64,000 nucleotides of DNA from Kitasatospora sp. CB01950 (GTDB lineage Bacteria; Actinomycetota; Actinomycetes; Streptomycetales; Streptomycetaceae): assembly GCF_001905465.1 (NCBI RefSeq), contig NZ_LISX01000003.1:62001-126000 (forward strand), given 5' to 3'. Position numbers and translations under genes: made by a program. Within the stretch, counting starts at the first letter, position 1, and every line of letters begins with the position of its first letter. The notes under the pieces are model-generated. The model did not search any database. It had not been told where the DNA came from and saw only the letters and a program-made list of their open reading frames with translations. Positions 1 through 64,000 of this stretch are shown in pieces.

Positions 1-336
1 AGGCGGCACCAATTTCTCCACACTGTTCACACAAGTCAACTCCGGTCACGGGCAATCTGATTGCGTATGTGACGGGATGCCGGAAATCGTCCTCGTGCAA
101 CGATCAGGTCAATCGACGCAAGGTGGTCCGGCGCTGACTGCGCGTCGATCGCGAGGTCGACGGGTGGCGCCGGTGGCCGGGCGCGGTGCAGGGCGGGTGT
201 GCCCGGCCACCGGGGAGCGGGGGAGGAGCGTTCCGAAAGTTTCGAGTGGTGGTCGAATGTTCCGGCGAGGTCCCGGACGACGGTAGGGGAGCCGGGCACC
301 GCCGTCAACGGATCGGCGGAACAAGGCAGTCGGTGA
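1..336. other. Intergenic region at left edge
   Basis: I see no convincing gene here. The stretch lies downstream of the bxlR stop codon. Its left part is less GC-rich than the rest and could be the upstream region of a gene read leftwards off the window. Two TTGAC-type hexamers lie on the minus strand (TTGACC at 113-108, TTGACT at 39-34), but neither has a good -10 box. A perfect operator-like palindrome sits at 234-244. Confidence 0.5.
234..244. promoter_or_regulatory. CGAAAGTTTCG palindrome, probable BxlR-type operator
   Basis: This is an 11-base perfect inverted repeat with the same CGAA/TTCG arms as the palindromes in front of bxlE. It lies outside the regulated operon, beyond the end of bxlR. 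It could serve an unseen leftward gene or act as a remote auxiliary site. Confidence 0.5.
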
Positions 337-1368
337 TCACGGGAGGACGGGCGGCGGCGCGGTGGAGGCGCGGACGACCAGGCTGGTGGCGAGGTCGATG
401 CGGGTGGCGGCGGGGCGTTCGCCGCGGCCGAGTCCGACGGCGAGGCGGGCGGCGGTCTCGGCCATCTCGACCAGCGGCTGCCGGACGGTGGTCAGCGGCG
501 GGCCGACCCAGCGGGCCAGCGGCAGGTCGTCGAAGCCGACCACCGAGAGGTCCTCGGGCACCCGCAGGCCGAGTTCGCGGGCGGCCTCGTACACGCCGAG
601 TGCCTGCAGGTCGTTGCCGGCGAAGATCGCGGTGGGCCGGTCGTCGCGGGTCAGCAGGGTGCGGGCGGCGGCGTACCCGGCCTCGTGGTGGAAGTCGCCC
701 TCGTGGACCAGTTCGGGGTCGACCGGCAGCCGGGCGGTCTCCAGCGCGGTGCGGTAGCCGTCGACGCGGGCGCGGCTGCACATCATGCCGGCCGGGCCGG
801 AGATCATCGCGATCCGGCGGTGGCCGAGGTCGAGCAGGTGGCGGGTGGCGGCGAGGCCGCCCTGCCAGTTGCCGGTGCCGACGGCGGGCACCCCGTCGGC
901 GGGGTCGCCGGCCGGGTCGAGGACGACGAACGGGATGTCGCGGCCGGTGAGTTGGTCGCGCTGGGCGGCGTCCAGGTCGGACAGCACGAGCACCACTCCG
1001 GCGGGGCGGCGGGCGAGGACGCCGTCCACCCAGGTCTGGCCGGGGGTGAGCCGTCCGGCGGACTCGGACAGCACGATGCTGAGGCCCTCGTCGCGGGCGA
1101 CGTTCTCCACGCCGCGGATCACCTCCACCGCCCAGGCGCTGTCGAGCTGGTGGAAGACCAGGTCGAGGAGCCGGGACGGCGGCGCGGTGGTGCGGCGGCG
1201 CTGGTAGCCGGTGCGGCGCAGGATCTCCTCGACCTTGGCGCGGGTGGCGGGCGCGACGTCGGCCCGTCCGTTCAGGACTTTCGAAACTGTCGGCGCCGAG
1301 ACGCCGGCCGCCCGGGCGATCTCCGACAGAGTCGGCGCGGGGTCGGGTTCGAGTTCAGCGGCGCTCAT
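337..1368 (-). CDS. bxlR: LacI-family regulator of the xylo-oligosaccharide operon
   Basis: A DNA-binding repressor of 343 residues. The N-terminal LacI helix-turn-helix spans residues 13-60 (TLSEIARAAGVSAPTVSKVL), followed by a periplasmic-binding-like effector domain ending in the usual VGFDDLPLARWVGPPLTTVRQP segment type. It is divergent from a sugar ABC operon with a GH3 enzyme, the arrangement of bxlR and bxlEFGA in Streptomyces. The start was chosen at MSAAELE because the HTH follows directly; a TACTAT box lies seven bases upstream and there is no ribosome site, which suggests a leaderless message. The inducer is inferred to be xylobiose or a similar oligosaccharide. Confidence 0.85.
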   Translation of the reverse strand: MSAAELEPDPAPTLSEIARAAGVSAPTVSKVLNGRADVAPATRAKVEEILRRTGYQRRRTTAPPSRLLDLVFHQLDSAWAVEVIRGVENVARDEGLSIVLSESAGRLTPGQTWVDGVLARRPAGVVLVLSDLDAAQRDQLTGRDIPFVVLDPAGDPADGVPAVGTGNWQGGLAATRHLLDLGHRRIAMISGPAGMMCSRARVDGYRTALETARLPVDPELVHEGDFHHEAGYAAARTLLTRDDRPTAIFAGNDLQALGVYEAARELGLRVPEDLSVVGFDDLPLARWVGPPLTTVRQPLVEMAETAARLAVGLGRGERPAATRIDLATSLVVRASTAPPPVLP

Positions 1369-1375
1369 GGCACGG

Positions 1376-1381
1376 ATAGTA
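1376..1381 (-). promoter_or_regulatory. -10 box (TACTAT) of leaderless bxlR
   Basis: TACTAT on the minus strand ends seven bases before the bxlR start codon, so transcription would begin at or next to the A of the ATG. No good -35 hexamer is visible. Confidence 0.5.
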
Positions 1382-1441
1382 GCGCCCCCGGCGGGCCGGG
1401 CGGGGTGGTGTGCGAACGGCGGCCCGGTTCGGTCGGAGGTC

Positions 1442-1470
1442 TTGACTCGCCCGTCCGGCCGCCGTAGCTT
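1442..1470 (+). promoter_or_regulatory. bxlE promoter (TTGACT-17-TAGCTT)
   Basis: A -35 hexamer TTGACT (1442-1447) and a -10 hexamer TAGCTT (1465-1470) are separated by 17 bases, a good fit to the vegetative sigma consensus. The expected start near 1477 lies directly in front of the TTCGAA operator repeats, as expected for a repressor-controlled promoter. Confidence 0.75.
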
Positions 1471-1480
1471 CCTCGCAATA

Positions 1481-1515
1481 TTCGAACGAAGCGCGAAACA
1501 TTCGAAGCGTTCGAA
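1481..1515. promoter_or_regulatory. Operator repeats TTCGAACGAA and TTCGAAGCGTTCGAA
   Basis: TTCGAACGAA (1481-1490) is followed by a perfect 15-base inverted repeat TTCGAAGCGTTCGAA (1501-1515). Both lie just downstream of the predicted start of transcription. The half-site CGAA/TTCG matches the motif I recall for BxlR of S. thermoviolaceus (CGAA-N-TTCG). Confidence 0.7.
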
Positions 1516-1616
1516 CCTCCCCGGCCGCACCTCCGCGTGGCGGGTTGCTCCGCAGTTCAGCGCCGCCGCCCCGGCGTTGAGTGCACCGTGCCCGGCACCA
1601 TCCGCGCCGCCGTTTC

Positions 1617-1627
1617 CGAAACTTTCG
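1617..1627. promoter_or_regulatory. CGAAACTTTCG operator near the bxlE ribosome site
   Basis: An 11-base perfect palindrome lying 31 bases before the bxlE start codon, in the leader. It pairs with the promoter-proximal TTCGAA repeats and with the site at 234-244, so looping or roadblock repression is possible. Confidence 0.6.
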
Positions 1628-1657
1628 AGCCGCTCCCTGCCCCAGGAGGCCCGCACC

Positions 1658-2929
1658 ATGTTCGTTCGCAGACGTCTGCCCGCGGCCGCGTTGGCCGCCG
1701 CCACCGCGTTCGCCCTGCTCACCGCCTGCGGCAGCGGCGGTTCGGGCAGCGGCGGCGGCGCGCTGACCTGGTGGCACAACGGCACCCAGGACCCGCTGAA
1801 GACCGTGTGGGACCACGCGGCCGCCAACTACCGGCAGGCCCACGCCGGTTCGAAGATCGACGTGGTGCCGCTCCAGAACGAGCAGTTCCCCACCAAGGTC
1901 CCGCTGGCCCTGCAGTCCGACAACCCGCCGGACATCTACTTCAACCAGGGCGGCGGCCTGCTCGCCACCCAGGCGCAGTCCGGCCGGGTCGCCGACCTGA
2001 CCTCGCTCACCGCCGACTGGATCAAGGACCTCGGCCCGGCCGCCCAGGGCTGGGCCGCCGACGGCAAGCAGCTCGGCGTCCCCTACGACTCGCACGTGGT
2101 CGGCTTCTGGTACCGCAAGGACCTGTTCGGCAACGCCGGCATCACCCAACCGCCCGCCACCATAGACGAGTTGAAGGTCGACATCGGCAAGCTGAAGGCC
2201 ACAGGCAGCACCCCGATCGCGCTCGGCGGCAAGGACCGCTGGCCGGACGCCTTCTACTACGACTACTTCGCCGTCCGCGAATGCGCCGTCGACACCCTCA
2301 AGTCCTCGGTGAAAGCAGCCGAGTTCACCGACCCGTGCTTCACCAGGGCCGGGCAGGACGTGCTCGACCTGATCGCCCTGAAGCCGTTCCAGGACGGCTT
2401 CAACGGCACCCCCGCCCAGCAGGGCAGCGGAAGTTCGGCCGGCCTGGTCGCCGCCGGACAGGCCGCGATGGAACTCCAGGGCGACTGGAACCCGAGCGTC
2501 ATGCAGGGCCTGGCCGCCGACCCGTCCTACAAGGACCAGTTGGGCTGGTTCCCGTTCCCGGCGGTCACCGGCGCGGCCGGCGACCCGACCGTCGCACTCG
2601 GCGGCGGCGACGGCTTCTCCTGCACCGTCAAGCGCGCCGCCGACTGCGCGCAGGTGCTCAAGTACCTGACCGGCGCCGAGGTGCAGACCGAACTGGTCAG
2701 CTCCGGCGCGGCGACCATCCCGGTCAACCCGGTGGCCGTCGCCGCCATCAAGGACCCCGTGGTCAAGCAGATCTTCGACTACAACGCCCGAGCGAGCTAC
2801 ATCCAGGTGTACTTCGACGTCGCGCTGCCCACCGCCGTCGGCCAGGCCCTCAACGACGCGGCAGCGGACCTGTTCGCGGGCAAGGGCGACGCCGGCTCGG
2901 TGGCCCGCGCGGTGAACGCGGCGGGCTGA
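1658..2929 (+). CDS. bxlE: Xylo-oligosaccharide ABC transporter, binding lipoprotein
   Basis: Extracellular solute-binding protein (family 1) of 423 residues that would capture oligosaccharides, probably xylobiose, for the BxlF/BxlG channel. It begins with a lipoprotein signal ending in LLTAC (Cys24), then a Gly/Ser linker, and then the ALTWWHNGTQDPLKTVWD opening typical of sugar-binding lipoproteins. The start is fixed by an AGGAGG ribosome site at 1644-1649. It is the first gene of the operon; bxlF starts 2 bases after its stop. No ATPase gene is present, so a shared MsiK-type ATPase encoded elsewhere is expected from knowledge of Streptomyces. Confidence 0.88.
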   Translation: MFVRRRLPAAALAAATAFALLTACGSGGSGSGGGALTWWHNGTQDPLKTVWDHAAANYRQAHAGSKIDVVPLQNEQFPTKVPLALQSDNPPDIYFNQGGGLLATQAQSGRVADLTSLTADWIKDLGPAAQGWAADGKQLGVPYDSHVVGFWYRKDLFGNAGITQPPATIDELKVDIGKLKATGSTPIALGGKDRWPDAFYYDYFAVRECAVDTLKSSVKAAEFTDPCFTRAGQDVLDLIALKPFQDGFNGTPAQQGSGSSAGLVAAGQAAMELQGDWNPSVMQGLAADPSYKDQLGWFPFPAVTGAAGDPTVALGGGDGFSCTVKRAADCAQVLKYLTGAEVQTELVSSGAATIPVNPVAVAAIKDPVVKQIFDYNARASYIQVYFDVALPTAVGQALNDAAADLFAGKGDAGSVARAVNAAG

Positions 2930-2931
2930 GA

Positions 2932-3906
2932 ATGAGCCCCGTCGAGGAGCGGGCCGCCGCCCCGGCCCGCTCCGCCACCCCGTCCCGCGGCCGCCCCGCC
3001 CGGCGGCGCACCAGCACCCGCACCCGGGCCGAACTCGCCCTGCTGCTCGGCCCCGCGCTCGCGCTGTTCGCGCTGTTCGTGCTGGTGTCGATCGCCGCCG
3101 CCGTCTACTACAGCTTCTTCGACTGGAACGGCTTCGGCCCGCCCAGCAGAACGGTCGGACTCGCCAACTACCGCAAGGCGCTGGCCGATCCGGTGTTCCA
3201 GGGCGCCATCCGGCACAACCTGGTCTTCGCAGTGCTGTCCGTGGCGGTCCAACTGCCGCTCACCGTCGCCCTCGCTCTGCTGCTCAACGGCCGCCTGCGC
3301 GGCCGGGCCCTGCTGCGACTGATCGCCTTCACCCCGTACGTGCTCTCCGAGGCGATCACCGCCGTTGCCTGGCTGGTGATGCTCCAGCCCGGCGGCGCCG
3401 TCGACCGGGCGCTGCGCTCGATCGGCCTCGACTCCCTCGTCCACCAGTGGCTGGCCGACCCCGACCTGGTGCTCTACACCCTGTTCGCGGTCTCCACCTG
3501 GAAGTACCTCGGCTTCGGCATCATCCTCTTCCTCGCCGGACTCCAGGGCGTGCCCACGGAGTTGCGCGAAGCCGCCGCCCTGGACGGCGCCTCCGCCTGG
3601 CAGACCACCCGCAAGGTGGTGCTGCCGCTGCTCGGCCCGACCGTCCGGATCTGGATCTTCCTGTCGGTGATCGGCTCGCTGCAACTCTTCGAACTGGTCT
3701 GGATCATGACGCTCGGCGGCCCCGCCGGCTCCTCCGCCACCATGGCCACCTACGTCATCGACCGCGGCTTCCGCCGCTACCAGTTCGGCTACGGCAGCGC
3801 CGTCGCCGTGGTGCTGTTCGCGGTCTGCTTCGCCTTCGCACTCGCCTACCAGCGGTTCGCGCTGCGCCGCGACACCGACGGCGCGCTCACCGGAAGGGTG
3901 GACTGA
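2932..3906 (+). CDS. bxlF: Xylo-oligosaccharide ABC permease (MalF type)
   Basis: Inner-membrane permease subunit of 324 residues. A basic cytoplasmic N-terminus of about 37 residues precedes six predicted membrane helices. The EAA loop (EAAALDGASAWQTTRKVVLP) that contacts the ATPase is intact. The protein pairs with the next gene product, and its TGA shares a base with the ATG of bxlG, so the two are translationally coupled. Confidence 0.88.
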   Translation: MSPVEERAAAPARSATPSRGRPARRRTSTRTRAELALLLGPALALFALFVLVSIAAAVYYSFFDWNGFGPPSRTVGLANYRKALADPVFQGAIRHNLVFAVLSVAVQLPLTVALALLLNGRLRGRALLRLIAFTPYVLSEAITAVAWLVMLQPGGAVDRALRSIGLDSLVHQWLADPDLVLYTLFAVSTWKYLGFGIILFLAGLQGVPTELREAAALDGASAWQTTRKVVLPLLGPTVRIWIFLSVIGSLQLFELVWIMTLGGPAGSSATMATYVIDRGFRRYQFGYGSAVAVVLFAVCFAFALAYQRFALRRDTDGALTGRVD

Positions 3907-4763
3907 TGCCCGCCACCACAGACCGAGACCGTCGGGCGGTGACGGCGGACCGGTTGGCCGTCCCCGGCCGTTACCTGGCCGCCCTGCTGGTGGCCGGCGT
4001 GACGCTGGTGCCGATCGCCTTCGTGGTGCTCGGCGGCTTCCGCACCAACGCGCAGCTGAACGCCGACCCGACCGGCCTGCCGCACCCCTGGGTGATCGAC
4101 AACTACCGCAAGGTGCTGGGCTCTTCGATGTTCTGGCGGCTGATGGGCAACAGCGCCCTGATCGCCGTCGCCGTCACCGTGCTCACCTGCGGACTCGGTG
4201 CGGCCGCCGCGTACGCGCTGGCCCGCTACCGCTTCCGCGGCCGGGAGGGCATCCACACCCTGTTCACCGCCGGACTGCTTTTCCCGCTCGGCGTCGCCTC
4301 CCTGCCGGTCTACCTGCTGCTGCGCCAACTCCACCTGCTGGAGAGCTGGTTGGGCGTGGCGCTGGCCGAGGCGGCGTTCGGGCTGCCGGTGACGATCGTC
4401 ATCCTGCGGCCGTTCATGGCCGCGATCCCCGGGGAACTGGAGGACGCCGCCGCGGTGGACGGCTGCACCCGGCTCGGCTTCCTGTGGCGGATCATGCTGC
4501 CGCTGGCCCGGCCCGCCCTGGTCACCGTCGCCGTGCTCGCCTTCCTCGGCTCCTGGAACGGCTACCAACTGCCCATGCTGGTCTTCAACGAGCAGTCGCA
4601 CTTCACCCTGCCGCTCGGCGTCGCCTCCTTCCAGTCCCAGTACTCGCAGGACACCGCCGGCATCCTCGCCTACACCGCCCTGTCGATGCTGCCCGCCCTC
4701 GGCTTCTTCGTGTTCGCCGAACGCCGCATCGTCGGCGGCATGGCCGGCGCCGTCAAGGGCTGA
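3906..4763 (+). CDS. bxlG: Xylo-oligosaccharide ABC permease (MalG type)
   Basis: Second permease subunit, 285 residues, with six predicted membrane helices and the EAA loop EDAAAVDGCTRLGFLWRIML. It starts at the ATG overlapping the bxlF stop. The last codons and the stop codon lie inside the first copy of a 23-24 base tandem repeat that continues downstream, so the extreme C-terminus has probably been reshaped by repeat expansion. Confidence 0.88.
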   Translation: MPATTDRDRRAVTADRLAVPGRYLAALLVAGVTLVPIAFVVLGGFRTNAQLNADPTGLPHPWVIDNYRKVLGSSMFWRLMGNSALIAVAVTVLTCGLGAAAAYALARYRFRGREGIHTLFTAGLLFPLGVASLPVYLLLRQLHLLESWLGVALAEAAFGLPVTIVILRPFMAAIPGELEDAAAVDGCTRLGFLWRIMLPLARPALVTVAVLAFLGSWNGYQLPMLVFNEQSHFTLPLGVASFQSQYSQDTAGILAYTALSMLPALGFFVFAERRIVGGMAGAVKG

Positions 4764-4863
4764 GCCCCGGCGCCGTCAGAGCCGGACCCCCGGCACCGCC
4801 AGAGCCTGAGCCCCCGGCACCGCCAGAGCCTGAGCCCCCGGCGCCGTCAAGGGCCGAGCCCTC
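4746..4863 (+). repeat. Five tandem 23-24 base repeats across the bxlG stop
   Basis: Units start at 4746, 4769, 4792, 4816 and 4840, each opening GGC(G/A)CCG(T/C)CA. The third and fourth copies are identical and the fifth closely resembles the first. The first copy contains the last codons and TGA of bxlG; the rest fill the gap before bxlA. The GC-rich units could fold in RNA and alter the ratio of permease to glycosidase, but that is inference. Confidence 0.85.
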
Positions 4864-4919
4864 CGGAGCCACCCGCGAGAGCGTCAACCACCCAGCAGCG
4901 GAAGGACACCAGACGTCCG

Positions 4920-7304
4920 ATGACGACCCAGCCCGCACCGGCCGCCACCGATCCGCACCCGGCCGACCCCTGGCGCGACCCCGTGCAGGACCCGCACCTG
5001 AGGGTCGAGGACCTGATCGCCCGGATGACCCTGGAGGAGAAGACCGCCCAGCTGTACGGCGTCTGGGTCGGCGCCGACGCGGGCGGCGACGGCGTCGCCC
5101 CGCACCAGAACGAGATGTGCGACCCGGTCGACCTGAAAGCGCTTTCCATTCACGGTCTCGGCCAACTCACCCGCTCCTTCGGCACCGCCCCCGTCGACCC
5201 CGCCGTCGGCGCGCTCGCCCTCGCCCGCGCCCAGCAGCAGCTCACCGCCGCCGGACGGTTCGGCATCCCCGCCGTCGCCCACGAGGAGTGCCTGGCCGGC
5301 TTCACCACCTGGGGCGCCACCGCCTACCCCGTGCCGCTCGCCTGGGGCGCCACCTTCGACCCCGAACTGATCGCCGACATGGCCCGGGCGATCGGCCGCG
5401 ACCTGCGCTCCATGGGCATCCACCAGGGCCTCGCCCCCGTCCTCGACGTCGCCCGCGACCTGCGCTGGGGACGCGTCGAGGAGACCATCGGCGAAGACCC
5501 CTACCTGGTCTCCACCATCGGCACCGCCTACGTCCGCGGACTGCGCTCCGCCGGCATCGTCGCCACCCTCAAGCACTTCGTCGGCTACTCCGCCTCTGCC
5601 GGCGCCCGCAACCTCGCCCCCGTCCGGGCCGGGGCCCGCGAACTCGGCGACGTCCTGCTGCCGCCGTTCGAGATGGCCGTGCACGAAGGCGGCGCCGACT
5701 CCGTCATGCACTCCTACGCCGAGATCGACGGCCTGCCGGTCGCCGCCGACCCCGCCCTGCTCACCGAACTGCTGCGCGACACCTGGCAGTTCACCGGCAC
5801 CGTGGTCGCCGACTACTTCGGCATCGGTTTCCTGGAGACCCTGCACCGGGTCGCCGCCGACCGCGCCGACTCCGCCCGCCTCGCCCTCACCGCCGGCGTG
5901 GACGTCGAACTCCCCACCGTCCGCGCCTACGGCGACCGCCTCGTCGAAGCCGTCCGCGACGGCCGCATCCCCGAACGGCTGGTCGACCGCGCGCTGCGCC
6001 GCGTCCTGCTGCAGAAGTGCCGGCTCGGCCTGCTCGACCCCGACTGGAGCCCGCTGCCGCCCGCGCTGCCCGCCGACTGCGGCCCCGACACCGCCCCCGA
6101 CGACGTCCGCGGCAGCATCGACCTCGACCCGCCCGCCAACCGCGCCCTCGCCCGCCGGATCGCCGAACAGTCCGTCGTGCTGCTCGCCAACCCCGCCGGT
6201 ACGCTGCCGATCGCCCCCGGCACCCGGCGGATCGCCGTGGTCGGGCCGCGCGCCCACGACCCGTTCGCGATGCTCGGCTGCTACTCCTTCCCGAGCCACG
6301 TCGGGACCCACCACCCCGACGTCCCGCTCGGCCTCGCCATCCCCACCGTCCTCGACGCGCTGCGCGAGCAACTCCCCGACACGGAGATCGAGTTCGCCGC
6401 CGGATGCGAGGTGGACGGCGACGATCGGGCCGGGTTCGACGAGGCCGTGCGGGCCGCCGCCGGCGCCGAGCTGTGCATCGCCGTCCTCGGCGACCGCGCC
6501 GGGCTGTTCGGACGCGGCACCTCCGGCGAGGGCTGCGACGCCCCCGACCTCCGACTCCCCGGCGTCCAGGGCGAACTGATCGACGCGCTGCTCGGCACCG
6601 GCACCCCCGTGGTGCTGGTCCTGCTCACCGGCCGCCCGTACGCGCTCGGCCGCTGGGACGGGCGCTGCGCCGCCGCCGTGCAGGCGTTCTTCCCCGGTGA
6701 GGAGGGCGGGCCGGCCCTCGCCGCCGTCCTGGCCGGCGCGGCCGACCCGTCCGGGCGGCTGCCCGTCAGCATCCCGCGCGAGCCCGGCGGCCAGCCCTGG
6801 ACGTACCTGCAGCCGCCGCTCGGCCTCGCCAACGGGGTCAGCAACCTCGACCCGACGCCGCTGCACCCGTTCGGCCACGGCCTGTCCTACACCGCCTTCG
6901 AGTGGACGCCAGGACCCGACCCGCGGCACCGACTCCCCACCGACGGTGGCACGGAGGTGGAGGTGACGGTCCGCAACAGCGGCCGGCGCTTCGGCATCGA
7001 GACCGTCCAGCTGTACCTGCACGACCCCGTCGCCCGCACCACCCGGCCCGACGCCCGGCTGGTCGGCTACGCCCGCGTCCCGCTCGCCCCCGGCGAGAGC
7101 CGCCGGGTCCGTTTCCGCTTCCACGCCGACCTGGCCTCGTTCACCGGCCCCGACGGGCGGCGGATCGTCGAGCCCGGCGAGCTGCGGCTGCGACTCGCCG
7201 CGTCCAGCGCGGACGTGCGCCACACCGTGGCGCTCGAACTCACCGGCCCCGAACGGGAACTGGACCATCGCAGGCGGATGAGCTGCCCCGTTGCCGTCGA
7301 ATGA
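4920..7304 (+). CDS. bxlA: GH3 beta-xylosidase/beta-glucosidase, intracellular
   Basis: Glycoside hydrolase family 3 enzyme of 794 residues without a signal peptide, expected to cleave imported xylo-oligosaccharides in the cytoplasm. The N-terminal barrel contains RWGRVEETIGEDPY and LKHFVGYSA. The expected nucleophile is Asp298 in VVADYFGIGF. A GH3 C-terminal domain and a fibronectin-III-like domain (about 690-790) follow. It is the last gene of the bxl operon, and the name follows bxlEFG-bxlA synteny. Substrate specificity (xylose versus glucose) cannot be read from the sequence. A LacI-operator-like palindrome lies inside the coding region at 5135-5146. Confidence 0.85.
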   Translation: MTTQPAPAATDPHPADPWRDPVQDPHLRVEDLIARMTLEEKTAQLYGVWVGADAGGDGVAPHQNEMCDPVDLKALSIHGLGQLTRSFGTAPVDPAVGALALARAQQQLTAAGRFGIPAVAHEECLAGFTTWGATAYPVPLAWGATFDPELIADMARAIGRDLRSMGIHQGLAPVLDVARDLRWGRVEETIGEDPYLVSTIGTAYVRGLRSAGIVATLKHFVGYSASAGARNLAPVRAGARELGDVLLPPFEMAVHEGGADSVMHSYAEIDGLPVAADPALLTELLRDTWQFTGTVVADYFGIGFLETLHRVAADRADSARLALTAGVDVELPTVRAYGDRLVEAVRDGRIPERLVDRALRRVLLQKCRLGLLDPDWSPLPPALPADCGPDTAPDDVRGSIDLDPPANRALARRIAEQSVVLLANPAGTLPIAPGTRRIAVVGPRAHDPFAMLGCYSFPSHVGTHHPDVPLGLAIPTVLDALREQLPDTEIEFAAGCEVDGDDRAGFDEAVRAAAGAELCIAVLGDRAGLFGRGTSGEGCDAPDLRLPGVQGELIDALLGTGTPVVLVLLTGRPYALGRWDGRCAAAVQAFFPGEEGGPALAAVLAGAADPSGRLPVSIPREPGGQPWTYLQPPLGLANGVSNLDPTPLHPFGHGLSYTAFEWTPGPDPRHRLPTDGGTEVEVTVRNSGRRFGIETVQLYLHDPVARTTRPDARLVGYARVPLAPGESRRVRFRFHADLASFTGPDGRRIVEPGELRLRLAASSADVRHTVALELTGPERELDHRRRMSCPVAVE
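5135..5146. promoter_or_regulatory. GAAAGCGCTTTC palindrome inside bxlA
   Basis: A 12-base perfect palindrome with a central CG, resembling LacI-family or cre-type operators. It lies about 215 bases inside bxlA and is one of five related sites in the window (23631, 34479, 40412, 45424). Confidence 0.4.
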
Positions 7305-7329
7305 GCGACGGGCGGGCACACTGGACCCC

Positions 7330-7938
7330 ATGAGTACCGTCACCCACGCCGACACCGAGCGGCCGACCCCCGACGCCCCGACCGACCGGCGGTCCGAACT
7401 GCTCGACAGCCTCAACGAGGCCGTCCGGCAGCCCGAACTCCTCGGCGGCACCGCGGCCGTGGTCGAGCTGCTGAACGCGCTGGCCGCCACCGAACCGGAC
7501 GACGCGCGCGGCACGGCGTGGATCCCCGACACCACCACCCGCACCGTCTCGGCCCTGCTGCGCGACAGCTTCGCCGAGGCGGACCCGCCGCTGGTCGCCT
7601 CCCAGTACGGCGAGGACGCCCACCGGCGGGGCTGGCTGCGGCTGGACCGGGCGCTGGGCGAGGAGGAACTGCGGGAACTGCTCGACCGGGTCCTCGACTG
7701 GGCCGAGGACAAGCGCCGACTCGCGGACGTGCTGGGCGAGTTCGGGTCGCCGTCGGTGGTGTACGGCGACCCGGCGCCGGACGCCCCGAAGACCCTCTGC
7801 TACACGGGCGAGGACCACGACGCGCCCATCGGCGCGTTCCACTTCGGGGCGGGCGGCGTGCTCTACGCGGTGCGGATCGGCGAGAACCTGCTCGGTGACT
7901 GGGCGCTCACCCCGGCCGGCCGGAAGCTGTTCCACTGA
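7330..7938 (+). CDS. Hypothetical protein
   Basis: A 202-residue soluble protein I do not recognise. It is acidic, has no signal peptide or membrane segment, and is rich in short helices in the first half (SELLDSLNEAVRQPELLGG). The C-terminal half (about 145-200) looks like a small beta domain. The start at ATG 7330 has no ribosome site; a CACACT box lies seven bases upstream, so the message may be leaderless. It lies 26 bases after bxlA but is probably separate from it. Confidence 0.7.
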   Translation: MSTVTHADTERPTPDAPTDRRSELLDSLNEAVRQPELLGGTAAVVELLNALAATEPDDARGTAWIPDTTTRTVSALLRDSFAEADPPLVASQYGEDAHRRGWLRLDRALGEEELRELLDRVLDWAEDKRRLADVLGEFGSPSVVYGDPAPDAPKTLCYTGEDHDAPIGAFHFGAGGVLYAVRIGENLLGDWALTPAGRKLFH

Positions 7939-7950
7939 CCGCGCCGGTCA
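7936..7950. terminator. Small palindrome spanning two convergent stop codons
   Basis: TGACCG-CGC-CGGTCA is perfectly symmetric. Its left end is the TGA of the plus-strand gene and its right end is the TGA of the minus-strand response regulator. It is a short stem, at best a weak bidirectional terminator. Confidence 0.35.
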
Positions 7951-8598
7951 GGTGAGCTGGCGGCCGTGCGCCAGCGACCAGGCGGCGACGCCGACGCGGT
8001 TGCGGGCGCCCAGCTTGCGCTGGATGCTCGCCAGATGGTTCTTGACGGTGCCGGGGGAGAGGAACAGCTCGGCGGCGATCTCCGCGTTGGTGGCGCCGTC
8101 CGCGACCAGCACGGCGACCTGCCGCTCGCGCGGGCTGAGCGACTCGGCCGGGGCCTGCTGGGACGGCACCGGCGGGGCGAAGTGCCGCAGCAGGCGGACC
8201 GTCAACTGCGGGCTGATCAGCGTGTCGCCGGCCATCGCCGCCCGGACCGCCTCGGCGAGCAGCGCCGGGCCGGAGCGCTTGAGGAGGAACCCGGTGGCGC
8301 CGTTGCTGAGCGCCGTGTGGACGTACTCGTCGAGGTCGAAGGTGGTCACCACGACCACCCGGATCGGGTCGGCGACGTCCGGTCCGGCCAGCTGTCGGGT
8401 CAGGTCGAGGCCGTCCAGGTGCGGCATGCGGATGTCCGCGAGGACGACGTCCGGCCGTATGCGGCGGGCGAGTTGGAGTGCGGTGCGGCCGTCGGGGGCG
8501 TCGGCGACGACCTGCATGTCCGGCTGGGCGTCGAGGATGATCCGGTAGGCGCTGCGGATGTCCTCGTGGTCGTCGGCGAGCAGGATCCGGATGGTCAC
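7948..8598 (-). CDS. NarL/LuxR-family response regulator
   Basis: A 216-residue two-component response regulator. The receiver domain has the acidic pair DD9-10, phospho-acceptor Asp55 in LADIRMP and conserved Lys in FLLKRSG. The C-terminal LuxR helix-turn-helix includes LSPRERQVAVLVADGATNAE and a following KNHLASIQRKL helix. The GTG start overlaps the end of the kinase gene (GTGA), so the pair is translationally coupled. The target genes cannot be deduced here. Confidence 0.88.
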   Translation of the reverse strand: MTIRILLADDHEDIRSAYRIILDAQPDMQVVADAPDGRTALQLARRIRPDVVLADIRMPHLDGLDLTRQLAGPDVADPIRVVVVTTFDLDEYVHTALSNGATGFLLKRSGPALLAEAVRAAMAGDTLISPQLTVRLLRHFAPPVPSQQAPAESLSPRERQVAVLVADGATNAEIAAELFLSPGTVKNHLASIQRKLGARNRVGVAAWSLAHGRQLT

Positions 8599-9644
8599 GG
8601 GGTCTCCGAGGTCGGGGTGGGGGCGGGGGTGTGGGGGAAGGTGGAGGTGAGCTGCCAGCCGTCCGGGACGGGCCCGGCGTGGAAGGCGCCGCCGAGGGCC
8701 TCGACCCGGGCGGCGAGACCGGCCAGGCCGTGACCGCCGCGCGGCCTGGCCCGGCGGGTGGCGGGCGGGCCGTCGTTGTGCACGATCAGCCGCAATTCGT
8801 CGGCCCGGTGGGTGAGTTCGATCCGGACGGTGCGCGCAGTGGGGGCGTGGCGGCGGACGTTGGTGAGCGCCTCGACGGCGATCCGGTGGACGGTCGCGGC
8901 GCACTCGCGTCCCACCGGGTCCGGGGCGAGTGCGAGTTGGACGACCGGGCCGCCGGTGGCGGTGAACCGTCGGGCCAGCTCCGGGAGTTCGGCGAGGCTT
9001 TCGTGCGGGGCGAGGGCGGCCTGCCGATCGGCGGTGCGCAGCAGGTCGACGGTCCGGTCCAGGGAGGCGAGGGCCTGCTGCCCGGCCTGCTCGATCCGGC
9101 CGAACAGCTCGGCCGCCCGTTCCGGCGACCGGCCGGCCAACACGCCTCCGGCCTGCGCCAGGGCGACCATGCCGCTGACGTCGTGGGCGACGAAGTCGTG
9201 CAGGTCGTGGGCGAGTTCGAGCCGCTGGGCGTGTTGGGCGGCGGCCACGGCGAGCTCGCGTTGACGGTCGAGCGCGCGCAGGTACCCGCCGACGGCGCAG
9301 GCGACCGCAACGGCGACGGCACCGAAGCCGAGCAGCGGCGGCTCGAAGCCGACGAACCGCATCGGCCACCCCAGCACGGCCAGCGCCGGCCAGGCCACCG
9401 CCCACCCCCGGCCGTTCCGGGCCGCGAGGGCCACCAGGCCCAGCAGCACACCGAGTTCGACCACCCCGGCCAGCCCCACCGCCGCCGCCCCGCCCCGGTA
9501 CGGCCCGGCCCACCCGGCGGCGCAGCTGAGCACGATCGACAGCGCAGCGACAGATCCGGCCCGCCGTGGGCGGCACAGCGCCCACCCGACGACGGCGGCA
9601 GGGACGAGCAACCCGGCAGCGGTCCAGACGAGTTCGGCGCTCAC
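8595..9644 (-). CDS. Sensor histidine kinase, HisKA_3 type
   Basis: A 349-residue membrane kinase with four or five hydrophobic segments in the first 120 residues and no large extracellular domain, so it probably senses within the membrane. The dimerisation helix carries His149 in LAHDLHDFVAHD. The ATPase domain has an N-box (HRIAVEALTNVRRHA) and a glycine-rich GGHGLAGLAARV. The GTG start overlaps the stop of a 34-codon upstream ORF (GTGA). It forms a pair with the downstream response regulator. Confidence 0.86.
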   Translation of the reverse strand: MSAELVWTAAGLLVPAAVVGWALCRPRRAGSVAALSIVLSCAAGWAGPYRGGAAAVGLAGVVELGVLLGLVALAARNGRGWAVAWPALAVLGWPMRFVGFEPPLLGFGAVAVAVACAVGGYLRALDRQRELAVAAAQHAQRLELAHDLHDFVAHDVSGMVALAQAGGVLAGRSPERAAELFGRIEQAGQQALASLDRTVDLLRTADRQAALAPHESLAELPELARRFTATGGPVVQLALAPDPVGRECAATVHRIAVEALTNVRRHAPTARTVRIELTHRADELRLIVHNDGPPATRRARPRGGHGLAGLAARVEALGGAFHAGPVPDGWQLTSTFPHTPAPTPTSETP

Positions 9645-9745
9645 GGGGCTGTCCGGCAGCGGGGGTCGGCCGGGTCGGCGGTGGAGTCGAGCGCAGGTGA
9701 CGACGCCGATAACCCGGCTGTGGCCCGGGCGAGTTCGGCGTTCAT
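9641..9745 (-). CDS. 34-residue leader ORF with a TTA codon
   Basis: A small reading frame beginning MNAELARATAG and ending CRTAP. Its TGA overlaps the GTG of the kinase gene, and its ATG overlaps the stop of another small ORF upstream (ATGA). Codon 12 (9712-9710) is TTA, a leucine codon that in Streptomyces is read only by the developmental tRNA bldA. There is no signal peptide or known motif. It could couple kinase synthesis to bldA. It is too short for codon statistics, so expression is inferred from the overlap architecture alone. Confidence 0.45.
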   Translation of the reverse strand: MNAELARATAGLSASSPALDSTADPADPRCRTAP

Positions 9746-9834
9746 GACGCTGCCTCGGGCGGGCCTGGCGTCGGTCGATTCGGCATGGTGGGGCGCTCGC
9801 GTGTGCGCGTGGCTGCCCCCAGGTCCCCGTTCAT
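9742..9834 (-). CDS. 30-residue leaderless leader ORF
   Basis: Starts MNGDLGAATRT and ends PPEAAS. A TAGGGT -10 box ends six bases before its ATG, typical of a leaderless message. Its stop overlaps the next ORF in an ATGA. The first nine residues resemble those of the following ORF (MNGDLGAAT versus MNAELARAT), which hints at a small duplication. Function unknown. Confidence 0.42.
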   Translation of the reverse strand: MNGDLGAATRTRERPTMPNRPTPGPPEAAS

Positions 9835-9840
9835 GTGATC

Positions 9841-9885
9841 ACCCTAGGGGCCGTGGGGGCGGCGGCGGGTGTGCCGATCGGCACA
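9841..9885 (-). promoter_or_regulatory. Promoter and palindrome of the two-component unit
   Basis: On the minus strand a -10 box TAGGGT (9846-9841) precedes the first leader ORF. Just upstream is a perfect 16-base palindrome TGTGCCGATCGGCACA (9870-9885), close to where the -35 region would be. It is a plausible binding site for the cognate response regulator or another repressor. No consensus -35 is visible. Confidence 0.45.
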
Positions 9886-10211
9886 TCGGGTGTCCGGGGG
9901 ATGGCCGTTCGACACCTGCGGCCGGGGCAGGGGCGGGCGACAGAGTCCTGGGCGGCGCCGGTGGCCGGCCGAGGAGAGGACGGACAGCAATGGGGACGAT
10001 GGCACCGGCACCACGAAGGGCCATGCGGGCAAGTGCGGGCGGTGGTGCCGTCGGCACTCGCCGCACGGCCTCGCGGGCTCGGTGATGGCGCTGTGCTACC
10101 TGCGCTGGTGGCGTGGGGGCCGCTGCCGGCGGCCGTGACGATCGACCACGCCCGCCGGGCCCGAGTGCCGCATCATGGGGGCCGGTGGGGACGACGGCGT
10201 GAGGGGCGGGC
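9886..10211. other. Intergenic region without a supported gene
   Basis: This is the divergent space between the two-component unit (read left) and the hypothetical gene starting at 10212 (read right). Open frames exist on both strands, but none has a ribosome site, a recognisable domain or a sensible partner. Nothing else stands out. Confidence 0.5.
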
Positions 10212-10718
10212 GTGGGGCGGCTGTTGAGCGGTGTCGCGGCGGTGCGCTGGGGAGAGCTGCGCGACGCGACGGGCGATCCGGCCGGCCGCGTTCCCGCGCT
10301 GTTGTCCCGGATCGCGTTCGGGGACGAGCAGGCGGCCCGCCGGGCGGTCGACGAACTCGCCGACGCGGTCTGCGCGTTGGGCTTCGTCGTCGGCGGGGCG
10401 ACCGCACCCGCCGTGCCGCTCCTGCTCGAACTGGCCGTGTCCCCAACGGGGTTGTGCCAGCCGGAGCTGTGGGCGCTGCTGGAGAGTATCTGCCGCACCG
10501 AGCAATGGCACTCCGCCGCCGGCCCCGAGCACGGCCCGGCGTTGCGGCGGCAACTCGGCTGGGAGGCGGCCGCGAGGGCGGCGGTCCACGCGGGCAGGCC
10601 GGTCGTCGAACGCGTCGCCGCCTCCGTGAGGCCGGAGGACGCGGTGCCCGCCCGGCGGCTGTTGCGGGCGATGGACGAGTCGCCGCCCTTCCCGACCCGG
10701 CGCGGGCACGGCCGTTGA
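10212..10718 (+). CDS. Hypothetical helical protein
   Basis: A 168-residue protein with GTG start preceded by GAGGGGCGG. It is made of amphipathic helices with repeated Ala/Leu patterns (DEQAARRAVDELADAVCALG; PAVPLLLELAV; PELWALLESICRTEQW), reminiscent of HEAT or armadillo-like helical proteins that are common and uncharacterised in streptomycetes. It has no signal or membrane segment. The assignment to a HEAT-like fold is inference. Confidence 0.6.
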   Translation: MGRLLSGVAAVRWGELRDATGDPAGRVPALLSRIAFGDEQAARRAVDELADAVCALGFVVGGATAPAVPLLLELAVSPTGLCQPELWALLESICRTEQWHSAAGPEHGPALRRQLGWEAAARAAVHAGRPVVERVAASVRPEDAVPARRLLRAMDESPPFPTRRGHGR

Positions 10719-10953
10719 ATGCCCGTCGGGCGCGGCGTTGGTGCGGGGATGGGCAACGCATTAACAAGGGAGAACTTCGGGGCGAACAGAGGCAGCTCGG
10801 GAGGCATTCCGCTTCCGGACATTGTCTGTGCACACATAGCGTTCGCAGCGTGACGATGTGCGTCCGGTTCGTGTCGAAGCCGGATCGTTCGCCATGCGGT
10901 GCTGCGGCCGAGGACGGGCCTCGGGCCGGCGGAGATCCGGGGGGTGGCGGGCG

Positions 10954-11319
10954 GTGCGCGGGGAGGGTCTGTTCACGGAACGGGCGTCGAACGGGCGGTT
11001 CCAGTGGCAGTTGAAGGCGTTGAACGGGCGGGTGGTGGCGGTCTCCTCGTCCGTCTACGACTCCGCCGCGGACGCCGAGCGAGCTTTCGCCGAACTCGTC
11101 GCCCTGGGACCGGCGTTGGTGGCGCGGATCACCCATGTGCGGGGTGGGCCGGGCTGGACCTGGGTGGTGCCCGGGGCGCGCGGCAATCCGCTGGTCACGT
11201 CGAGTCGGGCGTACGAGCGTTACGCGACGTGCCAGAACGCGTTCCGCCGGTTCGCGGCGCTGCTGGCCCGGATGGCGGAGGCGGCGGTGCCCGGCGGTAC
11301 GCCCGGGGGTGGACGGTGA
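10954..11319 (+). CDS. YegP-like (DUF1508) protein
   Basis: A small protein of about 121 residues containing a DUF1508/YegP-like alpha-beta motif: GRFQWQLKALNGRVVAVSSS followed by YDSAADAERAFAEL. The GTG at 10954 is preceded by a G-rich stretch; in-frame upstream starts at 10894 and 10858 are possible but lack a ribosome site. Its stop overlaps the GTG of the next gene (GTGA), which encodes a divergent copy of the same fold. Function of the family is not established. Confidence 0.6.
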   Translation: MRGEGLFTERASNGRFQWQLKALNGRVVAVSSSVYDSAADAERAFAELVALGPALVARITHVRGGPGWTWVVPGARGNPLVTSSRAYERYATCQNAFRRFAALLARMAEAAVPGGTPGGGR

Positions 11320-11750
11320 GCGGGGCCGAGCCGGGGCGGGGGGACGGGCCGCGGCACAGGGCCGAGTCGGGGCGTGGCCCGCGGCTGGTGCCGGTGCGCG
11401 GCGCGGACGGCCGGGCGGGATGGTCGCTGGTCGCCGCGAACGGGCGGCGGCTGGCCGCAGCCGTCCGCGGCTACCGGACGGACCGTGAACTGGCCTCCGG
11501 GGTCGCCGAGTTGCTCGCCGAGCGGGCCGCCCTGCGGTTCGTGCTGAGCCAGCGCGAGGACCGGCAGTGGACGTGGACTGCCTACCTGCCGGCCCGCTCC
11601 ACCCGGGCGGGTGCGGGCGGCGGCGAGCCGGTGGCCCGCAGCGCCCGCGGCTATCTGCGGCGCGACCAGTGCCGGCAGAGCGTCACCGGCTTCCTGCAGG
11701 GCGTCGAGCACGTCCAGCGGATGTGCCGAACGGCCGGGAACCCCTGGTGA
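11316..11750 (+). CDS. Second YegP-like protein
   Basis: A 144-residue protein translationally coupled to the previous gene. It repeats the pattern GWSLVAANGRRLAAAVRGY...ELASGVAELLAERAALRF and again ends in a Tyr/Arg-rich helix (SARGYLRRDQCRQSVTGF). The two genes appear to be an old tandem duplication of a YegP-like module. No signal peptide. Role unknown. Confidence 0.55.
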   Translation: MSGAEPGRGDGPRHRAESGRGPRLVPVRGADGRAGWSLVAANGRRLAAAVRGYRTDRELASGVAELLAERAALRFVLSQREDRQWTWTAYLPARSTRAGAGGGEPVARSARGYLRRDQCRQSVTGFLQGVEHVQRMCRTAGNPW

Positions 11751-12105
11751 GTCGGGCTCGGCGAGAGGTGCGGGGCCGTCGCCCGAGGGGTTCGTGCACG
11801 TCCGGCCGGGGTCGGTGGTGCTGGGGTGAAGCGGAGATGGCCGAGGTGCCCCCGTGGGCACACCTGGAGAAGAACGTGTCCATGTCGGGGAGTTCCGGTG
11901 AAGGGCCATCAATCACCGCCCCCACCAGCGTAGTTGGTGCGGAAGCCGGAGTGCGGACGGCGGGGCGGGCGGCTCGGGAGAGGCTTCCGGGCGGCGGCGC
12001 GGGACGACGAGGATCACTCCCGCCGGGAAGCCGCGGAGCTCTCCGGCACCGGACCCCGCCAGGTCCGGTCCAGCGAGGCACGATCCCCCTCGGAGGATGA
12101 GGACC
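11751..12105. other. Intergenic region before the Pst-like locus
   Basis: No gene is called. A plus-strand frame from ATG 11837 to 12100 begins MAEVPPWAHLEKNV and has good GC-ending codons for its first 16 codons, but it then degenerates and has no spaced ribosome site. A short inverted repeat GTGCCC/GGGCAC lies at 11846-11861. I see no tandem GTTCA-type PHO boxes here. The strong ribosome site GGAGG at 12092-12096 belongs to the next gene. Confidence 0.5.
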
Positions 12106-13128
12106 ATGCGTCACACCGCTGCCAAGGCGCTCGCGGCCGTTGCCATCACCGCCGCCCTGACCACCGTCGCCGCCGTTCCGGCCAGCGCCGACCCGACCGT
12201 GACCCCCGCCGCGAAGGACATCGTGGGCGTGGGCTCGGACACCACGCAGGCGCTGTTCACCAAGTTCTCGGCCGACTACAACGCGACGATCCCGGCCACC
12301 GACACCACCACGCCGCGCCTGTACAGCTGGGACGCCACCGGCACCAGCCCGATCACCCCGAAGACCGGCGGCGCCTCGATCGCCCGCCCGAACGGCTCCG
12401 GCGCCGGCATCAGCGCGCTTGCCGCCAACACCAACGCCACCCTGGACTTCGCCCGTTCCTCCCGCGCCGCCCAGGCCACCGACCCGTCCACCCTGGACTT
12501 CATCGCCTTCGCGAAGGACGCGGTCACCTGGTCCGCCACGGTCAACGGCCACGCCCCGGCCAACCTGACCACCGCGAACCTGGTCGACATCTACACCTGT
12601 GCCAAGACCGACTGGTCGCAGTTCGGCGGCACCGCCGGCACCATCAAGGCGTACCTGCCGCAGAGCGGCTCCGGCACCCGCTCGTTCTTCCTGCAGGCCC
12701 TCGGCAACATCACCCCGGGCAACTGCGTCGTCAGCGGCCCCGAGGAGAACGAGGGCACCGACTCCGCGTTCACGGGCAACCTCGACGCGATCTTCCCGTA
12801 CTCGGTCGGCCACTACGTCGGCCAGCTGAACGGCCACACCACCGCCACCGACGCCCCCGGCCAGCTGACCCTGCGCAACATCAACGGCGTCACGCCGCTG
12901 ACCGCCACCAACACCCTGAACCCGGCGTTCGCCGGCGGCAGCTACGGCCGCGTGCTGTTCAACGTGGTCCGCGACGCCGACTACACCGCCACCACCACCC
13001 AGGGCACCGCGCTGCGCGCCATCTTCAGCAACGGCGGCTGGATCTGCTCCACCGCCGGTCGCAACGACATCGCCAGCTACGGCTTCCTGAACCTGCCGGC
13101 CACCGGCTGCGGCGTCATCATCCACTGA
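12106..13128 (+). CDS. Secreted PstS-like substrate-binding protein
   Basis: A 340-residue exported protein. The signal peptide ends about ASA|D at residue 28, and no lipobox is present, so it is released or held by partners. The body resembles phosphate-binding PstS proteins, with an oxyanion-binding-like loop QSGSGTRSFF, a preceding VGSDTTQ near the N-terminus and cysteines that could pair. The ATG at 12106 is preferred over the one at 12097 because GGAGG at 12092 is correctly spaced. It is the first gene of the Pst-like locus and is followed by a strong hairpin. The ligand is probably an oxyanion, but this is not proven. Confidence 0.75.
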   Translation: MRHTAAKALAAVAITAALTTVAAVPASADPTVTPAAKDIVGVGSDTTQALFTKFSADYNATIPATDTTTPRLYSWDATGTSPITPKTGGASIARPNGSGAGISALAANTNATLDFARSSRAAQATDPSTLDFIAFAKDAVTWSATVNGHAPANLTTANLVDIYTCAKTDWSQFGGTAGTIKAYLPQSGSGTRSFFLQALGNITPGNCVVSGPEENEGTDSAFTGNLDAIFPYSVGHYVGQLNGHTTATDAPGQLTLRNINGVTPLTATNTLNPAFAGGSYGRVLFNVVRDADYTATTTQGTALRAIFSNGGWICSTAGRNDIASYGFLNLPATGCGVIIH

Positions 13129-13160
13129 CACCCCGCCACCCCGGCACCACGTGCCACCCC

Positions 13161-13196
13161 CGCCGCCCGTCCCGCAGCCACGCGGGACGGGCGGCG
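13161..13196 (+). terminator. 15-bp hairpin after the binding-protein gene
   Basis: A perfect 15-base-pair stem (13161-13175 with 13182-13196) closed by a six-base loop. It is GC-only, without a T run, as is common in streptomycetes. It separates the first secreted gene from the next. Confidence 0.75.
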
Positions 13197-13256
13197 GCCC
13201 CGTCACGGCCGACCCGCCGTGCACGACGCACCCTGCACCCCGCCTCGTCAGCAAGC

Positions 13257-13376
13257 CGCGCCGCGAAGAACCCCGCACCGCGTAAGACCTGCACCGCGCA
13301 AGACCCGCACCGCGAGCAACCTGCGCCACGAGCACCCCGCACCGCGAAGAACCCCGCACCGCGAAGAACCCCGCAC
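13257..13376 (+). repeat. Seven tandem copies of a 15-17 base unit
   Basis: Imperfect copies of CGCACCGCGAAGAACC run from 13257 to just before the ribosome site of the next gene. The sixth and seventh copies are identical and a partial eighth follows. The array lies in the leader of the small secreted protein gene. It lacks the constant-length spacers of a CRISPR array. Confidence 0.85.
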
Positions 13377-13395
13377 CCAGCTTGAAGGAGCCACG

Positions 13396-13980
13396 ATGTC
13401 CCGCACGTACGCCCGGATCGCCGCCGCTGCCGCCGGCCTCGCCCTCGTCGCCACCGTCGCCTCGGCGACCACCGCCTCGGCCGCGCCGGCCGCCGGCAAC
13501 GCGGTGATCCACGAGAGCAACGCGTTCTTCCAGCAGGCCGCCCAGGCCGGCATCGTGGCCGTCCCGCTGCCCACCGCGACCGCCGGCTACGACCCGAACA
13601 CCGGCCTGTCGGCGAGCTTCCCCGTCACCGGCGGCTCCGGCAACATCGCCGAGTTCTGGGGCAGCGTCCAGTTCGGCGGCGGCCTGCTGTTCGTCGACGC
13701 CCGCACCGGCAGCGCCGTCGCCTTCCGCCAGCTGTCGTTCTCCTCGGACAGCTACCAGGTCACCGGCGTCCCGGACGGCTCCACCACCCCCGTCGCGCTG
13801 TTCGCCCCGGCCGGCGAGACCGTGGTCACCCGCACCGGCGCCACCCAGAACCTGAACGCCGCCTCGCTGGCGCTCGACCCGGCCGGCGCACAGTTCCTCG
13901 ACAGCAAGCTGCGCACCTCGTTCTTCACCGCGGACCAGAGCGTCGGCACCTTCACCGTGTCCTACACCCCGGCCTCCTGA
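13396..13980 (+). CDS. Small secreted protein of the Pst-like locus
   Basis: A 194-residue exported protein with signal peptide cleavage near ASA|A (29). The mature part is a beta-rich domain of about 165 residues (NIAEFWGSVQFGGGLLFVDA) without cysteines or catalytic motifs I recognise. The start is set by GAAGGAG at 13384. It sits between two substrate-binding proteins and is flanked by hairpin terminators on both sides, so it is probably transcribed as a single gene. Function unknown. Confidence 0.72.
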   Translation: MSRTYARIAAAAAGLALVATVASATTASAAPAAGNAVIHESNAFFQQAAQAGIVAVPLPTATAGYDPNTGLSASFPVTGGSGNIAEFWGSVQFGGGLLFVDARTGSAVAFRQLSFSSDSYQVTGVPDGSTTPVALFAPAGETVVTRTGATQNLNAASLALDPAGAQFLDSKLRTSFFTADQSVGTFTVSYTPAS

Positions 13981-14012
13981 CGATTCGTCACTCCAGCACC
14001 GTGCGCCACACC

Positions 14013-14045
14013 CGCACCGCCCGACCCGTCCGGTCGGGCGGTGCG
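14013..14045 (+). terminator. 14-bp hairpin followed by a T run
   Basis: A perfect stem pairs 14013-14026 with 14032-14045 across a five-base loop, followed by CGCGTTTT. It is a good intrinsic terminator for the small secreted protein gene. Confidence 0.8.
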
Positions 14046-14237
14046 CGCGTTTTCGGACGCTGATGACACGTCAGTTCCCTTGATTCGAGCACTAATTGGG
14101 GCCTCGTACATCTGGTGGACAGCACCCGGACAGACGTCACTGGCCGAATATCGTCGGAGGCGTCGAACGCCGTCGCTCCGCTCCCTGTCATCCGTGCGTG
14201 CCTGCTCCGGTGCGCCGTCGCCGGAGGTGCTTCGCCG

Positions 14238-16775
14238 ATGAGAGTCCGCCCGTCAGGGCCCAGAACCCGATCACGACCGTTGCAGGCCTGGCTGGCGGCC
14301 GTCCTGACGTGGGCGCTCGGCGCGGCCGCCGTGCTGCTGCCGCTCGGCGGGACGGGCGTCCAGCCCGCGCAGGCCGCCGCCGGCACCACCGTGCCCGGGC
14401 CCGCCCGCTGGGACCCGCTGACCTGGACCACCGGCCCCGCCGGGTCCGTGACCGTCACGCCGACCAGCGGCCTCGGCAACCAGGTGCTGCACGTCACCTG
14501 GAGCGGGTTCACGCCGACCGTGGACGCCGACTTCCAGCCCGTCCCCGTGGTGCTCAACCCGCACGGGAACTCCGGCTTCGACAAGGTCGCCCGCTACCCG
14601 GTGCGGATCTACCAGTGCCGCGGCGAGAAGCCGCAGATCACCGACTGCTACGGCTCCAGCCTGTACAACGCCGACCCGGCCAAGGGCTTCCTGCAGCCGT
14701 TCCCCGCGCCCGGCACCACCACGCCCGAGTTCCCGTCGAACATGGCGATCGCCGCGACCCGCCCCGACGGCAGCGGCGAGGCCGACATCGAGGTGTGGAC
14801 CGCGCAGCAGAGCCAGACCCTCGGCTGCGACCCCACCCACAAGTGCTCGCTGGTGATCGAGGCCAACTACGGCGGCGACTCCGTCGGCGCCTACCAGTGG
14901 CCGGCCGGCGAGATCAACTGCGACGACCACTCCGGCGACTCCGACGGCCTGTTCAACACCGCCAGCGACAACGTCGTCGCGTTCGAGAACACCGGCGGCA
15001 AGCGCTACGCCAGCGGCGAGGCCTGCGCCTGGGCCAACCACGTCACCGTGCCGCTCAACTTCGGCCCCACCCCGGCGGCCTGCGCCGCCAAGAACGCCGA
15101 CTTCTCCGCGATCGGCCTGGAGATGGCCGACCGTGCTGTCCAGCAGTGGCGCACCGGCCTGTGCCAGGGCGGCAACGACCCGCTGACCGTGCAGTACACC
15201 TCCGGCGGCGGCGAACCGCAGGCCCGCTCGGCGTTCCTGCGCCGCGCCGGCGGCGACATCGCACTCACCTCGGTGCCCGACCGCGACCCGGCGGCCCGCC
15301 CGTACACCTACGCGCCGCTCGCCAACAGCGCCGTCTCCGTGGTCTTCCTGGTCGACGACGGCGCCAGCCACCGGCAGATCCGCACCCTGAAGCTCAACCA
15401 GCGGCTGCTCGCCAAGATGCTGACGCAGAGCTACCGGCTCGACGCCGGCGACGAGACCGACAGCGTCAAGGGCAACGCGGTCTGCCTGTTCGCCGACCCC
15501 GAGTTCCTCCAGCTCAACCCCAGCGGCGACAACGGCCCGACCTGGCCCGGCTGCCTGGCCGGCGGCACCTTCGCCGCCACCGCCCCGATCGTCGTCGGCG
15601 GCACCACCGACCTGGTCACCCGCCTCACCACCTGGATCGCCGCCGACCCCGACGCCGCCCAGTTCCTCCAGGGCGCCGCCGACCCGTGGGGCATGCACAT
15701 CGACGCCAAGTACCTGCGCTCCAGCTACCCCGGGTTCCCGGTCGACGCCTTCCAGCCGCAGGACTTCACCGGCCCGCCGAGCCGCCCCAACTGGAAGCAG
15801 TACGAGTGGAACCCGGTGCTCGGCGGCCTCGGCCAGGTCCTGCGAATGACCCTTGAGGTCCGGCCGTCCTGCCTGAACCCCGACGAAGTCCAGGGCCAGC
15901 ACGCCAAGTGCATCAGCCAGGACAACGGCAAGCGCGCCCTGTTCGCCGTCATGGACGCCGGCCAGGCCCAGGCGATGAGCCTGCCCGAAGCCCAACTGCC
16001 CAACCCGGCAGGCGGATTCACCACCCCGACGATCGCCTCCATGCAGGCCGCCGCCGCCGACATGCCCGTCGACGCCGCCACCGGCACGCAGCAACTCCCG
16101 TACAGCGACGCAGACTCGGCGTACGCCAAGGACCCCAAGGCGTACCCGCTGACCATGGTCCAGTACGCCATGCTGCCCACCCAGGGCGTTGCCCCGGACA
16201 AGGCCGCCGCCATCGCCCGCTTCGTGCGGACCGTCACCGACCCCGCCAAGGGCCAGATCTACGGCCGCCAGCCCGGCCAACTCGCCGTCGGATTCGGCGG
16301 ACTGACGACAGGTCAGGTCACGGCAGCGAAGACCGCGGCCGGACACGTCGCCGCCCAGGACAGCGCCCTGCCCGGCAACCAGACCGCACCCGGCAACGGC
16401 AGCGGCGACGGCAACGGAGGCAACTCCGGCGGCGGCAGCGGAAACGGCGGCGGAGCCGGCAACCCCGGCACCGGCGCACTCGGCAACCCCGCCGACGCCC
16501 CCGCCGGGGACAACGCCCCCGGCGACAACAGCGGCGGCGGCGGAGCCAAGCCCAGCGGCAGCGCCTCGCCCACCCTCGGCGCCACCGCCGTCGGCCAGGC
16601 CGCCGCCGACCGGGCCGGCCTCGCCCGCCTGCTGCTGCCCGTCATCCTCGCCACCGGAGCCGTCCTGCTGGTCGGCGGACCCGCCGCCCTGCTCCTCGGC
16701 GGCACCCCCGCCGGCGCCGAACTGCGTCGCCGCACCGGCCGCCTCCGCGACCGTCTGCTGCGCCGCAACGGCTGA
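14238..16775 (+). CDS. Large membrane-tethered PstS-like binding protein
   Basis: An 845-residue exported protein. The signal peptide (LQAWLAAVLTWALGAAAVLL) ends near AQA. A cysteine-containing N-terminal region of unknown fold (about 50-290) is followed by a PBP-like region (about 310-690) with DPWGMHIDAK and the PstS-like stretch YPLTMVQYAMLP. A Gly/Asn/Ser linker (about 705-775) leads to one C-terminal membrane helix and an Arg-rich tail. It would display a binding domain on the outer face of the membrane. The start at ATG 14238 has GGAGGT upstream. There is no LPXTG motif. A hairpin separates it from pstC. Confidence 0.72.
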   Translation: MRVRPSGPRTRSRPLQAWLAAVLTWALGAAAVLLPLGGTGVQPAQAAAGTTVPGPARWDPLTWTTGPAGSVTVTPTSGLGNQVLHVTWSGFTPTVDADFQPVPVVLNPHGNSGFDKVARYPVRIYQCRGEKPQITDCYGSSLYNADPAKGFLQPFPAPGTTTPEFPSNMAIAATRPDGSGEADIEVWTAQQSQTLGCDPTHKCSLVIEANYGGDSVGAYQWPAGEINCDDHSGDSDGLFNTASDNVVAFENTGGKRYASGEACAWANHVTVPLNFGPTPAACAAKNADFSAIGLEMADRAVQQWRTGLCQGGNDPLTVQYTSGGGEPQARSAFLRRAGGDIALTSVPDRDPAARPYTYAPLANSAVSVVFLVDDGASHRQIRTLKLNQRLLAKMLTQSYRLDAGDETDSVKGNAVCLFADPEFLQLNPSGDNGPTWPGCLAGGTFAATAPIVVGGTTDLVTRLTTWIAADPDAAQFLQGAADPWGMHIDAKYLRSSYPGFPVDAFQPQDFTGPPSRPNWKQYEWNPVLGGLGQVLRMTLEVRPSCLNPDEVQGQHAKCISQDNGKRALFAVMDAGQAQAMSLPEAQLPNPAGGFTTPTIASMQAAAADMPVDAATGTQQLPYSDADSAYAKDPKAYPLTMVQYAMLPTQGVAPDKAAAIARFVRTVTDPAKGQIYGRQPGQLAVGFGGLTTGQVTAAKTAAGHVAAQDSALPGNQTAPGNGSGDGNGGNSGGGSGNGGGAGNPGTGALGNPADAPAGDNAPGDNSGGGGAKPSGSASPTLGATAVGQAAADRAGLARLLLPVILATGAVLLVGGPAALLLGGTPAGAELRRRTGRLRDRLLRRNG

Positions 16776-16783
16776 CCGCACCC

Positions 16784-16815
16784 GCCGGGCGGGCGCCCCT
16801 GCGCGCCCGCCCGGC
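16784..16815 (+). terminator. 13-bp hairpin between the binding protein and pstC
   Basis: A perfect 13-base-pair stem (16784-16796 with 16803-16815) with a six-base loop and no T run. It may end the upstream message or attenuate read-through into pstC. Confidence 0.65.
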
Positions 16816-16862
16816 CACCCTCGACCACCCCAGGAACCCTCACCGCGCGGAGAGTTGACACC

Positions 16863-17873
16863 ATGACCGCCGCCGTCCAGCCGACGGAAACCCGCGTCCC
16901 ACCACCCGAAGCCGACCGGCCCCGACCGATCAGCGCCCCCGCCTCGCCCGCCGACCGGGCCTTCCGCGGCCTGCTGCGCGCCGCCGGCCTGTCCGTGTTC
17001 GCGCTGATGGGCCTGATCGCGTTCTTCCTGCTGCTGCGCGGCACCGAGGCGTTCGACGCCGTCGGCTGGTCCTTCCTCACCGAGCAGCGCTGGCGCACCG
17101 CCGCACACTCCTTCGGCATCGCCGCGGTGCTGCCCGACGGCATCCTGATCGCCGTCATCGCGCTGTGCATCGCGGTGCCGGTCGCGCTCACCGCCGCGCT
17201 GTTCATCTCCGAGTACGCGCCCGTCCGGCTGCGGCCCACGCTGATCTCGCTGGTCGACCTGATGGCCGCGATCCCCAGCATCGTCTACGGCCTGTGGGGC
17301 CTGTTCTTCCTGCAGCCGCGGATCGTCGGCTTCTGCCGTTGGCTGGCCGTCCATCTCGGCGGCGCGCTGCCGTTCCTGGAGGTCCGCACCGGCGACATCG
17401 CCACTTCCTACACCTCGTCCACGTTCATCGCGGGCACCGTGGTCTCCCTGATGATCATTCCGATCATCACCTCGCTCAGCCGCGAGGTGTTCTCGCAGGC
17501 CCCCGCCGGCGAACGCGAGGGCGCGTACGCGCTCGGCTCCACGCGCTGGGGCATGGTCCGCACCGTCGTGCTGCCGTTCGGACGCGGCGGCGTGATCGGC
17601 GCCGTGATGCTCGGCTTCGGCCGCGCGATGGGCGAGACCATCGCCGTCGCACTGATCATCTCGCCGGTGTTCCGGCTCTCCTGGCACGTCCTGGAGAACG
17701 GCGGCAACTCGATCTCCTCGCTGATCGCGCTGCGCTTCAGCGAGTCCGACAGCCTCTCGCTGTCCGCACTGATGGCCGCCGGACTGGTGCTGTTCGCCAT
17801 CACCCTGCTGGTCAACGTGGCCGCCGGGTTCATCATCAGCCGGTCCCGGTCCGGCGCCTCGACCTCGGATTGA
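16863..17873 (+). CDS. pstC: Phosphate-type ABC permease PstC
   Basis: A 336-residue permease with six predicted membrane helices after a 30-residue cytoplasmic N-terminus. Signature features include IPSIVYGLWGLFFL and the cytoplasmic loop REGAYALGSTRWGMVRTVVL, then GRAMGETIAVALII. GGAGAG lies just before the ATG. It is the first gene of pstC-pstA-pstS-sortase-like-pstB, with almost no gaps through to the sortase-like gene. It would form the channel with PstA. Phosphate is the usual ligand; another oxyanion cannot be excluded. Confidence 0.88.
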   Translation: MTAAVQPTETRVPPPEADRPRPISAPASPADRAFRGLLRAAGLSVFALMGLIAFFLLLRGTEAFDAVGWSFLTEQRWRTAAHSFGIAAVLPDGILIAVIALCIAVPVALTAALFISEYAPVRLRPTLISLVDLMAAIPSIVYGLWGLFFLQPRIVGFCRWLAVHLGGALPFLEVRTGDIATSYTSSTFIAGTVVSLMIIPIITSLSREVFSQAPAGEREGAYALGSTRWGMVRTVVLPFGRGGVIGAVMLGFGRAMGETIAVALIISPVFRLSWHVLENGGNSISSLIALRFSESDSLSLSALMAAGLVLFAITLLVNVAAGFIISRSRSGASTSD

Positions 17874-17887
17874 CCGGAGGCCACGCA

Positions 17888-19126
17888 ATGTCGACCACCC
17901 ACCCCGGCAACACCCTTGACGCACTCCCCGCCCCTGAGGACCGCCCCGGCCCTGAGGACCGCCCCGCCCCTGACGCACTCCCCGAGCAGCAGCGGATCCG
18001 ACTCGGCGGCGTCACCCGCGAGGAGGTCCTCACCCTGGCCGGCGCCGCCGGCGGCTCGCTCGGCCTCGACTGGCTGCTGTACGAACGCATCCTGCCGTTC
18101 AGCGGCGCGTTCGGCTTCCTGCTCTGCTGGTACCTGCTGTTCCTCGCCCTCTACGCCGTCGCCGGGCGCCTCCAGTGGGACGCCCTGACCGTCCGCGAAC
18201 GCCTCGCCACCGCGCTCGCCTGGAGCTCCGGCCTGCTGGTGCTCGCCGTCATCGGCGACCAGATCGGCTACGTCCTCTACCGCGGCCTGGACGCCGCCCG
18301 GCACCTCAACTTCTTCACCGAGTCCATGCGCAGCACCGCCGCACTCGACCCGATCACCTCCGGCGGCTGCCTGCACGCCGTCGTCGGCTCGCTCGAACAG
18401 CTCGGCATGGCCACCCTGTTCTCCGTGCCGCTCGGCATCCTCACCGCCGTCTTCCTGGTCGAATCCGGCAGCACCAGGCGCGGCGCACGCCTGGTCAAGC
18501 CCGTCCGGGTGCTGGTCGAGGCGATGACCGCACTGCCGTCGATCGTCGCCGGGCTGTTCGTCCTCGGCGTCGTCATCCTCACCCTCGGCGTCGAGAAGAG
18601 CGGCTTCGCGGCCTCCCTCGCGCTCACCGTCATGATGATGCCCATCGTCACCCGCGCCGCCGAGGTCGTCGTCCGGCTCGTCCCCGGCACCCTCAAGGAG
18701 GCGTCCTACGCGCTCGGCGCCAGCCAGTGGCGCACCGTCTGGCACGTTGTCCTGCCCACCGCCCGACCCGGCCTCACCACCGCCGTCGTGCTCGGCATGG
18801 CCCGCGGCGTCGGCGAGACTTCCCCGGTGCTGCTCACCGCCGGCTTCACCACCCGGCTCAACCTGGACGCCTTCCACGACAACCAGGCCAGCCTGCCGCT
18901 GTTCATCTGGAACTACGTCAAGCAGCCCTACCCCGACATGGTGGCCCGGGCCTTCGCCGGCGGCCTCACCCTGATGGCCGTGGTGCTGATCCTGTTCGTC
19001 ACCGCCCGCGTCCTCGGCCGCCACCGCACCCCGAGCGAACGCCGCACCCGCCGCCCGCTGCGCGCCACTGCTGCCACTGCTGCCACTGCCTCCGCTGCCA
19101 ACAAGGCTGCGCAGGTAGCGAACTGA
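17888..19126 (+). CDS. pstA: Phosphate-type ABC permease PstA, extended N-terminus
   Basis: A 412-residue permease, over 100 residues longer than E. coli PstA. The extra N-terminal part has a proline-rich head (PEDRPGPEDRPAPDA) and two additional membrane helices (about 72-93 and 108-132). The PstA core follows with ALPSIVAGLFVLG and the loop KEASYALGASQWRTVWHVVL and GVGETSPVLLTAGF. The ATG lies 14 bases after pstC. Its stop overlaps an ATG (19126) in frame with pstS. The C-terminal tail is an Ala/Thr repeat. Confidence 0.86.
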   Translation: MSTTHPGNTLDALPAPEDRPGPEDRPAPDALPEQQRIRLGGVTREEVLTLAGAAGGSLGLDWLLYERILPFSGAFGFLLCWYLLFLALYAVAGRLQWDALTVRERLATALAWSSGLLVLAVIGDQIGYVLYRGLDAARHLNFFTESMRSTAALDPITSGGCLHAVVGSLEQLGMATLFSVPLGILTAVFLVESGSTRRGARLVKPVRVLVEAMTALPSIVAGLFVLGVVILTLGVEKSGFAASLALTVMMMPIVTRAAEVVVRLVPGTLKEASYALGASQWRTVWHVVLPTARPGLTTAVVLGMARGVGETSPVLLTAGFTTRLNLDAFHDNQASLPLFIWNYVKQPYPDMVARAFAGGLTLMAVVLILFVTARVLGRHRTPSERRTRRPLRATAATAATASAANKAAQVAN

Positions 19127-19167
19127 TGCCTCGTCAACTCTCCGGTACGAGAAGGAAGATCCGCCCC

Positions 19168-20859
19168 GTGCGACTCCGTCACCTGACGTCGGCGCTGCTC
19201 GCCGCCGCCCTCGCCCTGCCCGCCGCGCTGCTCGGCGCCTCACCCGCGTACGCGGCCACCTCGCTGAAGGCGGACGGCTCCAGCTGGGCCGGGCCGGCCA
19301 TCGACCAGTGGCGGCGCGACGTCCAACCGATGGGCATCGAGATCGACTTCACCGCGAGCGGCTCGGCCGCCGGCCGCGTCCAGTGGTCGATCGGCCAGGA
19401 CGACTTCACCGCCTCCGACGTGCCGTTCCGCGCCAAGGCCGACACCGGCGTCGGCGGCGGCGGGGCCAGCAACGGCCAGGGCCAGCCGGAGAACCCGGTG
19501 TACGGCTACTCGTACGTGCCGATCACCGCCGGCGGCACCGCGCTGATGTACCACCTGGAGGTGGGCGGCAAGAAGGTCACCGACCTGCGGCTGTCCCCGG
19601 ACACCGTGGTCGGCATCTTCACCAACAAGATCACCTCCTGGGACGACCCGAAGATCACCGCCGACTACGGCCGGGCCCTGCCCAAGATCCCGATCACGCC
19701 GGTGGTGCGCTCCGACGGCTCCGGCGCCAGCGCCCAGTTCACCCGCTGGATGGAGCACACCCACAAGAGTGAGTGGGACGCCTACTGCCAGCAGGTCAAC
19801 GGCGTCAGCTGCGGCGACTACACCGAGTTCTACCCGGCGGCCGGCCGGATGACCGCGCAGAACGGCTCCGACGTGGTGGCCAGCTACATCCAGTCGCCGA
19901 CCGGCATCGGCGCGATCGGCTACGACGAGTACGCGTTCGCCAAGCGCAGCGGCTGGCCCGTCGTCAAGGTGCTCAACCCCGCCGGGTACTACACCCTGCC
20001 GAGCGCCTCCAACGTCGCCGTCGCGCTGACCGCCGCCAGGATCCGCGGCGTGGACGACAACACCCCCACCTCCGACCCCGACTACCTGCAGCAGAACCTC
20101 GACGGCGTCTACAGCAACAACGACCCGCGCTCCTACCCGATCTCCTCCTACAGCTACCTGATCGTGCCGCGGGCCGGCACCCCGCTGCCGGTGACGCCCA
20201 AGTTCAACGACCAGAAGGGCAGCGCGCTCAGCCGCTACCTGGCGTACGTGCTGTGCGCCGGGCAGCGCGAGGCCGACGACCTCGGCTACTCGCCGATCCC
20301 GCGCAACCTGGTGCGCGGCGGACTGCTGCAGACCCAGCACATCCCCGGCAACGCCAGCCCCGTCGACCCCAACACCCTCTCCAACTGCCCCAACCCGACC
20401 TTCGACTCCGGCGGCCAGCTGATCGTCCTGAAGAACGCCCCGCAGCCCAGCCCCTGTGACAAGAAGGGCAGCCCGCTGGACTGCACCGTCCAGGACGGGC
20501 AGGCCGTGAAGACCGGCAACGGCGGCAACGGCGGTGGCGGCAACGGCGGTTCGGGCGGCAACGGGAACGGCAACGGGAACGGTGGCGGTGGCGGCAACGG
20601 GACGGGCGGCGGCACCGGCGGCGGCAACGGGGGACAGGCCGTCGACCCGCAGACCGGCGAAGTCATCTCGGACTCCGGCAACGGCGGCGGCGGTTCGGGC
20701 GGCGGCAACGTCCCCGGCACGGTGGTCGCGCTCGGCGGACGCCCGCAGGACTGGCTGCTGTCCACCCTCACCGCGCTCGAACTGCTCGGCGTGGTCACCG
20801 TCCCGCCGCTGCTGGCCGCCTGGTGGCGCCGGCGCAACACCGCGGCGGGGCCCCGATGA
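19168..20859 (+). CDS. pstS: Membrane-tethered PstS-like phosphate-binding protein
   Basis: A 563-residue binding protein. The PstS domain (about 30-390) carries SSWAGPAIDQW, FTASDVPF and the ligand-loop RSDGSGASAQF. A Gly/Asn-rich linker of about 60 residues precedes one C-terminal membrane helix (DWLLSTLTALELLGVV) and a basic tail, so it is anchored at its C-terminus instead of by a lipid. The GTG at 19168 is chosen because GAAGGA precedes it and a signal peptide (cut after AYA, 29) follows at once; the ATG at 19126, coupled to pstA, is an alternative. Its stop overlaps the next gene. Confidence 0.82.
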   Translation: MRLRHLTSALLAAALALPAALLGASPAYAATSLKADGSSWAGPAIDQWRRDVQPMGIEIDFTASGSAAGRVQWSIGQDDFTASDVPFRAKADTGVGGGGASNGQGQPENPVYGYSYVPITAGGTALMYHLEVGGKKVTDLRLSPDTVVGIFTNKITSWDDPKITADYGRALPKIPITPVVRSDGSGASAQFTRWMEHTHKSEWDAYCQQVNGVSCGDYTEFYPAAGRMTAQNGSDVVASYIQSPTGIGAIGYDEYAFAKRSGWPVVKVLNPAGYYTLPSASNVAVALTAARIRGVDDNTPTSDPDYLQQNLDGVYSNNDPRSYPISSYSYLIVPRAGTPLPVTPKFNDQKGSALSRYLAYVLCAGQREADDLGYSPIPRNLVRGGLLQTQHIPGNASPVDPNTLSNCPNPTFDSGGQLIVLKNAPQPSPCDKKGSPLDCTVQDGQAVKTGNGGNGGGGNGGSGGNGNGNGNGGGGGNGTGGGTGGGNGGQAVDPQTGEVISDSGNGGGGSGGGNVPGTVVALGGRPQDWLLSTLTALELLGVVTVPPLLAAWWRRRNTAAGPR

Positions 20860-21752
20860 CAACTCCCGTGATGACCAAGCCCGTTGAGACTCCCGTCGCG
20901 ACTGCTGCCGCGACTGCTGCCGCCGTGCGCGAGCCCGGGCGGGGGCGACGCCGACTGCTGGGCGTCGCCTGGTCGGTGACGATCGCCGCCGTGGTGCTGC
21001 TCGGCTTCGCCGGCTACCTGTTCGGCCTCTCCGGGCTGCAGGAGGCGCGCCACCAGTCCACCGCGTACGCCACGTTGCGCGACCAGCTCGGCAAGGCCAC
21101 CGCGCCCACCGGGCCGACCACCGACGGCGCGCCGCTCGCCGTGCTGGACATCCCCGCGCTCGGGCTGCACCAGGCCGTGGTGGTCGAGGGCACCAACGGG
21201 CGCGACCTGATGCGCGGACCCGGGCACCGGCGCGACACCGTGCTGCCCGGACAGCCCGGCGTGGCCGTGCTGTTCGGCCGCTCCACCGCGTTCGGCGCGC
21301 CCTTCGCCGGCCTCGCCGGACTGCGGCCCGGCGACGGCATCGACATCACCACCGGCCAAGGCAGCTTCCACTACACCGTCAACGCCTCCGGCGACGGCGA
21401 CCACCCGATCAAGGACAGCGCGCCCAACCGGCTGGTGCTGGTCACCGGGGACTCCTCCTGGATTCCCACCAGCACCGTGCTGATCGGCGCCCGCCTCGAC
21501 GGCGACCCGCAGCCGCTCGGCGCCCGCCGGCCCGCCGCCGCACCCGCCGACAAGGCCCTGGCCGCCGACAAGGGCGCCCTGTCCGCGCTCCAACTCTGGT
21601 CGCTGGCCCTGCTGTTGGCGGTCGTCGCGGCCGGCCTCGCGGCCCGCCACTGGCGGCGCAGCGCGAGCTACTTGTGCTTCGCGCCGGTGCTCGCCGCGCT
21701 GTTCTGGGCGGTGTACGAGAACGCCGCCGCGCTGCTGCCCAACGTCTACTGA
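20856..21752 (+). CDS. Sortase-fold protein lacking catalytic residues
   Basis: A 298-residue membrane protein. An N-terminal helix (about 35-55) is followed by a class E-like sortase domain (about 90-215: LDIPALGLHQAVVVEGTNG, GPGHRRDTVLPGQPG, FGAPFAGLAGLRPGDGI). Two hydrophobic segments end the protein. Where active sortases have AGHR, this has FGRS with Arg142; where they have TLxTC, this has LVTG with Gly198; the late Arg is also missing. So catalysis is unlikely and a binding or scaffold role is inferred. Its ATG overlaps the pstS stop, and pstB follows 37 bases on, tying it to the transporter. Confidence 0.72.
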   Translation: MTTPVMTKPVETPVATAAATAAAVREPGRGRRRLLGVAWSVTIAAVVLLGFAGYLFGLSGLQEARHQSTAYATLRDQLGKATAPTGPTTDGAPLAVLDIPALGLHQAVVVEGTNGRDLMRGPGHRRDTVLPGQPGVAVLFGRSTAFGAPFAGLAGLRPGDGIDITTGQGSFHYTVNASGDGDHPIKDSAPNRLVLVTGDSSWIPTSTVLIGARLDGDPQPLGARRPAAAPADKALAADKGALSALQLWSLALLLAVVAAGLAARHWRRSASYLCFAPVLAALFWAVYENAAALLPNVY

Positions 21753-21789
21753 CCTGCCTTCCTGACCGCCGGAGAGGATCCGCCCGCCG

Positions 21790-22746
21790 ATGACCGAGAC
21801 CGCACAACCCCCCTACCCCGCAGCCGAGTTCGGTGACGGAACGACCGACCCGCCGACGATTCCGCTGCCGCCGGTGCCCGCCGACGGGGCGCCCGGCGGG
21901 CCTTCGGACGGTCCGTCGGGCGGGCCTTCGGACGGGTCGTCCCACGGGCCTTCCCACGGGCCGTCCAACGGGCTGTCCGGGCTGGAGACCCGCGACCTGA
22001 CCGCCTGGTTCGGTCAGCGCAAGGTACTGGAACGCGTCTCGCTGCAGATGCGGGCCGGCGAGATCACCGCGCTGATCGGGCCGTCCGGCTGCGGCAAGTC
22101 CACCTACCTGCGGATCCTCAACCGGATGCACGAGATGGTGCGCGGCGCGGCGCTGGCCGGCGAGGTGCTGCTCGACGGCGAGGACGTGTACGCCACCGGC
22201 CGCCGCCCCGCCGAGGTCCGCCGCCGGATCGGCATGGTGTTCCAGCGACCCAACCCGTTCCCCGCGATGTCGCTGTACGACAACGTGATCAGCGGGCTGA
22301 AGCTGGCCGGTATCAAGGCGAGCCGCGACGAGCGCGACCACCTGGTCGAGTCCAGCCTGCGCCAGGCCGGCCTGTGGGACGAGGTCAGCAACCGGCTCGG
22401 CACGCCCGGCGGGGCGCTCTCCGGCGGCCAGCAGCAGCGCCTGTGCATCGCGCGCTCGCTCGCGGTCTCCCCGGAGATCCTGCTGATGGACGAGCCCTGC
22501 TCGGCGCTCGACCCGACCTCCACCCGCCGCATCGAGGAGACCATCGCCGAACTGCGCCACCGCCTGACCATCGTCATCGTCACCCACAACATGCAGCAGG
22601 CGCAGCGGGTTTCGCAGTCCTGTGCGTTCTTCCTCGCCTCGCACGACACCCCCGGCCGGATCGTCGAGGCGGGCCCCACCGAGCGCCTGTTCACCTCGCC
22701 GGCCGACCCGCGCACCGCGGACTACGTGAACGGCCGCTTCGGCTGA
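21790..22746 (+). CDS. pstB: Phosphate-type ABC ATPase PstB
   Basis: A 318-residue ATPase that energises PstC/PstA. Walker A is GPSGCGKST (97-105), the ABC signature is LSGGQQQRLCIA, and Walker B is ILLMDEPCSALD. The Tyr/Asn/Pro-rich Q-loop region FQRPNPFPAMSLYDNV is typical of PstB. About 60 extra N-terminal residues consist of a Pro/Ser/Gly/Asp repeat (GGPSDGPSGGPSDG) encoded by degenerate 12-base repeats; it is absent from ordinary PstB. GGAGAGGA precedes the ATG. Confidence 0.9.
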   Translation: MTETAQPPYPAAEFGDGTTDPPTIPLPPVPADGAPGGPSDGPSGGPSDGSSHGPSHGPSNGLSGLETRDLTAWFGQRKVLERVSLQMRAGEITALIGPSGCGKSTYLRILNRMHEMVRGAALAGEVLLDGEDVYATGRRPAEVRRRIGMVFQRPNPFPAMSLYDNVISGLKLAGIKASRDERDHLVESSLRQAGLWDEVSNRLGTPGGALSGGQQQRLCIARSLAVSPEILLMDEPCSALDPTSTRRIEETIAELRHRLTIVIVTHNMQQAQRVSQSCAFFLASHDTPGRIVEAGPTERLFTSPADPRTADYVNGRFG

Positions 22747-22792
22747 CCCGCTTCGGCCGGTTCGCTTCGGCCGGTTCGCTTCGGCGGGTCAG
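22743..22792 (+). terminator. Repeat-filled hairpin overlapping the pstB stop
   Basis: CTGACCCGC (22743-22751), which contains the TGA, pairs with GCGGGTCAG (22784-22792). The loop holds two direct copies of a 14-base unit (TTCGGCCGGTTCGC). It is a probable terminator of the pst operon. Confidence 0.6.
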
Positions 22793-22997
22793 GTCCGGCC
22801 CGGGGTGACGGTGTGTCACATCCGGGTCGGGCGGGGGCGAGCGCCTAGCGTGGACGGGCGGCGGCGAGCGGGCGGAGCATCCCGGTGGGTGCGCCCGTCG
22901 TCGTCGCACCGCCATGCACCGCCAGGCCATCACGCCGTCAGGCCGCCAGGCCGCCAGGCCACCACGCCACCACGCCGTCACGAGGAGAGCGCAGACC

Positions 22998-23549
22998 ATG
23001 ACCGTCAGCCTGCCCGAGCTCACCGGGGACTACGTCCTCGACCCCGCCCACACCCGGATCGGGTTCGTCGCCCGCCACGCCATGGTCACCAAGGTGCGCG
23101 GCGCCTTCCACCAGTTCGAGGGCACCGCGCACCTGGACGGCGCGAACCCGTCGCAGTCCACCGGCCAGCTGATCATCAAGGCTGCGAGCATCGACACCGG
23201 CGTCGATCAGCGCGACCAGCACCTGCGCACCAACGACTTCCTGGACGCGCCGAACTTCCCCGACATCACCTTCCGCACCACGTCCGTCGAGCAGCGCTCC
23301 GACACCGACTACCGGGTCACCGGCGACCTCACCATCAAGGACACCACCCGCCCCGTCACCATCGACTTCGAGTACACCGGCAACGCGGTCGACCCGTACG
23401 GCAACCTGCGGGTCGGGCTGGAGGGTGCGGTGACCATCAGCCGCAAGGAGTACGGCGTCACCTGGAACGCGGCGCTGGAGGGCGGCGGGGTGCTGGTCGG
23501 CGACAAGGTGGTGTTGGAGTTCGACGTCTCCGCGATCAAGCAGGGCTGA
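22998..23549 (+). CDS. YceI-family lipocalin-like protein
   Basis: A 183-residue YceI-domain protein: GDYVLDPAHTRIGFVARHAM at the N-terminus, HLRTNDFLDAPNFPDITF in the middle and VTISRKEYGVTWNAALEGGG near the end. The family forms a beta-barrel that binds long isoprenoid or lipid molecules. It has no signal peptide, so this one is cytoplasmic, as usual in actinobacteria. GAGGAGAG precedes the ATG. It stands alone; a TAGCGT box at 22846 could be a -10 but lacks a -35. Just upstream are degenerate 9-10 base repeats (about 22920-22978). Confidence 0.85.
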   Translation: MTVSLPELTGDYVLDPAHTRIGFVARHAMVTKVRGAFHQFEGTAHLDGANPSQSTGQLIIKAASIDTGVDQRDQHLRTNDFLDAPNFPDITFRTTSVEQRSDTDYRVTGDLTIKDTTRPVTIDFEYTGNAVDPYGNLRVGLEGAVTISRKEYGVTWNAALEGGGVLVGDKVVLEFDVSAIKQG

Positions 23550-23580
23550 CGGCGCGCCCGAGACCCGCAACGTCGGGGAC

Positions 23581-23628
23581 CGCAACGCCGCCGTCCGCAA
23601 CGCCGCCGACTGCAACGCCGCCGTCCGC
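23581..23628 (+). repeat. Three tandem 15-base repeats after the YceI gene
   Basis: The 15-base unit AACGCCGCCGTCCGC is present three times (the middle copy ends GACTGC). The third copy runs into the palindrome that follows. Confidence 0.75.
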
Positions 23629-23663
23629 AACGGGAAAACGCTTTCCCGTTGCAGTCGGCGGCG
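23601..23663 (+). terminator. Nested inverted repeats after the YceI gene
   Basis: Outer arms 23601-23616 and 23648-23663 are a perfect 16-base inverted repeat. A competing inner palindrome, CGGGAAAACGCTTTCCCG (23631-23648), is extended by GCAA/TTGC on each side. The two stems share bases, so only one can form at a time. It could act as a terminator, and the inner part also resembles a LacI-type operator. Confidence 0.6.
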
Positions 23664-23850
23664 CGTCACTTCGCGTCACTGTGCTGCGGTGTTCCTCCGT
23701 CATCGGACCTCCCGGGGCCGGGTACCGCCACGACCGTCGGATGCCCCGCCCACGCCGTACCATGTGGGCCCGCCCGTCCGCGCTTCGGACGCATGCAACA
23801 CCCCACCCGGGGAAGGCGGTTGCGGACATCGGAACGAGGAGACCCGCCTC

Positions 23851-24279
23851 ATGCGCACGTGCGTCGAACGCCACCTGCCCGTCCACGTGTTCGGCCCGAC
23901 CGGCGGTCGGCGCGTCATGGTCGTCGGCTACCACCCGGGCGACCCCTACGCCGTCCGCCTGACCTTCCCCGACGGCACCCCCGACGGCGGCGTCACCTGG
24001 CTGATCGCCCGCGACCTCCTCGCCGCCGGCCTCGCCGGCCCCGCCGGCGACGGCGCCGTCCGCATCCGCCCCTGGCCCAACGGCCGCATCCGCCTCGCGT
24101 TCCGCGGCGCCGACGCCACCCGCGCCACCGTCCTCGCCTCCACCGCCCCCCTCACCGAATTCCTCACCGCCACCCACGCCCTCGTCCCCCCGGGCACCGA
24201 ACCCACCCACCAACCGGCCCCCACCGACCCCTCCGCCCTCTTCCCCACCACCCCGGGCCTGACCCCCGACCACCCGTGA
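23851..24279 (+). CDS. SsgA-like sporulation/cell division regulator
   Basis: A 142-residue SsgA-like protein (SALP). Diagnostic features are DPYAVRLTFPDG, VTWLIARDLLAAGLAGPAGDG, a central beta segment with RIRPWPNGRIRLAF, and the end LTEFLTATHALVPPGTE. This family occurs only in sporulating actinomycetes and guides septum formation and peptidoglycan changes during sporulation. ACGAGGAGA precedes the ATG. Which SALP class it belongs to (A to G) cannot be settled here. It is monocistronic. Confidence 0.82.
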   Translation: MRTCVERHLPVHVFGPTGGRRVMVVGYHPGDPYAVRLTFPDGTPDGGVTWLIARDLLAAGLAGPAGDGAVRIRPWPNGRIRLAFRGADATRATVLASTAPLTEFLTATHALVPPGTEPTHQPAPTDPSALFPTTPGLTPDHP

Positions 24280-24301
24280 CACTGTGGCGCAGCGGGTCGG
24301 C

Positions 24302-24655
24302 TCAGTCCGTGGCCTTCGGATGGCCGGTGCCCGCGTAGGTGATCCAGGCTGTTCGACCGGTGTCGTCCAGCAGGTACCAGATGCGTCCGCCGCCGGTGAC
24401 CTCGTACTGCCGGCGCTCCAGTTCCTGGCCCTTGAAGGTGCCGGTGCCGAGCTTGCCCTTGAGGCGGTGCCGGCGGTCGGGGTGGTCGGTGGCGCGGGGA
24501 TCGGTGTGGATCTTCTCGAAGGCGCGGCGCAGGTTGCCGGCTGCCTGGCGGCCGAGGTGGTCCCAGCCGTCGGCGGCATCGGTATTGGCGAATCGGAGGT
24601 CGTACTCGTCGCCGACCGGCGGCGGCGTGGCCCGGTCTCCGCGCTTCGGGCTCAC
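24302..24655 (-). CDS. Putative toxin of a type II toxin-antitoxin pair
   Basis: A small basic protein of 117 residues. The C-terminal part (HRLKGKLGTGTFKGQELERR, then RIWYLLDDTGRTAWITYAG) resembles the beta-sheet end of RelE/ParE-type mRNA-interferase folds, and GRQAAGNLRRAFEKI fits the helical N-terminal hairpin. It begins at a GTG overlapping the antitoxin stop (GTGA), a typical toxin-second order. A clear catalytic set is not obvious, so the family call is moderate. Confidence 0.6.
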   Translation of the reverse strand: MSPKRGDRATPPPVGDEYDLRFANTDAADGWDHLGRQAAGNLRRAFEKIHTDPRATDHPDRRHRLKGKLGTGTFKGQELERRQYEVTGGGRIWYLLDDTGRTAWITYAGTGHPKATD

Positions 24656-25125
24656 TCCGCTCCCTCGGGCACCGGGACCGGTCCGAGGTCGCCTTCGGGC
24701 TCGCGGGTGAGGACGGCGAGCAGGGCGGGGTCCGCGTAGATCTCGGCGCTGTGTCGCCACTGGGTGAGCAGGACGGCGATCGGGGCGAGATTGTCCAGGG
24801 CCACCGCGCCGCGAGCCGTCTCCACCAGTTCCGAGAGCAGAGTGTCGACCTCCTCGGCGGGCAGGAAGGTGATCCACGGCAGGGCCTCGGGCAGAGCCTG
24901 GCGGAGGGCTGCCATGTTCTCGGTTCGGACCAGCCCGGTGAGCAGACGGGAGGTGAAGTCGACGACCGATGCGTCCCGCTCCATCCGGTCGACGCGCATC
25001 AGGGCGAGGTCTCCCGCATCGCGCCGCCGCAGCCGCAGCACGCGGACGGCGTCCAGTCTGCGTGTGGTCGCAGCGGGATGGTGGAGCAGTTCGCTGAATG
25101 GCACATCCTCGAAGGCTGCAGTCAT
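24652..25125 (-). CDS. Putative Phd-like antitoxin
   Basis: A 157-residue acidic protein. The N-terminus (FEDVPFSELLHHPAATTRRL) resembles the Phd/YefM DNA-binding domain, followed by RVLRLRRRDAGDLALMRVD. The helical C-terminal half (LPWITFLPAEEVDTLLSEL; PIAVLLTQWRHSAEIYADP) is longer than in minimal antitoxins. It precedes and overlaps the putative toxin gene. The ATG at 25125 was chosen because the Phd-like region follows; there is no strong ribosome site. It is divergent from the helicase-nuclease gene, sharing a 255-base promoter region. Confidence 0.62.
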   Translation of the reverse strand: MTAAFEDVPFSELLHHPAATTRRLDAVRVLRLRRRDAGDLALMRVDRMERDASVVDFTSRLLTGLVRTENMAALRQALPEALPWITFLPAEEVDTLLSELVETARGAVALDNLAPIAVLLTQWRHSAEIYADPALLAVLTREPEGDLGPVPVPEGAE

Positions 25126-25380
25126 GACATCCACGGTGGCTCGGATGTAGACGCGTCGGTGTCGCCGCAGGCCGACACCGGCCACCCGCCGCCGACGGGT
25201 CACCCGTGCTGCCGCGAGGCACGCCGTGGCACTGAAGCAGAGCGCAGCGGCCCAGTCACAGGCCGAGACGCATCGTGTCCAAGCCATGACGCAGTGTGTA
25301 TCAAGCCACTTTGCCGTCAACTCCCCCCGGCCGGAACGTCCATGGTCATCCTGGAACGTTCGTCACCGACCGAGGGGAGA

Positions 25381-28300
25381 ATGGTGGACGTTCAACGGCT
25401 GCATGCGCGGAATCCGGAGGTCATCGGGCAGACTGCCGCGCTGCTCGGATTCCTGCGCGAAGTGGTGCAGAGCGGGACGCAGCGGGCCCGGGACACGCGT
25501 ACCTGGGAACAGTTGTGGCTGAGCGACCTGCCCGGTGCGATCTCGCGGCCGACCGATCAGGAGGACCGGCCGCTGTTGGTGCTCGACCATGTGCCGCAGA
25601 GCGCACCGCCCGACGTACCTGCCGAACTGCGCGACTGGATCGACCAGTCGGCCTGCGAAGACCCGGACGGCGGCGACCCGCCGCTCGCCGAGCGCGGCCC
25701 GGAACGCAGCCGCGCCGAGGTGGAGCTCTGGCAGGACACCGGTGAGACGGTGGAGCGGGAGGCCGCCGACGAGGTGCTGCGCTCGTACGCCAACTGGCTG
25801 AGCCGCTGGCGGCGGTGGGCCGAACGCGAGCGCTCCGAGCGGCCGCTGCGCGCGCTGTACGAGACCCTGTACCGCTGGCACCAGCGTCTGGTGCAGCAGG
25901 ACGATCAGGTCGAACTCGTCCTCGGAACAGGCCTGTTGACCTGGAGCGAGCCTCGCGGCACAGCCCTGCACCGGCACATCTTCACCCGCCGGGTCATCAC
26001 CCACGTCGACCGCCGGACCGCCCGGATCACCGTCCAGGTCACCGCTGACGGTGAGATGCGCCTGGAGGACCAGGACTTCCTGGACACCGACGACGGCCTG
26101 GTGCAGGAGCGCTCCACTGCGCTCGCCGAGGAACTCTCCGCCAACCCCGTGCACCCGCTCGGCGAGGCGGCCCTGGAGTGCCTGACCCGCTGGCAGGAAC
26201 TCGTCCTGCCCCGACCGGTGTCCTTCAACGCCGGCTGGCGTCCCCCGGCTGCGCCCGACTCGGGCCTGCGATTGACCTTCGCGCCCGCCCTGATGTTGCG
26301 GCCGCTGAACCGCAACGCGGTGCTGCGCTGCTATGAGCGGATCGCCCAGTCCGTGGTGTCCGAACGTCAAGCCCCGCTCGGGCTGGCTCAGTTGGTGATG
26401 AACCTCAATCCGCAGGAGCGGGCGGCCTGGAGCGACACGCCCACCCGGGGCCTGTTCGACGAGGATCCGCTGTTTCCGCTCAAGACCAATGCCCAACAGC
26501 GTGCCGTCCTGGACCGCCTGCAGCGCGACACCGGCGTGGTGGTCCAGGGACCGCCCGGGACCGGCAAGACCCACACCATCGCCAACCTGCTCAGCGCCCT
26601 GCTCGCCCAGGGGCAGCGGGTTCTGGTCACCAGCGCCCGCGACCACGCCCTGACCGTGCTTCGGGACAAACTGCCGCCCGCCATCCGCGACCTGTGCGTC
26701 CTGCTGCTGTCCGGGGCGCGGCAGGACGGCGCGAGCGAGCTCGAGCGCACCGTCAACGCGCTCAGTGACCAGGCCGCCTCCGGCGACCCCGCCCAACTGC
26801 GCGACGAGATCCGACGGTTGACCAAGAGCCGGCAAGAGCTGCAGAGCCGCCAGAAGCTCCTCACCGAGAAGATCATCGCGCTGCGGGAAGCCGAGCTCTA
26901 CCAGCACCCCGAGGTCGCGCCAGGCTACTCCGGCACCCTCGCCACGATCGTGCAGCGTGTCCAGGACGCCGCGCCCGCGCTGGAATGGATCGGCAGCCTG
27001 TCCGATCGGGCGCCCGCCCGGCCGCCGCTCACCCCCGTCGAAGCCGAGGAACTGCTCGTCCTGCTCCGTGACGGCGCCGCCGGTCAGAACCTCGGCCCGC
27101 TGCCGCCCGCTCCGAGCCTGCTGCCAACCCCCGGCCAGGTCGCCACCGCCATCGCCGACGCCCGGCCCACCGTCTCCGGACTGTCCGACGAGGCCACTGC
27201 GCTCCGCGCCAGACTCGCCACCCTCGACACTCCCACCACCGACCATCTGGTGGCGCTGCTCGAGGCCGGACGTGGCCTTCTGCACCGCCTCGGAGTGCCC
27301 TGGGACGCCCGACGGTGGGGTGACACCGAGTGGACCCGGCGTGCTCTGGCCGACCGGCTGGCCCGCCGTCGTTACAACCTGTGGCAGCGCGTGGTGGAAG
27401 CCGAGCCCGTACTCGCCGACACTGCCAACGCCCTGGCCTCGGTCGGCGTCCGGACCGTCACCCTGCCGTCCGGCCTCACCGCCGAGCAGGCCAACCGGAT
27501 CGCCGCCGCCGTCCCCGAACTGCACAGGCACCTCGCCGGACCACGGACCCTGCGCGGACTGTTCGCCCCCAGGACGCTGCGTGAGGCCGAGGACCTCGTG
27601 GCCGGCTGCCGGGTCGACGGCCGTACGCCCGCCAGCCCCGCCGATCTCGACGCGGTCCTCACCCACCTGCGCGCCCACCTGACCCTGGAGACCGTCACCG
27701 TCCGCTGGGCGCAGGCCGGTGCACCACTCGACGACGGTCCGCTCGAGGTGCGCCTCGCCGACCTTCAGGAACGTTACCGGCACCTTGCCACGATCACCGG
27801 CTTCGGCGGGCTGCGCGAACGGATCGACGAGCTGCTCGTCGGCCGCTCGATGTTCCTCGACCTGACCAGGCCCCAGGCCTGGCAGGACTTCACCTCCGCG
27901 GTCACCGCGATGTCCGGCCGACAGCGTGCCGAGGGGGCCGTCGAACGGCTGGCCGGCTGGGAGCGGGCGCTGCGTGCGCCCGCCGACGGATCACCCCCCA
28001 CCCCCGAGTCACTTGCCATGGCGCAAGCCGTCGCGGACCGCGACCTCGACCGCTACACCAAGGAACTCGACGCCTACGCCGCCGCCCACAGCCGGCAGCA
28101 GCGCGGCCAACGCTGCATCCACTTGCTCGACGCGCTCGCCGCCGCATCCCCCGCCCTGGCCGGACGGCTTGCCGACGAATGCCTCGACCCGGAGTGGCCG
28201 CAGCGACTCGCCCGCCTCGACGATGCCTGGGCCTGGGCCGCGGCCTGCCGGTTCGTCGAGGACGAGCGCGCCCCCGGCCGGGAGCAGCGCCTGGACGCCG

Positions 28301-29964
28301 AACTGACCGAGCACGAAGCGAAGCTGGAGGAGTTGACCGGCGATCTGGCCGCCGCCAAGGGCCGGCTGCACTGCCTGGAGCGGATGACCAACGAACAGCG
28401 CTCCGCCCTCCAGGCATACCGCTCGCACATGGCGTCGTACGGCAAGGGCACCGGCAAGAGCGCCGCGCAGTTCGGGGCCGCCGCACGCAGCGCCATGCAG
28501 ATCGCGCAGAGCGCCGTCCCGGCCTGGGTGATGCCGATCTCCCGGGTCGCCGAAATGATCGAGCCCCACCAGGACGCCTTCGACGTGGTGATCGTCGACG
28601 AGGCCAGCCAGGCCGGCATGGACGCCCTGTTCCTGCTCTGGCTGGCACCCCGGATCATCGTGGTCGGCGACGACAAGCAGTGCACCCCGCCGGTCACCGG
28701 ATTCGGCCGCACCCAGCAGATCCAGGACCGGCTGGCCGCACATCTCCCGGATGTGCCACGGCACTTGAGGCAGCTGTACATGCCGCACTCGAACCTCTAC
28801 CAGCTGCTGTCCACGTTCTTCCCGTCCACCATCCGGCTCCAGGAGCACTTCCGCTGCATGCCGGAGATCATCGGCTGGTCCTCCGCCACCTTCTACAACC
28901 CGCCCGGGCTGATCCCGCTGCGCCAGTACGGCGGTGACCGACTCGACCCTCTGCTGACCCACTACGTCGCGGACGGTGTCGCCGAAGGCCGCGACCAGCG
29001 GATCCGCAACCACAAGGAGGCCGAGGCCATCGTCGACTGCCTCGCCGAACTCACTGCCGACCCCGCCTACGAGGGCCGGACCATGGGCGTCATCGTGCTC
29101 CAGGGCGGCTATGGGGCCCAGGTGAAACTGCTGGAACAGCTGATCGAACAGCGGATTCCCGCCCCCGTTCGGGAGAAGCACCGGATTCGGGTCGGTGCCG
29201 CAGCGATGTTCCAGGGCGACGAACGCCACGTCATCCTGCTGTCGATGGTGGTCGACCGGGTCCGCAAGATCGCCGGTGGCCTGCGCAGCGAACAGCAGGC
29301 CTACAACGTCGCCGCCAGCCGGGCCCAGGACCAGATGCGGCTGTTCTACTCCGTGCCGCCCGACCAGCTGAAGACCGGAGACCTGCGGCTCAACCTGCTG
29401 TCCTACATGCAGAACCCACCTGCCGCCCTCGCCGAACTCGACGACATCGGCCCGGTGCTTCCCGACGTGCCGTGCAAGCCCTTCGACTCACTGTTCGAAC
29501 AGCAGGTCTACCTGCGGATCAAGGAACGCGGCTACCACGTAGTCCCGCAGTACCCCGCCGGCAACAAGCGGATCGATCTGGTCGTCGTCGGCGCCCGCGG
29601 CCGCCTCGGCGTCGAGTGCGACGGCGACCGCTACCACTCCACCCTCGAACAACTCCGCCACGACCAGCAGCGCGACCGTGAACTCCAGCGTGTCGGCTGG
29701 CGGTTCTGGCGAATCCCGGAGAGCGAGTTCCGCTTCGACCCGGAGCAGGCCCTGGCCGGCCTGTGGCAGGAACTCGAGCGCCAGGGCATCCGGCCCGCCA
29801 ACTACCACCAGCTGCGCCCCGCCACCGTCCCCGACGAGACCTGGTCGCCGCTGCTGCTGCCCGAACCGGGCGACGAGCAGGCAGAGGAGGAGGCGGAGAC
29901 CACCGACCGTACCTCCGACACCGACACCGACAGCACCAGCACCACTGACACCGAAGGAAAATGA
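25381..29964 (+). CDS. SF1 helicase with C-terminal Vsr/DUF559-like nuclease
   Basis: A 1527-residue protein. After an N-terminal part of unknown fold (1-360), helicase domain 1 has Walker A GPPGTGKTHT (Lys396). A long helical insertion (about 560-1030) splits the helicase, then come Walker B DVVIVDEASQAG (Asp1073-Glu1074), VVGDDKQCTPP, RLQEHFRCMPEI, FQGDERHVILLS and YNVAASRAQDQMRLF. This is the UPF1/COG1112 type. At 1365-1480 a PD-(D/E)xK-type nuclease shows Asp1399 in RIDLVVV and Glu1412 in GVECDGDRYHS, with a WRFWRIPESEF motif as in Vsr-like proteins. An acidic Asp/Thr tail ends it. Such proteins occur in phage defence. The start could also be GTG 25384. It is coupled to the next gene. Confidence 0.85.
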   Translation: MVDVQRLHARNPEVIGQTAALLGFLREVVQSGTQRARDTRTWEQLWLSDLPGAISRPTDQEDRPLLVLDHVPQSAPPDVPAELRDWIDQSACEDPDGGDPPLAERGPERSRAEVELWQDTGETVEREAADEVLRSYANWLSRWRRWAERERSERPLRALYETLYRWHQRLVQQDDQVELVLGTGLLTWSEPRGTALHRHIFTRRVITHVDRRTARITVQVTADGEMRLEDQDFLDTDDGLVQERSTALAEELSANPVHPLGEAALECLTRWQELVLPRPVSFNAGWRPPAAPDSGLRLTFAPALMLRPLNRNAVLRCYERIAQSVVSERQAPLGLAQLVMNLNPQERAAWSDTPTRGLFDEDPLFPLKTNAQQRAVLDRLQRDTGVVVQGPPGTGKTHTIANLLSALLAQGQRVLVTSARDHALTVLRDKLPPAIRDLCVLLLSGARQDGASELERTVNALSDQAASGDPAQLRDEIRRLTKSRQELQSRQKLLTEKIIALREAELYQHPEVAPGYSGTLATIVQRVQDAAPALEWIGSLSDRAPARPPLTPVEAEELLVLLRDGAAGQNLGPLPPAPSLLPTPGQVATAIADARPTVSGLSDEATALRARLATLDTPTTDHLVALLEAGRGLLHRLGVPWDARRWGDTEWTRRALADRLARRRYNLWQRVVEAEPVLADTANALASVGVRTVTLPSGLTAEQANRIAAAVPELHRHLAGPRTLRGLFAPRTLREAEDLVAGCRVDGRTPASPADLDAVLTHLRAHLTLETVTVRWAQAGAPLDDGPLEVRLADLQERYRHLATITGFGGLRERIDELLVGRSMFLDLTRPQAWQDFTSAVTAMSGRQRAEGAVERLAGWERALRAPADGSPPTPESLAMAQAVADRDLDRYTKELDAYAAAHSRQQRGQRCIHLLDALAAASPALAGRLADECLDPEWPQRLARLDDAWAWAAACRFVEDERAPGREQRLDAELTEHEAKLEELTGDLAAAKGRLHCLERMTNEQRSALQAYRSHMASYGKGTGKSAAQFGAAARSAMQIAQSAVPAWVMPISRVAEMIEPHQDAFDVVIVDEASQAGMDALFLLWLAPRIIVVGDDKQCTPPVTGFGRTQQIQDRLAAHLPDVPRHLRQLYMPHSNLYQLLSTFFPSTIRLQEHFRCMPEIIGWSSATFYNPPGLIPLRQYGGDRLDPLLTHYVADGVAEGRDQRIRNHKEAEAIVDCLAELTADPAYEGRTMGVIVLQGGYGAQVKLLEQLIEQRIPAPVREKHRIRVGAAAMFQGDERHVILLSMVVDRVRKIAGGLRSEQQAYNVAASRAQDQMRLFYSVPPDQLKTGDLRLNLLSYMQNPPAALAELDDIGPVLPDVPCKPFDSLFEQQVYLRIKERGYHVVPQYPAGNKRIDLVVVGARGRLGVECDGDRYHSTLEQLRHDQQRDRELQRVGWRFWRIPESEFRFDPEQALAGLWQELERQGIRPANYHQLRPATVPDETWSPLLLPEPGDEQAEEEAETTDRTSDTDTDSTSTTDTEGK

Positions 29965-30809
29965 TGAGCGCCGCACGTATCCTGCCCGACAGCCCGCTGC
30001 TCGACGAGAAGACCATCACCGAACTCTCGCGGGTGGTCATCGGCGAGGACGACCTCTACTACCGCAGGGGCTACGAGATTGCCGGATTCCTCCGCCGGGC
30101 CGGCTGGCAGGACGTCTCCGAGTACGACGGCCAGTTCCGCCGCGAGTGGGCGCTCGAACTGCTCATGGGCCGCCGCGACCAGCCCGCCGAGATCGAGAAG
30201 GTCCTGCTCCGGCTGGCCGACGCCCGCGAATACCTGGACGAGCCGGAACTGCTCGCCGACGTGGTGACCGCCGTCAACTCTTTTCTGATCCACGAGGGTT
30301 ACCGCCTGGAGGCCGCCGGTGGCGGTCCCCGCCTGCTGCCCTGCGACCCGGCCCTCGCCCATCCCTCCGAGTACGGCGCCTCGGAGCTCAAGGCCGCGAT
30401 GACCGACATCATCGCCGACCCCGCCATGGCGCTCCTCCTCCAACGGCGGCTCGACGAAGCCCGCACCTGCTATGCCAACGGCGCACACGTTGCGGCTTTG
30501 GTGATGCTCGGCAGCCTGCTGGAAGGCGTCCTGCTCCAGGTGGTGGTGGAACGCGACCAGTCCCTGTTGGGCAACACCTCGGTGCGGAACGTGAGGTTCG
30601 AGGCGCTCATCGACATGTGCCACAAGGAAGGCTGGCTCGACGCGGACGCCCAGAAGTTCAGCCACGTACTGCGTCGCTACCGCAACTTCGTCCACCCCGC
30701 CGCCGAGGCCAACGAGTCGAGCCGGCCCGACCGGGACACCCTCGGCATCGGCTGGCAGGTCGTCAACGCTGCCCTCAACGACCTCGCCGCCTCGGCGTCC
30801 GCCCGGTAA
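29964..30809 (+). CDS. HEPN-like protein coupled to the helicase-nuclease
   Basis: A 281-residue protein whose ATG overlaps the helicase stop (ATGATGA), with GAAGGAAA upstream. The N-terminal 130 residues are unassigned. The C-terminal half (about 145-270) is helical, with AHVAALVMLGSLLEGVLLQ and the motif LRRYRNFVHP, which matches the R-x(4-6)-H signature of HEPN ribonuclease domains. A role as an RNase effector or partner of the helicase-nuclease is inferred from the coupling. A bidirectional terminator follows. Confidence 0.65.
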   Translation: MSAARILPDSPLLDEKTITELSRVVIGEDDLYYRRGYEIAGFLRRAGWQDVSEYDGQFRREWALELLMGRRDQPAEIEKVLLRLADAREYLDEPELLADVVTAVNSFLIHEGYRLEAAGGGPRLLPCDPALAHPSEYGASELKAAMTDIIADPAMALLLQRRLDEARTCYANGAHVAALVMLGSLLEGVLLQVVVERDQSLLGNTSVRNVRFEALIDMCHKEGWLDADAQKFSHVLRRYRNFVHPAAEANESSRPDRDTLGIGWQVVNAALNDLAASASAR

Positions 30810-30824
30810 TCGCCGAAATATCAG

Positions 30825-30859
30825 AACGGGTGGCCGCCGCAGGGGCGGGGCCACTCGTT
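30825..30859. terminator. Terminator between convergent genes
   Basis: AACGGGTGGCC (30825-30835) pairs with GGCCACTCGTT (30849-30859) with one mismatch, followed on the plus strand by TTTTTC. It closes the helicase-nuclease operon and may also serve the minus-strand membrane protein gene. Confidence 0.75.
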
Positions 30860-30866
30860 TTTCTCG

Positions 30867-31160
30867 TTAGTCGGTGAATGCGCCGGCTATCAGCGCGGCC
30901 GCGGCGAAGACGATGATGGTGCAGGCGAGGGTGACGCCGAGCATGGCCAGGGCGGTGATGGGGGTGGAGAGCTTCTTCTTGGCGATGGCGGAGTTGCTGA
31001 GCGAGCCGAGGGCGCCGATCGCGCCGCCGATTGCGCCGCCGAGGAAGAGCAGGGCGAGGGGCAGGAGGGTGAGGACGAGTTGCCAGCCGCGCAGGTGGCC
31101 GAAGCGGCCGCCCTTGGCGATGGTGGCGTTGAGCGGAGGGATGGGGGGCTGCTTGGTCAT
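30867..31160 (-). CDS. Small two-helix membrane protein
   Basis: A 97-residue protein with two predicted membrane helices (LVLTLLPLALLFLGGAIGGA at about 28-50, and the region around 68-92), joined by a Lys-rich loop (IAKKKLSTP). It starts MTKQPPIPPLN. No family is recognised. The ribosome site is weak. It is convergent with the helicase-nuclease operon and divergent from the S1-like gene. Confidence 0.6.
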   Translation of the reverse strand: MTKQPPIPPLNATIAKGGRFGHLRGWQLVLTLLPLALLFLGGAIGGAIGALGSLSNSAIAKKKLSTPITALAMLGVTLACTIIVFAAAALIAGAFTD

Positions 31161-31304
31161 GGGGAGGCTTTCTTGAGTGCAGGGGGGGGCTGGCATTGCG
31201 TCGGGCAGGGAAGAGGATTCCTGTTTGTGGTCGCCGAATTGGCGGCGACTTTCGGTGGGTGAGGGTATCAGTCGGCCGGCGGCCGGGATTCCGGGGAGGA
31301 TGCG

Positions 31305-31784
31305 GTGAAGAGTTCGGACTTCGCCAAGGGTGACCTCGTGGAGTGCGTGGTGGTCGCGCATCGGCACTACGGCCCCAACGCGCGCACGGTGGCGGGTGGC
31401 GTGCCCGGCTTCATCGACTCGATGGACGTCTCGGACGACCCTGCGGACCGTGACTGGCCGCCGGTCGGGCGGCGGCTGGCCTGCCTGGTGCTGGGGGACA
31501 CCAAGGACGGGCGGCTGCGGCTGAGTTGTCGGCCGCGGGACGTCGAGCTCGGCAGGTCCGTCGCGGATGTGGTGGCGACGGTGGCTGCGTGGCGGACGGT
31601 GTGCGATGCGGAGGACGAGGTCGTCGTGGGCGAGTTCCTGCTGACGGCCGATGCCGGGCCGACGTTGCGGTGGGCCCTGCGTCACCCCGCCGGCGCGTGG
31701 CGAACGCGGGCGGAGGCAATGGTCGAACGAGGGCCGGAGGGCTTGCCATTGTGCCCCGTAGGTGGGGAACGGCCGTGCGGGTGA
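31305..31784 (+). CDS. S1-like OB-fold protein
   Basis: A 159-residue protein beginning at GTG after GGGGAGGA. The first 80 residues follow the S1 RNA-binding pattern: KGDLVECVVVAHRHYG, GVPGFIDSMDVS, PPVGRRLACLVLGDTKDGRLRLS. The remaining half is not recognised. A role in RNA binding is inferred from the fold only. It lies alone between a divergent membrane protein gene and the disulfide reductase gene. Confidence 0.55.
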   Translation: MKSSDFAKGDLVECVVVAHRHYGPNARTVAGGVPGFIDSMDVSDDPADRDWPPVGRRLACLVLGDTKDGRLRLSCRPRDVELGRSVADVVATVAAWRTVCDAEDEVVVGEFLLTADAGPTLRWALRHPAGAWRTRAEAMVERGPEGLPLCPVGGERPCG

Positions 31785-31920
31785 GGCGAATTGGGGAAAT
31801 GGTGGAGCGGGGGGGGAATCGAGGGGGCGAGGTCTGGCCGCGCACCGGCCCGGCCAGGGTGGGCGGGCGGTGTTCCGTGAGGCGAGTGGGTTCGGGGCGG
31901 GCCGTGGTGTACGAATGGGC

Positions 31921-31935
31921 GTGACGGGGCGTCAC
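31921..31935. promoter_or_regulatory. GTGACG-GGG-CGTCAC palindrome
   Basis: A perfect 15-base inverted repeat 49 bases before the start of the flavoprotein disulfide reductase gene. It is a candidate operator in that promoter region; the regulator is unknown. Confidence 0.4.
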
Positions 31936-31983
31936 GAGCGCAGTGTGTGACGCGGATCGACGGATGCGGGAGGGCAGCGGCTG

Positions 31984-33417
31984 ATGGGTGCGGACGGCGA
32001 CAGCTACGACCTGGTGGTGCTCGGGGCGGGGCCGACGGGGGAGAACCTGGCGGACCGGGCTCGGGCCGGCGGGCTGACGGTCGCGATCGTCGAGCACGAA
32101 CTGGTGGGCGGTGAGTGCTCGTACTGGGCGTGCATGCCCAGCAAGGCGCTGCTGCGGCCGGCGGCCGCGCTCGCGGACGCCCGGCGGCTGGCCGGGACGC
32201 GGGAGGCCGTTCGCGGGCAGTTGGACGCGGGGGCGGTGCTGAAGCGGCGGGACGAGTTCGCGTCGCACTGGAAGGACGACGGGCAGGTCGCCTGGCTGGA
32301 GTCCGTCGGCGTCGACCTGGTGCGCGGGCACGGGCGGCTCGACGGCGAGCGGCGCGTCACCGTCGAGACCCCCGACGGCGGGCGACGCACCCTCACCGCC
32401 CGGCACGCCGTCGCCGTCTGCACCGGCACCCGGGCCGCGCTGCCCGACCTGCCCGGGCTGGCCGAGGCCAAGGTGTGGACCAGCCGGGAGGCCACCTCGG
32501 CAAGCAGCGTGCCGGGGCGGCTCGCGGTGGTCGGCGGCGGCGTCGTCGCGGTCGAAATGGCTTGCGCCTGGCGGGCGTTGGGCAGCGAGGTCACGCTGCT
32601 GGTGCGCGGCGACCGACTGCTCGACCGGACCGAGGACTTCGCCGGGCAACTGGTCGCCGACGGCCTGCGCGAGGCCGGCGTCGACATCCGGCTCGGCGTC
32701 TCCGCCACCGCCGTGCACCGCGCCGACGACGGCACCCTCACCCTCGACCTGTCCGACGGCACCCGACTGCCCGCCGACGAAGCCCTGTTCGCCACCGGGC
32801 GCGTCCCCAACACCGCCGACCTCGGCCTGGCCACCGTCGGCCTCACCCCCGGCCACTGGATCACCACCGACGACACCGGCGTCGCCACCGACGTCCCCGG
32901 CGGCTGGCTGTACGCCGCCGGCGACGTCAACCACCGTGCGCTGCTCACCCACCAGGGCAAGTACCAGGGCCGGATCTTCGGACAGGCGATCGCCGACCGC
33001 GCCGCCGGCCGCCCGCTCGACCTCGCGCCCTGGGGCCGCAGCGTCGCCACCGCCGACCGCACCGCCGTCCCGCAGGTCGTCTTCACCGACCCCGAGGTCG
33101 CCGCCGTCGGCCTGACCTGGCGCCAGGCCGAGGACGCCGGCCTGCGGGTGCGCGCCGTCGACTACGAACTCGGCAACGTGTCCGGCGCCGCGCTGTACGC
33201 CGACGGCTACCGGGGCCGCGCCCGCGCCGTCGTCGACCTCGACCGGGAGACGCTGGTCGGCGTGACGTTCGTCGGCCCGGGCGTCGCGGAACTGCTGCAC
33301 TCCGCCACAGTCGCCATCGTGGGAGAGGTGCCGCTGTCGCGCCTGTGGCACGCCGTCCCCGCGTACCCGACGATCAGCGAGGTGTGGCTGCGGCTGCTGG
33401 AGACCTACCGGGGCTGA
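31984..33417 (+). CDS. FAD-dependent pyridine nucleotide-disulfide oxidoreductase
   Basis: A 477-residue class I flavoprotein disulfide reductase. FAD binding: VVLGAGPTGENLADRA. Redox-active disulfide: GGECSYWACMPSK (a CxxxxC pair). NAD(P) site: LAVVGGGVVAVEMA. Second FAD motif: YAAGDVN. The dimerisation domain ends AYPTISEVWLRLLE, where the catalytic His of the usual HPTxSE motif is replaced by Tyr, so it is unlikely to be a standard lipoamide dehydrogenase. The true substrate (mycothiol-related or a quinone) is not evident. It begins at ATG with a weak GGGCAG site. Confidence 0.82.
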   Translation: MGADGDSYDLVVLGAGPTGENLADRARAGGLTVAIVEHELVGGECSYWACMPSKALLRPAAALADARRLAGTREAVRGQLDAGAVLKRRDEFASHWKDDGQVAWLESVGVDLVRGHGRLDGERRVTVETPDGGRRTLTARHAVAVCTGTRAALPDLPGLAEAKVWTSREATSASSVPGRLAVVGGGVVAVEMACAWRALGSEVTLLVRGDRLLDRTEDFAGQLVADGLREAGVDIRLGVSATAVHRADDGTLTLDLSDGTRLPADEALFATGRVPNTADLGLATVGLTPGHWITTDDTGVATDVPGGWLYAAGDVNHRALLTHQGKYQGRIFGQAIADRAAGRPLDLAPWGRSVATADRTAVPQVVFTDPEVAAVGLTWRQAEDAGLRVRAVDYELGNVSGAALYADGYRGRARAVVDLDRETLVGVTFVGPGVAELLHSATVAIVGEVPLSRLWHAVPAYPTISEVWLRLLETYRG

Positions 33418-33424
33418 CGAGGAG

Positions 33425-33804
33425 TCACGAGCGCAGGCGCGGCACGACCAGGCGGGCCAACGCCTGTTCGGCCGCGGCCTCCGCCGCGGCGTTGGTCGGG
33501 CCCGAGTCGCTGCGGTCGGCAACCGCCTCGATGGCGAAATGGGCGGCGCCGATCGTGAACAGCAGCTCGGGCATCCGCCCGTCCTCCCGGTAGGTGGTGA
33601 GGACGGCGCTGTCGCCGATGCCCGCCACCGGCTCCACCTTCAGGTCCGGGTTCGTCGTGCACCGGAGGGCGAGGAAGGCGAGGAGGACGAGGAGGGCGGG
33701 GAGGGCGGGGACGAAGCCGGCGTGGAGGAGCAGGCCGTCGCAGCCAGCCCGGTGAGCAGCAGTCCGGCCGTCAGCAGGCCCCGCCGACCGTCGAAGTGCA
33801 CCAT
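33425..33804 (-). pseudogene. Lipoprotein gene broken by a frameshift
   Basis: The start at 33804 gives a lipoprotein signal (LTAGLLLTGLAATACSS) and a Ser/Pro-rich linker that ends early at 33640. The downstream frame to 33425 encodes a good C-terminal domain (DLKVEPVAGIGDSAVLTT, ELLFTIGAAHFAIEAVAD) resembling DUF3558-type lipoproteins, but it has no start. The break lies in a purine-rich CGAGGA-type repeat (about 33665-33720), where strand slippage is likely. It is either a pseudogene, a sequencing error or a phase-variable gene. Confidence 0.65.
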
Positions 33805-34023
33805 CGTCCCTCCCGAAGAACCCGACGCAGCACGGTTGGTGCACCACGGTAGCCGCGCCCGGCGACGGCCCCGGCCCGGTGGGAGGATTTCGCGCCATTG
33901 CGGCGCGGTGACGGCAAGTGACAATCGTCCGCCGCCCGTTGATCGCGTCACGCCCGGTGTGTGAGCGTGACGGGAACGGAACGGGCGGCCATGCGGGGTC
34001 GCCGCCGCGCAAGGAGGAACCCG

Positions 34024-35046
34024 GTGCCCACCCCCGACCGGCCACTGCGTTCGCTGGGCTTTCTGACCATCGGACTGTTCGACGAGCACCGGCCCGCAGA
34101 GGGCCACGAAGCGACGCTGCGCCTGATCGAACTCGGCGAACAACTCGGCTTCGACAGCGCCTGGTTGCGCCACCGGCACCTCCAGTACGGCATCTCCTCG
34201 CCGCTCACCGTGCTCGCCGCCGCCGGCCAGCGTACCCGCCGGATCGCCCTCGGCACCGCCGTCACCCCGCTCGGCTGGGAGAACCCGCTGCGGTACGCCG
34301 AGGACCTGGCGACCGTCGACGTGCTGTCCGGCGGCCGGCTCAACCCGGGCGTCAGCATCGGCGTCCCCGCGCACTACGAGGACGTGAAGGACGCGCTGTA
34401 CCCCGACTCCGCCGACCGGGAGGACTTCGGCTACGGCCGGATCGAGCGGCTGCTCGGCCTGCTGCGCGGCGACACGGCAAGCGCTTTCCAGGGCGCCGAG
34501 GGCATCGAGTCGTACTCCCCGCGCGTCCAGCCGCACGTGCCCGGCCTGGCCGGACGGGTCTGGTACGGCGGCGGCAGCCTGCGCTCCGCCCGCTGGGCCG
34601 GAAAGCACGGACTCCGGCTGCTCACCAGCAACGTGGTGCGGGCCGAGACCGGCACCGAGTTCGACCCCAACCAGCACGCCCAGATCCGCGCCTTCCGGGC
34701 CGAACACCCCGAGGGCGAAAGGGCCCGGGTCTCGCAGGGCCTGGTGGTGATCCCCACCGACAGCGCCACGCCCGCCCAGCGCGCCAAGTACCGGGCATAC
34801 GCGGCCGCGCGGCACGCCCGCACCCACACCCCGCAGGGCCCCGCCCGGCTGCTGTTCGCCCCCGACCTGGTGGGCGGTGCCGACCAGCTCGCCGAACTCC
34901 TCTACGCGAACGCCTCGTTCCGCGAGGTGGACGAGGTGGCGTTCGCGCTGCCGTTCACCTTCGAACCCGAGGACTACACGCAGATCCTCACCGACCTCGC
35001 CACCCGCCTCGGCCCGCTGCTGGGCTGGAAGCCCGCAGTCAACTAG
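34024..35046 (+). CDS. LLM-class flavin-dependent monooxygenase
   Basis: A 340-residue luciferase-like oxidoreductase using a reduced flavin. Typical parts are SLGFLTIGLFDEHRP, FDSAWLRHRHL, RIALGTAVTPLGWENPLRYAEDLATVDVLSGGR split over two strands, and VWYGGGSLRSARWAGKHGL. The GTG start is fixed by AAGGAGG at 34011-34017. The substrate is unknown. A LacI-operator-like palindrome lies within it at 34479. The gene just downstream is a truncated DoxX-like fragment. Confidence 0.82.
   Translation: MPTPDRPLRSLGFLTIGLFDEHRPAEGHEATLRLIELGEQLGFDSAWLRHRHLQYGISSPLTVLAAAGQRTRRIALGTAVTPLGWENPLRYAEDLATVDVLSGGRLNPGVSIGVPAHYEDVKDALYPDSADREDFGYGRIERLLGLLRGDTASAFQGAEGIESYSPRVQPHVPGLAGRVWYGGGSLRSARWAGKHGLRLLTSNVVRAETGTEFDPNQHAQIRAFRAEHPEGERARVSQGLVVIPTDSATPAQRAKYRAYAAARHARTHTPQGPARLLFAPDLVGGADQLAELLYANASFREVDEVAFALPFTFEPEDYTQILTDLATRLGPLLGWKPAVN
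34479..34489. promoter_or_regulatory. AAGCGCTTTCC operator-like site inside the monooxygenase gene
   Basis: GGCAAGCGCTTTCC here matches the perfect palindrome at 45424 except for one base of its left arm. It is one of five related sites in the window. Confidence 0.3.
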
Positions 35047-35064
35047 CTTTCGGGCCAGCCGAGT

Positions 35065-35213
35065 TCATTCGAAGTACCCGACCGGGACGCCCGCCAGGAG
35101 CAGGAACACCAGCGGGAACGCCAGAGTGTGCGGCACCCGCGCCCGCAGGTGCGCCAGCACCGCGCCCACGAAGAACAGCACCAGCCCGACGGCCGGCCGC
35201 CCGGGCGCGGTGA
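35065..35213 (-). pseudogene. C-terminal fragment of a DoxX-like membrane protein
   Basis: The minus strand encodes VGLVLFFVGAVLAHLRARV and then a second hydrophobic stretch ending VPVGYFE, like the last two helices of DoxX-like proteins. No start or upstream domain is present; the sequence upstream on the same strand leads into an insertion-sequence remnant, which suggests truncation. Confidence 0.5.
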
Positions 35214-35339
35214 TCGCTCCCGGCGGCCGGCCCTGGGCGCTGATCCGCCGGCACCTCGATCCGGGCGGACTGGTCGCTCGGATCGAGATCACTCCCGCAC
35301 GGTGAGCCCGTCGGCGCTGGAGCGCGGAGTGGCCATCCG

Positions 35340-35500
35340 CAGCATCCTCCCGGACAGCTTCCGCACCGGCGCCGCCGACGCCCCTCCACTGTCGGAAGCG
35401 GTGGTGAATCGTCGACCAGTGTCGAACTCCTGCGGCATCTCCTGCCACTGGCTGCGGGCCCTGAAGTGCCAGATCACGCCCTCGAATTCCAAGGGGACAT
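35340..35500 (-). mobile_element. IS5-type transposase remnant
   Basis: Two adjoining minus-strand frames encode parts of the N-terminal DUF4096 domain of IS5-family transposases: WHFRARSQWQEMPQEF (about 35490-35405) and, shifted one frame, HWSTIHHRFRQWRGVG (about 35420-35370). The frames overlap, so a frameshift has broken the gene, and no catalytic DDE region or inverted-repeat ends are present. Confidence 0.55.
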
Positions 35501-35571
35501 CGCCGACCCGGCCGCCCCGCGGCAAGCCCGGCCGCTCCGGTGCTCCGCGCGCCGACCCGCGCCGAACTGAA

Positions 35572-35584
35572 CCTTGCTGCAAGG
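35572..35584. promoter_or_regulatory. CCTTGC-T-GCAAGG palindrome upstream of amylase
   Basis: A 13-base perfect palindrome containing CTTGC/GCAAG. Streptomyces amylase and maltose genes are controlled by MalR/Reg1 through CTTGCAG-type repeats, which this resembles. It is about 430 bases from the start codon, so its relevance is uncertain. Confidence 0.35.
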
Positions 35585-35731
35585 GCTTTCAGCCGGTCCG
35601 GAGAGTCTCCTGGTCTGCTGTGGTGAACCAGTGGATGGCGCGGGCCTGTTGTAGGGATTTATAGGTTTAAAGTCGACATCAAGCCGCCTTCGCTTCTATT
35701 GAAAGGCGATGAAATTTTTTGCGTAACTGTC

Positions 35732-35761
35732 TTGACGGTGGGGCGAGCGGGACGGGATGGT
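35732..35761 (+). promoter_or_regulatory. Possible alpha-amylase promoter
   Basis: TTGACG (35732-35737) and GATGGT (35756-35761) are 18 bases apart, with an A/T tract (GAAATTTTTT) just upstream that could act as an UP element. The -10 box is a weak match. Confidence 0.35.
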
Positions 35762-36009
35762 CTTCCCACCGATCGGCGGGAGCGCCGGAGTCGGAGCCGA
35801 GGGATCCGGCTCCGGCCCCGCGGGCGCGACCCGAACCATCTGTTCCGGCCCGGCCGGCGGCAGCGCCGGCGTCGGCCTGGTTGCCGACGCCCGCTGCTCC
35901 ATTCCGGGCGGCTGCCGCGACGGCCTCCCGTCCACCGCGGTCACACCGCTCGTCTCCGTCGAGACGGGCACCTCCCTGCCCCAGTCCTCCACCACCCGGG
36001 AGTTCACCC

Positions 36010-38202
36010 ATGTCCTTCGCGCGCCGAGCCGTTGCGGCTCCGCCCACCCCCACCCGCCGCAGCCGGCGAACCCTTCCGGCCGCGGCCGTCTCCGCCGCCG
36101 CCCTGGTGGCAGGAGCCCTGCTGCCGCTGGGCCTGCAGGGCGCCGCGCAGGCCACCCCCGTCCCCAACGGCGGCGACGTGATAGCCAACCTGTTCCAGTG
36201 GAACTGGAGTTCGGTGGCCGGCGAGTGCACCAACGTTCTGGGCCCGAAGGGCTACGGCGCGGTGCAGGTCGCCCCGCCGCAGGAGTCGATCTCGGTGGCG
36301 GGCCACCCGTGGTGGGACGTCTACCAGCCGGTCTCGTACAACCTGAACAGCCGGATGGGCACCGACGCGCAGTTCCGCGCGATGGTGTCCGCCTGCCACG
36401 ACGCGGGTGTGAAGGTGTACGCCGACGCGGTGATCAATCACATGGCCGGCACCAACCAGACCAGCTCCACCTCGTACGGCGGGTCCGGGTTCAACGCGGC
36501 CGCCTACAGCTACTCGGCCGTGCCCTACTCCAAGTCGGACTTCCACGGCTCTCCGCCGTGCCCCAACGCCGACCTGAGCATCAACGACTGGAACAACGTC
36601 ACCCAGGTCCAGGAGTGCCAGCTGCTGAACCTCTCGGACCTCAACACCGAGAGCGACTACGTCCGCGGCAAGATCGCCGGCTACCTCAACACGCTGATCG
36701 GCGCGGGCGTCGACGGCTTCCGGGTGGACGCGGCCAAGCACATCGCCCAGGTCGACATGGCCAACATCGTCTCCCGCCTGGACAACACCCAGTGGGGCGG
36801 GCGCCCGTACGTCTACCAGGAGATCTTCCCGGGCAGCAGCGGCCAGTTGGCGCCCGCCGCGTTCGAGGGCAACGGCAGCGTGCTGGAGTTCACCTACGCC
36901 TCCAAGCTCTCCCAGCAGTTCACCGGCAACATCGCCAACCTCAAGACGTTCGGCCAGAGTTGGGAATTCGAGCCGAGCGACAAGTCCGCCGTCATGGTGA
37001 CCAACCACGACCTGGAGCGCGACAAGACCACCCTGACGTACAACGACGGCTCCAAGTACAGGCTGGCGCACGTCTTCGAACTCGCCTGGGGCTACGGCAC
37101 CCCGCAGGTCTACTCCGGCTACCGGTTCGCCAACCGCGACGATTCGCCGCCCGCCGACGGCAACGGCTATGTCACCGACGTCAACTGCTCGAACAACACC
37201 TGGACCTGCACCGACCGCGACCAGGGCATCGCCAACATGGTCGGCTGGCACAACGCGACCCGCGGCCAGTCCGTCGCGAACTGGTGGGACAACGGCAACA
37301 ACGCCATCGCGTTCAGCCGTGGCAGCAAGGGCTGGGTCGCCATCAACAACAGCGGAGCCGCGGTCACCCAGACCTTCACCACCGGCCTGGCCGCCGGCAC
37401 CTACTGCGACATCGTCCACGGTGACGTCAACGGCTCCGCCTGCACCGGCCCGACCGTGACCGTCGACGGCTCCGGCAAGGCCACCGTCACCGTGAACGCG
37501 GGCGACGCGGTCGCGCTGTACACCGCCACCACCGGCACCACCGGTCCGACCCCGACCGGGTCCTCCGGCCCGTCGCCGTCCGGCAGCCCGACCGACCCCA
37601 GCGGCACGGTCACCCAGACGTTCAACGAGAACAAGACCACCGTGGCCGGCCAGAACGTCTACCTCGTCGGCTCCCTCGCGCAGCTCGGCAGCTGGGACCC
37701 GAACGCGGCCGTCGCGCTCTCGTCGTCCGGCTACCCCGTGTGGAGCGGCAGCGTTCAACTCCCCGCCAATACCGCCTTCGAGTACAAGTACATCGTCAAG
37801 GACGCTTCGGGCACCGTTACTTGGGAGAGCGGTGCTAACCACAGCGCCAACACCGGAGCCTCCGGCGGGACGCTGAACGACAGCTGGGGCGCCACCGGCA
37901 GCAACCCCGGCCAGGTCTCGGTCACCTTCTCCGAGAACAGGACCACCGTCTACGGGCAGAACGTCTACCTCGTCGGCTCGACCGCCCAGCTCGGCAGCTG
38001 GAACCCGGCCGGCGCACTGCCGATGTCTGCCGCCTCCTACCCGAACTGGAAACTCACGCTCAGCCTGCCCTCCGGCACCGCCTTCGAGTACAAGTACATC
38101 GTCAAGGACGCTTCGGGCACCGTCACTTGGGAGAGCGGCGCGAACCGCACCTACACCACCGGAGCCTCCGGCAGCGTGACGCTCAACGACAGCTGGAAGT
38201 GA
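36010..38202 (+). CDS. Secreted GH13 alpha-amylase with two CBM20 modules
   Basis: A 730-residue starch-degrading enzyme. The N-terminus has twin arginines (TRRSRRTLPAA) and cleaves near AQA|TP (48), so Tat export is possible. The catalytic barrel (about 50-420) has DAVINHMAG, nucleophile Asp240 in GFRVDAAKH, Glu271 in YQEIF and Asp334 in NHDLERD. A C-terminal beta domain, a Thr/Gly/Pro/Ser linker and two starch-binding CBM20 modules (about 535-730) follow. The two modules are nearly identical over a stretch of DNA. GGGAG lies 10 bases before the ATG. It is convergent with the GH74 gene. Confidence 0.9.
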   Translation: MSFARRAVAAPPTPTRRSRRTLPAAAVSAAALVAGALLPLGLQGAAQATPVPNGGDVIANLFQWNWSSVAGECTNVLGPKGYGAVQVAPPQESISVAGHPWWDVYQPVSYNLNSRMGTDAQFRAMVSACHDAGVKVYADAVINHMAGTNQTSSTSYGGSGFNAAAYSYSAVPYSKSDFHGSPPCPNADLSINDWNNVTQVQECQLLNLSDLNTESDYVRGKIAGYLNTLIGAGVDGFRVDAAKHIAQVDMANIVSRLDNTQWGGRPYVYQEIFPGSSGQLAPAAFEGNGSVLEFTYASKLSQQFTGNIANLKTFGQSWEFEPSDKSAVMVTNHDLERDKTTLTYNDGSKYRLAHVFELAWGYGTPQVYSGYRFANRDDSPPADGNGYVTDVNCSNNTWTCTDRDQGIANMVGWHNATRGQSVANWWDNGNNAIAFSRGSKGWVAINNSGAAVTQTFTTGLAAGTYCDIVHGDVNGSACTGPTVTVDGSGKATVTVNAGDAVALYTATTGTTGPTPTGSSGPSPSGSPTDPSGTVTQTFNENKTTVAGQNVYLVGSLAQLGSWDPNAAVALSSSGYPVWSGSVQLPANTAFEYKYIVKDASGTVTWESGANHSANTGASGGTLNDSWGATGSNPGQVSVTFSENRTTVYGQNVYLVGSTAQLGSWNPAGALPMSAASYPNWKLTLSLPSGTAFEYKYIVKDASGTVTWESGANRTYTTGASGSVTLNDSWK
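37771..38138 (+). repeat. 306-base in-frame duplication within the CBM20 region
   Basis: Bases 37771-37832 and 38077-38138 are identical except for one base, with exactly 306 bases (102 codons) between equivalent positions. A second match (CAGAACGTCTACCTCGTCGG) at 37651 and 37957 keeps the same spacing. The module has been duplicated or homogenised recently in this part. Confidence 0.8.
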
Positions 38203-38242
38203 CCGAGTACCACCATCCCGTCGGCACCATCCGCTCATGAAC

Positions 38243-38276
38243 GGGGCCGGGGCAGCCATCGGGCCGCCCCGGCCCC
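38243..38276. terminator. 11-bp bidirectional terminator
   Basis: GGGGCCGGGGC (38243-38253) pairs perfectly with GCCCCGGCCCC (38266-38276) across a 12-base loop, between the convergent amylase and GH74 genes. Confidence 0.7.
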
Positions 38277-38292
38277 CGCGGTCGTTCCGGTA

Positions 38293-41055
38293 CTAGCCGG
38301 TCTTGACGGTGCAGGCCTTGCCGTTGAGGGTGAACGCGGACGGTGCGGTGTTCGCCGTGCTCCAGCTGGCGTTGAAGCCGAAGGTTGCCGAACTGCCGGG
38401 CGCTATCGAGGAGTTGTAGCCCGCGTCGGTGACGGTGACCTTCGCGCCGGACTGCGTGACGTTGCCGTTCCAGAGCGAGGTGACCTGCTGCCCGCTCGGG
38501 AACGTCCACACCACCGACCAGCCGCTGATCGCCGTCGAACCCCGGTTCACCAGCGTCACGTTGGCCCCGAAGCCGCCGCCCCACTGACTGGCCACCGCGT
38601 AATCAACCTCGCAAGTCCCGGAGGGTGAAGGCGAGTTGGAAGGATAGGGAGAGGGGGAAGGGGAAGGGGAAGGGGAGGTGGAGGAGGATGGCGACGGGGA
38701 GGAGCCTCCGGTCAAGTCGCCGTAGAGGATGCCGCGCCCGTTGGTGCTGACGTACACCCGGCCGTACACCCGCGGGTCGCCGGTGATCGCCGCGCCGGTC
38801 CAACCCCACTGGTGGGCTTCGTCGTTGATGCGGATCCAGTTCGCGCCCGCGTCGTCCGAGCGGAAGATGCCGCGCACCCCGCCGATCTTCGCGGAGGCGT
38901 ACAGCGCGGGGTAGGACCGGCCGGGGGCGGCCTTGCCGAAGCCGATGGTGTCGGCCTGGTCGACGCCCGCCGATTTGGCGAAGGTTGCGCCGCCGTCGGT
39001 GGAGTGCCACAGGCCGTAGGCGGTGCTGCTGGTGCCGCCGGCCAGCCAGATGTCGCCCTTGGCGCCGGGAACGGCCTTGAAGCGCACCGAGTCGGTGGGC
39101 AGGCCGGTGGCGGCCCTTGCGGTGAACGTCGCACCGGCGTCCGTGGAGACGTAGAAGGTGCCGCCGGACCAGGCGTAGAAGGTCTTCGGGTCGACCCGGT
39201 CGGCCTGGACGGACGCCCCGGCCGGGAGGCCCGCGGCCGGCGTCCAGGAACCGCCGAAGCCGGTGGAGCGCACCACGCCCGCGCCCTTCGGGCTCCACAC
39301 CGTCGCGCTGCCGTCCGCCGCCAGCGCCACCTGCCCGCCGCCGGTCACGCCCGACGGCTCGGCCGAGGCGGCGAACCAGTTCGCGCCGCCGTCGGTCGAA
39401 TAGCCGATGTGCTTGGCGGTCGAGCCCGAGGCGAGGTCGCCGACCCGCACCATGGTGGCGGGCGTCGACTCCGCGAAGTCGAGCGAGGTGCCGGACGAGA
39501 AGTCCGGCTGGGTGAACATCCGCGCCGGGGCCTTCGTCAGGTCGTCGTGCCGGAACCCGCCGAGGTCGCCGAGCGCGCTCAGCAGCGGCGCGCCCGACGG
39601 CGGCGAGACCAGGTCGTTGACGGCGGTCTCCTCAAGTCCCGTCACCACGGGGGCGATTGCGATCTTCTGCCCCCGGTCGAGGGAGGTCAGGTTCGAGGAT
39701 CCGTACAGCGTCGCGCCGGTGCCGTACAGCATCCGGTCCGAGTCGAAGGGGTCGATCTCCAGCGACTCCGTCATCCACCCGAGCTTCGGCGTCTCCTCCG
39801 GCGGCGACGGGTTCGCGTTGAAGGTCAGCCACGGCGCCGCCGAGACGTCGATCGTGTACTGGTCGTTGCGGTTCGGGTAACTCCCGTACGACCAGAAGGG
39901 TTTCCAGGTCGCGCCGGAGTCGGTGGATCGCCAGATCCGGGTGTCCGGCCACCACGAGCTGTAGCCCGTCACCATCAGCACGTTCGGGTGCCGGCGGTCG
40001 ACGGTCAGGCCCGAGTAGCCGAAGTAGTTGTTCGAGCTGTCCGAGGACGGCACCGGGCTGACGTTCGTCCACGTCCCGCTCGCCGTCGCGTACTTCCACA
40101 CGTCGCCGTGCGCGCCGTCGTACGGGCCGCCGGTGTCGCCGTACGCCACGAACAGGTTGCCGCCGGACGCGTCCAGCACCGCCTTGTGCGGGACGAAGCC
40201 GGTCGGCTGGCCGCCGATCCTGCTCCAGGTGGAGCCGCCGTCGTCGGAGCGGTACACGCTGTTCTGCTTGTCCGCGACGCCGGCGAACATCGTCCGGGTC
40301 ACGCCGTTCACCGTGCCGCTGCCCTTGTCGAACACCTCCCACAGGATGCCCAGCGGGTCGCTCTGGTAGCCCGAACTGTCCGACGGGTCCGGCGCGTACG
40401 TGCCGGTCACCGGGAAAGCGCTTACCTTCTGCCAGTTGACGCCGTAGTCGGCGCTGCGCCACAGACCGTTGCCGCTCGGCGCGCCGAACCACAGCACGGC
40501 GTCGTTGTTCGGGTCGATGGCGAGTCGCTCGCCCATGCCGCGGCCCGGCATGTTGCCGCCCACCTTGAACGGCAGCGTGCTGCGCTGCCAGGTCGCGCCC
40601 TGGTCGGCGGAGCGCAGGATCGCGCCGTTCGCCGGATCCCAGCTGTTGGTGTAGCTCCCCGCCGCCACGTACACCCGCTTCGGGTCCTTGGCGTCGGTGG
40701 CGAGCGAGGCCACGCCCGTCAGGCCCCAGTCGTCCCAGCCGACCGAGTCCAGCAGCGGGGTCCACTGCCCGGTCACCGGGTCCTGCCGGTACGCGCCGTC
40801 GACGTCGGTGCGCGCGTACACCAGGCCCTGCTGCCCCTGGTTGAAGACGATGCCGGGGACGAAGCCGCCGCCACCGATCCGGACGCTGTTCCAGCTGTAC
40901 GCGGGCGCGGCGGACTCGCTTGCGCCGGCGGACAGTTGGGGCAGCGCCGCACCGGCCAGGCCGACCGCGAGGGCCGCCACCGCCGCGGACAGCGGCCGCC
41001 GCCTGCGGGCGGGCGGCCGGGCGGCGGCCGGGCGTGCAAGGGGAACGGGACGCAT
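38293..41055 (-). CDS. Secreted GH74 xyloglucanase with CBM2
   Basis: A 920-residue enzyme that cuts xyloglucan outside the cell. An Arg-rich N-terminus (PPARRRRPLSAA) and hydrophobic core form an export signal. Two seven-bladed beta-propellers (about 50-780) carry the repeated WRSxDxGxTW motifs; the catalytic aspartates are expected at ARTDVDGAYR (Asp84 or 86) and in EIDPFDSDRMLYGTG. A Ser/Pro linker (about 790-820) leads to a C-terminal family 2 cellulose-binding module with two cysteines (GTCEVDY; KACTVKTG). GGAGAG precedes the ATG at 41055. A LacI-operator-like site lies inside the gene at 40412. Confidence 0.9.
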   Translation of the reverse strand: MRPVPLARPAAARPPARRRRPLSAAVAALAVGLAGAALPQLSAGASESAAPAYSWNSVRIGGGGFVPGIVFNQGQQGLVYARTDVDGAYRQDPVTGQWTPLLDSVGWDDWGLTGVASLATDAKDPKRVYVAAGSYTNSWDPANGAILRSADQGATWQRSTLPFKVGGNMPGRGMGERLAIDPNNDAVLWFGAPSGNGLWRSADYGVNWQKVSAFPVTGTYAPDPSDSSGYQSDPLGILWEVFDKGSGTVNGVTRTMFAGVADKQNSVYRSDDGGSTWSRIGGQPTGFVPHKAVLDASGGNLFVAYGDTGGPYDGAHGDVWKYATASGTWTNVSPVPSSDSSNNYFGYSGLTVDRRHPNVLMVTGYSSWWPDTRIWRSTDSGATWKPFWSYGSYPNRNDQYTIDVSAAPWLTFNANPSPPEETPKLGWMTESLEIDPFDSDRMLYGTGATLYGSSNLTSLDRGQKIAIAPVVTGLEETAVNDLVSPPSGAPLLSALGDLGGFRHDDLTKAPARMFTQPDFSSGTSLDFAESTPATMVRVGDLASGSTAKHIGYSTDGGANWFAASAEPSGVTGGGQVALAADGSATVWSPKGAGVVRSTGFGGSWTPAAGLPAGASVQADRVDPKTFYAWSGGTFYVSTDAGATFTARAATGLPTDSVRFKAVPGAKGDIWLAGGTSSTAYGLWHSTDGGATFAKSAGVDQADTIGFGKAAPGRSYPALYASAKIGGVRGIFRSDDAGANWIRINDEAHQWGWTGAAITGDPRVYGRVYVSTNGRGILYGDLTGGSSPSPSSSTSPSPSPSPSPYPSNSPSPSGTCEVDYAVASQWGGGFGANVTLVNRGSTAISGWSVVWTFPSGQQVTSLWNGNVTQSGAKVTVTDAGYNSSIAPGSSATFGFNASWSTANTAPSAFTLNGKACTVKTG
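40412..40426. promoter_or_regulatory. GGGAAAGCGCTTACC site inside the GH74 gene
   Basis: A 15-base operator-like sequence with a central AAGCGCTT, about 640 bases inside the xyloglucanase gene. It belongs to the same set as 5135, 23631, 34479 and 45424. Confidence 0.35.
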
Positions 41056-41174
41056 CTGGGAACTCTCCTGCCTCGCGGGTGGGCCCACCAGCTAGCGGGC
41101 CCGCCCACCCGGCCGACAACGGGGCCGCCCAGAAGCGGGGCGAACCCGCTGGTCGGCACCGCCGGCGGCGTGAA

Positions 41175-41466
41175 ACGTACATGACGCCGACGCAGGCCGG
41201 CCGGATCGCGCGGGGCCGCCCAGGCCGTTCGGCCCGTTCCGCCGGCCCGGCCGAGCAGGCGAGCAGTTCGATCTGACCGGAGTCGATGCCGCGCATGCCC
41301 AGCAGACAGCGGATGGTGGTGGTCCTGCCCGGGCCGTTCGCGCCGTTCACGCGGATCAGGCCCATCACGTAGCCCGTCGGCAGTCCGAAGCTCACGTCGC
41401 GCAGCGAGAAGGCCGCGCCGGCGTGGCGTTCGCGCCGCGCGTGGCGGGGACGGGATCACCGGACAT
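41175..41466 (-). pseudogene. Remnant of an ABC transporter ATPase
   Basis: From ATG 41466 the frame is soon lost, but the adjoining frame encodes LRDVSFGLPTGYVMGLI followed by a damaged Walker A (NGANGPGRTTTIRCLLG) where GPNGAGKTTTIR is expected. The coding signal stops after about 100 residues. No downstream permease is present. It is the second gene of a decayed GntR-ABC pair. Confidence 0.6.
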
Positions 41467-41469
41467 CGG

Positions 41470-41661
41470 TCGCCTGCCTCTTCGCTCCTCGGCCTGGCGC
41501 AGCAGCTGCTCGTGCACCAATGCCGAGTCCAGCGACAGCACGAACGCGCCCTTGCCGGGGACGGTGGCGATGAAGGCGTCCGCCGCGAGTTCCGCGTACG
41601 CCCGGGTTGTGGTGATGATGCCGATCCGCAGGTCGCGCGCCGGCGCCCGCACCGAGTAGAC
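41470..41661 (-). pseudogene. Remnant of a GntR (YtrA-type) regulator
   Basis: A minus-strand frame encodes TTTRAYAELAADAFIATVPGKGAFV and SALVHEQLLRQAEE, the second half of a GntR winged-helix domain and the short C-terminal helix of YtrA-type regulators. The first half of the HTH is missing and no start is present. Together with the ABC fragment it marks a lost transporter operon. Confidence 0.6.
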
Positions 41662-41693
41662 AGCCGGAGCGGGTTGAGAAGGGGAGAGTCGGG

Positions 41694-42197
41694 ATGACGG
41701 AACTGGGCTGGAACGATATCGAGGAGTTCTTCGACCCCGACCTGATGGGCGCCCTGCCGGATGTGTGGGTGCCGGACACATCGGTCGAGGACTGGCAGGA
41801 GCTGTTCGACCTGGTTCGGTCGAGCGGCTGGGCGTGGAGATTCGAGGTGGGCGGCAGCGTCGGGCCGCTGCCCTCCGCCGCCGAGGTGCTGGGGCGGCCC
41901 GCCGACGCGGAGTCGGTGGTGCTGCGGGTGTGGCCGGCCCCGGGCGTGGAGGCGATCTTCCGTCCGATGTCTGCTGCGGAGATCGACTTCGACGTCGACC
42001 TCCGCGAGCTCCGGGGGCAGGCCGGGGTGGACCGCCTGTGCGGCCTGCTGGGCGCGGTCGGCCGCCGACTGGGCAGGCCGGTGCTGATGGGCGCCGAGGG
42101 CGACTACCCGCACCCGGTGCTCGGGTTCGACCCGGCGGCCGACCGTGTGGTGGTGCGGGCGGACCACGTGCGGCTCCGGGGCGGTCAGCAGGACTGA
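41694..42197 (+). CDS. Hypothetical protein
   Basis: A 167-residue soluble acidic protein with AAGGGGAGAG before its ATG. It has a Trp/Asp-rich N-terminus (LGWNDIEEFFDPDLMG, VEDWQELFDLVRSSGWAWRF), a beta region and an end with VLGFDPAADRVVVRADH. I do not recognise the family; it resembles uncharacterised streptomycete proteins that often accompany nuclease-type or immunity loci, but no such partner is seen. Its 3' end overlaps the tail of the convergent LacI gene by 13 bases. Confidence 0.68.
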   Translation: MTELGWNDIEEFFDPDLMGALPDVWVPDTSVEDWQELFDLVRSSGWAWRFEVGGSVGPLPSAAEVLGRPADAESVVLRVWPAPGVEAIFRPMSAAEIDFDVDLRELRGQAGVDRLCGLLGAVGRRLGRPVLMGAEGDYPHPVLGFDPAADRVVVRADHVRLRGGQQD

Positions 42198-43249
42198 CGG
42201 ACCACCAGGTGGGTGGGCAGGACGACGGAGCGGCCGGGGGACGGGTCGCGGAGGAGTTCGACGGCGCGTGCGCCGAGGTCCTCGACGGGCTGGCGGACGG
42301 TGGTCAGCCCGGGGCGGACGGTCGCGGCGGCCGGGGAGTCGTCGAAGCCGATCACGGCGACGTCGTCCGGGACGCGGCGGCCCAGCCGGCGCAGCGCGCG
42401 CAGGGCGCCGACGGCCATCGCGTCGGAGGCGGCGAACACGGCGTCCACGTCCGGGAATTGGTCGAGCAGCCGGAGCATCGCGTGCTCGCCGGAACGCGTC
42501 CCGAAGTCGCCGTACGCGACGGCGTTGCGGGTGGGGTCGCCGTGGTCGAGCAGGGCGTGGCGGTACCCGGCCAGGCGGTCCGCGCCGGCGGCGGTGTCGG
42601 GCGGCCCGGCGATGGTGGCGATCCGCCGACGGCCGGCCCGGTGCAGCAGGCCCATGGCGGCGCGGGCCCCGCTCAGATTGTCGGCGTCCACGTGCGCCAG
42701 GCGCTGCGACTGCGGGGGCCGCCCCAGCGCGACCACGGGCACGCCCGCCGCCTGCAGCAGCCCGGGCAGCGCGGGATCGCCCCACCGTCCGACCAGCAGC
42801 ACCCCGTCCACGTGCCCGCCGCACAGGTAGCGCACCAGCGACGGCCGGGCCGGGCCGGGGCCGGCGGTGAGCACCACCAACTCCCTTTCGGGGACGACGT
42901 GTTGCGCGCCCGCGAGGAGCCGCACCGGGAACGGGTCGGCGTGGAAGCGCAGGACATCCGCGAACGCGACCACGGCGATCGCGCCGGTGTCGCGGGCAGC
43001 GGCCGCGGCGGGCGCCCGGCGACGGACGTAGCGCAGTTCGCGGGCGGCGGACTCGACGCGGGCGGCGATCTGCGCCGAGACCGGCGCGGACCGGTTCAGC
43101 ACCCGGGACGCGGTGGCGCTGGACACCCCCGCGTGCGCGGCGACCTGGGCGAGCGTCGGCCCGGTCGGCCGGGGAGTCGAGAGCGGGGCGGCACCGCCCG
43201 GCAGGGGGCCGGCGTCGTGGGGACGGGGGAGCGGGTGAACGGGCAACAC
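42185..43249 (-). CDS. LacI-family transcriptional regulator
   Basis: A 354-residue repressor. The HTH lies at about 27-75 (TLAQVAAHAGVSSATASRVL), followed by a sugar-binding-type effector domain ending in VIGFDDSPAAATVRPGLTTV. GTG 43249 is preferred since AGGAAGG lies eight bases upstream; a GTG at 43267 is also in frame. Its targets are not certain: no sugar transporter adjoins, but the GH74 and amylase genes are near. Three 10-base CGGTTCGGGC-type repeats sit upstream at about 43499-43530. Confidence 0.84.
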   Translation of the reverse strand: MLPVHPLPRPHDAGPLPGGAAPLSTPRPTGPTLAQVAAHAGVSSATASRVLNRSAPVSAQIAARVESAARELRYVRRRAPAAAAARDTGAIAVVAFADVLRFHADPFPVRLLAGAQHVVPERELVVLTAGPGPARPSLVRYLCGGHVDGVLLVGRWGDPALPGLLQAAGVPVVALGRPPQSQRLAHVDADNLSGARAAMGLLHRAGRRRIATIAGPPDTAAGADRLAGYRHALLDHGDPTRNAVAYGDFGTRSGEHAMLRLLDQFPDVDAVFAASDAMAVGALRALRRLGRRVPDDVAVIGFDDSPAAATVRPGLTTVRQPVEDLGARAVELLRDPSPGRSVVLPTHLVVRQSC

Positions 43250-43533
43250 GGCTGCCCTTCCTGGCACGGAGTGGGGGATGCCGTGGCCACCCGCCCGGGG
43301 CCATCGGTGTCCGCACGGTAGGTGCTGGTCGGTGCACCGTCAAGGGTGCGCGCAGCATCGATCCCGGGGCGAGGCGCGCATCGGCAGGTGGCGGCCGAAG
43401 CCCGTACTCGGGGCAGGCCGTGCGGATCGACTTCCCGGCCCCTCGGGAGGCTGTCGTCCGCACTGCCCCGTACCCCCTTGCGCCTCCGGCCGGTTCGGGT
43501 CGGTTCGGGCCGGTTCGGGCCGCAAGGCTCCGG

Positions 43534-44367
43534 CTACCAGTTACCCCAGGTGCCGGTGGACCAGCGTGCGGCGCCGTCGCTGCCGTAGAGCACGACGTTG
43601 CCGTCGTCCTGGACCTTCGCCCGGGCGCCGGGCCGGCCCGCGATCGGGAGCGACCAGATCGGGCCGGCGGTGTTGTTGAGGATTTCCAGGGCCCGGTAGT
43701 TCGTCGCGCCCATGAGAGAGGCGTTCGTCCCCGGGTGGCCGTAGGTGCCGGTGGACCACAGCGCCGCGCCGTCGCGCTTGCGGTAGAGCACCAGGTTCCC
43801 GTCGGTCTGCATGAGCAGCCAGACCGAGTTCGACTCGATCCAGGTGCCGGACGCGAGAGCGGGACGCTGCTGGTCGAGCGTGTCGTTGGTTTCGCCGACG
43901 GCGGGGCTGTACCCGGTGTGGCTCTGCCAGTACAGGATTCCGCCGCTGACGGCCAGCCAGCCGTTCAGCAGGGAGGCGGTCGCGCCCGGGTGGCCGTAGC
44001 TCCCGGTGCTCCACAGCGCGCCGCCGGAGTCCGGGCCGCCGCCCTGGCGGTAGACGACGAAGTTGCCGTCGGGCTGCATGGAGGCGTACGCGCCCTGGTT
44101 GCCGTAGGTGCCGCCGGCCCACAGCACCGGGCCGCGGTGGCCGGTGTCACCGTCCAGGTAGAGCACGAGGTTGCCGTCGGACTGCATCACCAGCTCGCTT
44201 TCGCCGCTGATCATGCTCTGCCCCGACAGGAGCTTCTGACCACTCGGCAGGTTCGTGCTCTCGGTGGCCGGCGGCTTCGCCGCGGCGGTGCCGGCCGGAG
44301 CCGCGAGCGCGAGGACGGCGGCGCCGAGCAGGGCCGCGGCGGAGCGCGTGAAGACGTTCTTCCGCAT
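43534..44367 (-). CDS. Secreted bulb-type (B-) lectin
   Basis: A 277-residue exported protein. The signal peptide (RSAAALLGAAVLALAAPAG) ends near residue 30. The rest is made of bulb-lectin repeats; four near-consensus mannose-binding motifs are visible: MQSDGNLVLY, MQPDGNFVVY, MQTDGNLVLY and VQDDGNVVLY. Each is followed by an LWSTGTYGHPG-type turn. The family binds mannose-type glycans; some bacterial members act as lectin-like bacteriocins. No enzymatic domain is attached. The ribosome site is weak and a hairpin lies 19 bases upstream of the ATG. Confidence 0.85.
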   Translation of the reverse strand: MRKNVFTRSAAALLGAAVLALAAPAGTAAAKPPATESTNLPSGQKLLSGQSMISGESELVMQSDGNLVLYLDGDTGHRGPVLWAGGTYGNQGAYASMQPDGNFVVYRQGGGPDSGGALWSTGSYGHPGATASLLNGWLAVSGGILYWQSHTGYSPAVGETNDTLDQQRPALASGTWIESNSVWLLMQTDGNLVLYRKRDGAALWSTGTYGHPGTNASLMGATNYRALEILNNTAGPIWSLPIAGRPGARAKVQDDGNVVLYGSDGAARWSTGTWGNW

Positions 44368-44385
44368 GGCGCGGAAACCCCGTTG

Positions 44386-44418
44386 ATCCAGGGCCCGCGG
44401 TTGGCGTGGGCCCTGGAT
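44386..44418 (-). terminator. 11-bp hairpin between the TerD gene and the lectin gene
   Basis: ATCCAGGGCCC (44386-44396) pairs with GGGCCCTGGAT (44408-44418). On the minus strand it is followed by a short GGGGTTT. It can end the TerD message, and it also lies in the leader of the lectin gene. Confidence 0.6.
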
Positions 44419-44511
44419 TTCTGCACCCTCACCTGTGCGTTCCCGCAAGCGAGTTGCCAGCAGGCGGGGGCGGGGCGGGGCGGGGGCAGGGGCGGGCGAG
44501 GGTGCGGGGGA

Positions 44512-45579
44512 TCAGTCCTCGTAGTAGTTGTTGACGACCACGTCGGGGCTGTCGTCGTCGAACGCCTCGGCCAGCAGCGCGCCGCCGACCAGGCCGGCCG
44601 CGCCCGCGCCGATCATCGCGCCGGTGCCGAAGCGGCGGCCGCCCTGCTGCTGCTCGGGCTGGGCCGGGTAGCCGCCCTGCTGGGGGTAGCCGGGCTGGGC
44701 GTAGCCCTGCTGCTGCGGGTAGCCCGCGGCGGCGGGGGCCGTGTAGTACGGCGGCGGCGTGGTCTGGACGCGCTGCGCGCACGCCCCGCAGGACTGGATC
44801 TGGCGCGGGACGCCCCACTGCGGGGACCACAGGACCGCCGTCGTGCCGGGGCCGTGCGCGGGGTCGAAGAAGCAGGTCACCGGGGAACCTCCGAGGGGCT
44901 CGGGCGGGAGAGCGGCCGGAACGGCCACCGTCGGCGTGGGCACAGCCACCGCGGCCGGGGGAGCGGCGGGCATCGGCGGAGCCGCAGGCGCGGCCGGAGC
45001 AACGGGCGCAACCGGCGCGGGCGCGAGGACCGCGATGCCGAAGTCGGTGGCGATGCCCGCCAGGCCGGTGGCGTACCCCTGGCCGATGGCGCGGAACTTC
45101 CAGCCGCCGCCGTGCCGGTACAGCTCGCCGAAGACGACGGCGGTCTCGGTGGTCACCTCGGGCCCGAGCTCGTAGCGGGCGAGTTCGCTGCCGCCCGCCG
45201 CGTCCGCCACGCGGACGTACGCGCCGTGCACCGAGCCGAACGCCTGTCGGCGTTCTTCCGCCTGGTAGATCGCCACCGTGAAGACGATCCGCTGCACCCG
45301 CTCCTCGACCGCGCCGAGGTCGACGCGGAGCTGTTCGCGGTCGGTGCCGGTGCCCGGGTCGGTGATGTGGGTGACGGCGCCGTCGGGGCTGGTCAGGTTG
45401 TTGAAGAAGACGAAGTGCTGGTCGGAAAGCGCTTTCCCGTCGCCGTCGCACAGCAGCGCGTTGGCGTCCAGGTCGTACTCGCCGCCGACCTGCCACCCGA
45501 GGCCGACCAGGACGCTCGTCGGGCCCTTGCCGTCCCGGAGCACGGGAACGTTGGCGCCCTTGGCCAAGGCCGTTGACAT
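44512..45579 (-). CDS. TerD-family stress protein with extended tail
   Basis: A 355-residue protein. The TerD calcium-binding domain (1-185) has KGANVPVLRDG, GLGWQVGGEYDLDANALL, FVFFNNLTSPDGAVTHI and FRAIGQGYATGL. The rest is a Pro/Ala linker, a small part with three cysteines (TCFFDPAHG; SCGACAQ), a Gln/Tyr/Pro-rich stretch and a Gly/Ala hydrophobic segment (MIGAGAAGLVGGALLA) with an acidic end. The TerD family is tied to tellurite and oxidative stress and to differentiation in Streptomyces. GGAGGA precedes the ATG. It is divergent from the phosphatase gene. Confidence 0.85.
   Translation of the reverse strand: MSTALAKGANVPVLRDGKGPTSVLVGLGWQVGGEYDLDANALLCDGDGKALSDQHFVFFNNLTSPDGAVTHITDPGTGTDREQLRVDLGAVEERVQRIVFTVAIYQAEERRQAFGSVHGAYVRVADAAGGSELARYELGPEVTTETAVVFGELYRHGGGWKFRAIGQGYATGLAGIATDFGIAVLAPAPVAPVAPAAPAAPPMPAAPPAAVAVPTPTVAVPAALPPEPLGGSPVTCFFDPAHGPGTTAVLWSPQWGVPRQIQSCGACAQRVQTTPPPYYTAPAAAGYPQQQGYAQPGYPQQGGYPAQPEQQQGGRRFGTGAMIGAGAAGLVGGALLAEAFDDDSPDVVVNNYYED
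45424..45437. promoter_or_regulatory. GGAAAGCGCTTTCC perfect palindrome inside the TerD gene
   Basis: A 14-base perfect palindrome about 145 bases inside the TerD coding region. It is the best member of the set of five AAGCGCTT sites. Confidence 0.4.
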
Positions 45580-45757
45580 GCTGGTCCTCCACTTGAACCG
45601 AAGATCGTTCCGTGCCGACAACGCCTCACCTGAGCTGGGGGTTCCCGGGCCTGACGGAAGGCCGGGTCGTGCGGCCGGGCCGGTTCGGCCGCGGCGCTCA
45701 CCCGTCCGGTCCGGTGCGGTCGCCGGGCGGCGGGACGGGCCGGAACAGTGGCAGGGA

Positions 45758-47455
45758 ATGCCGAGCGGAGAGGGGCGGAGGTTGGACGGGCGAGCCGAGC
45801 AGGCCGACTGGGGCGAGGCGCTGCGCCGCACCATCCGCCGGCTGCGCGAGGAGCACTCGGGCCGATCGCCGGAACTCCCCCCGGGCGTGCCGCCGATCGT
45901 CCCGGACGCCGCGCTCGACCCGGACCTCGCCCGCCCGCCGGACCAGGACCTGCACCGCCTGCTGGACGCCGTCCCGCAGGCCTCCCTGCTCGCCGAACCC
46001 GTCCGCAACGGCGACGGCGCCGTGCTCGACCTCGCCGTGGTGGTGGTCAACGACGCCGCGCTCCGCCACCCGCACCACCCCGAGCAGCAGTTCTGGCAGA
46101 CCGCCGACGGGCACGGAGTGTCGCTGCGGGAGGCCTACCCGGGGCTGTGGACGGACCGTCTCGCGGACGCCGTCGAGGACGTGCTGCGCACCGGGCACGC
46201 CGTGCGCGGGCTGCCGGTGCGGTGGGACGGCGCCGGCCCGGACGGCAGCGCCCGCAGCCGCCGCGAACGACTCACCGTGCACCGCCTCGGCCGCCGACTG
46301 CTGCTGCTGTGGACCGACGACCGCACCGAGGAGGTCGCCCGCGCCGCGCAGCGCATCGCCCGGGTCGGCTGGGCCGAATGGAGCCTGCGCGACGGCCGCC
46401 TCGACGTCTCGCCGGGCCTGGCGGTCCTGCTCGGCCGCACCGCCGGCACCACGACGCTGAGCCTCGAACAGATGCTCGCCCGGGTCACCGAGACCGCCCG
46501 CCCCGAGCTCCACCGCGCCCTCGACCGGCTGCTCACCACCGGCGCCGACATCGACGTCCTCACCGAGCTGTACGGCAGCGGCTGCCCCCGCCGGGTCCGC
46601 CTGGTCGCCGAGGTGGTCCGCGACGAGGACGGCCCGATCGAGGGCCTGCGCGCCGTCCTGCAGGACGTCACCGAGCTGTACGAGAGCCAGCGCCTGCTGC
46701 GCGAGCAGCAGGAGGAGACCGAGCGGCAGGCCCGCCGCGCCGACGCCGAGCACATCGTCGTCCAGCGCCTCCAGGACGCCCTTCAGCCACGCTCCGCGAC
46801 CCTGGACGGCCTCGGCGTCACCTCCGCCGTCGCCTACCGCCCGGCCGAGGGGCGGGTCGGCGGCGACTGGTTCAAGATGCGTCAACTCCCGGACGGTCGC
46901 GCCCTGTTGGCGGTCGGCGACGCGCGCGGGCACGGGCTGGACGCGGTCGCGTTGATGTCGATGCTGCGGCACGCGCTGGCCGGGCTGGCGTTCACCGGCG
47001 CCCTGGTGGAGTCGCTCGGAGGCTGGCTCAACCGGATCGCCTGCGACGAAGGCGACGAGTCCACCGCCACCGCGATCGTCTCCCGCTACTACCCCGACCG
47101 GAACCTGTTGCGCTGGATCTGCGCCGGCCACCCGCCGCCGGTGCTGCTCCGCGACGGCCGGGCCGTCCTGCTGGCTTCCGAGATCGGCCCGCCGTTCGGC
47201 GTCCTGCCGGCGGTCGCCTACCACGCCGCGGAGACCCACGTCCGGCGCGGCGACGTCGTGCTGCTCTACACCGACGGCCTGATCGAACGCCGCGACCAGG
47301 ACATCGACGTGCGCCTGGACGCCCTCTGCGCGGCCGTCGAGGCGCACGCCGCCGAACCCGCCCTGCAGGACCTGGTGGACGCCGTGGTCCGCGACATGTC
47401 CGGCCCGCTGTCGGAGGACGACGCGACGCTGCTGGCCTTCTCCTTCAACAACTGA
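45758..47455 (+). CDS. SpoIIE-type PP2C phosphatase with PAS-like sensor
   Basis: A 565-residue regulator. PAS-like regions (about 60-320; VGWAEWSLRDGRLDVSPGL) lead through a short coiled coil (LREQQEETERQARRAD) to a SpoIIE/PP2C domain (about 345-565) with the metal-binding motifs GGDWF, VGDARGHGLDAVA, the segment GHPPPVLLRDG and LLYTDGLIERRDQ. Such enzymes dephosphorylate anti-anti-sigma factors and so control alternative sigma factors. No kinase or STAS partner lies nearby. The ATG at 45758 has only a weak GGCAGGGA site. Confidence 0.85.
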   Translation: MPSGEGRRLDGRAEQADWGEALRRTIRRLREEHSGRSPELPPGVPPIVPDAALDPDLARPPDQDLHRLLDAVPQASLLAEPVRNGDGAVLDLAVVVVNDAALRHPHHPEQQFWQTADGHGVSLREAYPGLWTDRLADAVEDVLRTGHAVRGLPVRWDGAGPDGSARSRRERLTVHRLGRRLLLLWTDDRTEEVARAAQRIARVGWAEWSLRDGRLDVSPGLAVLLGRTAGTTTLSLEQMLARVTETARPELHRALDRLLTTGADIDVLTELYGSGCPRRVRLVAEVVRDEDGPIEGLRAVLQDVTELYESQRLLREQQEETERQARRADAEHIVVQRLQDALQPRSATLDGLGVTSAVAYRPAEGRVGGDWFKMRQLPDGRALLAVGDARGHGLDAVALMSMLRHALAGLAFTGALVESLGGWLNRIACDEGDESTATAIVSRYYPDRNLLRWICAGHPPPVLLRDGRAVLLASEIGPPFGVLPAVAYHAAETHVRRGDVVLLYTDGLIERRDQDIDVRLDALCAAVEAHAAEPALQDLVDAVVRDMSGPLSEDDATLLAFSFNN

Positions 47456-47465
47456 CGGTCCGTCA
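47453..47465. terminator. Short palindrome at the phosphatase stop codon
   Basis: TGACGG-T-CCGTCA starts with the TGA of the phosphatase gene and lies 19 bases before the end of the convergent DUF4240 gene. It is a short stem and a weak terminator candidate. Confidence 0.35.
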
Positions 47466-47483
47466 ACTCACTTGCGGTGCAGG

Positions 47484-48056
47484 TCAGTCGACGAGGTAGA
47501 GCGCGGCCAGGCGGGGGAGCCGGCGGTGCATCTCGGCGTCGTCGTCGAAGTCGAACAGTTCCCCCGAGCACGGCTCGACGGCCCCGGGGGCGGGGGCGAG
47601 GCCCCGCTCCGCGCGGTGGCGCTCGTACGCCGGGTGGAACTCCTCCCAGGCGCCGGTGCGGCGCGCAAAAGCCTGCGAGGCCGCGTAGTTGACGGCCTCG
47701 TTGAAGAACACCTCCTCCGCGTCGAAGCGGTTCTCGCCGACCGCCGCCGGATGCTCGGCGATCACGTCCGGCCCCGCCAGGACCCGCTCGTACCAGGCGT
47801 GGCCCTCGGAGATCACGCCCGCCCGGAAGTCCATGAAGCCGTCGTCGGAACAGCCGCCGCCGATCAGGTACGCCGCCGCCCATATGTCCCACCGGTACAG
47901 CGTGCCGTGCAGCCGGTCGAAGGCGACCTCGTAGCGCAGGATGTCCGACTCCGGGAGGGCCGCCAGAACGTCCACCAACGCCTGCTCGAAAGGGACTTCG
48001 GGCGTGGCCGCGGCCCGGGCGGAGTCGATCAGCTGCCAGAACTCGTCGTTGTCCAT
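47484..48056 (-). CDS. DUF4240 protein
   Basis: A 190-residue cytoplasmic protein beginning MDNDEFWQLIDSARAA, the standard opening of DUF4240, with LHGTLYRWDIWAAAYLIGGGCSDDGFMDFRAGVI typical of the family split over adjoining helices. Function is unknown. The ATG at 48056 was chosen because the domain begins there; an upstream GTG is in frame. It ends close to the stop of the phosphatase gene. Confidence 0.8.
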   Translation of the reverse strand: MDNDEFWQLIDSARAAATPEVPFEQALVDVLAALPESDILRYEVAFDRLHGTLYRWDIWAAAYLIGGGCSDDGFMDFRAGVISEGHAWYERVLAGPDVIAEHPAAVGENRFDAEEVFFNEAVNYAASQAFARRTGAWEEFHPAYERHRAERGLAPAPGAVEPCSGELFDFDDDAEMHRRLPRLAALYLVD

Positions 48057-48106
48057 GGCGGCCAGCCTGCCCGCCCGGTGTGACAACGCACCGGCTCCGG
48101 ACCTGC

Positions 48107-48155
48107 GGCCGCCCCGTCGTCGACCCGGAGGCGGTGGGTCGACGACGGGGCGGCC
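48107..48155 (-). terminator. Perfect 20-bp hairpin, strong terminator
   Basis: Arms 48107-48126 and 48136-48155 are perfectly complementary with a nine-base loop, making one of the longest stems in the window. It lies just beyond the end of the universal stress protein gene read on the minus strand. Confidence 0.8.
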
Positions 48156-48197
48156 TGGAGACCCGGCCCGGGGGAGGGGCCGGGGGCTGAGGGGGTG

Positions 48198-49061
48198 TCA
48201 GTCGTGCGGAACGACCGCCACCGGGGCCTGCGCGTGGTGGATCACCGCGTGCGCGACCGAACCGAGCTTCGGGCCGATGTTGAGGGTCCGCGTGCGACGG
48301 CCCACCACCACCAGGTCCGACTGCGCCGACGCCTCCACCAGCGCGGCCGCGCCGCCACCGGTCCGGACGTCCTCCAGCACCAGCGTCCGCGGGTACTTCT
48401 CCCGCCACGGCGCGACCGCGTCCGCGACCATTCCCACGGCCAGCGCACCCAGCTCCTGGCGCTCGCTCTCCACCGGGATCCAGCCCGCGTAGCCGTACGT
48501 CGGCGGCAGCTCCCAGCCGTGCACCACCCGCACCCGGGCGCCGCGCAGCTGCGCCTCCTCGAACGCGAACTCCATGACGGCGTCGGACGGTTCCATCGCG
48601 TCGAAGCCGACCGTCACCTCCGGCTCGGCCGACACCGCGGCCGGGCCGCCCTCGCGGACCAGCACCACCGGCGTCTTCGACCGGCCGGCCACGCCCAGGC
48701 TCACCGAGCCGACCAGCAGCCCGCGGAACCCGCCCAGGCCGCGGGTGCCGATCACCAGCAGCTGCCCCTGCTCGGCGGCGGCCGTCAGCCCGTCGATCGC
48801 CGAGTCCGGCACCAGTTCCGAGGAGACCGCCACCCCCGGGTACGCGGCCGCCAGCTCCTGGGCGATGTCGCCCATCATGGTCTGTGCGCCCGTCTCCAGC
48901 TCGTCCATCTTGACCAGGTCGTTGACCTTGCGGCCCAGGTACGGCCAGGCGTGCAGCAGCCGCAACGGCGCGCCGCGGCGGGCGGCCTCCTGGGCGGCCC
49001 AGTGGGCGGCGGCCCGGCTGCGAACGGACGCGTCTACGGCGGCAAGAACGGGACGAGTCAT
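48198..49061 (-). CDS. Tandem-domain universal stress protein
   Basis: A 287-residue protein with two Usp domains (about 1-140 and 150-287). The first has the ATP-binding motif GTRGLGGFRGLLVGSVS. The second (VVGRRTRTLNIGPKLGSVAHAV) is less regular. Usp proteins of this layout respond to hypoxia and stasis in actinobacteria. It is divergent from an HTH-flavin-fold gene, a pairing often seen in dormancy-type regulons, so shared control is plausible. The ATG is followed at once by the Usp opening RPVLAAVDAS. Confidence 0.85.
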   Translation of the reverse strand: MTRPVLAAVDASVRSRAAAHWAAQEAARRGAPLRLLHAWPYLGRKVNDLVKMDELETGAQTMMGDIAQELAAAYPGVAVSSELVPDSAIDGLTAAAEQGQLLVIGTRGLGGFRGLLVGSVSLGVAGRSKTPVVLVREGGPAAVSAEPEVTVGFDAMEPSDAVMEFAFEEAQLRGARVRVVHGWELPPTYGYAGWIPVESERQELGALAVGMVADAVAPWREKYPRTLVLEDVRTGGGAAALVEASAQSDLVVVGRRTRTLNIGPKLGSVAHAVIHHAQAPVAVVPHD

Positions 49062-49362
49062 GGCAGTGCCTTTCCCTGTTCGGGTCCCCGCGGGCCTCTT
49101 CGCCCGCCTCGGGGTCGCTGACCACTCTTCCCCCACCCCGGAGGGCCCGCCAGGGTCGCGGGGCCCGCACGGGTGGGCCGTTGGTCCCGTTGGTGCAGGG
49201 ACGTCCGTGACGGGTCGGAGCCGGTGCGCGGGGCGGTGCGCGGGGCGGTGCGCGGGGGCCGGGCCGGTTGCGCGGGGGAGCCAAACGGGCCCAAGGCCTC
49301 TGCCGGAGAGGCCCGGAGTCGCGCACCATGGAGGTACCGCCACCATCACGGAGGTGACCGAA
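49062..49362. other. Divergent promoter region with 12-base repeats
   Basis: This space between the universal stress protein and the HTH-flavin-fold gene contains no gene. Three direct copies of GGTGCGCGGGGC lie at 49223-49258 (the third has a changed last base). GGAGG at 49350 is the ribosome site of the right-hand gene. Confidence 0.6.
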
Positions 49363-50046
49363 GTGAGCACCGACGACGCACCCGCCACCGCCGGCGCACC
49401 GACCGGGCTCGCCCGGCGCTTCGCCGCCCGCCTCGCCGACCTCGGACTGACCGAGGCGCAGGCCGCGACCAAGGCCGGAATGTCGACCGCCTACCTGCGC
49501 CGGGTGCTCGACCTCGGCCGCGACTTCGACGCCCCGGCGCTGCTGCGACTCGCCGCCGTCTGCGGCCTCGACTACCAGGAACTGGTCGCCGGCCGTCCCG
49601 CCGAGCGCGTCCACGACGTCGCGCCCGGACCGCACTCCGACGGCGGCCCGCCGCTGGTCGGACCGCCGGTCCTCGGCGAGCTCGACGTCGCCGAGTGCTG
49701 GGACCGCCTCGGTGCCAGTGGCCTCGGCCGCCTCGCCCGCACCGGCCCCGACGGCCCGGTCGTCCGGCCCGTCGGCTACGTGGTGCACGACCGCACCGTC
49801 CTCTACCGGACCAACCCCGACGGTGCCCTCGCCCCCGACGCCGGCCGCGAGGTCGCGTTCGAGGTCGACCGCGCCGACCCCGACCTCCGTGAGGGCTGGA
49901 GCGTCCTGATGATCGGCCCCCTCGACTACGTCACCGAGCCGGACCTCCTCGCCGAACTCCCCCAGCCGCCCGCGCACGGCCGCTGGGTCCGCCTGACACC
50001 GACCACCGTCACCGGTAGGTCGATCCGCACCAACCGCGCGACCTGA
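49363..50046 (+). CDS. HTH plus pyridoxamine-oxidase-like flavin protein
   Basis: A 227-residue protein. An N-terminal Cro/C1-type HTH (about 15-70; LTEAQAATKAGMSTAYLRRV) is joined to a split-barrel flavin-binding domain of the PNPOx type (about 95-227; WDRLGASGLGRLARTG, VRPVGYVVHDRTVLYRT). It could be a redox-sensing DNA-binding protein. GGAGG lies eight bases before the GTG; a GTG nine bases upstream is a less good alternative. It is divergent from the universal stress protein gene. Confidence 0.8.
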   Translation: MSTDDAPATAGAPTGLARRFAARLADLGLTEAQAATKAGMSTAYLRRVLDLGRDFDAPALLRLAAVCGLDYQELVAGRPAERVHDVAPGPHSDGGPPLVGPPVLGELDVAECWDRLGASGLGRLARTGPDGPVVRPVGYVVHDRTVLYRTNPDGALAPDAGREVAFEVDRADPDLREGWSVLMIGPLDYVTEPDLLAELPQPPAHGRWVRLTPTTVTGRSIRTNRAT

Positions 50047-50094
50047 ACCCTGCCGGCCTGCGGGTCGGGTACCCGGTTGGCGCACTCGACACCC

Positions 50095-51432
50095 TCATCG
50101 ACCCGAACCGCCCCCGCGACGCGCGGTCGGCGCGTTCCCGCGCCGGGACGGGCGGTACAGGGCCGTGGCGGCGGTCAGGGCGGCGGCGAGGGCCAGGGTG
50201 GCGGGCACCGAGCGGGTGGCCAGGGGGCCGGCCAGCGCGGCGCCGAGGGCGAAGGCGGTGATCTTGAGGCTGGCGCCGGTGGCGAAGATCTGACTGCGCA
50301 GGCGGGCCGGGGCCTCGCGGTGCCGGACGGCGAACAGGCCGGTCAGCTGCGGGCCCTCGCCGAGACCCGCCAGAACGGCGGCCACCACCAGGACGAGCGG
50401 CCCGCCGGTCGCGGCCAGGGCCAGTGCGGCCGCCTGGAGCAGCGCGCCGAACCGGACCGCCGCGTCCGGCGCGAGCAGGTGGGGGCGGCGGGCGAGCACC
50501 GCGTTCGCGAACAGGGCGGCCACCGCCGTGCAGGCCAGCAGGAGCGGGCCCCGGCTCGCGCCGCCGAGGGCGCGTTCGCCCAGCAGCGGCAGGCAGGCCG
50601 CCAGCATGCCCTGCCCTACGGACGCGCTGACCGAGACGACCGTCGCCCGCGCCAGCGCCGGCCGGGACGTCAACACCCTCAGGCCGGAGGCGAGTTCGGC
50701 GCGCAGGGAGACGGCTTCGCGGTCGGGCGCGGCGTGCTCGGGGCCCGTCGTGGGGCACAGCCGGGGCCGGTCGTCGTGCGGGTGCGGGTGCGGGTGCGGG
50801 TGTGGTTCGGTGCCGGTGCGGCCCGCCCGTGCGCCTCTGTTCGGCCGCCTGTCGTCGCGGCCCGCGCGGCTCGTCCCGTCGCGGGCGGGCAGGGCCCGGG
50901 CGGCCGGCAGCGCGGCGGCGATCAGGGCCGCCGCGATCAGGACGGCCGCGTCCTCGCCGAGTGCCGTCGCCGTCGCGCCCGCCAGGGCCGGGCCGGCGAG
51001 CGCAGCGGCGTCGTAGGTCATCGCATCGAGGGCGGTGGCCCGGGGCAACAGCGTTGCCACGCGCGGGAGTTGGGACGTCCATCCGGCGGACAGGGCGGGG
51101 CCGAGCAGGCCGACGGCGGCGGCCAGCGGGAGGACGGCAGGCAGGGGGATCCGGCCCAGGACGGCGAGGACCGCCAGCAGACCCGCCGCGTACAGCCCGA
51201 GCGACCGGGCCAGCAGACGGCCCGGCCGGGGGGAGCGGTCGAGGCGGATGCCGAGGAGGGGGCCGCCGAGGGCGGAGGCGGCAGTCAGGGCGGCGAGCAG
51301 CGCGGCGGACCCGCCGGTGGAGCCCGTCGCGGCGAAGCCGGCCAGCAGCAGCGCGGGACCGGACATCTCGTCACCGGTGCGGGCCAGCGCGGCACCGGTC
51401 AGGCAGCGGGCCAGGGGAGTACGGCTGATCAC
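50095..51432 (-). CDS. MFS transporter with His-Pro-rich loop
   Basis: A 445-residue major facilitator protein with about 12 hydrophobic segments, GIRLDR in the 2-3 loop and a long cytoplasmic loop (about 205-245) between the two halves. That loop has an (HP)4 run (TEPHPHPHPHPHDD) coded by a six-base repeat, which might bind metal. The substrate is unknown; drug-type efflux is most likely. The GTG start at 51432 faces the CGNR regulator gene 56 bases away, which suggests local control. Confidence 0.78.
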   Translation of the reverse strand: MISRTPLARCLTGAALARTGDEMSGPALLLAGFAATGSTGGSAALLAALTAASALGGPLLGIRLDRSPRPGRLLARSLGLYAAGLLAVLAVLGRIPLPAVLPLAAAVGLLGPALSAGWTSQLPRVATLLPRATALDAMTYDAAALAGPALAGATATALGEDAAVLIAAALIAAALPAARALPARDGTSRAGRDDRRPNRGARAGRTGTEPHPHPHPHPHDDRPRLCPTTGPEHAAPDREAVSLRAELASGLRVLTSRPALARATVVSVSASVGQGMLAACLPLLGERALGGASRGPLLLACTAVAALFANAVLARRPHLLAPDAAVRFGALLQAAALALAATGGPLVLVVAAVLAGLGEGPQLTGLFAVRHREAPARLRSQIFATGASLKITAFALGAALAGPLATRSVPATLALAAALTAATALYRPSRRGNAPTARRGGGSGR

Positions 51433-51476
51433 CCGCCGGACGCTACGTCGGTAACGGAAAACCCCACAAGGTGAGT

Positions 51477-51482
51477 TACATT
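51477..51482 (+). promoter_or_regulatory. -10 box (TACATT) of the CGNR gene
   Basis: TACATT ends six bases before GTG 51489, so the message would be leaderless. No -35 match is visible. An imperfect inverted repeat (TCGGTAAC...GTTAC) spans the region between the two divergent genes. Confidence 0.4.
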
Positions 51483-51488
51483 GCCGAC

Positions 51489-52052
51489 GTGCCGACCACC
51501 CCAGCCGCCCCGCGCCCGTCCGTCCTCACCTCGGCCCAGCGCGCCGCCGCCCTGATCAACGCCGCCACCGCCGACCCGTCCGCACTCGCCGAGATCCTGC
51601 GCGCGCACGGCGAACCCGAGCCCGTCGCGCTCACTGACGAGGACGCGGACGCACTGCGGGCCGCCGCGGGACTGCTGCGGGAGGTGTTCGACGCGCCCGA
51701 CACCGACCGTGCGGCCGCCGCCCTCAACCGCCTGCTGCGCGAACACACCGGCCCGCTGCGGCTCACCACCCACGGCGGCGCCACCGGCTGGCACCCGCAC
51801 CTCGACCGCGACGACGACGCGCCGTGGGACGAGTGGCTGATCGCCTCGTCCTGCCTGGCGCTGGCCGTGCTGCTGTGGGAGCGCGGCCGCCCGCCCGGCG
51901 GGAGCTGCGCGGCGGCGCGCTGCCGGAACGTGTACCTGACGCAGGGCAGCGGCCCCGAACGCCGCTACTGCTCCCGCCGCTGCGCCACCCGGGAGCGGGT
52001 CGCCGCCCACCGCCGCGCCCGGATCGCCGAGGAACCGCCGATCCGGGGATGA
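51489..52052 (+). CDS. CGNR zinc-finger regulator
   Basis: A 187-residue protein. The N-terminal 120 residues are the ABATE-like helical domain of the family; the C-terminus is the CGNR zinc finger (SCAAARCRNVYLTQGSGPER with four cysteines in all, then RYCSRRCATRERVAAHR). These are DNA-binding regulators, often next to the transporter they control; here that is the divergent MFS gene. The start at GTG 51489 is preferred because a TACATT box lies six bases upstream and the GTG at 51471 has no ribosome site. Confidence 0.8.
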   Translation: MPTTPAAPRPSVLTSAQRAAALINAATADPSALAEILRAHGEPEPVALTDEDADALRAAAGLLREVFDAPDTDRAAAALNRLLREHTGPLRLTTHGGATGWHPHLDRDDDAPWDEWLIASSCLALAVLLWERGRPPGGSCAAARCRNVYLTQGSGPERRYCSRRCATRERVAAHRRARIAEEPPIRG

Positions 52053-52099
52053 TCGACCGAACCGACCGAACCGACCGGTGGAACGAGGAGGCGGAGACG

Positions 52100-53569
52100 G
52101 TGCGTTGTCTGGTGACCGGCGCGACCGGATATCTCGGCGGGCGACTGGTGCCCGAACTGCTGGCCGACGGCCACCGGGTGCGCTGCCTGGTGCGGGAGCC
52201 GTCCCGGCTGCGCGACCACCCGTGGCGCGGCGCGGTGGAGGTCGTCGCGGGGGACGTCACCCGGCCCGAGACCCTCGACGGGCCGCTCGACGGCGTGGAC
52301 GTCGCCTACTACCTGGTGCACTCGCTCGGCACCGGCCCGGACTTCGAGAAGCTGGACCGGGAAGCCGCCCGCGCGTTCGGGCACGCCGCCGCCCGGGCGG
52401 GGGTGCGGCGGATCGTCTACCTGGGCGGGCTGGCGCCGCGCGACGTGCCCGAGGGGCAGCTCTCGCCCCACCTGCGCTCCCGCGTCGCCACCGGGAGGGC
52501 GCTGCGCGAGGGCGGCGTGCCCGTCACCGAGCTGCGGGCGGCCGTGGTGATCGGCTCCGGCTCGGCCTCCTTCGAGATGCTGCGCCACCTCACCGAACGG
52601 CTGCCCGTGATGGTCACCCCGCGCTGGGTGGACACCCGGATCCAGCCGATCGCCGTCCGCGACGTCCTGCGGTACCTGGTCGGCGCGGCCGGACTGCCGG
52701 ACGGACCCGACACCGACCGGGTGTTCGACATCGGCGGGCCCGAGGTGCTCACCTACCGCGCCATGATGCAGCGCTACGCCCTGCTGGCTGGCCTGCGACG
52801 CCGGGTGATCGTCGCGGTGCCGGTGCTCAGCCCGGGACTGTCCGCGCACTGGGTCGGCCTGGTGACGCCCGTCCCCGGCACCCTGGCCCGGCCGCTGGTC
52901 GAGTCGCTGCGGCACGAAGTGGTGTGCGCCGAACACGACGTGGCGCGCTGGATCCCCGACCCGCCCGGCGGCGCGATCGGCTTCGACCGGGCCGTCTCGC
53001 TCGCGCTGCGCCGCATCCGCGACGACGAGGTCGCCACCCGCTGGTCCTCCGCCTCGCTGCCCGGCGCGCCCAGCGACCCGCTGCCCACCGACCCCGACTG
53101 GGCGGGCGGCAGCCTCTACCAGGACGTCCGGGAACGCCACGTCGACGCCGACCCGCAGGCGCTGTGGCAGGTGGTGGAGGGCATCGGCGGCGAGCACGGC
53201 TGGTACTCGTTCCCGCTCGCCTGGTGGGTGCGCGGCGCGCTCGACCGGCTGGCCGGCGGCGTCGGCCTGCGGCGCGGACGGCGCTCGCCCGGGCGACTGC
53301 GGGTCGGCGACTCCCTCGACTTCTGGCGCGTCGAGGAGATCGAACCCGGCCGCCTGCTCCGCCTGCGCGCCGAGATGCGCCTGCCCGGCCTGGCCTGGCT
53401 CGAACTCACCGTCACCCCCGAGAGCGGCGGCGCACGCTACCGCCAACGCGCGCTCTTCCACCCCCACGGCCTCGCCGGCCAGGCCTACTGGTGGTCCGTC
53501 GCCCCGTTCCACGCCGCAGTCTTCGGCGGCATGGCCCGCAACATCGCCCACCGCGCAGAGACCCGCTGA
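52100..53569 (+). CDS. NAD(P)-binding epimerase-like protein with DUF2867
   Basis: A 489-residue protein. The N-terminal Rossmann domain has VTGATGYLGGRLVPELL and the NmrA-like YYLVHSLGTGPDFEKLDR; the C-terminal half (about 330-489) is the DUF2867 domain (LYQDVRERHVDADPQALWQV, WYSFPLAWWVRGALDRL). Family members occur widely in actinobacteria without a known reaction. The GTG at 52100 has GAGGAGG upstream; an in-frame ATG at 52049 overlaps the CGNR stop and would add 17 residues. It is probably coupled to the CGNR gene. Confidence 0.82.
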   Translation: MRCLVTGATGYLGGRLVPELLADGHRVRCLVREPSRLRDHPWRGAVEVVAGDVTRPETLDGPLDGVDVAYYLVHSLGTGPDFEKLDREAARAFGHAAARAGVRRIVYLGGLAPRDVPEGQLSPHLRSRVATGRALREGGVPVTELRAAVVIGSGSASFEMLRHLTERLPVMVTPRWVDTRIQPIAVRDVLRYLVGAAGLPDGPDTDRVFDIGGPEVLTYRAMMQRYALLAGLRRRVIVAVPVLSPGLSAHWVGLVTPVPGTLARPLVESLRHEVVCAEHDVARWIPDPPGGAIGFDRAVSLALRRIRDDEVATRWSSASLPGAPSDPLPTDPDWAGGSLYQDVRERHVDADPQALWQVVEGIGGEHGWYSFPLAWWVRGALDRLAGGVGLRRGRRSPGRLRVGDSLDFWRVEEIEPGRLLRLRAEMRLPGLAWLELTVTPESGGARYRQRALFHPHGLAGQAYWWSVAPFHAAVFGGMARNIAHRAETR

Positions 53570-53595
53570 CGACACGGACCCTCGCGGGAGCCCGC

Positions 53596-54201
53596 TCAGT
53601 CGGCCGGCCGCCACTCCAGGTCGGCCCCGGGGGCGAGGACGGCGAGCAGCGGTGGCTGCGCACCGCCGAGGGCCGCGTGCTGCCGCAGGACGGGCGTGCC
53701 CGTCTCCAGCGCGTCGGCGACGTCCCGGAGCATCGCGGCCACCGACGTCCAGAGCGGAACGTCCGGTGCCCAGGTCTCGTGGTCCCAGTGCAGGACCGCG
53801 CCGCAGCCGTCGCCCGGCCGCAGGTCGACGACCAGCCCGTCGCCGCCCGGGTCCATGGCGATCGGCAGAAGCTCGCGCCGGTAGCGGGGCTCGGGCAGGC
53901 CGTCCGGCCCGAGCGACTCGCCCTCCTGCTCGGCGACCAGCAGCCAGATCGCGTGCGTCTCCAGGGCCTCGTCCAGCGACAGCGGGGCGAACGCCTCCGG
54001 CAGCCAGTGGTCCGCGGACACGCCGGGCAGCAGCCACCAGTCCCGCAGGCCGTCCGGCAGCGGCAGGCCCAGGTCCGCGGCGAAGGCGTCCAGGCGGGCG
54101 GCGTCCGCGACCGGGCGCAGCGGGGGCTGTCGGAGGCGGGGGGAGAGCAGGGTTTCGAGGTGTTGCCAGGTGGTCGGGACGGTGGGAAACGGCGAGGTCA
54201 T
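53596..54201 (-). CDS. SMI1/KNR4 (SUKH)-type protein
   Basis: A 201-residue acidic protein with the SUKH pattern: TWQHLETLLSPRLRQ, then LDAFAADLGLPLPDGLRDWW and later the motif LPIAMDPGGDGLVVDL. SUKH proteins are often immunity partners of polymorphic toxins, but many streptomycete members stand alone, as here; no toxin gene adjoins. It starts at ATG without a ribosome site. It is divergent from icd. Confidence 0.78.
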   Translation of the reverse strand: MTSPFPTVPTTWQHLETLLSPRLRQPPLRPVADAARLDAFAADLGLPLPDGLRDWWLLPGVSADHWLPEAFAPLSLDEALETHAIWLLVAEQEGESLGPDGLPEPRYRRELLPIAMDPGGDGLVVDLRPGDGCGAVLHWDHETWAPDVPLWTSVAAMLRDVADALETGTPVLRQHAALGGAQPPLLAVLAPGADLEWRPAD

Positions 54202-54295
54202 GGCAGCAGTCTGGCCGGTCCTGCCGACATCGGGCGGGGCCCGTCGGGGGACGTGTGCGGGGGGTTGGTTGCGGAGATGCCCCCGAGTCGAGATA

Positions 54296-56557
<2,262 letters not shown>

Positions 56558-56565
56558 CGCACCGT

Positions 56566-56613
56566 CGGAGCGCCGCCGCCACATCCCCTCGCGGGGCGGG
56601 CGGCGGCGCTCCG
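56566..56613 (+). terminator. 15-bp terminator after icd
   Basis: A perfect 15-base-pair stem (56566-56580 with 56599-56613) with an 18-base loop that itself can form CCCC/GGGG, followed by CGTTTT. Confidence 0.82.
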
Positions 56614-56650
56614 CGTTTTCCGGGCGCCCCGGACACGCCTCGGACGGTGG

Positions 56651-56680
56651 TTGATCCCCGGTCCCGGCGCTGCCTAGGGT
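56651..56680 (+). promoter_or_regulatory. Leaderless Nudix promoter (TTGATC-18-TAGGGT)
   Basis: TTGATC at 56651 and TAGGGT at 56675 are 18 bases apart, and the -10 ends six bases before the ATG at 56687. Transcription would begin at the start codon itself. Confidence 0.7.
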
Positions 56681-56686
56681 GCGGGC

Positions 56687-57157
56687 ATGGCCACTCCGAA
56701 GTTCATCCTCGACCTGCGCGAGCACATCGGGCACGCCCCGCTCTGGCTGTCCGGCGTCACCGCGGTGGTCGTGGAGGAGGGCAGGATTCTGCTCAACCGC
56801 CGCTCCGACAGCGGGCGTTGGGCGCTGCTGCACGGCATCGTCGAGCCCGGTGAGCAGCCCGCCGACGCGGTGGTGCGGGAGGTGCTGGAGGAGACCGGCG
56901 TCACCGTCCGCCCCGAGCGGATCAGCAGCGTGTTCACCCTCCCCGCCTCTGTCTGCGCCAACGGCGACCGGGTCCAGTTCCTCAACGTCGCCTTCCGCTG
57001 CCGCTACCTGGCCGGTGACGCCCACGTCAACGACGACGAATCCCTCGCCGTGGACTGGTACCCCCTCGACGCCCTCCCGCCGCTCTCCGCGAACGACACC
57101 CTGCTGCTCGACAAGGCCCTCGCCGACGCCCCCGCCCCCTGGTTCGCCCTCGGCTGA
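56687..57157 (+). CDS. Nudix hydrolase
   Basis: A 156-residue Nudix protein with a complete Nudix box at about 50-72 ([20 protein letters not shown] then TGV), including the catalytic REVLEE core. The upstream strand ([20 protein letters not shown]) and later [14 protein letters not shown] fit ADP-ribose or nucleoside-diphosphate-type substrates, but the exact one is unknown. The message appears leaderless. Confidence 0.87.
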
Positions 57158-57212
57158 TCCGCTCGCGGAACTCCCCTGCGGTGCAGCGCCGTTGACGGCG
57201 GGGAGGTGGACG

Positions 57213-58133
57213 ATGGGCGACTGGTACCGGGGCGACTGCCATGTGCACTCGGTGCACTCGGACGGTCGGCTCACGCCCGCCGAACTGGCGGCGGCGGCGC
57301 GCGCCGCCGGGCTGGACTTCCTGGCCGTCACCGAACACAACTGCCCTGCCCCGCCCGGCGTTTGGGCCGAACTCGGCGGCGAAGACCTGCTGATCCTGCT
57401 CGGCCAGGAAGTCACCACCCGCACCGGCCACTGGCTGGCGCTCGGCCTGCGCCCGGGGCAACTCGTCGACTGGCGGCACCGGGTGGGCGATCCGGCCTTC
57501 GACCGGGCGCTGCGCGAGGTGCGGGCGGCCGGCGGTCTGTGCGTCGCCGCGCACCCCCATGCGCCGTACCCGGGCGGGGACTTGATGTTCCCGCTGGAGG
57601 CGTTCGACGCGGTCGAGGTGTGGAACGGCGAGTGGACCTCCGACCGGCCGTGGAACGCCGACAACCATGCCGCGCACGCCGAATGGGGCCGCCGACTGGC
57701 CGCCGGGGTGCGCGCCGGACGCCCACAGCCGGCCCTCGGCAACAGCGACGCCCACCTGCCGGGCCAGCTCGGCACCCCGCAGACCGTCGTCCACGCCGAG
57801 CAGCTCGACGCCCCGGCGATCCTCGCCGCGCTGCGCGCCGGGCGCAGCTGGATCGCCGAATCCGCCGCCGTGGAGCTGGAGTTCACCGCCGAGGCGGACG
57901 GCCGCCGGGCCGGCATCGGCGAGCGCCTGGCCACCGGCGGCCGCCCCGTCGCCCTGCACCTTGACCTCGCCGGAGTGCCCGACCCGCAGGTGCGCGTCCA
58001 CACCGAACGCGGCAAGGCGCGGTGGCAGGCGGGCCTGACCGCGGATGCCGCCGGGACGTCCTTCGTGCGGGTCGAGGTCCGCCACCCGGACGGGCGGCCG
58101 GCGGCGCTGACCAATCCGATCCTGCTGGAGTGA
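57213..58133 (+). CDS. PHP-domain metallohydrolase (CehA/McbA type)
   Basis: A 306-residue metal-dependent hydrolase. The PHP opening has the first metal pair GDCHVHSVHSDG (His10, His12), then DFLAVTEHN, LILLGQEVTTRTGHWLALGL, a conserved AAHPHAP and GNSDAHLPGQLG. The C-terminal beta domain (about 215-306) is typical of CehA/McbA-type proteins. The substrate (phosphoester or carbamate) is unknown. GGGAGG precedes the ATG. Confidence 0.83.
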   Translation: MGDWYRGDCHVHSVHSDGRLTPAELAAAARAAGLDFLAVTEHNCPAPPGVWAELGGEDLLILLGQEVTTRTGHWLALGLRPGQLVDWRHRVGDPAFDRALREVRAAGGLCVAAHPHAPYPGGDLMFPLEAFDAVEVWNGEWTSDRPWNADNHAAHAEWGRRLAAGVRAGRPQPALGNSDAHLPGQLGTPQTVVHAEQLDAPAILAALRAGRSWIAESAAVELEFTAEADGRRAGIGERLATGGRPVALHLDLAGVPDPQVRVHTERGKARWQAGLTADAAGTSFVRVEVRHPDGRPAALTNPILLE

Positions 58134-58140
58134 GGCCGCG

Positions 58141-59880
58141 TCAGGGCGGGCCGAGGGTGATGCGTTCGGTGATCTGCCCGGGCTTGGCGGGGCGGCCCCG
58201 GGGGGTGGCGGGGAGGAGGGTGCCGGTGCGGTCGAGGGTGAAGAGGAGGGTGTGGCCGGGCGGGAGGGGGCCGTGGGCGGGGTGGCGGCGGACGGCGGCG
58301 CCGGCGGCGTGGCGGCGGGCGAGTTCGGGGGCGGTGAGGGCGGCGGGCAGGACGGAGTCCGGCGGGCCGGGGGCGGTGATGCCCGGGCCGGGCCGGGTGG
58401 CGGCGAGGCGGTGCACCGGGAGCGGGGTGGTGTCCCGCAGGACGGTGGCGGCGAGGGCGTTGAACTCGTCCTCGGGGGTGAGCAGGTAGACCGCGGTGAT
58501 GCCCTCCTGTTCGGCGGTCTCGGCGAGCAACTCGCCTTCCGCGAGCGGGAGTCCGGCGGCGGTGATGCGGGAGCGCTGCTCGTCGCGGCCGGCCCAGAGC
58601 AGCACGTCGAGGCCGGCCGAGCGCAGTACGGTGGCGAGTTCGACCGTCCACGGTTCGCCGCCGACCAGCAGCGGGCGCGAGCGGGCCCGGCGCACCACGT
58701 GCAGCAGGCGGGCGACGGGGACGGCGGTGAGGCCGTACAGGGTGACGGTGGCGACGACGACCACGAACGTCGCGGGCAGGATCTTCTGCGCGCCGCCGAC
58801 GCCGGCCGCGACCAGGCCCGTGGAGAAGGCCGCGGCGGTGGACGCGGCGACGATGCCGCGCGGCGCCATCCAGCCGACGAAGGCCCGCTCGCCCTCCGTC
58901 AGCCCGCAGCCCGCCGTGGACAGCGCGCCGACCAGCGGCCGCACCAGCAGCACCAGGACGGCGACCAGCCCGAGCGCGGGCAGCAGCACCGGGCGCAGCG
59001 CGGACCAGGAGACGGTGGCGGAGATCGACACGAACAGCACGCCGACGATCAGCGACACCAGGGTCTCGAAGAACGGCCGCCGGGCGGGCAGGTCGAACGC
59101 GGGGACGGTGGCGACCACCACGCCCATCACGATCGCGGTGATCAGCCCGGTGTCGTCGCGCAGCGCGTCGGCCGCCGCGGCGACGCCCAGCACGGCCGCC
59201 AACTGGACGCTGGTGCCGAGGACTTCGCCGAGCCGCACGCGCACCAGCAGCCACCACAGCAGGGCCACCCCGAGCAGCCCGAGGGCCAGGCCGACGCCGA
59301 CACTGGCCGCGAACCCCAGCAGGCCGCGGCCGAGGGTGCGGTGCTGCTCGTTGAGCAGGGCGTGGAAGACCAGCGCGCCGAGGATGCCGCCGACCGCGTC
59401 GATCAGCGAGCCCTCCCACAGCCGGATCCGCTGCACCCGCCCGGTCGGCCGGACGAAGTTCAGCAGCGGCCCGACCACGGTCGGCCCCGACACCACCAGG
59501 ATCGCGCCGAGCATCACCGCCGCCCCCGCCGACAGCCCGAGCAGCGGGGCCGCCACCAGCGCGGCGGTCGGCGCGGTCAGGGCGACGCCGACCCACACCA
59601 GCCGGACCACGGCGTGCCGGGTGCCGCCGGTGAGCCGCCGCAGGTCCAGGCCGAGCCCGGCGTCGTACAGCACGACCGCGACGGCGAGCGACACCAGTGG
59701 GGAGAACGCCGGGCCGAGCAACCGGTCCGGATGGACGTCGTCGGTGAGCGCGCCCGCCGTGAACCCGGCCGGCAGCAGCAGGATGATCGCCGGGACGCGC
59801 AGCCGGGCCGCCAGCACCTGGGACGCCACGGCGAGCACCACCGTCAGCCCCGACCCGATCAGGATCTGTTCGGAAGTCAC
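58141..59880 (-). CDS. Cation/proton antiporter (CPA family) with RCK-like tail
   Basis: A 579-residue membrane protein with about 12 membrane helices (1-390), including LLPAGFTAGALTDD, VVLYDAGLGLDLRRLTGG and GTLVGPLLNFVRP-like FLVSGPTVVGPLLNF regions near the ion site. A cytoplasmic nucleotide-binding-like domain (about 395-500; PLLVGGEPWTVELATVLRSA, then ITAVYLLTPEDEFNALAA) resembles TrkA-N/RCK domains that gate such transporters. It likely exchanges Na+ or K+ for H+. It starts at GTG 59880 and ends eight bases from the convergent PHP gene. Confidence 0.83.
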   Translation of the reverse strand: MTSEQILIGSGLTVVLAVASQVLAARLRVPAIILLLPAGFTAGALTDDVHPDRLLGPAFSPLVSLAVAVVLYDAGLGLDLRRLTGGTRHAVVRLVWVGVALTAPTAALVAAPLLGLSAGAAVMLGAILVVSGPTVVGPLLNFVRPTGRVQRIRLWEGSLIDAVGGILGALVFHALLNEQHRTLGRGLLGFAASVGVGLALGLLGVALLWWLLVRVRLGEVLGTSVQLAAVLGVAAAADALRDDTGLITAIVMGVVVATVPAFDLPARRPFFETLVSLIVGVLFVSISATVSWSALRPVLLPALGLVAVLVLLVRPLVGALSTAGCGLTEGERAFVGWMAPRGIVAASTAAAFSTGLVAAGVGGAQKILPATFVVVVATVTLYGLTAVPVARLLHVVRRARSRPLLVGGEPWTVELATVLRSAGLDVLLWAGRDEQRSRITAAGLPLAEGELLAETAEQEGITAVYLLTPEDEFNALAATVLRDTTPLPVHRLAATRPGPGITAPGPPDSVLPAALTAPELARRHAAGAAVRRHPAHGPLPPGHTLLFTLDRTGTLLPATPRGRPAKPGQITERITLGPP

Positions 59881-59975
59881 CGGCCAATCCCACGACGGAC
59901 ATTGACGATCCGTCGGCTCGCAACGCCCGCAGGGTCGCCCGGACGGCGCAGTGGCGGTCGGACCCGCGCGCCCCG

Positions 59976-60004
59976 GTGACGGTGCGCGTCGCGTCCCCTA
60001 CTGT
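59976..60004 (+). promoter_or_regulatory. Leaderless promoter (GTGACG-17-TACTGT)
   Basis: GTGACG at 59976 and TACTGT at 59999 are 17 bases apart, and the -10 ends seven bases before ATG 60012 of the FAD oxidoreductase gene. Confidence 0.6.
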
Positions 60005-60011
60005 ACGGTGC

Positions 60012-61352
60012 ATGAGTCCTGCGGGGAGGGCGGTCGGGGACCGCGGCACGGCGGTGGTGATCGGCGGCGGGCCGGCCGGGTGCCTGGCCGCGTGGGCGCT
60101 GCGCGGCGTCGCGCGGCGGGTCGTGGTGGTCGAACGCGACCGCTACCCGGACGGCACGGACTTCCGCGCCGGCGTCCCGCAGGGCCGGCACGGGCACCTG
60201 CTGCTGGAGGCCGGGCACCGCGCCATCGAGGAGCTGATGCCCGGAGCGCTCGCCGAACTCCTCGCCGCCGGAGCCCAGTTGGTGGCCATTCCGAGCGGCC
60301 TTCGGGTGCTCACCTCGGTCGGGCACCTCGCCCCCTACGACAGCGAGGTGACGATCCTCAGCTGCAGCCGGCCGCTGCTCGACCGCACCGTCCTCGACCG
60401 GGTCCGCAGCGAACCGTCGATCGAGATCCTGGAGGGCGCCGAGGTCGTCGGCCTGCTCGGCAGCCGGCAGGGCGTCACCGGCGTGCAACTGCGCGAACGC
60501 GGCCGCGAGGGCGCGCCCGTCACCGACCTCGCCGCCGAACTGGTCGTCGACGCCGCCGGGCGCGGCACCCGCTCGGGACGGTGGCTGATCGGGCTGGGCT
60601 TGCCCAGCACGCCCGTGGAGCGGATCGACGCCGGTGTCGCCTACGCCAGCCGGTTCTACCACCGCCCGCCCGGGCGCGAGGACCAACTCGCCCTCGACGT
60701 GCAGACCCGCGCCCCCGAGCACGGCCGGTTCGCCGTCCTGCTGCCCGTCGAGGGGAACCGCTGGCTGGTCAGCCTCGGCGGCATGCGCGGCTTCGAACCG
60801 TCCATCCAGCCGCAGGAGTTCGAGAAGCAGCTCGGCGAACTCCGGGACCCCGCCATCGCCGAGGCCATCGCCGGCGCCGAACCCGTCGGCCCGGCACGGG
60901 GGTTCGTCCCCGGCCCGAGCGTGTGGCGGCGCCACGAACGCACCGACCCGCCCGGCTTCCTCGCCCTCGGCGACGCCGCGTGCACCTTCAATCCGGTCTA
61001 CGCGCAGGGCATCAGCGTCGCCGCGCTCGGCGCCCGCGCGCTGCGCGAGGCCGCCCGCCGGCACGGCGCCCTCGGGCCCGCCACCGTCCGCGAGGCCCGC
61101 CGGGCGATCTGCGCCGTCACCCGGCACCCCTGGGTGATCGCCGCCAACGAGGACGTCCGCTTCGCCGGCACCATAGGCGGCGAACGCGGCCCCGTCGTCC
61201 GCCTCCAGCACCGCTACCTCGACCGCGTCCTCGCCCGTGCCACCACCGACGCCACCGTCTCCGCCGCGTTCCACCGCGTCGTCTCCATGGTGGAACCGCC
61301 GAGCGCACTGTTCCGTCCCTCCGTGCTGGGACCAGTCCTCTTCGGCCGCTGA
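60012..61352 (+). CDS. FAD-dependent oxidoreductase
   Basis: A 446-residue flavoprotein of the geranylgeranyl-reductase/phenol-hydroxylase group. FAD-binding GGGPAGCLAAWALRG, then RVVVVERDRYPDG, the PQGRHGHLLLEAGHRAIEEL motif typical of this actinobacterial subgroup, and GFLALGDAACTFNPVYAQGI near the end. No tailoring cluster surrounds it, so its substrate is unknown. The ATG at 60012 is supported by a promoter that would give a leaderless message. Confidence 0.84.
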   Translation: MSPAGRAVGDRGTAVVIGGGPAGCLAAWALRGVARRVVVVERDRYPDGTDFRAGVPQGRHGHLLLEAGHRAIEELMPGALAELLAAGAQLVAIPSGLRVLTSVGHLAPYDSEVTILSCSRPLLDRTVLDRVRSEPSIEILEGAEVVGLLGSRQGVTGVQLRERGREGAPVTDLAAELVVDAAGRGTRSGRWLIGLGLPSTPVERIDAGVAYASRFYHRPPGREDQLALDVQTRAPEHGRFAVLLPVEGNRWLVSLGGMRGFEPSIQPQEFEKQLGELRDPAIAEAIAGAEPVGPARGFVPGPSVWRRHERTDPPGFLALGDAACTFNPVYAQGISVAALGARALREAARRHGALGPATVREARRAICAVTRHPWVIAANEDVRFAGTIGGERGPVVRLQHRYLDRVLARATTDATVSAAFHRVVSMVEPPSALFRPSVLGPVLFGR

Positions 61353-61467
61353 CCCCCGTCAAAGGGGCACCACCAGGCAGAAGTTCGGGGGCCGGTCCCG
61401 GCTCCGGCACGGCCGTGTGGGAGCCTTGCGGCGAACCTGTGAGAACTGTGGGGGTAGGACGGCGGCC

Positions 61468-62127
61468 ATGAGTGAGATCTACTTCAGCAACAACTACCGG
61501 GACCTGAGCGAGCAGTACGGCACCGGCGCGGGATACCAGTTCGAGTTCTCCTGCTCACGCTGCTACGACACCTGGCGCTCACCCTTCGAGCCGTTCCGCA
61601 CCGGGCAGGCCGCGAGCTGGATCAACAAGGGCGTCAACGCCGCGTGGAGCCTGCTCGGCGGCAGCGCCTCCAACGGCCTCACCAACGCCGCCGACGGCCT
61701 GGCCGGGGCGAGTTGGGGCAGCGGCCGCGACGCCGCCTTCGAGCGCGCCGTCGGCAACGCCCAGCAGCACTTCAAGCGCTGCGCCCGCTGCACCCACTAC
61801 GTCTGCGAACGCTGCTGGAACGCCGCCCAGGGCCTGTGTCTGGGCTGCGCGCCCGACACCGCCGCCGAGGCCGTCGCCGCCACGCAGCGCGGCCTCAACG
61901 ACGCGGTGGTGGAGAACGCGTACCAGCACGGCCAGTCGCAGGCCCGGAACTTCGACGTCACCGCGCCGCGCCAACTCGTCTGCCCGCAGTGCAGCGCCGA
62001 GACGCACGGCACCCCGTTCTGTCCGGCCTGCGGCTTCCGGCTCGCCCAACCCGCGCAGTGCACCTCCTGTCACGCGGACGTCCCCGCGAACTCGGCGTTC
62101 TGCCCCGGCTGCGGCACCCGCCGCTGA
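61468..62127 (+). CDS. Zinc-ribbon protein
   Basis: A 219-residue protein with several Cys-pair zinc ribbons: CSRCYDTW near residue 30, RCARCTHYVCERCWNAAQGLCLGC in the centre (two pairs each side), and two C-terminal ribbons (VCPQCSAETHGTPFCPACG; QCTSCHADVPANSAFCPGCG). The middle contains a glycine-rich region (SWGSGRDAAFERAVG). It could be an adaptor or scaffold; no enzyme domain is present. A TAGGAC box lies seven bases before the ATG and no ribosome site is visible. Confidence 0.8.
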   Translation: MSEIYFSNNYRDLSEQYGTGAGYQFEFSCSRCYDTWRSPFEPFRTGQAASWINKGVNAAWSLLGGSASNGLTNAADGLAGASWGSGRDAAFERAVGNAQQHFKRCARCTHYVCERCWNAAQGLCLGCAPDTAAEAVAATQRGLNDAVVENAYQHGQSQARNFDVTAPRQLVCPQCSAETHGTPFCPACGFRLAQPAQCTSCHADVPANSAFCPGCGTRR

Positions 62128-62149
62128 CCGCACGCGCCGCTGACCGCAC

Positions 62150-62184
62150 CGGCCCCGGCCGCACCTCGCGTGCGGCCGGGGCCG
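62150..62184. terminator. 15-bp bidirectional terminator
   Basis: A perfect 15-base-pair stem (62150-62164 with 62170-62184) and five-base loop, between the zinc-ribbon gene and the end of the convergent small gene. Confidence 0.78.
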
Positions 62185-62430
62185 TCAGGTGCCGACGCTG
62201 GGCAGCAGGAGGATGCGGTCGGGGTCGTACGGGCGCCAGTGCGGCTCGGCGCCGATCAGGCGCAGACGGCACCAGGGGGTGCCGTCGGGGGCGTGCCACC
62301 AGGCGTTGATGCGGCCGAGGGTCCAGTTGTCGGAGTCGTCGAGGCGGACCTCGACGGGTTGGTAGGCGGGGCGGACTTCGGGTTCCGGCGGGCACCAGGC
62401 GGGGTCGGTCCGCAGCTGCGGAGGGAGCAC
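62185..62430 (-). CDS. Small conserved-type hypothetical protein
   Basis: An 81-residue protein rich in Trp and Pro (PAWCPPEPEVRPAYQPVEVR, DNWTLGRINAWWHAPDGTPW, RLIGAEPHWRPYDPDRIL). It starts at GTG 62430 after GGAGG. It looks like a small beta domain; proteins of this size and composition are common in streptomycetes without known function. Confidence 0.7.
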   Translation of the reverse strand: MLPPQLRTDPAWCPPEPEVRPAYQPVEVRLDDSDNWTLGRINAWWHAPDGTPWCRLRLIGAEPHWRPYDPDRILLLPSVGT

Positions 62431-62599
62431 TGTGGGCCTCCTTCGAGTCCGATCGGGAGAGCTCACTCTACAGAGGTGTAGATAGTGCTGGCGGGGAATC
62501 CCCGAGCCTGGCGCAACGTCGCCGTCCCGGCAGCGGATTCGCGCCACCGGGCGGCCGCACGGTTCTTTCGGGTACGACTGCTGGTCATAGACTCGCCGA

Positions 62600-63238
62600 A
62601 TGACTGCTGAGGACGACTCGTACGCGGTGCTGGGCGCGCTGGGCGACCCGGTGCGGCGCAGGCTGTACCGGCATGTGGCGGGGGCGCCGGAGGAGGTGGG
62701 GCGGGACGCGGCGGCGGAGGCGGTCGGGATCTCCCGGTCGCTGGCCGCGTTCCACCTGGACAAACTGGTCGAGGCCGGGCTGCTGACGGTCTCCTACCGG
62801 CGGCTGTCGGGCCGGACCGGCCCGGGCGCCGGGCGGCCGGCCAAGCTGTACCGGCGGGCGGAGGGGGAGTTCGCGGTGTCGGTGCCGCCGCGCTCCTACG
62901 ACGCGGCCGGCCGGCTGCTCGCCGAGACGGTCGAACGGGCCGGGCTGGACCTGGAGTTGCAGGCGGCGGCGAAGGCCGCCGGCGCGGCGGAGGCGGACGC
63001 GGCCGGGGCGGACCTGGAGGAGGCGCTGCGGGCCCGCGGCTACGCGCCGTTCCGGGACGGCGAGGTGCTGCGGCTGCGGAACTGCCCGTTCCACGCGCTG
63101 GCCGAGGCGTTCCCGGGCCTGGTCTGCGGGATGAACCTGGCGCTGCTGGACGGCCTGGCGGGGGAGGAGTGGTCGGCGAGGATGGCGGCGTGCCCGGGCG
63201 GATGCTGCGTCGCACTCTCTAAAAACAAAAATCATTGA
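62600..63238 (+). CDS. HTH regulator with cysteine-rich C-terminus (SufR-like)
   Basis: A 212-residue regulator. A winged helix (about 8-75; LGALGDPVRRRLYRHVAGA, GISRSLAAFHLDKLVEAGLL) of the ArsR/DeoR sort is followed by an Ala-rich region and a C-terminal domain with Cys162 (RNCPFHALAEA), Cys176 (LVCGMNLALLDGLAG), Cys198, Cys202 and Cys203 (ACPGGCC). The spacing is like that of iron-sulphur-sensing SufR-type regulators. It ends SKNKNH, coded by an A-rich tract unusual for this genome. Its stop overlaps the promoter of the next gene. The start at ATG 62600 lacks a ribosome site. Confidence 0.78.
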   Translation: MTAEDDSYAVLGALGDPVRRRLYRHVAGAPEEVGRDAAAEAVGISRSLAAFHLDKLVEAGLLTVSYRRLSGRTGPGAGRPAKLYRRAEGEFAVSVPPRSYDAAGRLLAETVERAGLDLELQAAAKAAGAAEADAAGADLEEALRARGYAPFRDGEVLRLRNCPFHALAEAFPGLVCGMNLALLDGLAGEEWSARMAACPGGCCVALSKNKNH

Positions 63239-63264
63239 CGATAGATCGTGGGGCGGGCCATGCT
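63235..63264 (+). promoter_or_regulatory. Leaderless DUF3291 promoter (TTGACG-18-CATGCT)
   Basis: TTGACG (63235-63240) overlaps the stop of the regulator gene; CATGCT (63259-63264) follows after 18 bases and ends six bases before ATG 63271. An A-rich tract (TAAAAACAAAAATCA) lies directly upstream and may be an UP element or operator. Confidence 0.6.
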
Positions 63265-63270
63265 TGCCCC

Positions 63271-63750
63271 ATGACCGGTTATCAGCTCGCCCAGATCAAC
63301 ATCGGCCGCCTCCTCGCCCCACGCCACTCCCCGCTGGTCGCCGACTTCGTCGACCAGCTCGACGAGATGAACGCCCTCGCCGAGCGCAGCCCCGGTTTCG
63401 TGTGGCGGCTGGTGGACGACGCGGAGCCGGCGGCGGTCGCCGCGCACCCCGAGCTGGCCGACGAGAAGTTCCAGCTCAACTGCTCGGTGTGGGAGTCCGT
63501 CGAGGCGCTGTGGGAGTACGCCTTCCGCAGCGACCACCTGCGGGTGCTGAGCCGCCGCCGCGAGTGGTTCGAACGCCCCGACGGCCCGCACCAGGCCCTG
63601 TGGTGGGTCCCGGCCGGTCACCGCCCGACCGCCGCCGAGGCCATGGGCCGCATCGCCCGTCTCCGCGACCACGGGCCCGGCCCGGACGCCTTCACCTTCC
63701 GCGACCGCCACCCGGCGCCGGAAGCCCGGGCGGCGGGCGTACGGGTCTGA
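63271..63750 (+). CDS. DUF3291 protein
   Basis: A 159-residue protein of the DUF3291 (monooxygenase-like ferredoxin fold) family: YQLAQINIGRLLAPRHSPLV, RSPGFVWRLVDDAE, QLNCSVWESVEALWEYAFRS and QALWWVPAGHRPTAAEAMGR. The fold resembles antibiotic-biosynthesis monooxygenases but the family is uncharacterised. It is probably controlled by the adjacent cysteine-rich regulator. The start is supported by a promoter giving a leaderless message. Confidence 0.82.
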   Translation: MTGYQLAQINIGRLLAPRHSPLVADFVDQLDEMNALAERSPGFVWRLVDDAEPAAVAAHPELADEKFQLNCSVWESVEALWEYAFRSDHLRVLSRRREWFERPDGPHQALWWVPAGHRPTAAEAMGRIARLRDHGPGPDAFTFRDRHPAPEARAAGVRV

Positions 63751-63798
63751 GCGGTCGTGCGGGCCCGGCAGTCGTGCAGGCCGGGGGAGAGAGAGGTC

Positions 63799-64000
63799 TC
63801 AGGTGCGGGGGCCGGCGACCTCGGGGCTCAGGCGGATGATGCTCAGGTCGATCTGCCCGAAGCCGTCCTCCCAGCCCATGACGGCCTCGCACGCGTAGTC
63901 GTCGAGGCCGAAGGCGCGGGCGTCGTCGAACATCGGCATCAGGCCCACCTCGCCGTCGGTGAGGAAGTAGGAGACGTGGGCGCGCAGGCCGGGGTGCGCG
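63799..64000 (-). CDS. Hypothetical protein, cut by the right edge
   Basis: The minus strand is open from the window end to a TGA at 63799, giving 66 C-terminal residues with good codon usage: HVSYFLTDGEVGLMPMFDD, FGLDDYACEAVMGWEDGFGQ and a final IIRLSPEVAGPRT. The start lies beyond the window. I do not recognise the family. Confidence 0.6.
   Translation of the reverse strand, partial: AHPGLRAHVSYFLTDGEVGLMPMFDDARAFGLDDYACEAVMGWEDGFGQIDLSIIRLSPEVAGPRT

Follow-up and report, generated by a model that had tools for sequence, protein, structure and literature searches.

What is a second Pst-type locus for, in a genome that also carries an ordinary pst operon, when its permease and ATPase genes travel with three genes for PstS-like proteins, one for a small secreted protein and one for a membrane protein with a sortase fold? 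We analysed such a locus in a 64-kb stretch of DNA (the window) from a genome of 7.65 Mb, where it spans positions 12,097-22,746 and comprises eight genes, all on the + strand. Every member of the gene set listed in a first-pass annotation (PstC, PstA, PstB, three PstS-like proteins, the small secreted protein and the sortase-fold protein) is present in this interval. The locus represents a genuine and conserved form of the Pst importer that includes a pseudosortase, and we infer its function below from the residues its proteins keep or lose and from the company its genes keep.

Organisation of the locus

The first gene, S1 (12097..13128), encodes a secreted PstS-like protein of 343 aa from the ATG at 12097 (the ATG at 12106 is an alternative; all gene starts in the window are choices among in-frame starts), with a signal peptide and with neither a lipobox nor a C-terminal helix. 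It is followed by a GC-rich, terminator-like hairpin on the + strand at 13160..13198 (the segment 13129-13228 folds at -61.9 kcal/mol, z -5.9), by the gene for the small secreted protein (13396..13980, 194 aa), which is recurrent in Kitasatospora-type loci, and by a second GC-rich, terminator-like hairpin, also on the + strand, at 14012..14045, with a 14-pair stem (z -4.4 for 13981-14080). The remaining genes are S2 (14238..16775, 845 aa), pstC (16863..17873), pstA (17888..19126), S3 (19126..20859), the sortase-fold gene Srt* (20856..21752), referred to here as the pseudosortase gene, and pstB (21790..22746), with gaps of 87, 14, -1, -4 and 37 bases between them; the pseudosortase gene thus lies between pstS and pstB as first described, overlapping S3 by 4 bases. 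Because a strong GC-rich hairpin follows both S1 and the small gene, S2 through pstB are likely one transcription unit, with S1 and the small gene as separate units. A scan for promoters and T-tract terminators gave nothing beyond shuffled controls, no Rfam family reached its gathering score within 9500-23200, and a comparison with the plasmid collection gave no match at E 1e-15.

The transporter core is readily recognised. PstC and PstA exceed the cut-offs of their own families (TIGR02138, 258.1 bits against 196.45; TIGR00974, 214.4 bits against 193.45), and PstB falls narrowly under that of TIGR00972 (339 against 343.2 bits), its best family by far, while retaining by eye the Walker A, signature and Walker B motifs. 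Two traits had been singled out at first as special to this locus, the additional N-terminal helices of PstA and the repeat-rich N-terminal extension of PstB. Both are present, the latter with a 24-bp tandem repeat near the 5' end of pstB (21883-21973), but neither is distinctive: in this genome the PstA of the ordinary operon likewise has hydrophobic segments (32-50 and 56-74) ahead of its core, and in 26 of 40 relatives (hand count) the PstB family match does not begin before residue 51, so that the extension is poorly conserved.

Relation to the ordinary pst operon

The ordinary pst operon of this genome (L159:4407-8584; pstS with a lipobox, pstC, pstA, pstB) adjoins genes read as ppk and a Pit-type transporter, an arrangement described for Streptomyces in the available part of a review of actinobacterial phosphate transport (PMC7866108). 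That part of the review names PstSCAB and Pit as the systems conserved universally and makes no mention of a further Pst-type one, and a search of journal papers, largely open-access ones, found no description of a Pst importer with a pseudosortase. The comparison proposed with the first-pass annotation places the two sets in separate operons and their PstC proteins in separate clades: in a midpoint-rooted tree of 59 hand-picked PstC sequences, 21 ordinary and 38 system members are unmixed (support 1.0 and 0.858). Judged from this tree, the system's PstC has an ancestry apart from the ordinary pst operon. PstC, PstA, PstB and a PstS with phosphate-site residues are common to both; the locus differs, beyond its PstC clade, in having a helix-tethered PstS in place of the lipoprotein, in adding two PstS-type proteins and the pseudosortase, and in lacking, in its Kitasatospora-type branch, a PHO-box-like site. 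The two usually occur together, since 36 of 38 tested genomes gave four or more matches to the PstC model, equivalent to two or more PstC/PstA pairs, a result that we count against our best explanation. One pair each was found in G247 and G327, and in G247 (86% complete) the sole pair is the ordinary one (L212, in the PstC tree).

A sortase fold without catalytic residues

Sortases are known as transpeptidases. The predicted structure of the pseudosortase, in which an N-terminal helix precedes an outer domain and two further helices follow it, is clearly of the sortase fold. It has this predicted fold and the N-terminal membrane helix in common with class E sortases (S. avermitilis SrtE, 5go5; S. 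coelicolor SrtE1, 5cuw), whereas the catalytic His, Cys and Arg and the tyrosine associated with LAXTG are missing and the two C-terminal helices are extra. In the window the catalytic positions are occupied by Arg142 (His), Gly198 (Cys) and Thr207 (Arg). Across 243 distinct family sequences (sequences no longer than 150 aa or interrupted by in-frame stops were excluded), the Cys is found in 0 of 239 aligned, the His in 4 of 243 and the Arg in 5 of 238 aligned; no sequence has a Cys anywhere at positions 194-202, 231 have Arg or Lys at the His position, and the class E tyrosine of the beta3/beta4 loop occurs in none. The four other sortases of the same genome retain His, Cys and Tyr. The protein, whose closest relatives are in Kitasatospora, scores 65.4 bits against the NCBIfam class_E_sortase model, below the cut-off of 160, and its residues identify it as a homologue of class E-like sortases in which the catalytic Cys is lost, i.e. 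a pseudosortase, which should no longer cut peptides. Public databases label its relatives sortase, class E sortase or peptidase C60, and to that extent the annotation misleads.

Binding proteins and their predicted anchors

S1 matches Pfam PBP_like_2 (E 7.4e-13), with ptsS_2 under its cut-off; it has conserved motifs of its own, and none of its 88 relatives carries a C-terminal hydrophobic segment. The Gly-rich linker, C-terminal membrane helix and basic tail originally noticed on two of the binding proteins belong to S2 and S3. At the C-terminus of both, a Gly-rich stretch is followed by a single hydrophobic segment and then by a basic tail, and the hydrophobic segment recurs in 90 of 92 S2 and 95 of 96 S3 relatives among proteins long enough to count. 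S2 and S3 are accordingly predicted to be tethered to the membrane by this helix, and such anchors would make surface capture by proteins of the locus plausible. A C-terminal hydrophobic segment with a basic tail is also common to sortase substrates (LPXTG/LAXTG), but S2 and S3 are essentially without a sorting motif: an accepted one precedes the C-terminal helix in 0 of 95 S2 and 1 of 97 S3 relatives, and a looser pattern is found in 2 of 92 and 3 of 96.

The tethered proteins differ in their pockets. S3 (PBP_like_2, E 9.6e-30; 149.5 bits, under the PstS equivalog cut-off of 205) belongs to a family that keeps the phosphate-site residues among aligned relatives (S38 in 90/90, D/E56 in 92/92, R135 in 89/95, S139 and G140 in 95/95), the S3 of the window having Ala at the T141 position. 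S2 is predicted to adopt the PstS fold over residues 285-710, with a phosphate pocket that is degenerate, its site residues lost. Its N-terminal part has no family match by sequence in Pfam and appears to form an additional, neocarzinostatin-like domain, for which the whole-chain model gave weak Foldseek matches (2mcm, E 3e-3; 1nco, E 4.5e-3); conserved Cys 127/137 and 197/203 have a spacing that we take to resemble the disulphides of the neocarzinostatin family. Any likeness to neocarzinostatin and macromomycin apoproteins is one of fold, and weak; in S2 this part is joined to a domain of the PstS fold and to a membrane anchor. The first-pass annotation had noticed neither this additional domain nor the degenerate pocket of S2, nor the loss of catalytic residues in the pseudosortase. 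The small secreted protein has no Pfam match; a relationship to WxL proteins was considered and rejected (hhalign probability 0.1% against a WxL-like set).

Conservation across Actinomycetota

A scan of GTDB species returned 466 relatives of the pseudosortase, of which the best 80 were kept; these wider relatives were selected by likeness to it and not by loss of the Cys, so a remoter active relative would be missed. Among the best 80 of 466 are Kitasatospora, Streptacidiphilus, Catenulispora, Frankia, Trebonia, Actinophytocola, Kibdelosporangium, Amycolatopsis, Dactylosporangium, Phytohabitans, Jiangella, Cryobacterium, Compostimonas, Aeromicrobium, Pengzhenrongella and Nanopelagicales, and the partners found beside the pseudosortase in these 80 loci are PstB (74), S2 (71), S3 (69), PstA (65), S1 (63) and PstC (61). 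Of the 56 loci flanked on each side by 9.5 kb or more, 45 contain all six partners, and one or two are missing in the other 11 (PstC or PstA in six, S1 in five). Gene order varies, except that pstB follows the pseudosortase gene in 40 of 40 Streptomycetaceae loci, one copy (L056, in G081) having both genes disrupted. With genes in the relatives called by a GC-frame script, 44 of 97 pseudosortase genes overlap the upstream gene by exactly 4 bases, an arrangement that would agree with a fixed stoichiometry.

An even sample of 296 genomes across the class gave the same picture of joint inheritance: S2 was found in 40, the full-length pseudosortase in 41 (E 5.3e-22 or better, hand count) and both in 37. 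Among the three genomes with S2 alone, one has a pseudosortase fragment where a contig stops, and the contigs of the other two extend 1.3 and 4.0 kb past the last component found; among the four with the pseudosortase alone, G327 proves to have S2 within the locus, and the others, all three 78-86% complete, carry the pseudosortase on a contig shorter than 5 kb. A further 24 class genomes match the pseudosortase in its first part only and look like true sortases. Within the family, 93 of 200 genomes have it at full length (E 1.2e-30 or better, hand count), and the system is also found in assemblies of 1.0-1.7 Mb (60-100% complete).

The gene set is therefore conserved as a unit across Actinomycetota, which is what the proposed co-occurrence search was to examine. 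The first-pass annotation had held that its reading would fall if the extra genes were not conserved with the transporter genes; given the conserved gene set and its separateness from ordinary pst, that outcome did not arise. This neighbourhood evidence, being genomic, shows co-inheritance and not contact. Distance-based co-evolution over 57 loci singled out no partner of the pseudosortase (partial correlations S3 0.25, PstB 0.25, PstA 0.22); in 20 non-Kitasatospora-type loci the value was highest for S2 (0.37), followed by PstB (0.26).

Outside the Kitasatospora set the clusters also contain wall-type proteins. WxL and WxLIP domains are known from surface protein clusters of Firmicutes, and of 37 extra genes scanned in these other actinobacterial clusters 3 encode WxL-like and 5 WxLIP-like proteins, together with 12 Ig-like Big_3_5 domains and 1 phytase-like domain (L117); no WxL or WxLIP domain was found by Pfam among the eight proteins of the window.

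Ligand

The ligand is most likely phosphate, on three grounds: the site of S3 is conserved, this is the only Pst system found in G327 (where neither a further PstC/PstA pair nor a further PBP_like_2 protein turned up), and outside the Kitasatospora type pstC can be preceded by a PHO-box-like site. At no more than 2 mismatches, 8 of 33 non-Kitasatospora-type loci have such a site upstream of pstC, compared with 5 of 485 other genes (p 1.2e-7, too strong a value because related loci are not independent). PHO-box-like sites also precede ordinary pstS in 21 of 21. The phytase-like protein in one cluster (L117) points the same way. They are missing before pstC in all 44 Kitasatospora-type loci even at up to 3 mismatches, and none lies near the locus in the window. 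This last result, along with the presence of three different PstS-type proteins on one permease, the separate conserved motifs of S1 and the wall-type proteins in many clusters, would suit another ligand in place of phosphate, whether a related oxyanion or a phosphorylated compound from the wall or the environment, a reading that we consider unlikely in view of the three grounds above. The original description of a specialised oxyanion-uptake system is supported by a gene set conserved as a unit and distinct from the ordinary pst operon.

Proposed role and alternatives

The explanation that best fits these observations, which we advance tentatively and regard as close to evenly balanced, is a second Pst-type transporter, likely a phosphate importer, co-inherited with a class E-like sortase homologue that lacks the Cys and is predicted to be a non-enzymatic subunit holding tethered PstS-type proteins at the permease. 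S3 would capture phosphate and deliver it to PstC and PstA, powered by PstB; S1 would be a released, free capture protein; and S2, whose pocket no longer fits phosphate, would form with the pseudosortase a scaffold keeping the tethered binding proteins near the permease. The frequent 4-base overlap of the pseudosortase gene and the retention together of two degenerate members, S2 and the pseudosortase, may be taken to support such a scaffold. A more specific version, in which across Actinomycetota an ABC importer has recruited a class E-type sortase as a structural subunit that docks the helix-tethered, partly degenerate PstS proteins on a second phosphate transporter, making capture, tethering and uptake one wall-embedded complex, is possible and distinctly less probable.

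The pseudosortase might instead be a decoy or holding factor that binds LAXTG-type tails uncut, wall proteins being thereby retained in the membrane next to the transporter. Outside the Kitasatospora set, 14 of 61 loci have a protein with a LAXTG- or LPXTG-type tail within the cluster; such proteins make up 14 of the 128 non-core genes within clusters and 7 of the 814 lying outside them (p 1.9e-8, again too strong for related loci; L106-L109 are grouped as other in this count and as Kitasatospora-type in that of the PHO boxes). None of the 47 Kitasatospora-set loci, the window's type included, has such a tail, and the tyrosine proposed to read LAXTG in SrtE1 (Tyr229, according to the part of PMC5148588 available) is missing in 243 of 243 family members. 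We judge this about as unlikely as a ligand other than phosphate, or slightly more so; it is more plausible for lineages with LAXTG-tailed proteins than for the Kitasatospora type.

Less probable again is a role in sensing rather than feeding, in which S2 and the pseudosortase would relay the occupancy of S1 or S3 to the permease and PstB as a signal, with little net uptake. Two members with degenerate sites and the usual presence of an ordinary pst set would fit this; the intact PstB motifs, the finding of this Pst system alone in G327 and the lack of a recurrent signalling gene among clustered neighbours (at an 80-aa and half-length cut) argue against it. An active sortase, or a decaying pseudogene there by chance, is very improbable even with a clearly sortase-like predicted fold and the disrupted copies in G081, the first being ruled out by the Cys and His counts and the second by a frame and neighbours conserved across Actinomycetota.

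Implications

A conserved branch of the sortases has thus lost its catalytic residues while remaining linked to a transporter across widely differing actinobacteria. If the non-enzymatic holder role proposed here is true, the sortase fold would have taken on a new function, with the pseudosortase as the first protein of that fold to take part in transport. It would also make two questions testable, namely what a non-catalytic sortase contributes to the uptake of nutrients and why two Pst systems are maintained in so many actinobacteria.

Variation within and around the transporter locus

The predicted structure of the N-terminal part of S2 (window 14238-15100), the 845 residue PstS-like protein with a C-terminal helix, gave weak fold matches to macromomycin and neocarzinostatin, and cysteine pairs are conserved within this same part. 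Upstream, the interval between the gene for the PstS-like protein S1 and that for the small secreted protein contains a tandem repeat of ~16 bp in 7.4 copies (13256-13377; CCGCACCGCGAAGAACC). Elsewhere in the window, two overlapping genes on the minus strand (7948-9644) resemble, judged by eye, response regulator and sensor kinase genes.

The system is present twice in one genome (G255, loci L195 and L196), and one of these two copies carries a PHO-box-like site, with one mismatch, upstream of pstC. In one close relative (L056, genome G081) the reading frames of pstB and of the sortase-like Srt* are disrupted.

Clusters of other actinobacteria contain additional genes. A phytase-like esterase adjoins Srt* in Actinophytocola oryzae (L117:11750-12712), and in seven loci (L122, L136, L141, L143, L155, L157, L158) the transporter is adjoined by proteins with Ig repeats, some of them WxL-like at their ends, and also by membrane proteins, some with WxLIP-like domains.

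Srt* of Dactylosporangium (L140, L146, L148, L156) retains the catalytic His and has Ala at the Cys position, a combination of residues that may represent a half-way stage.
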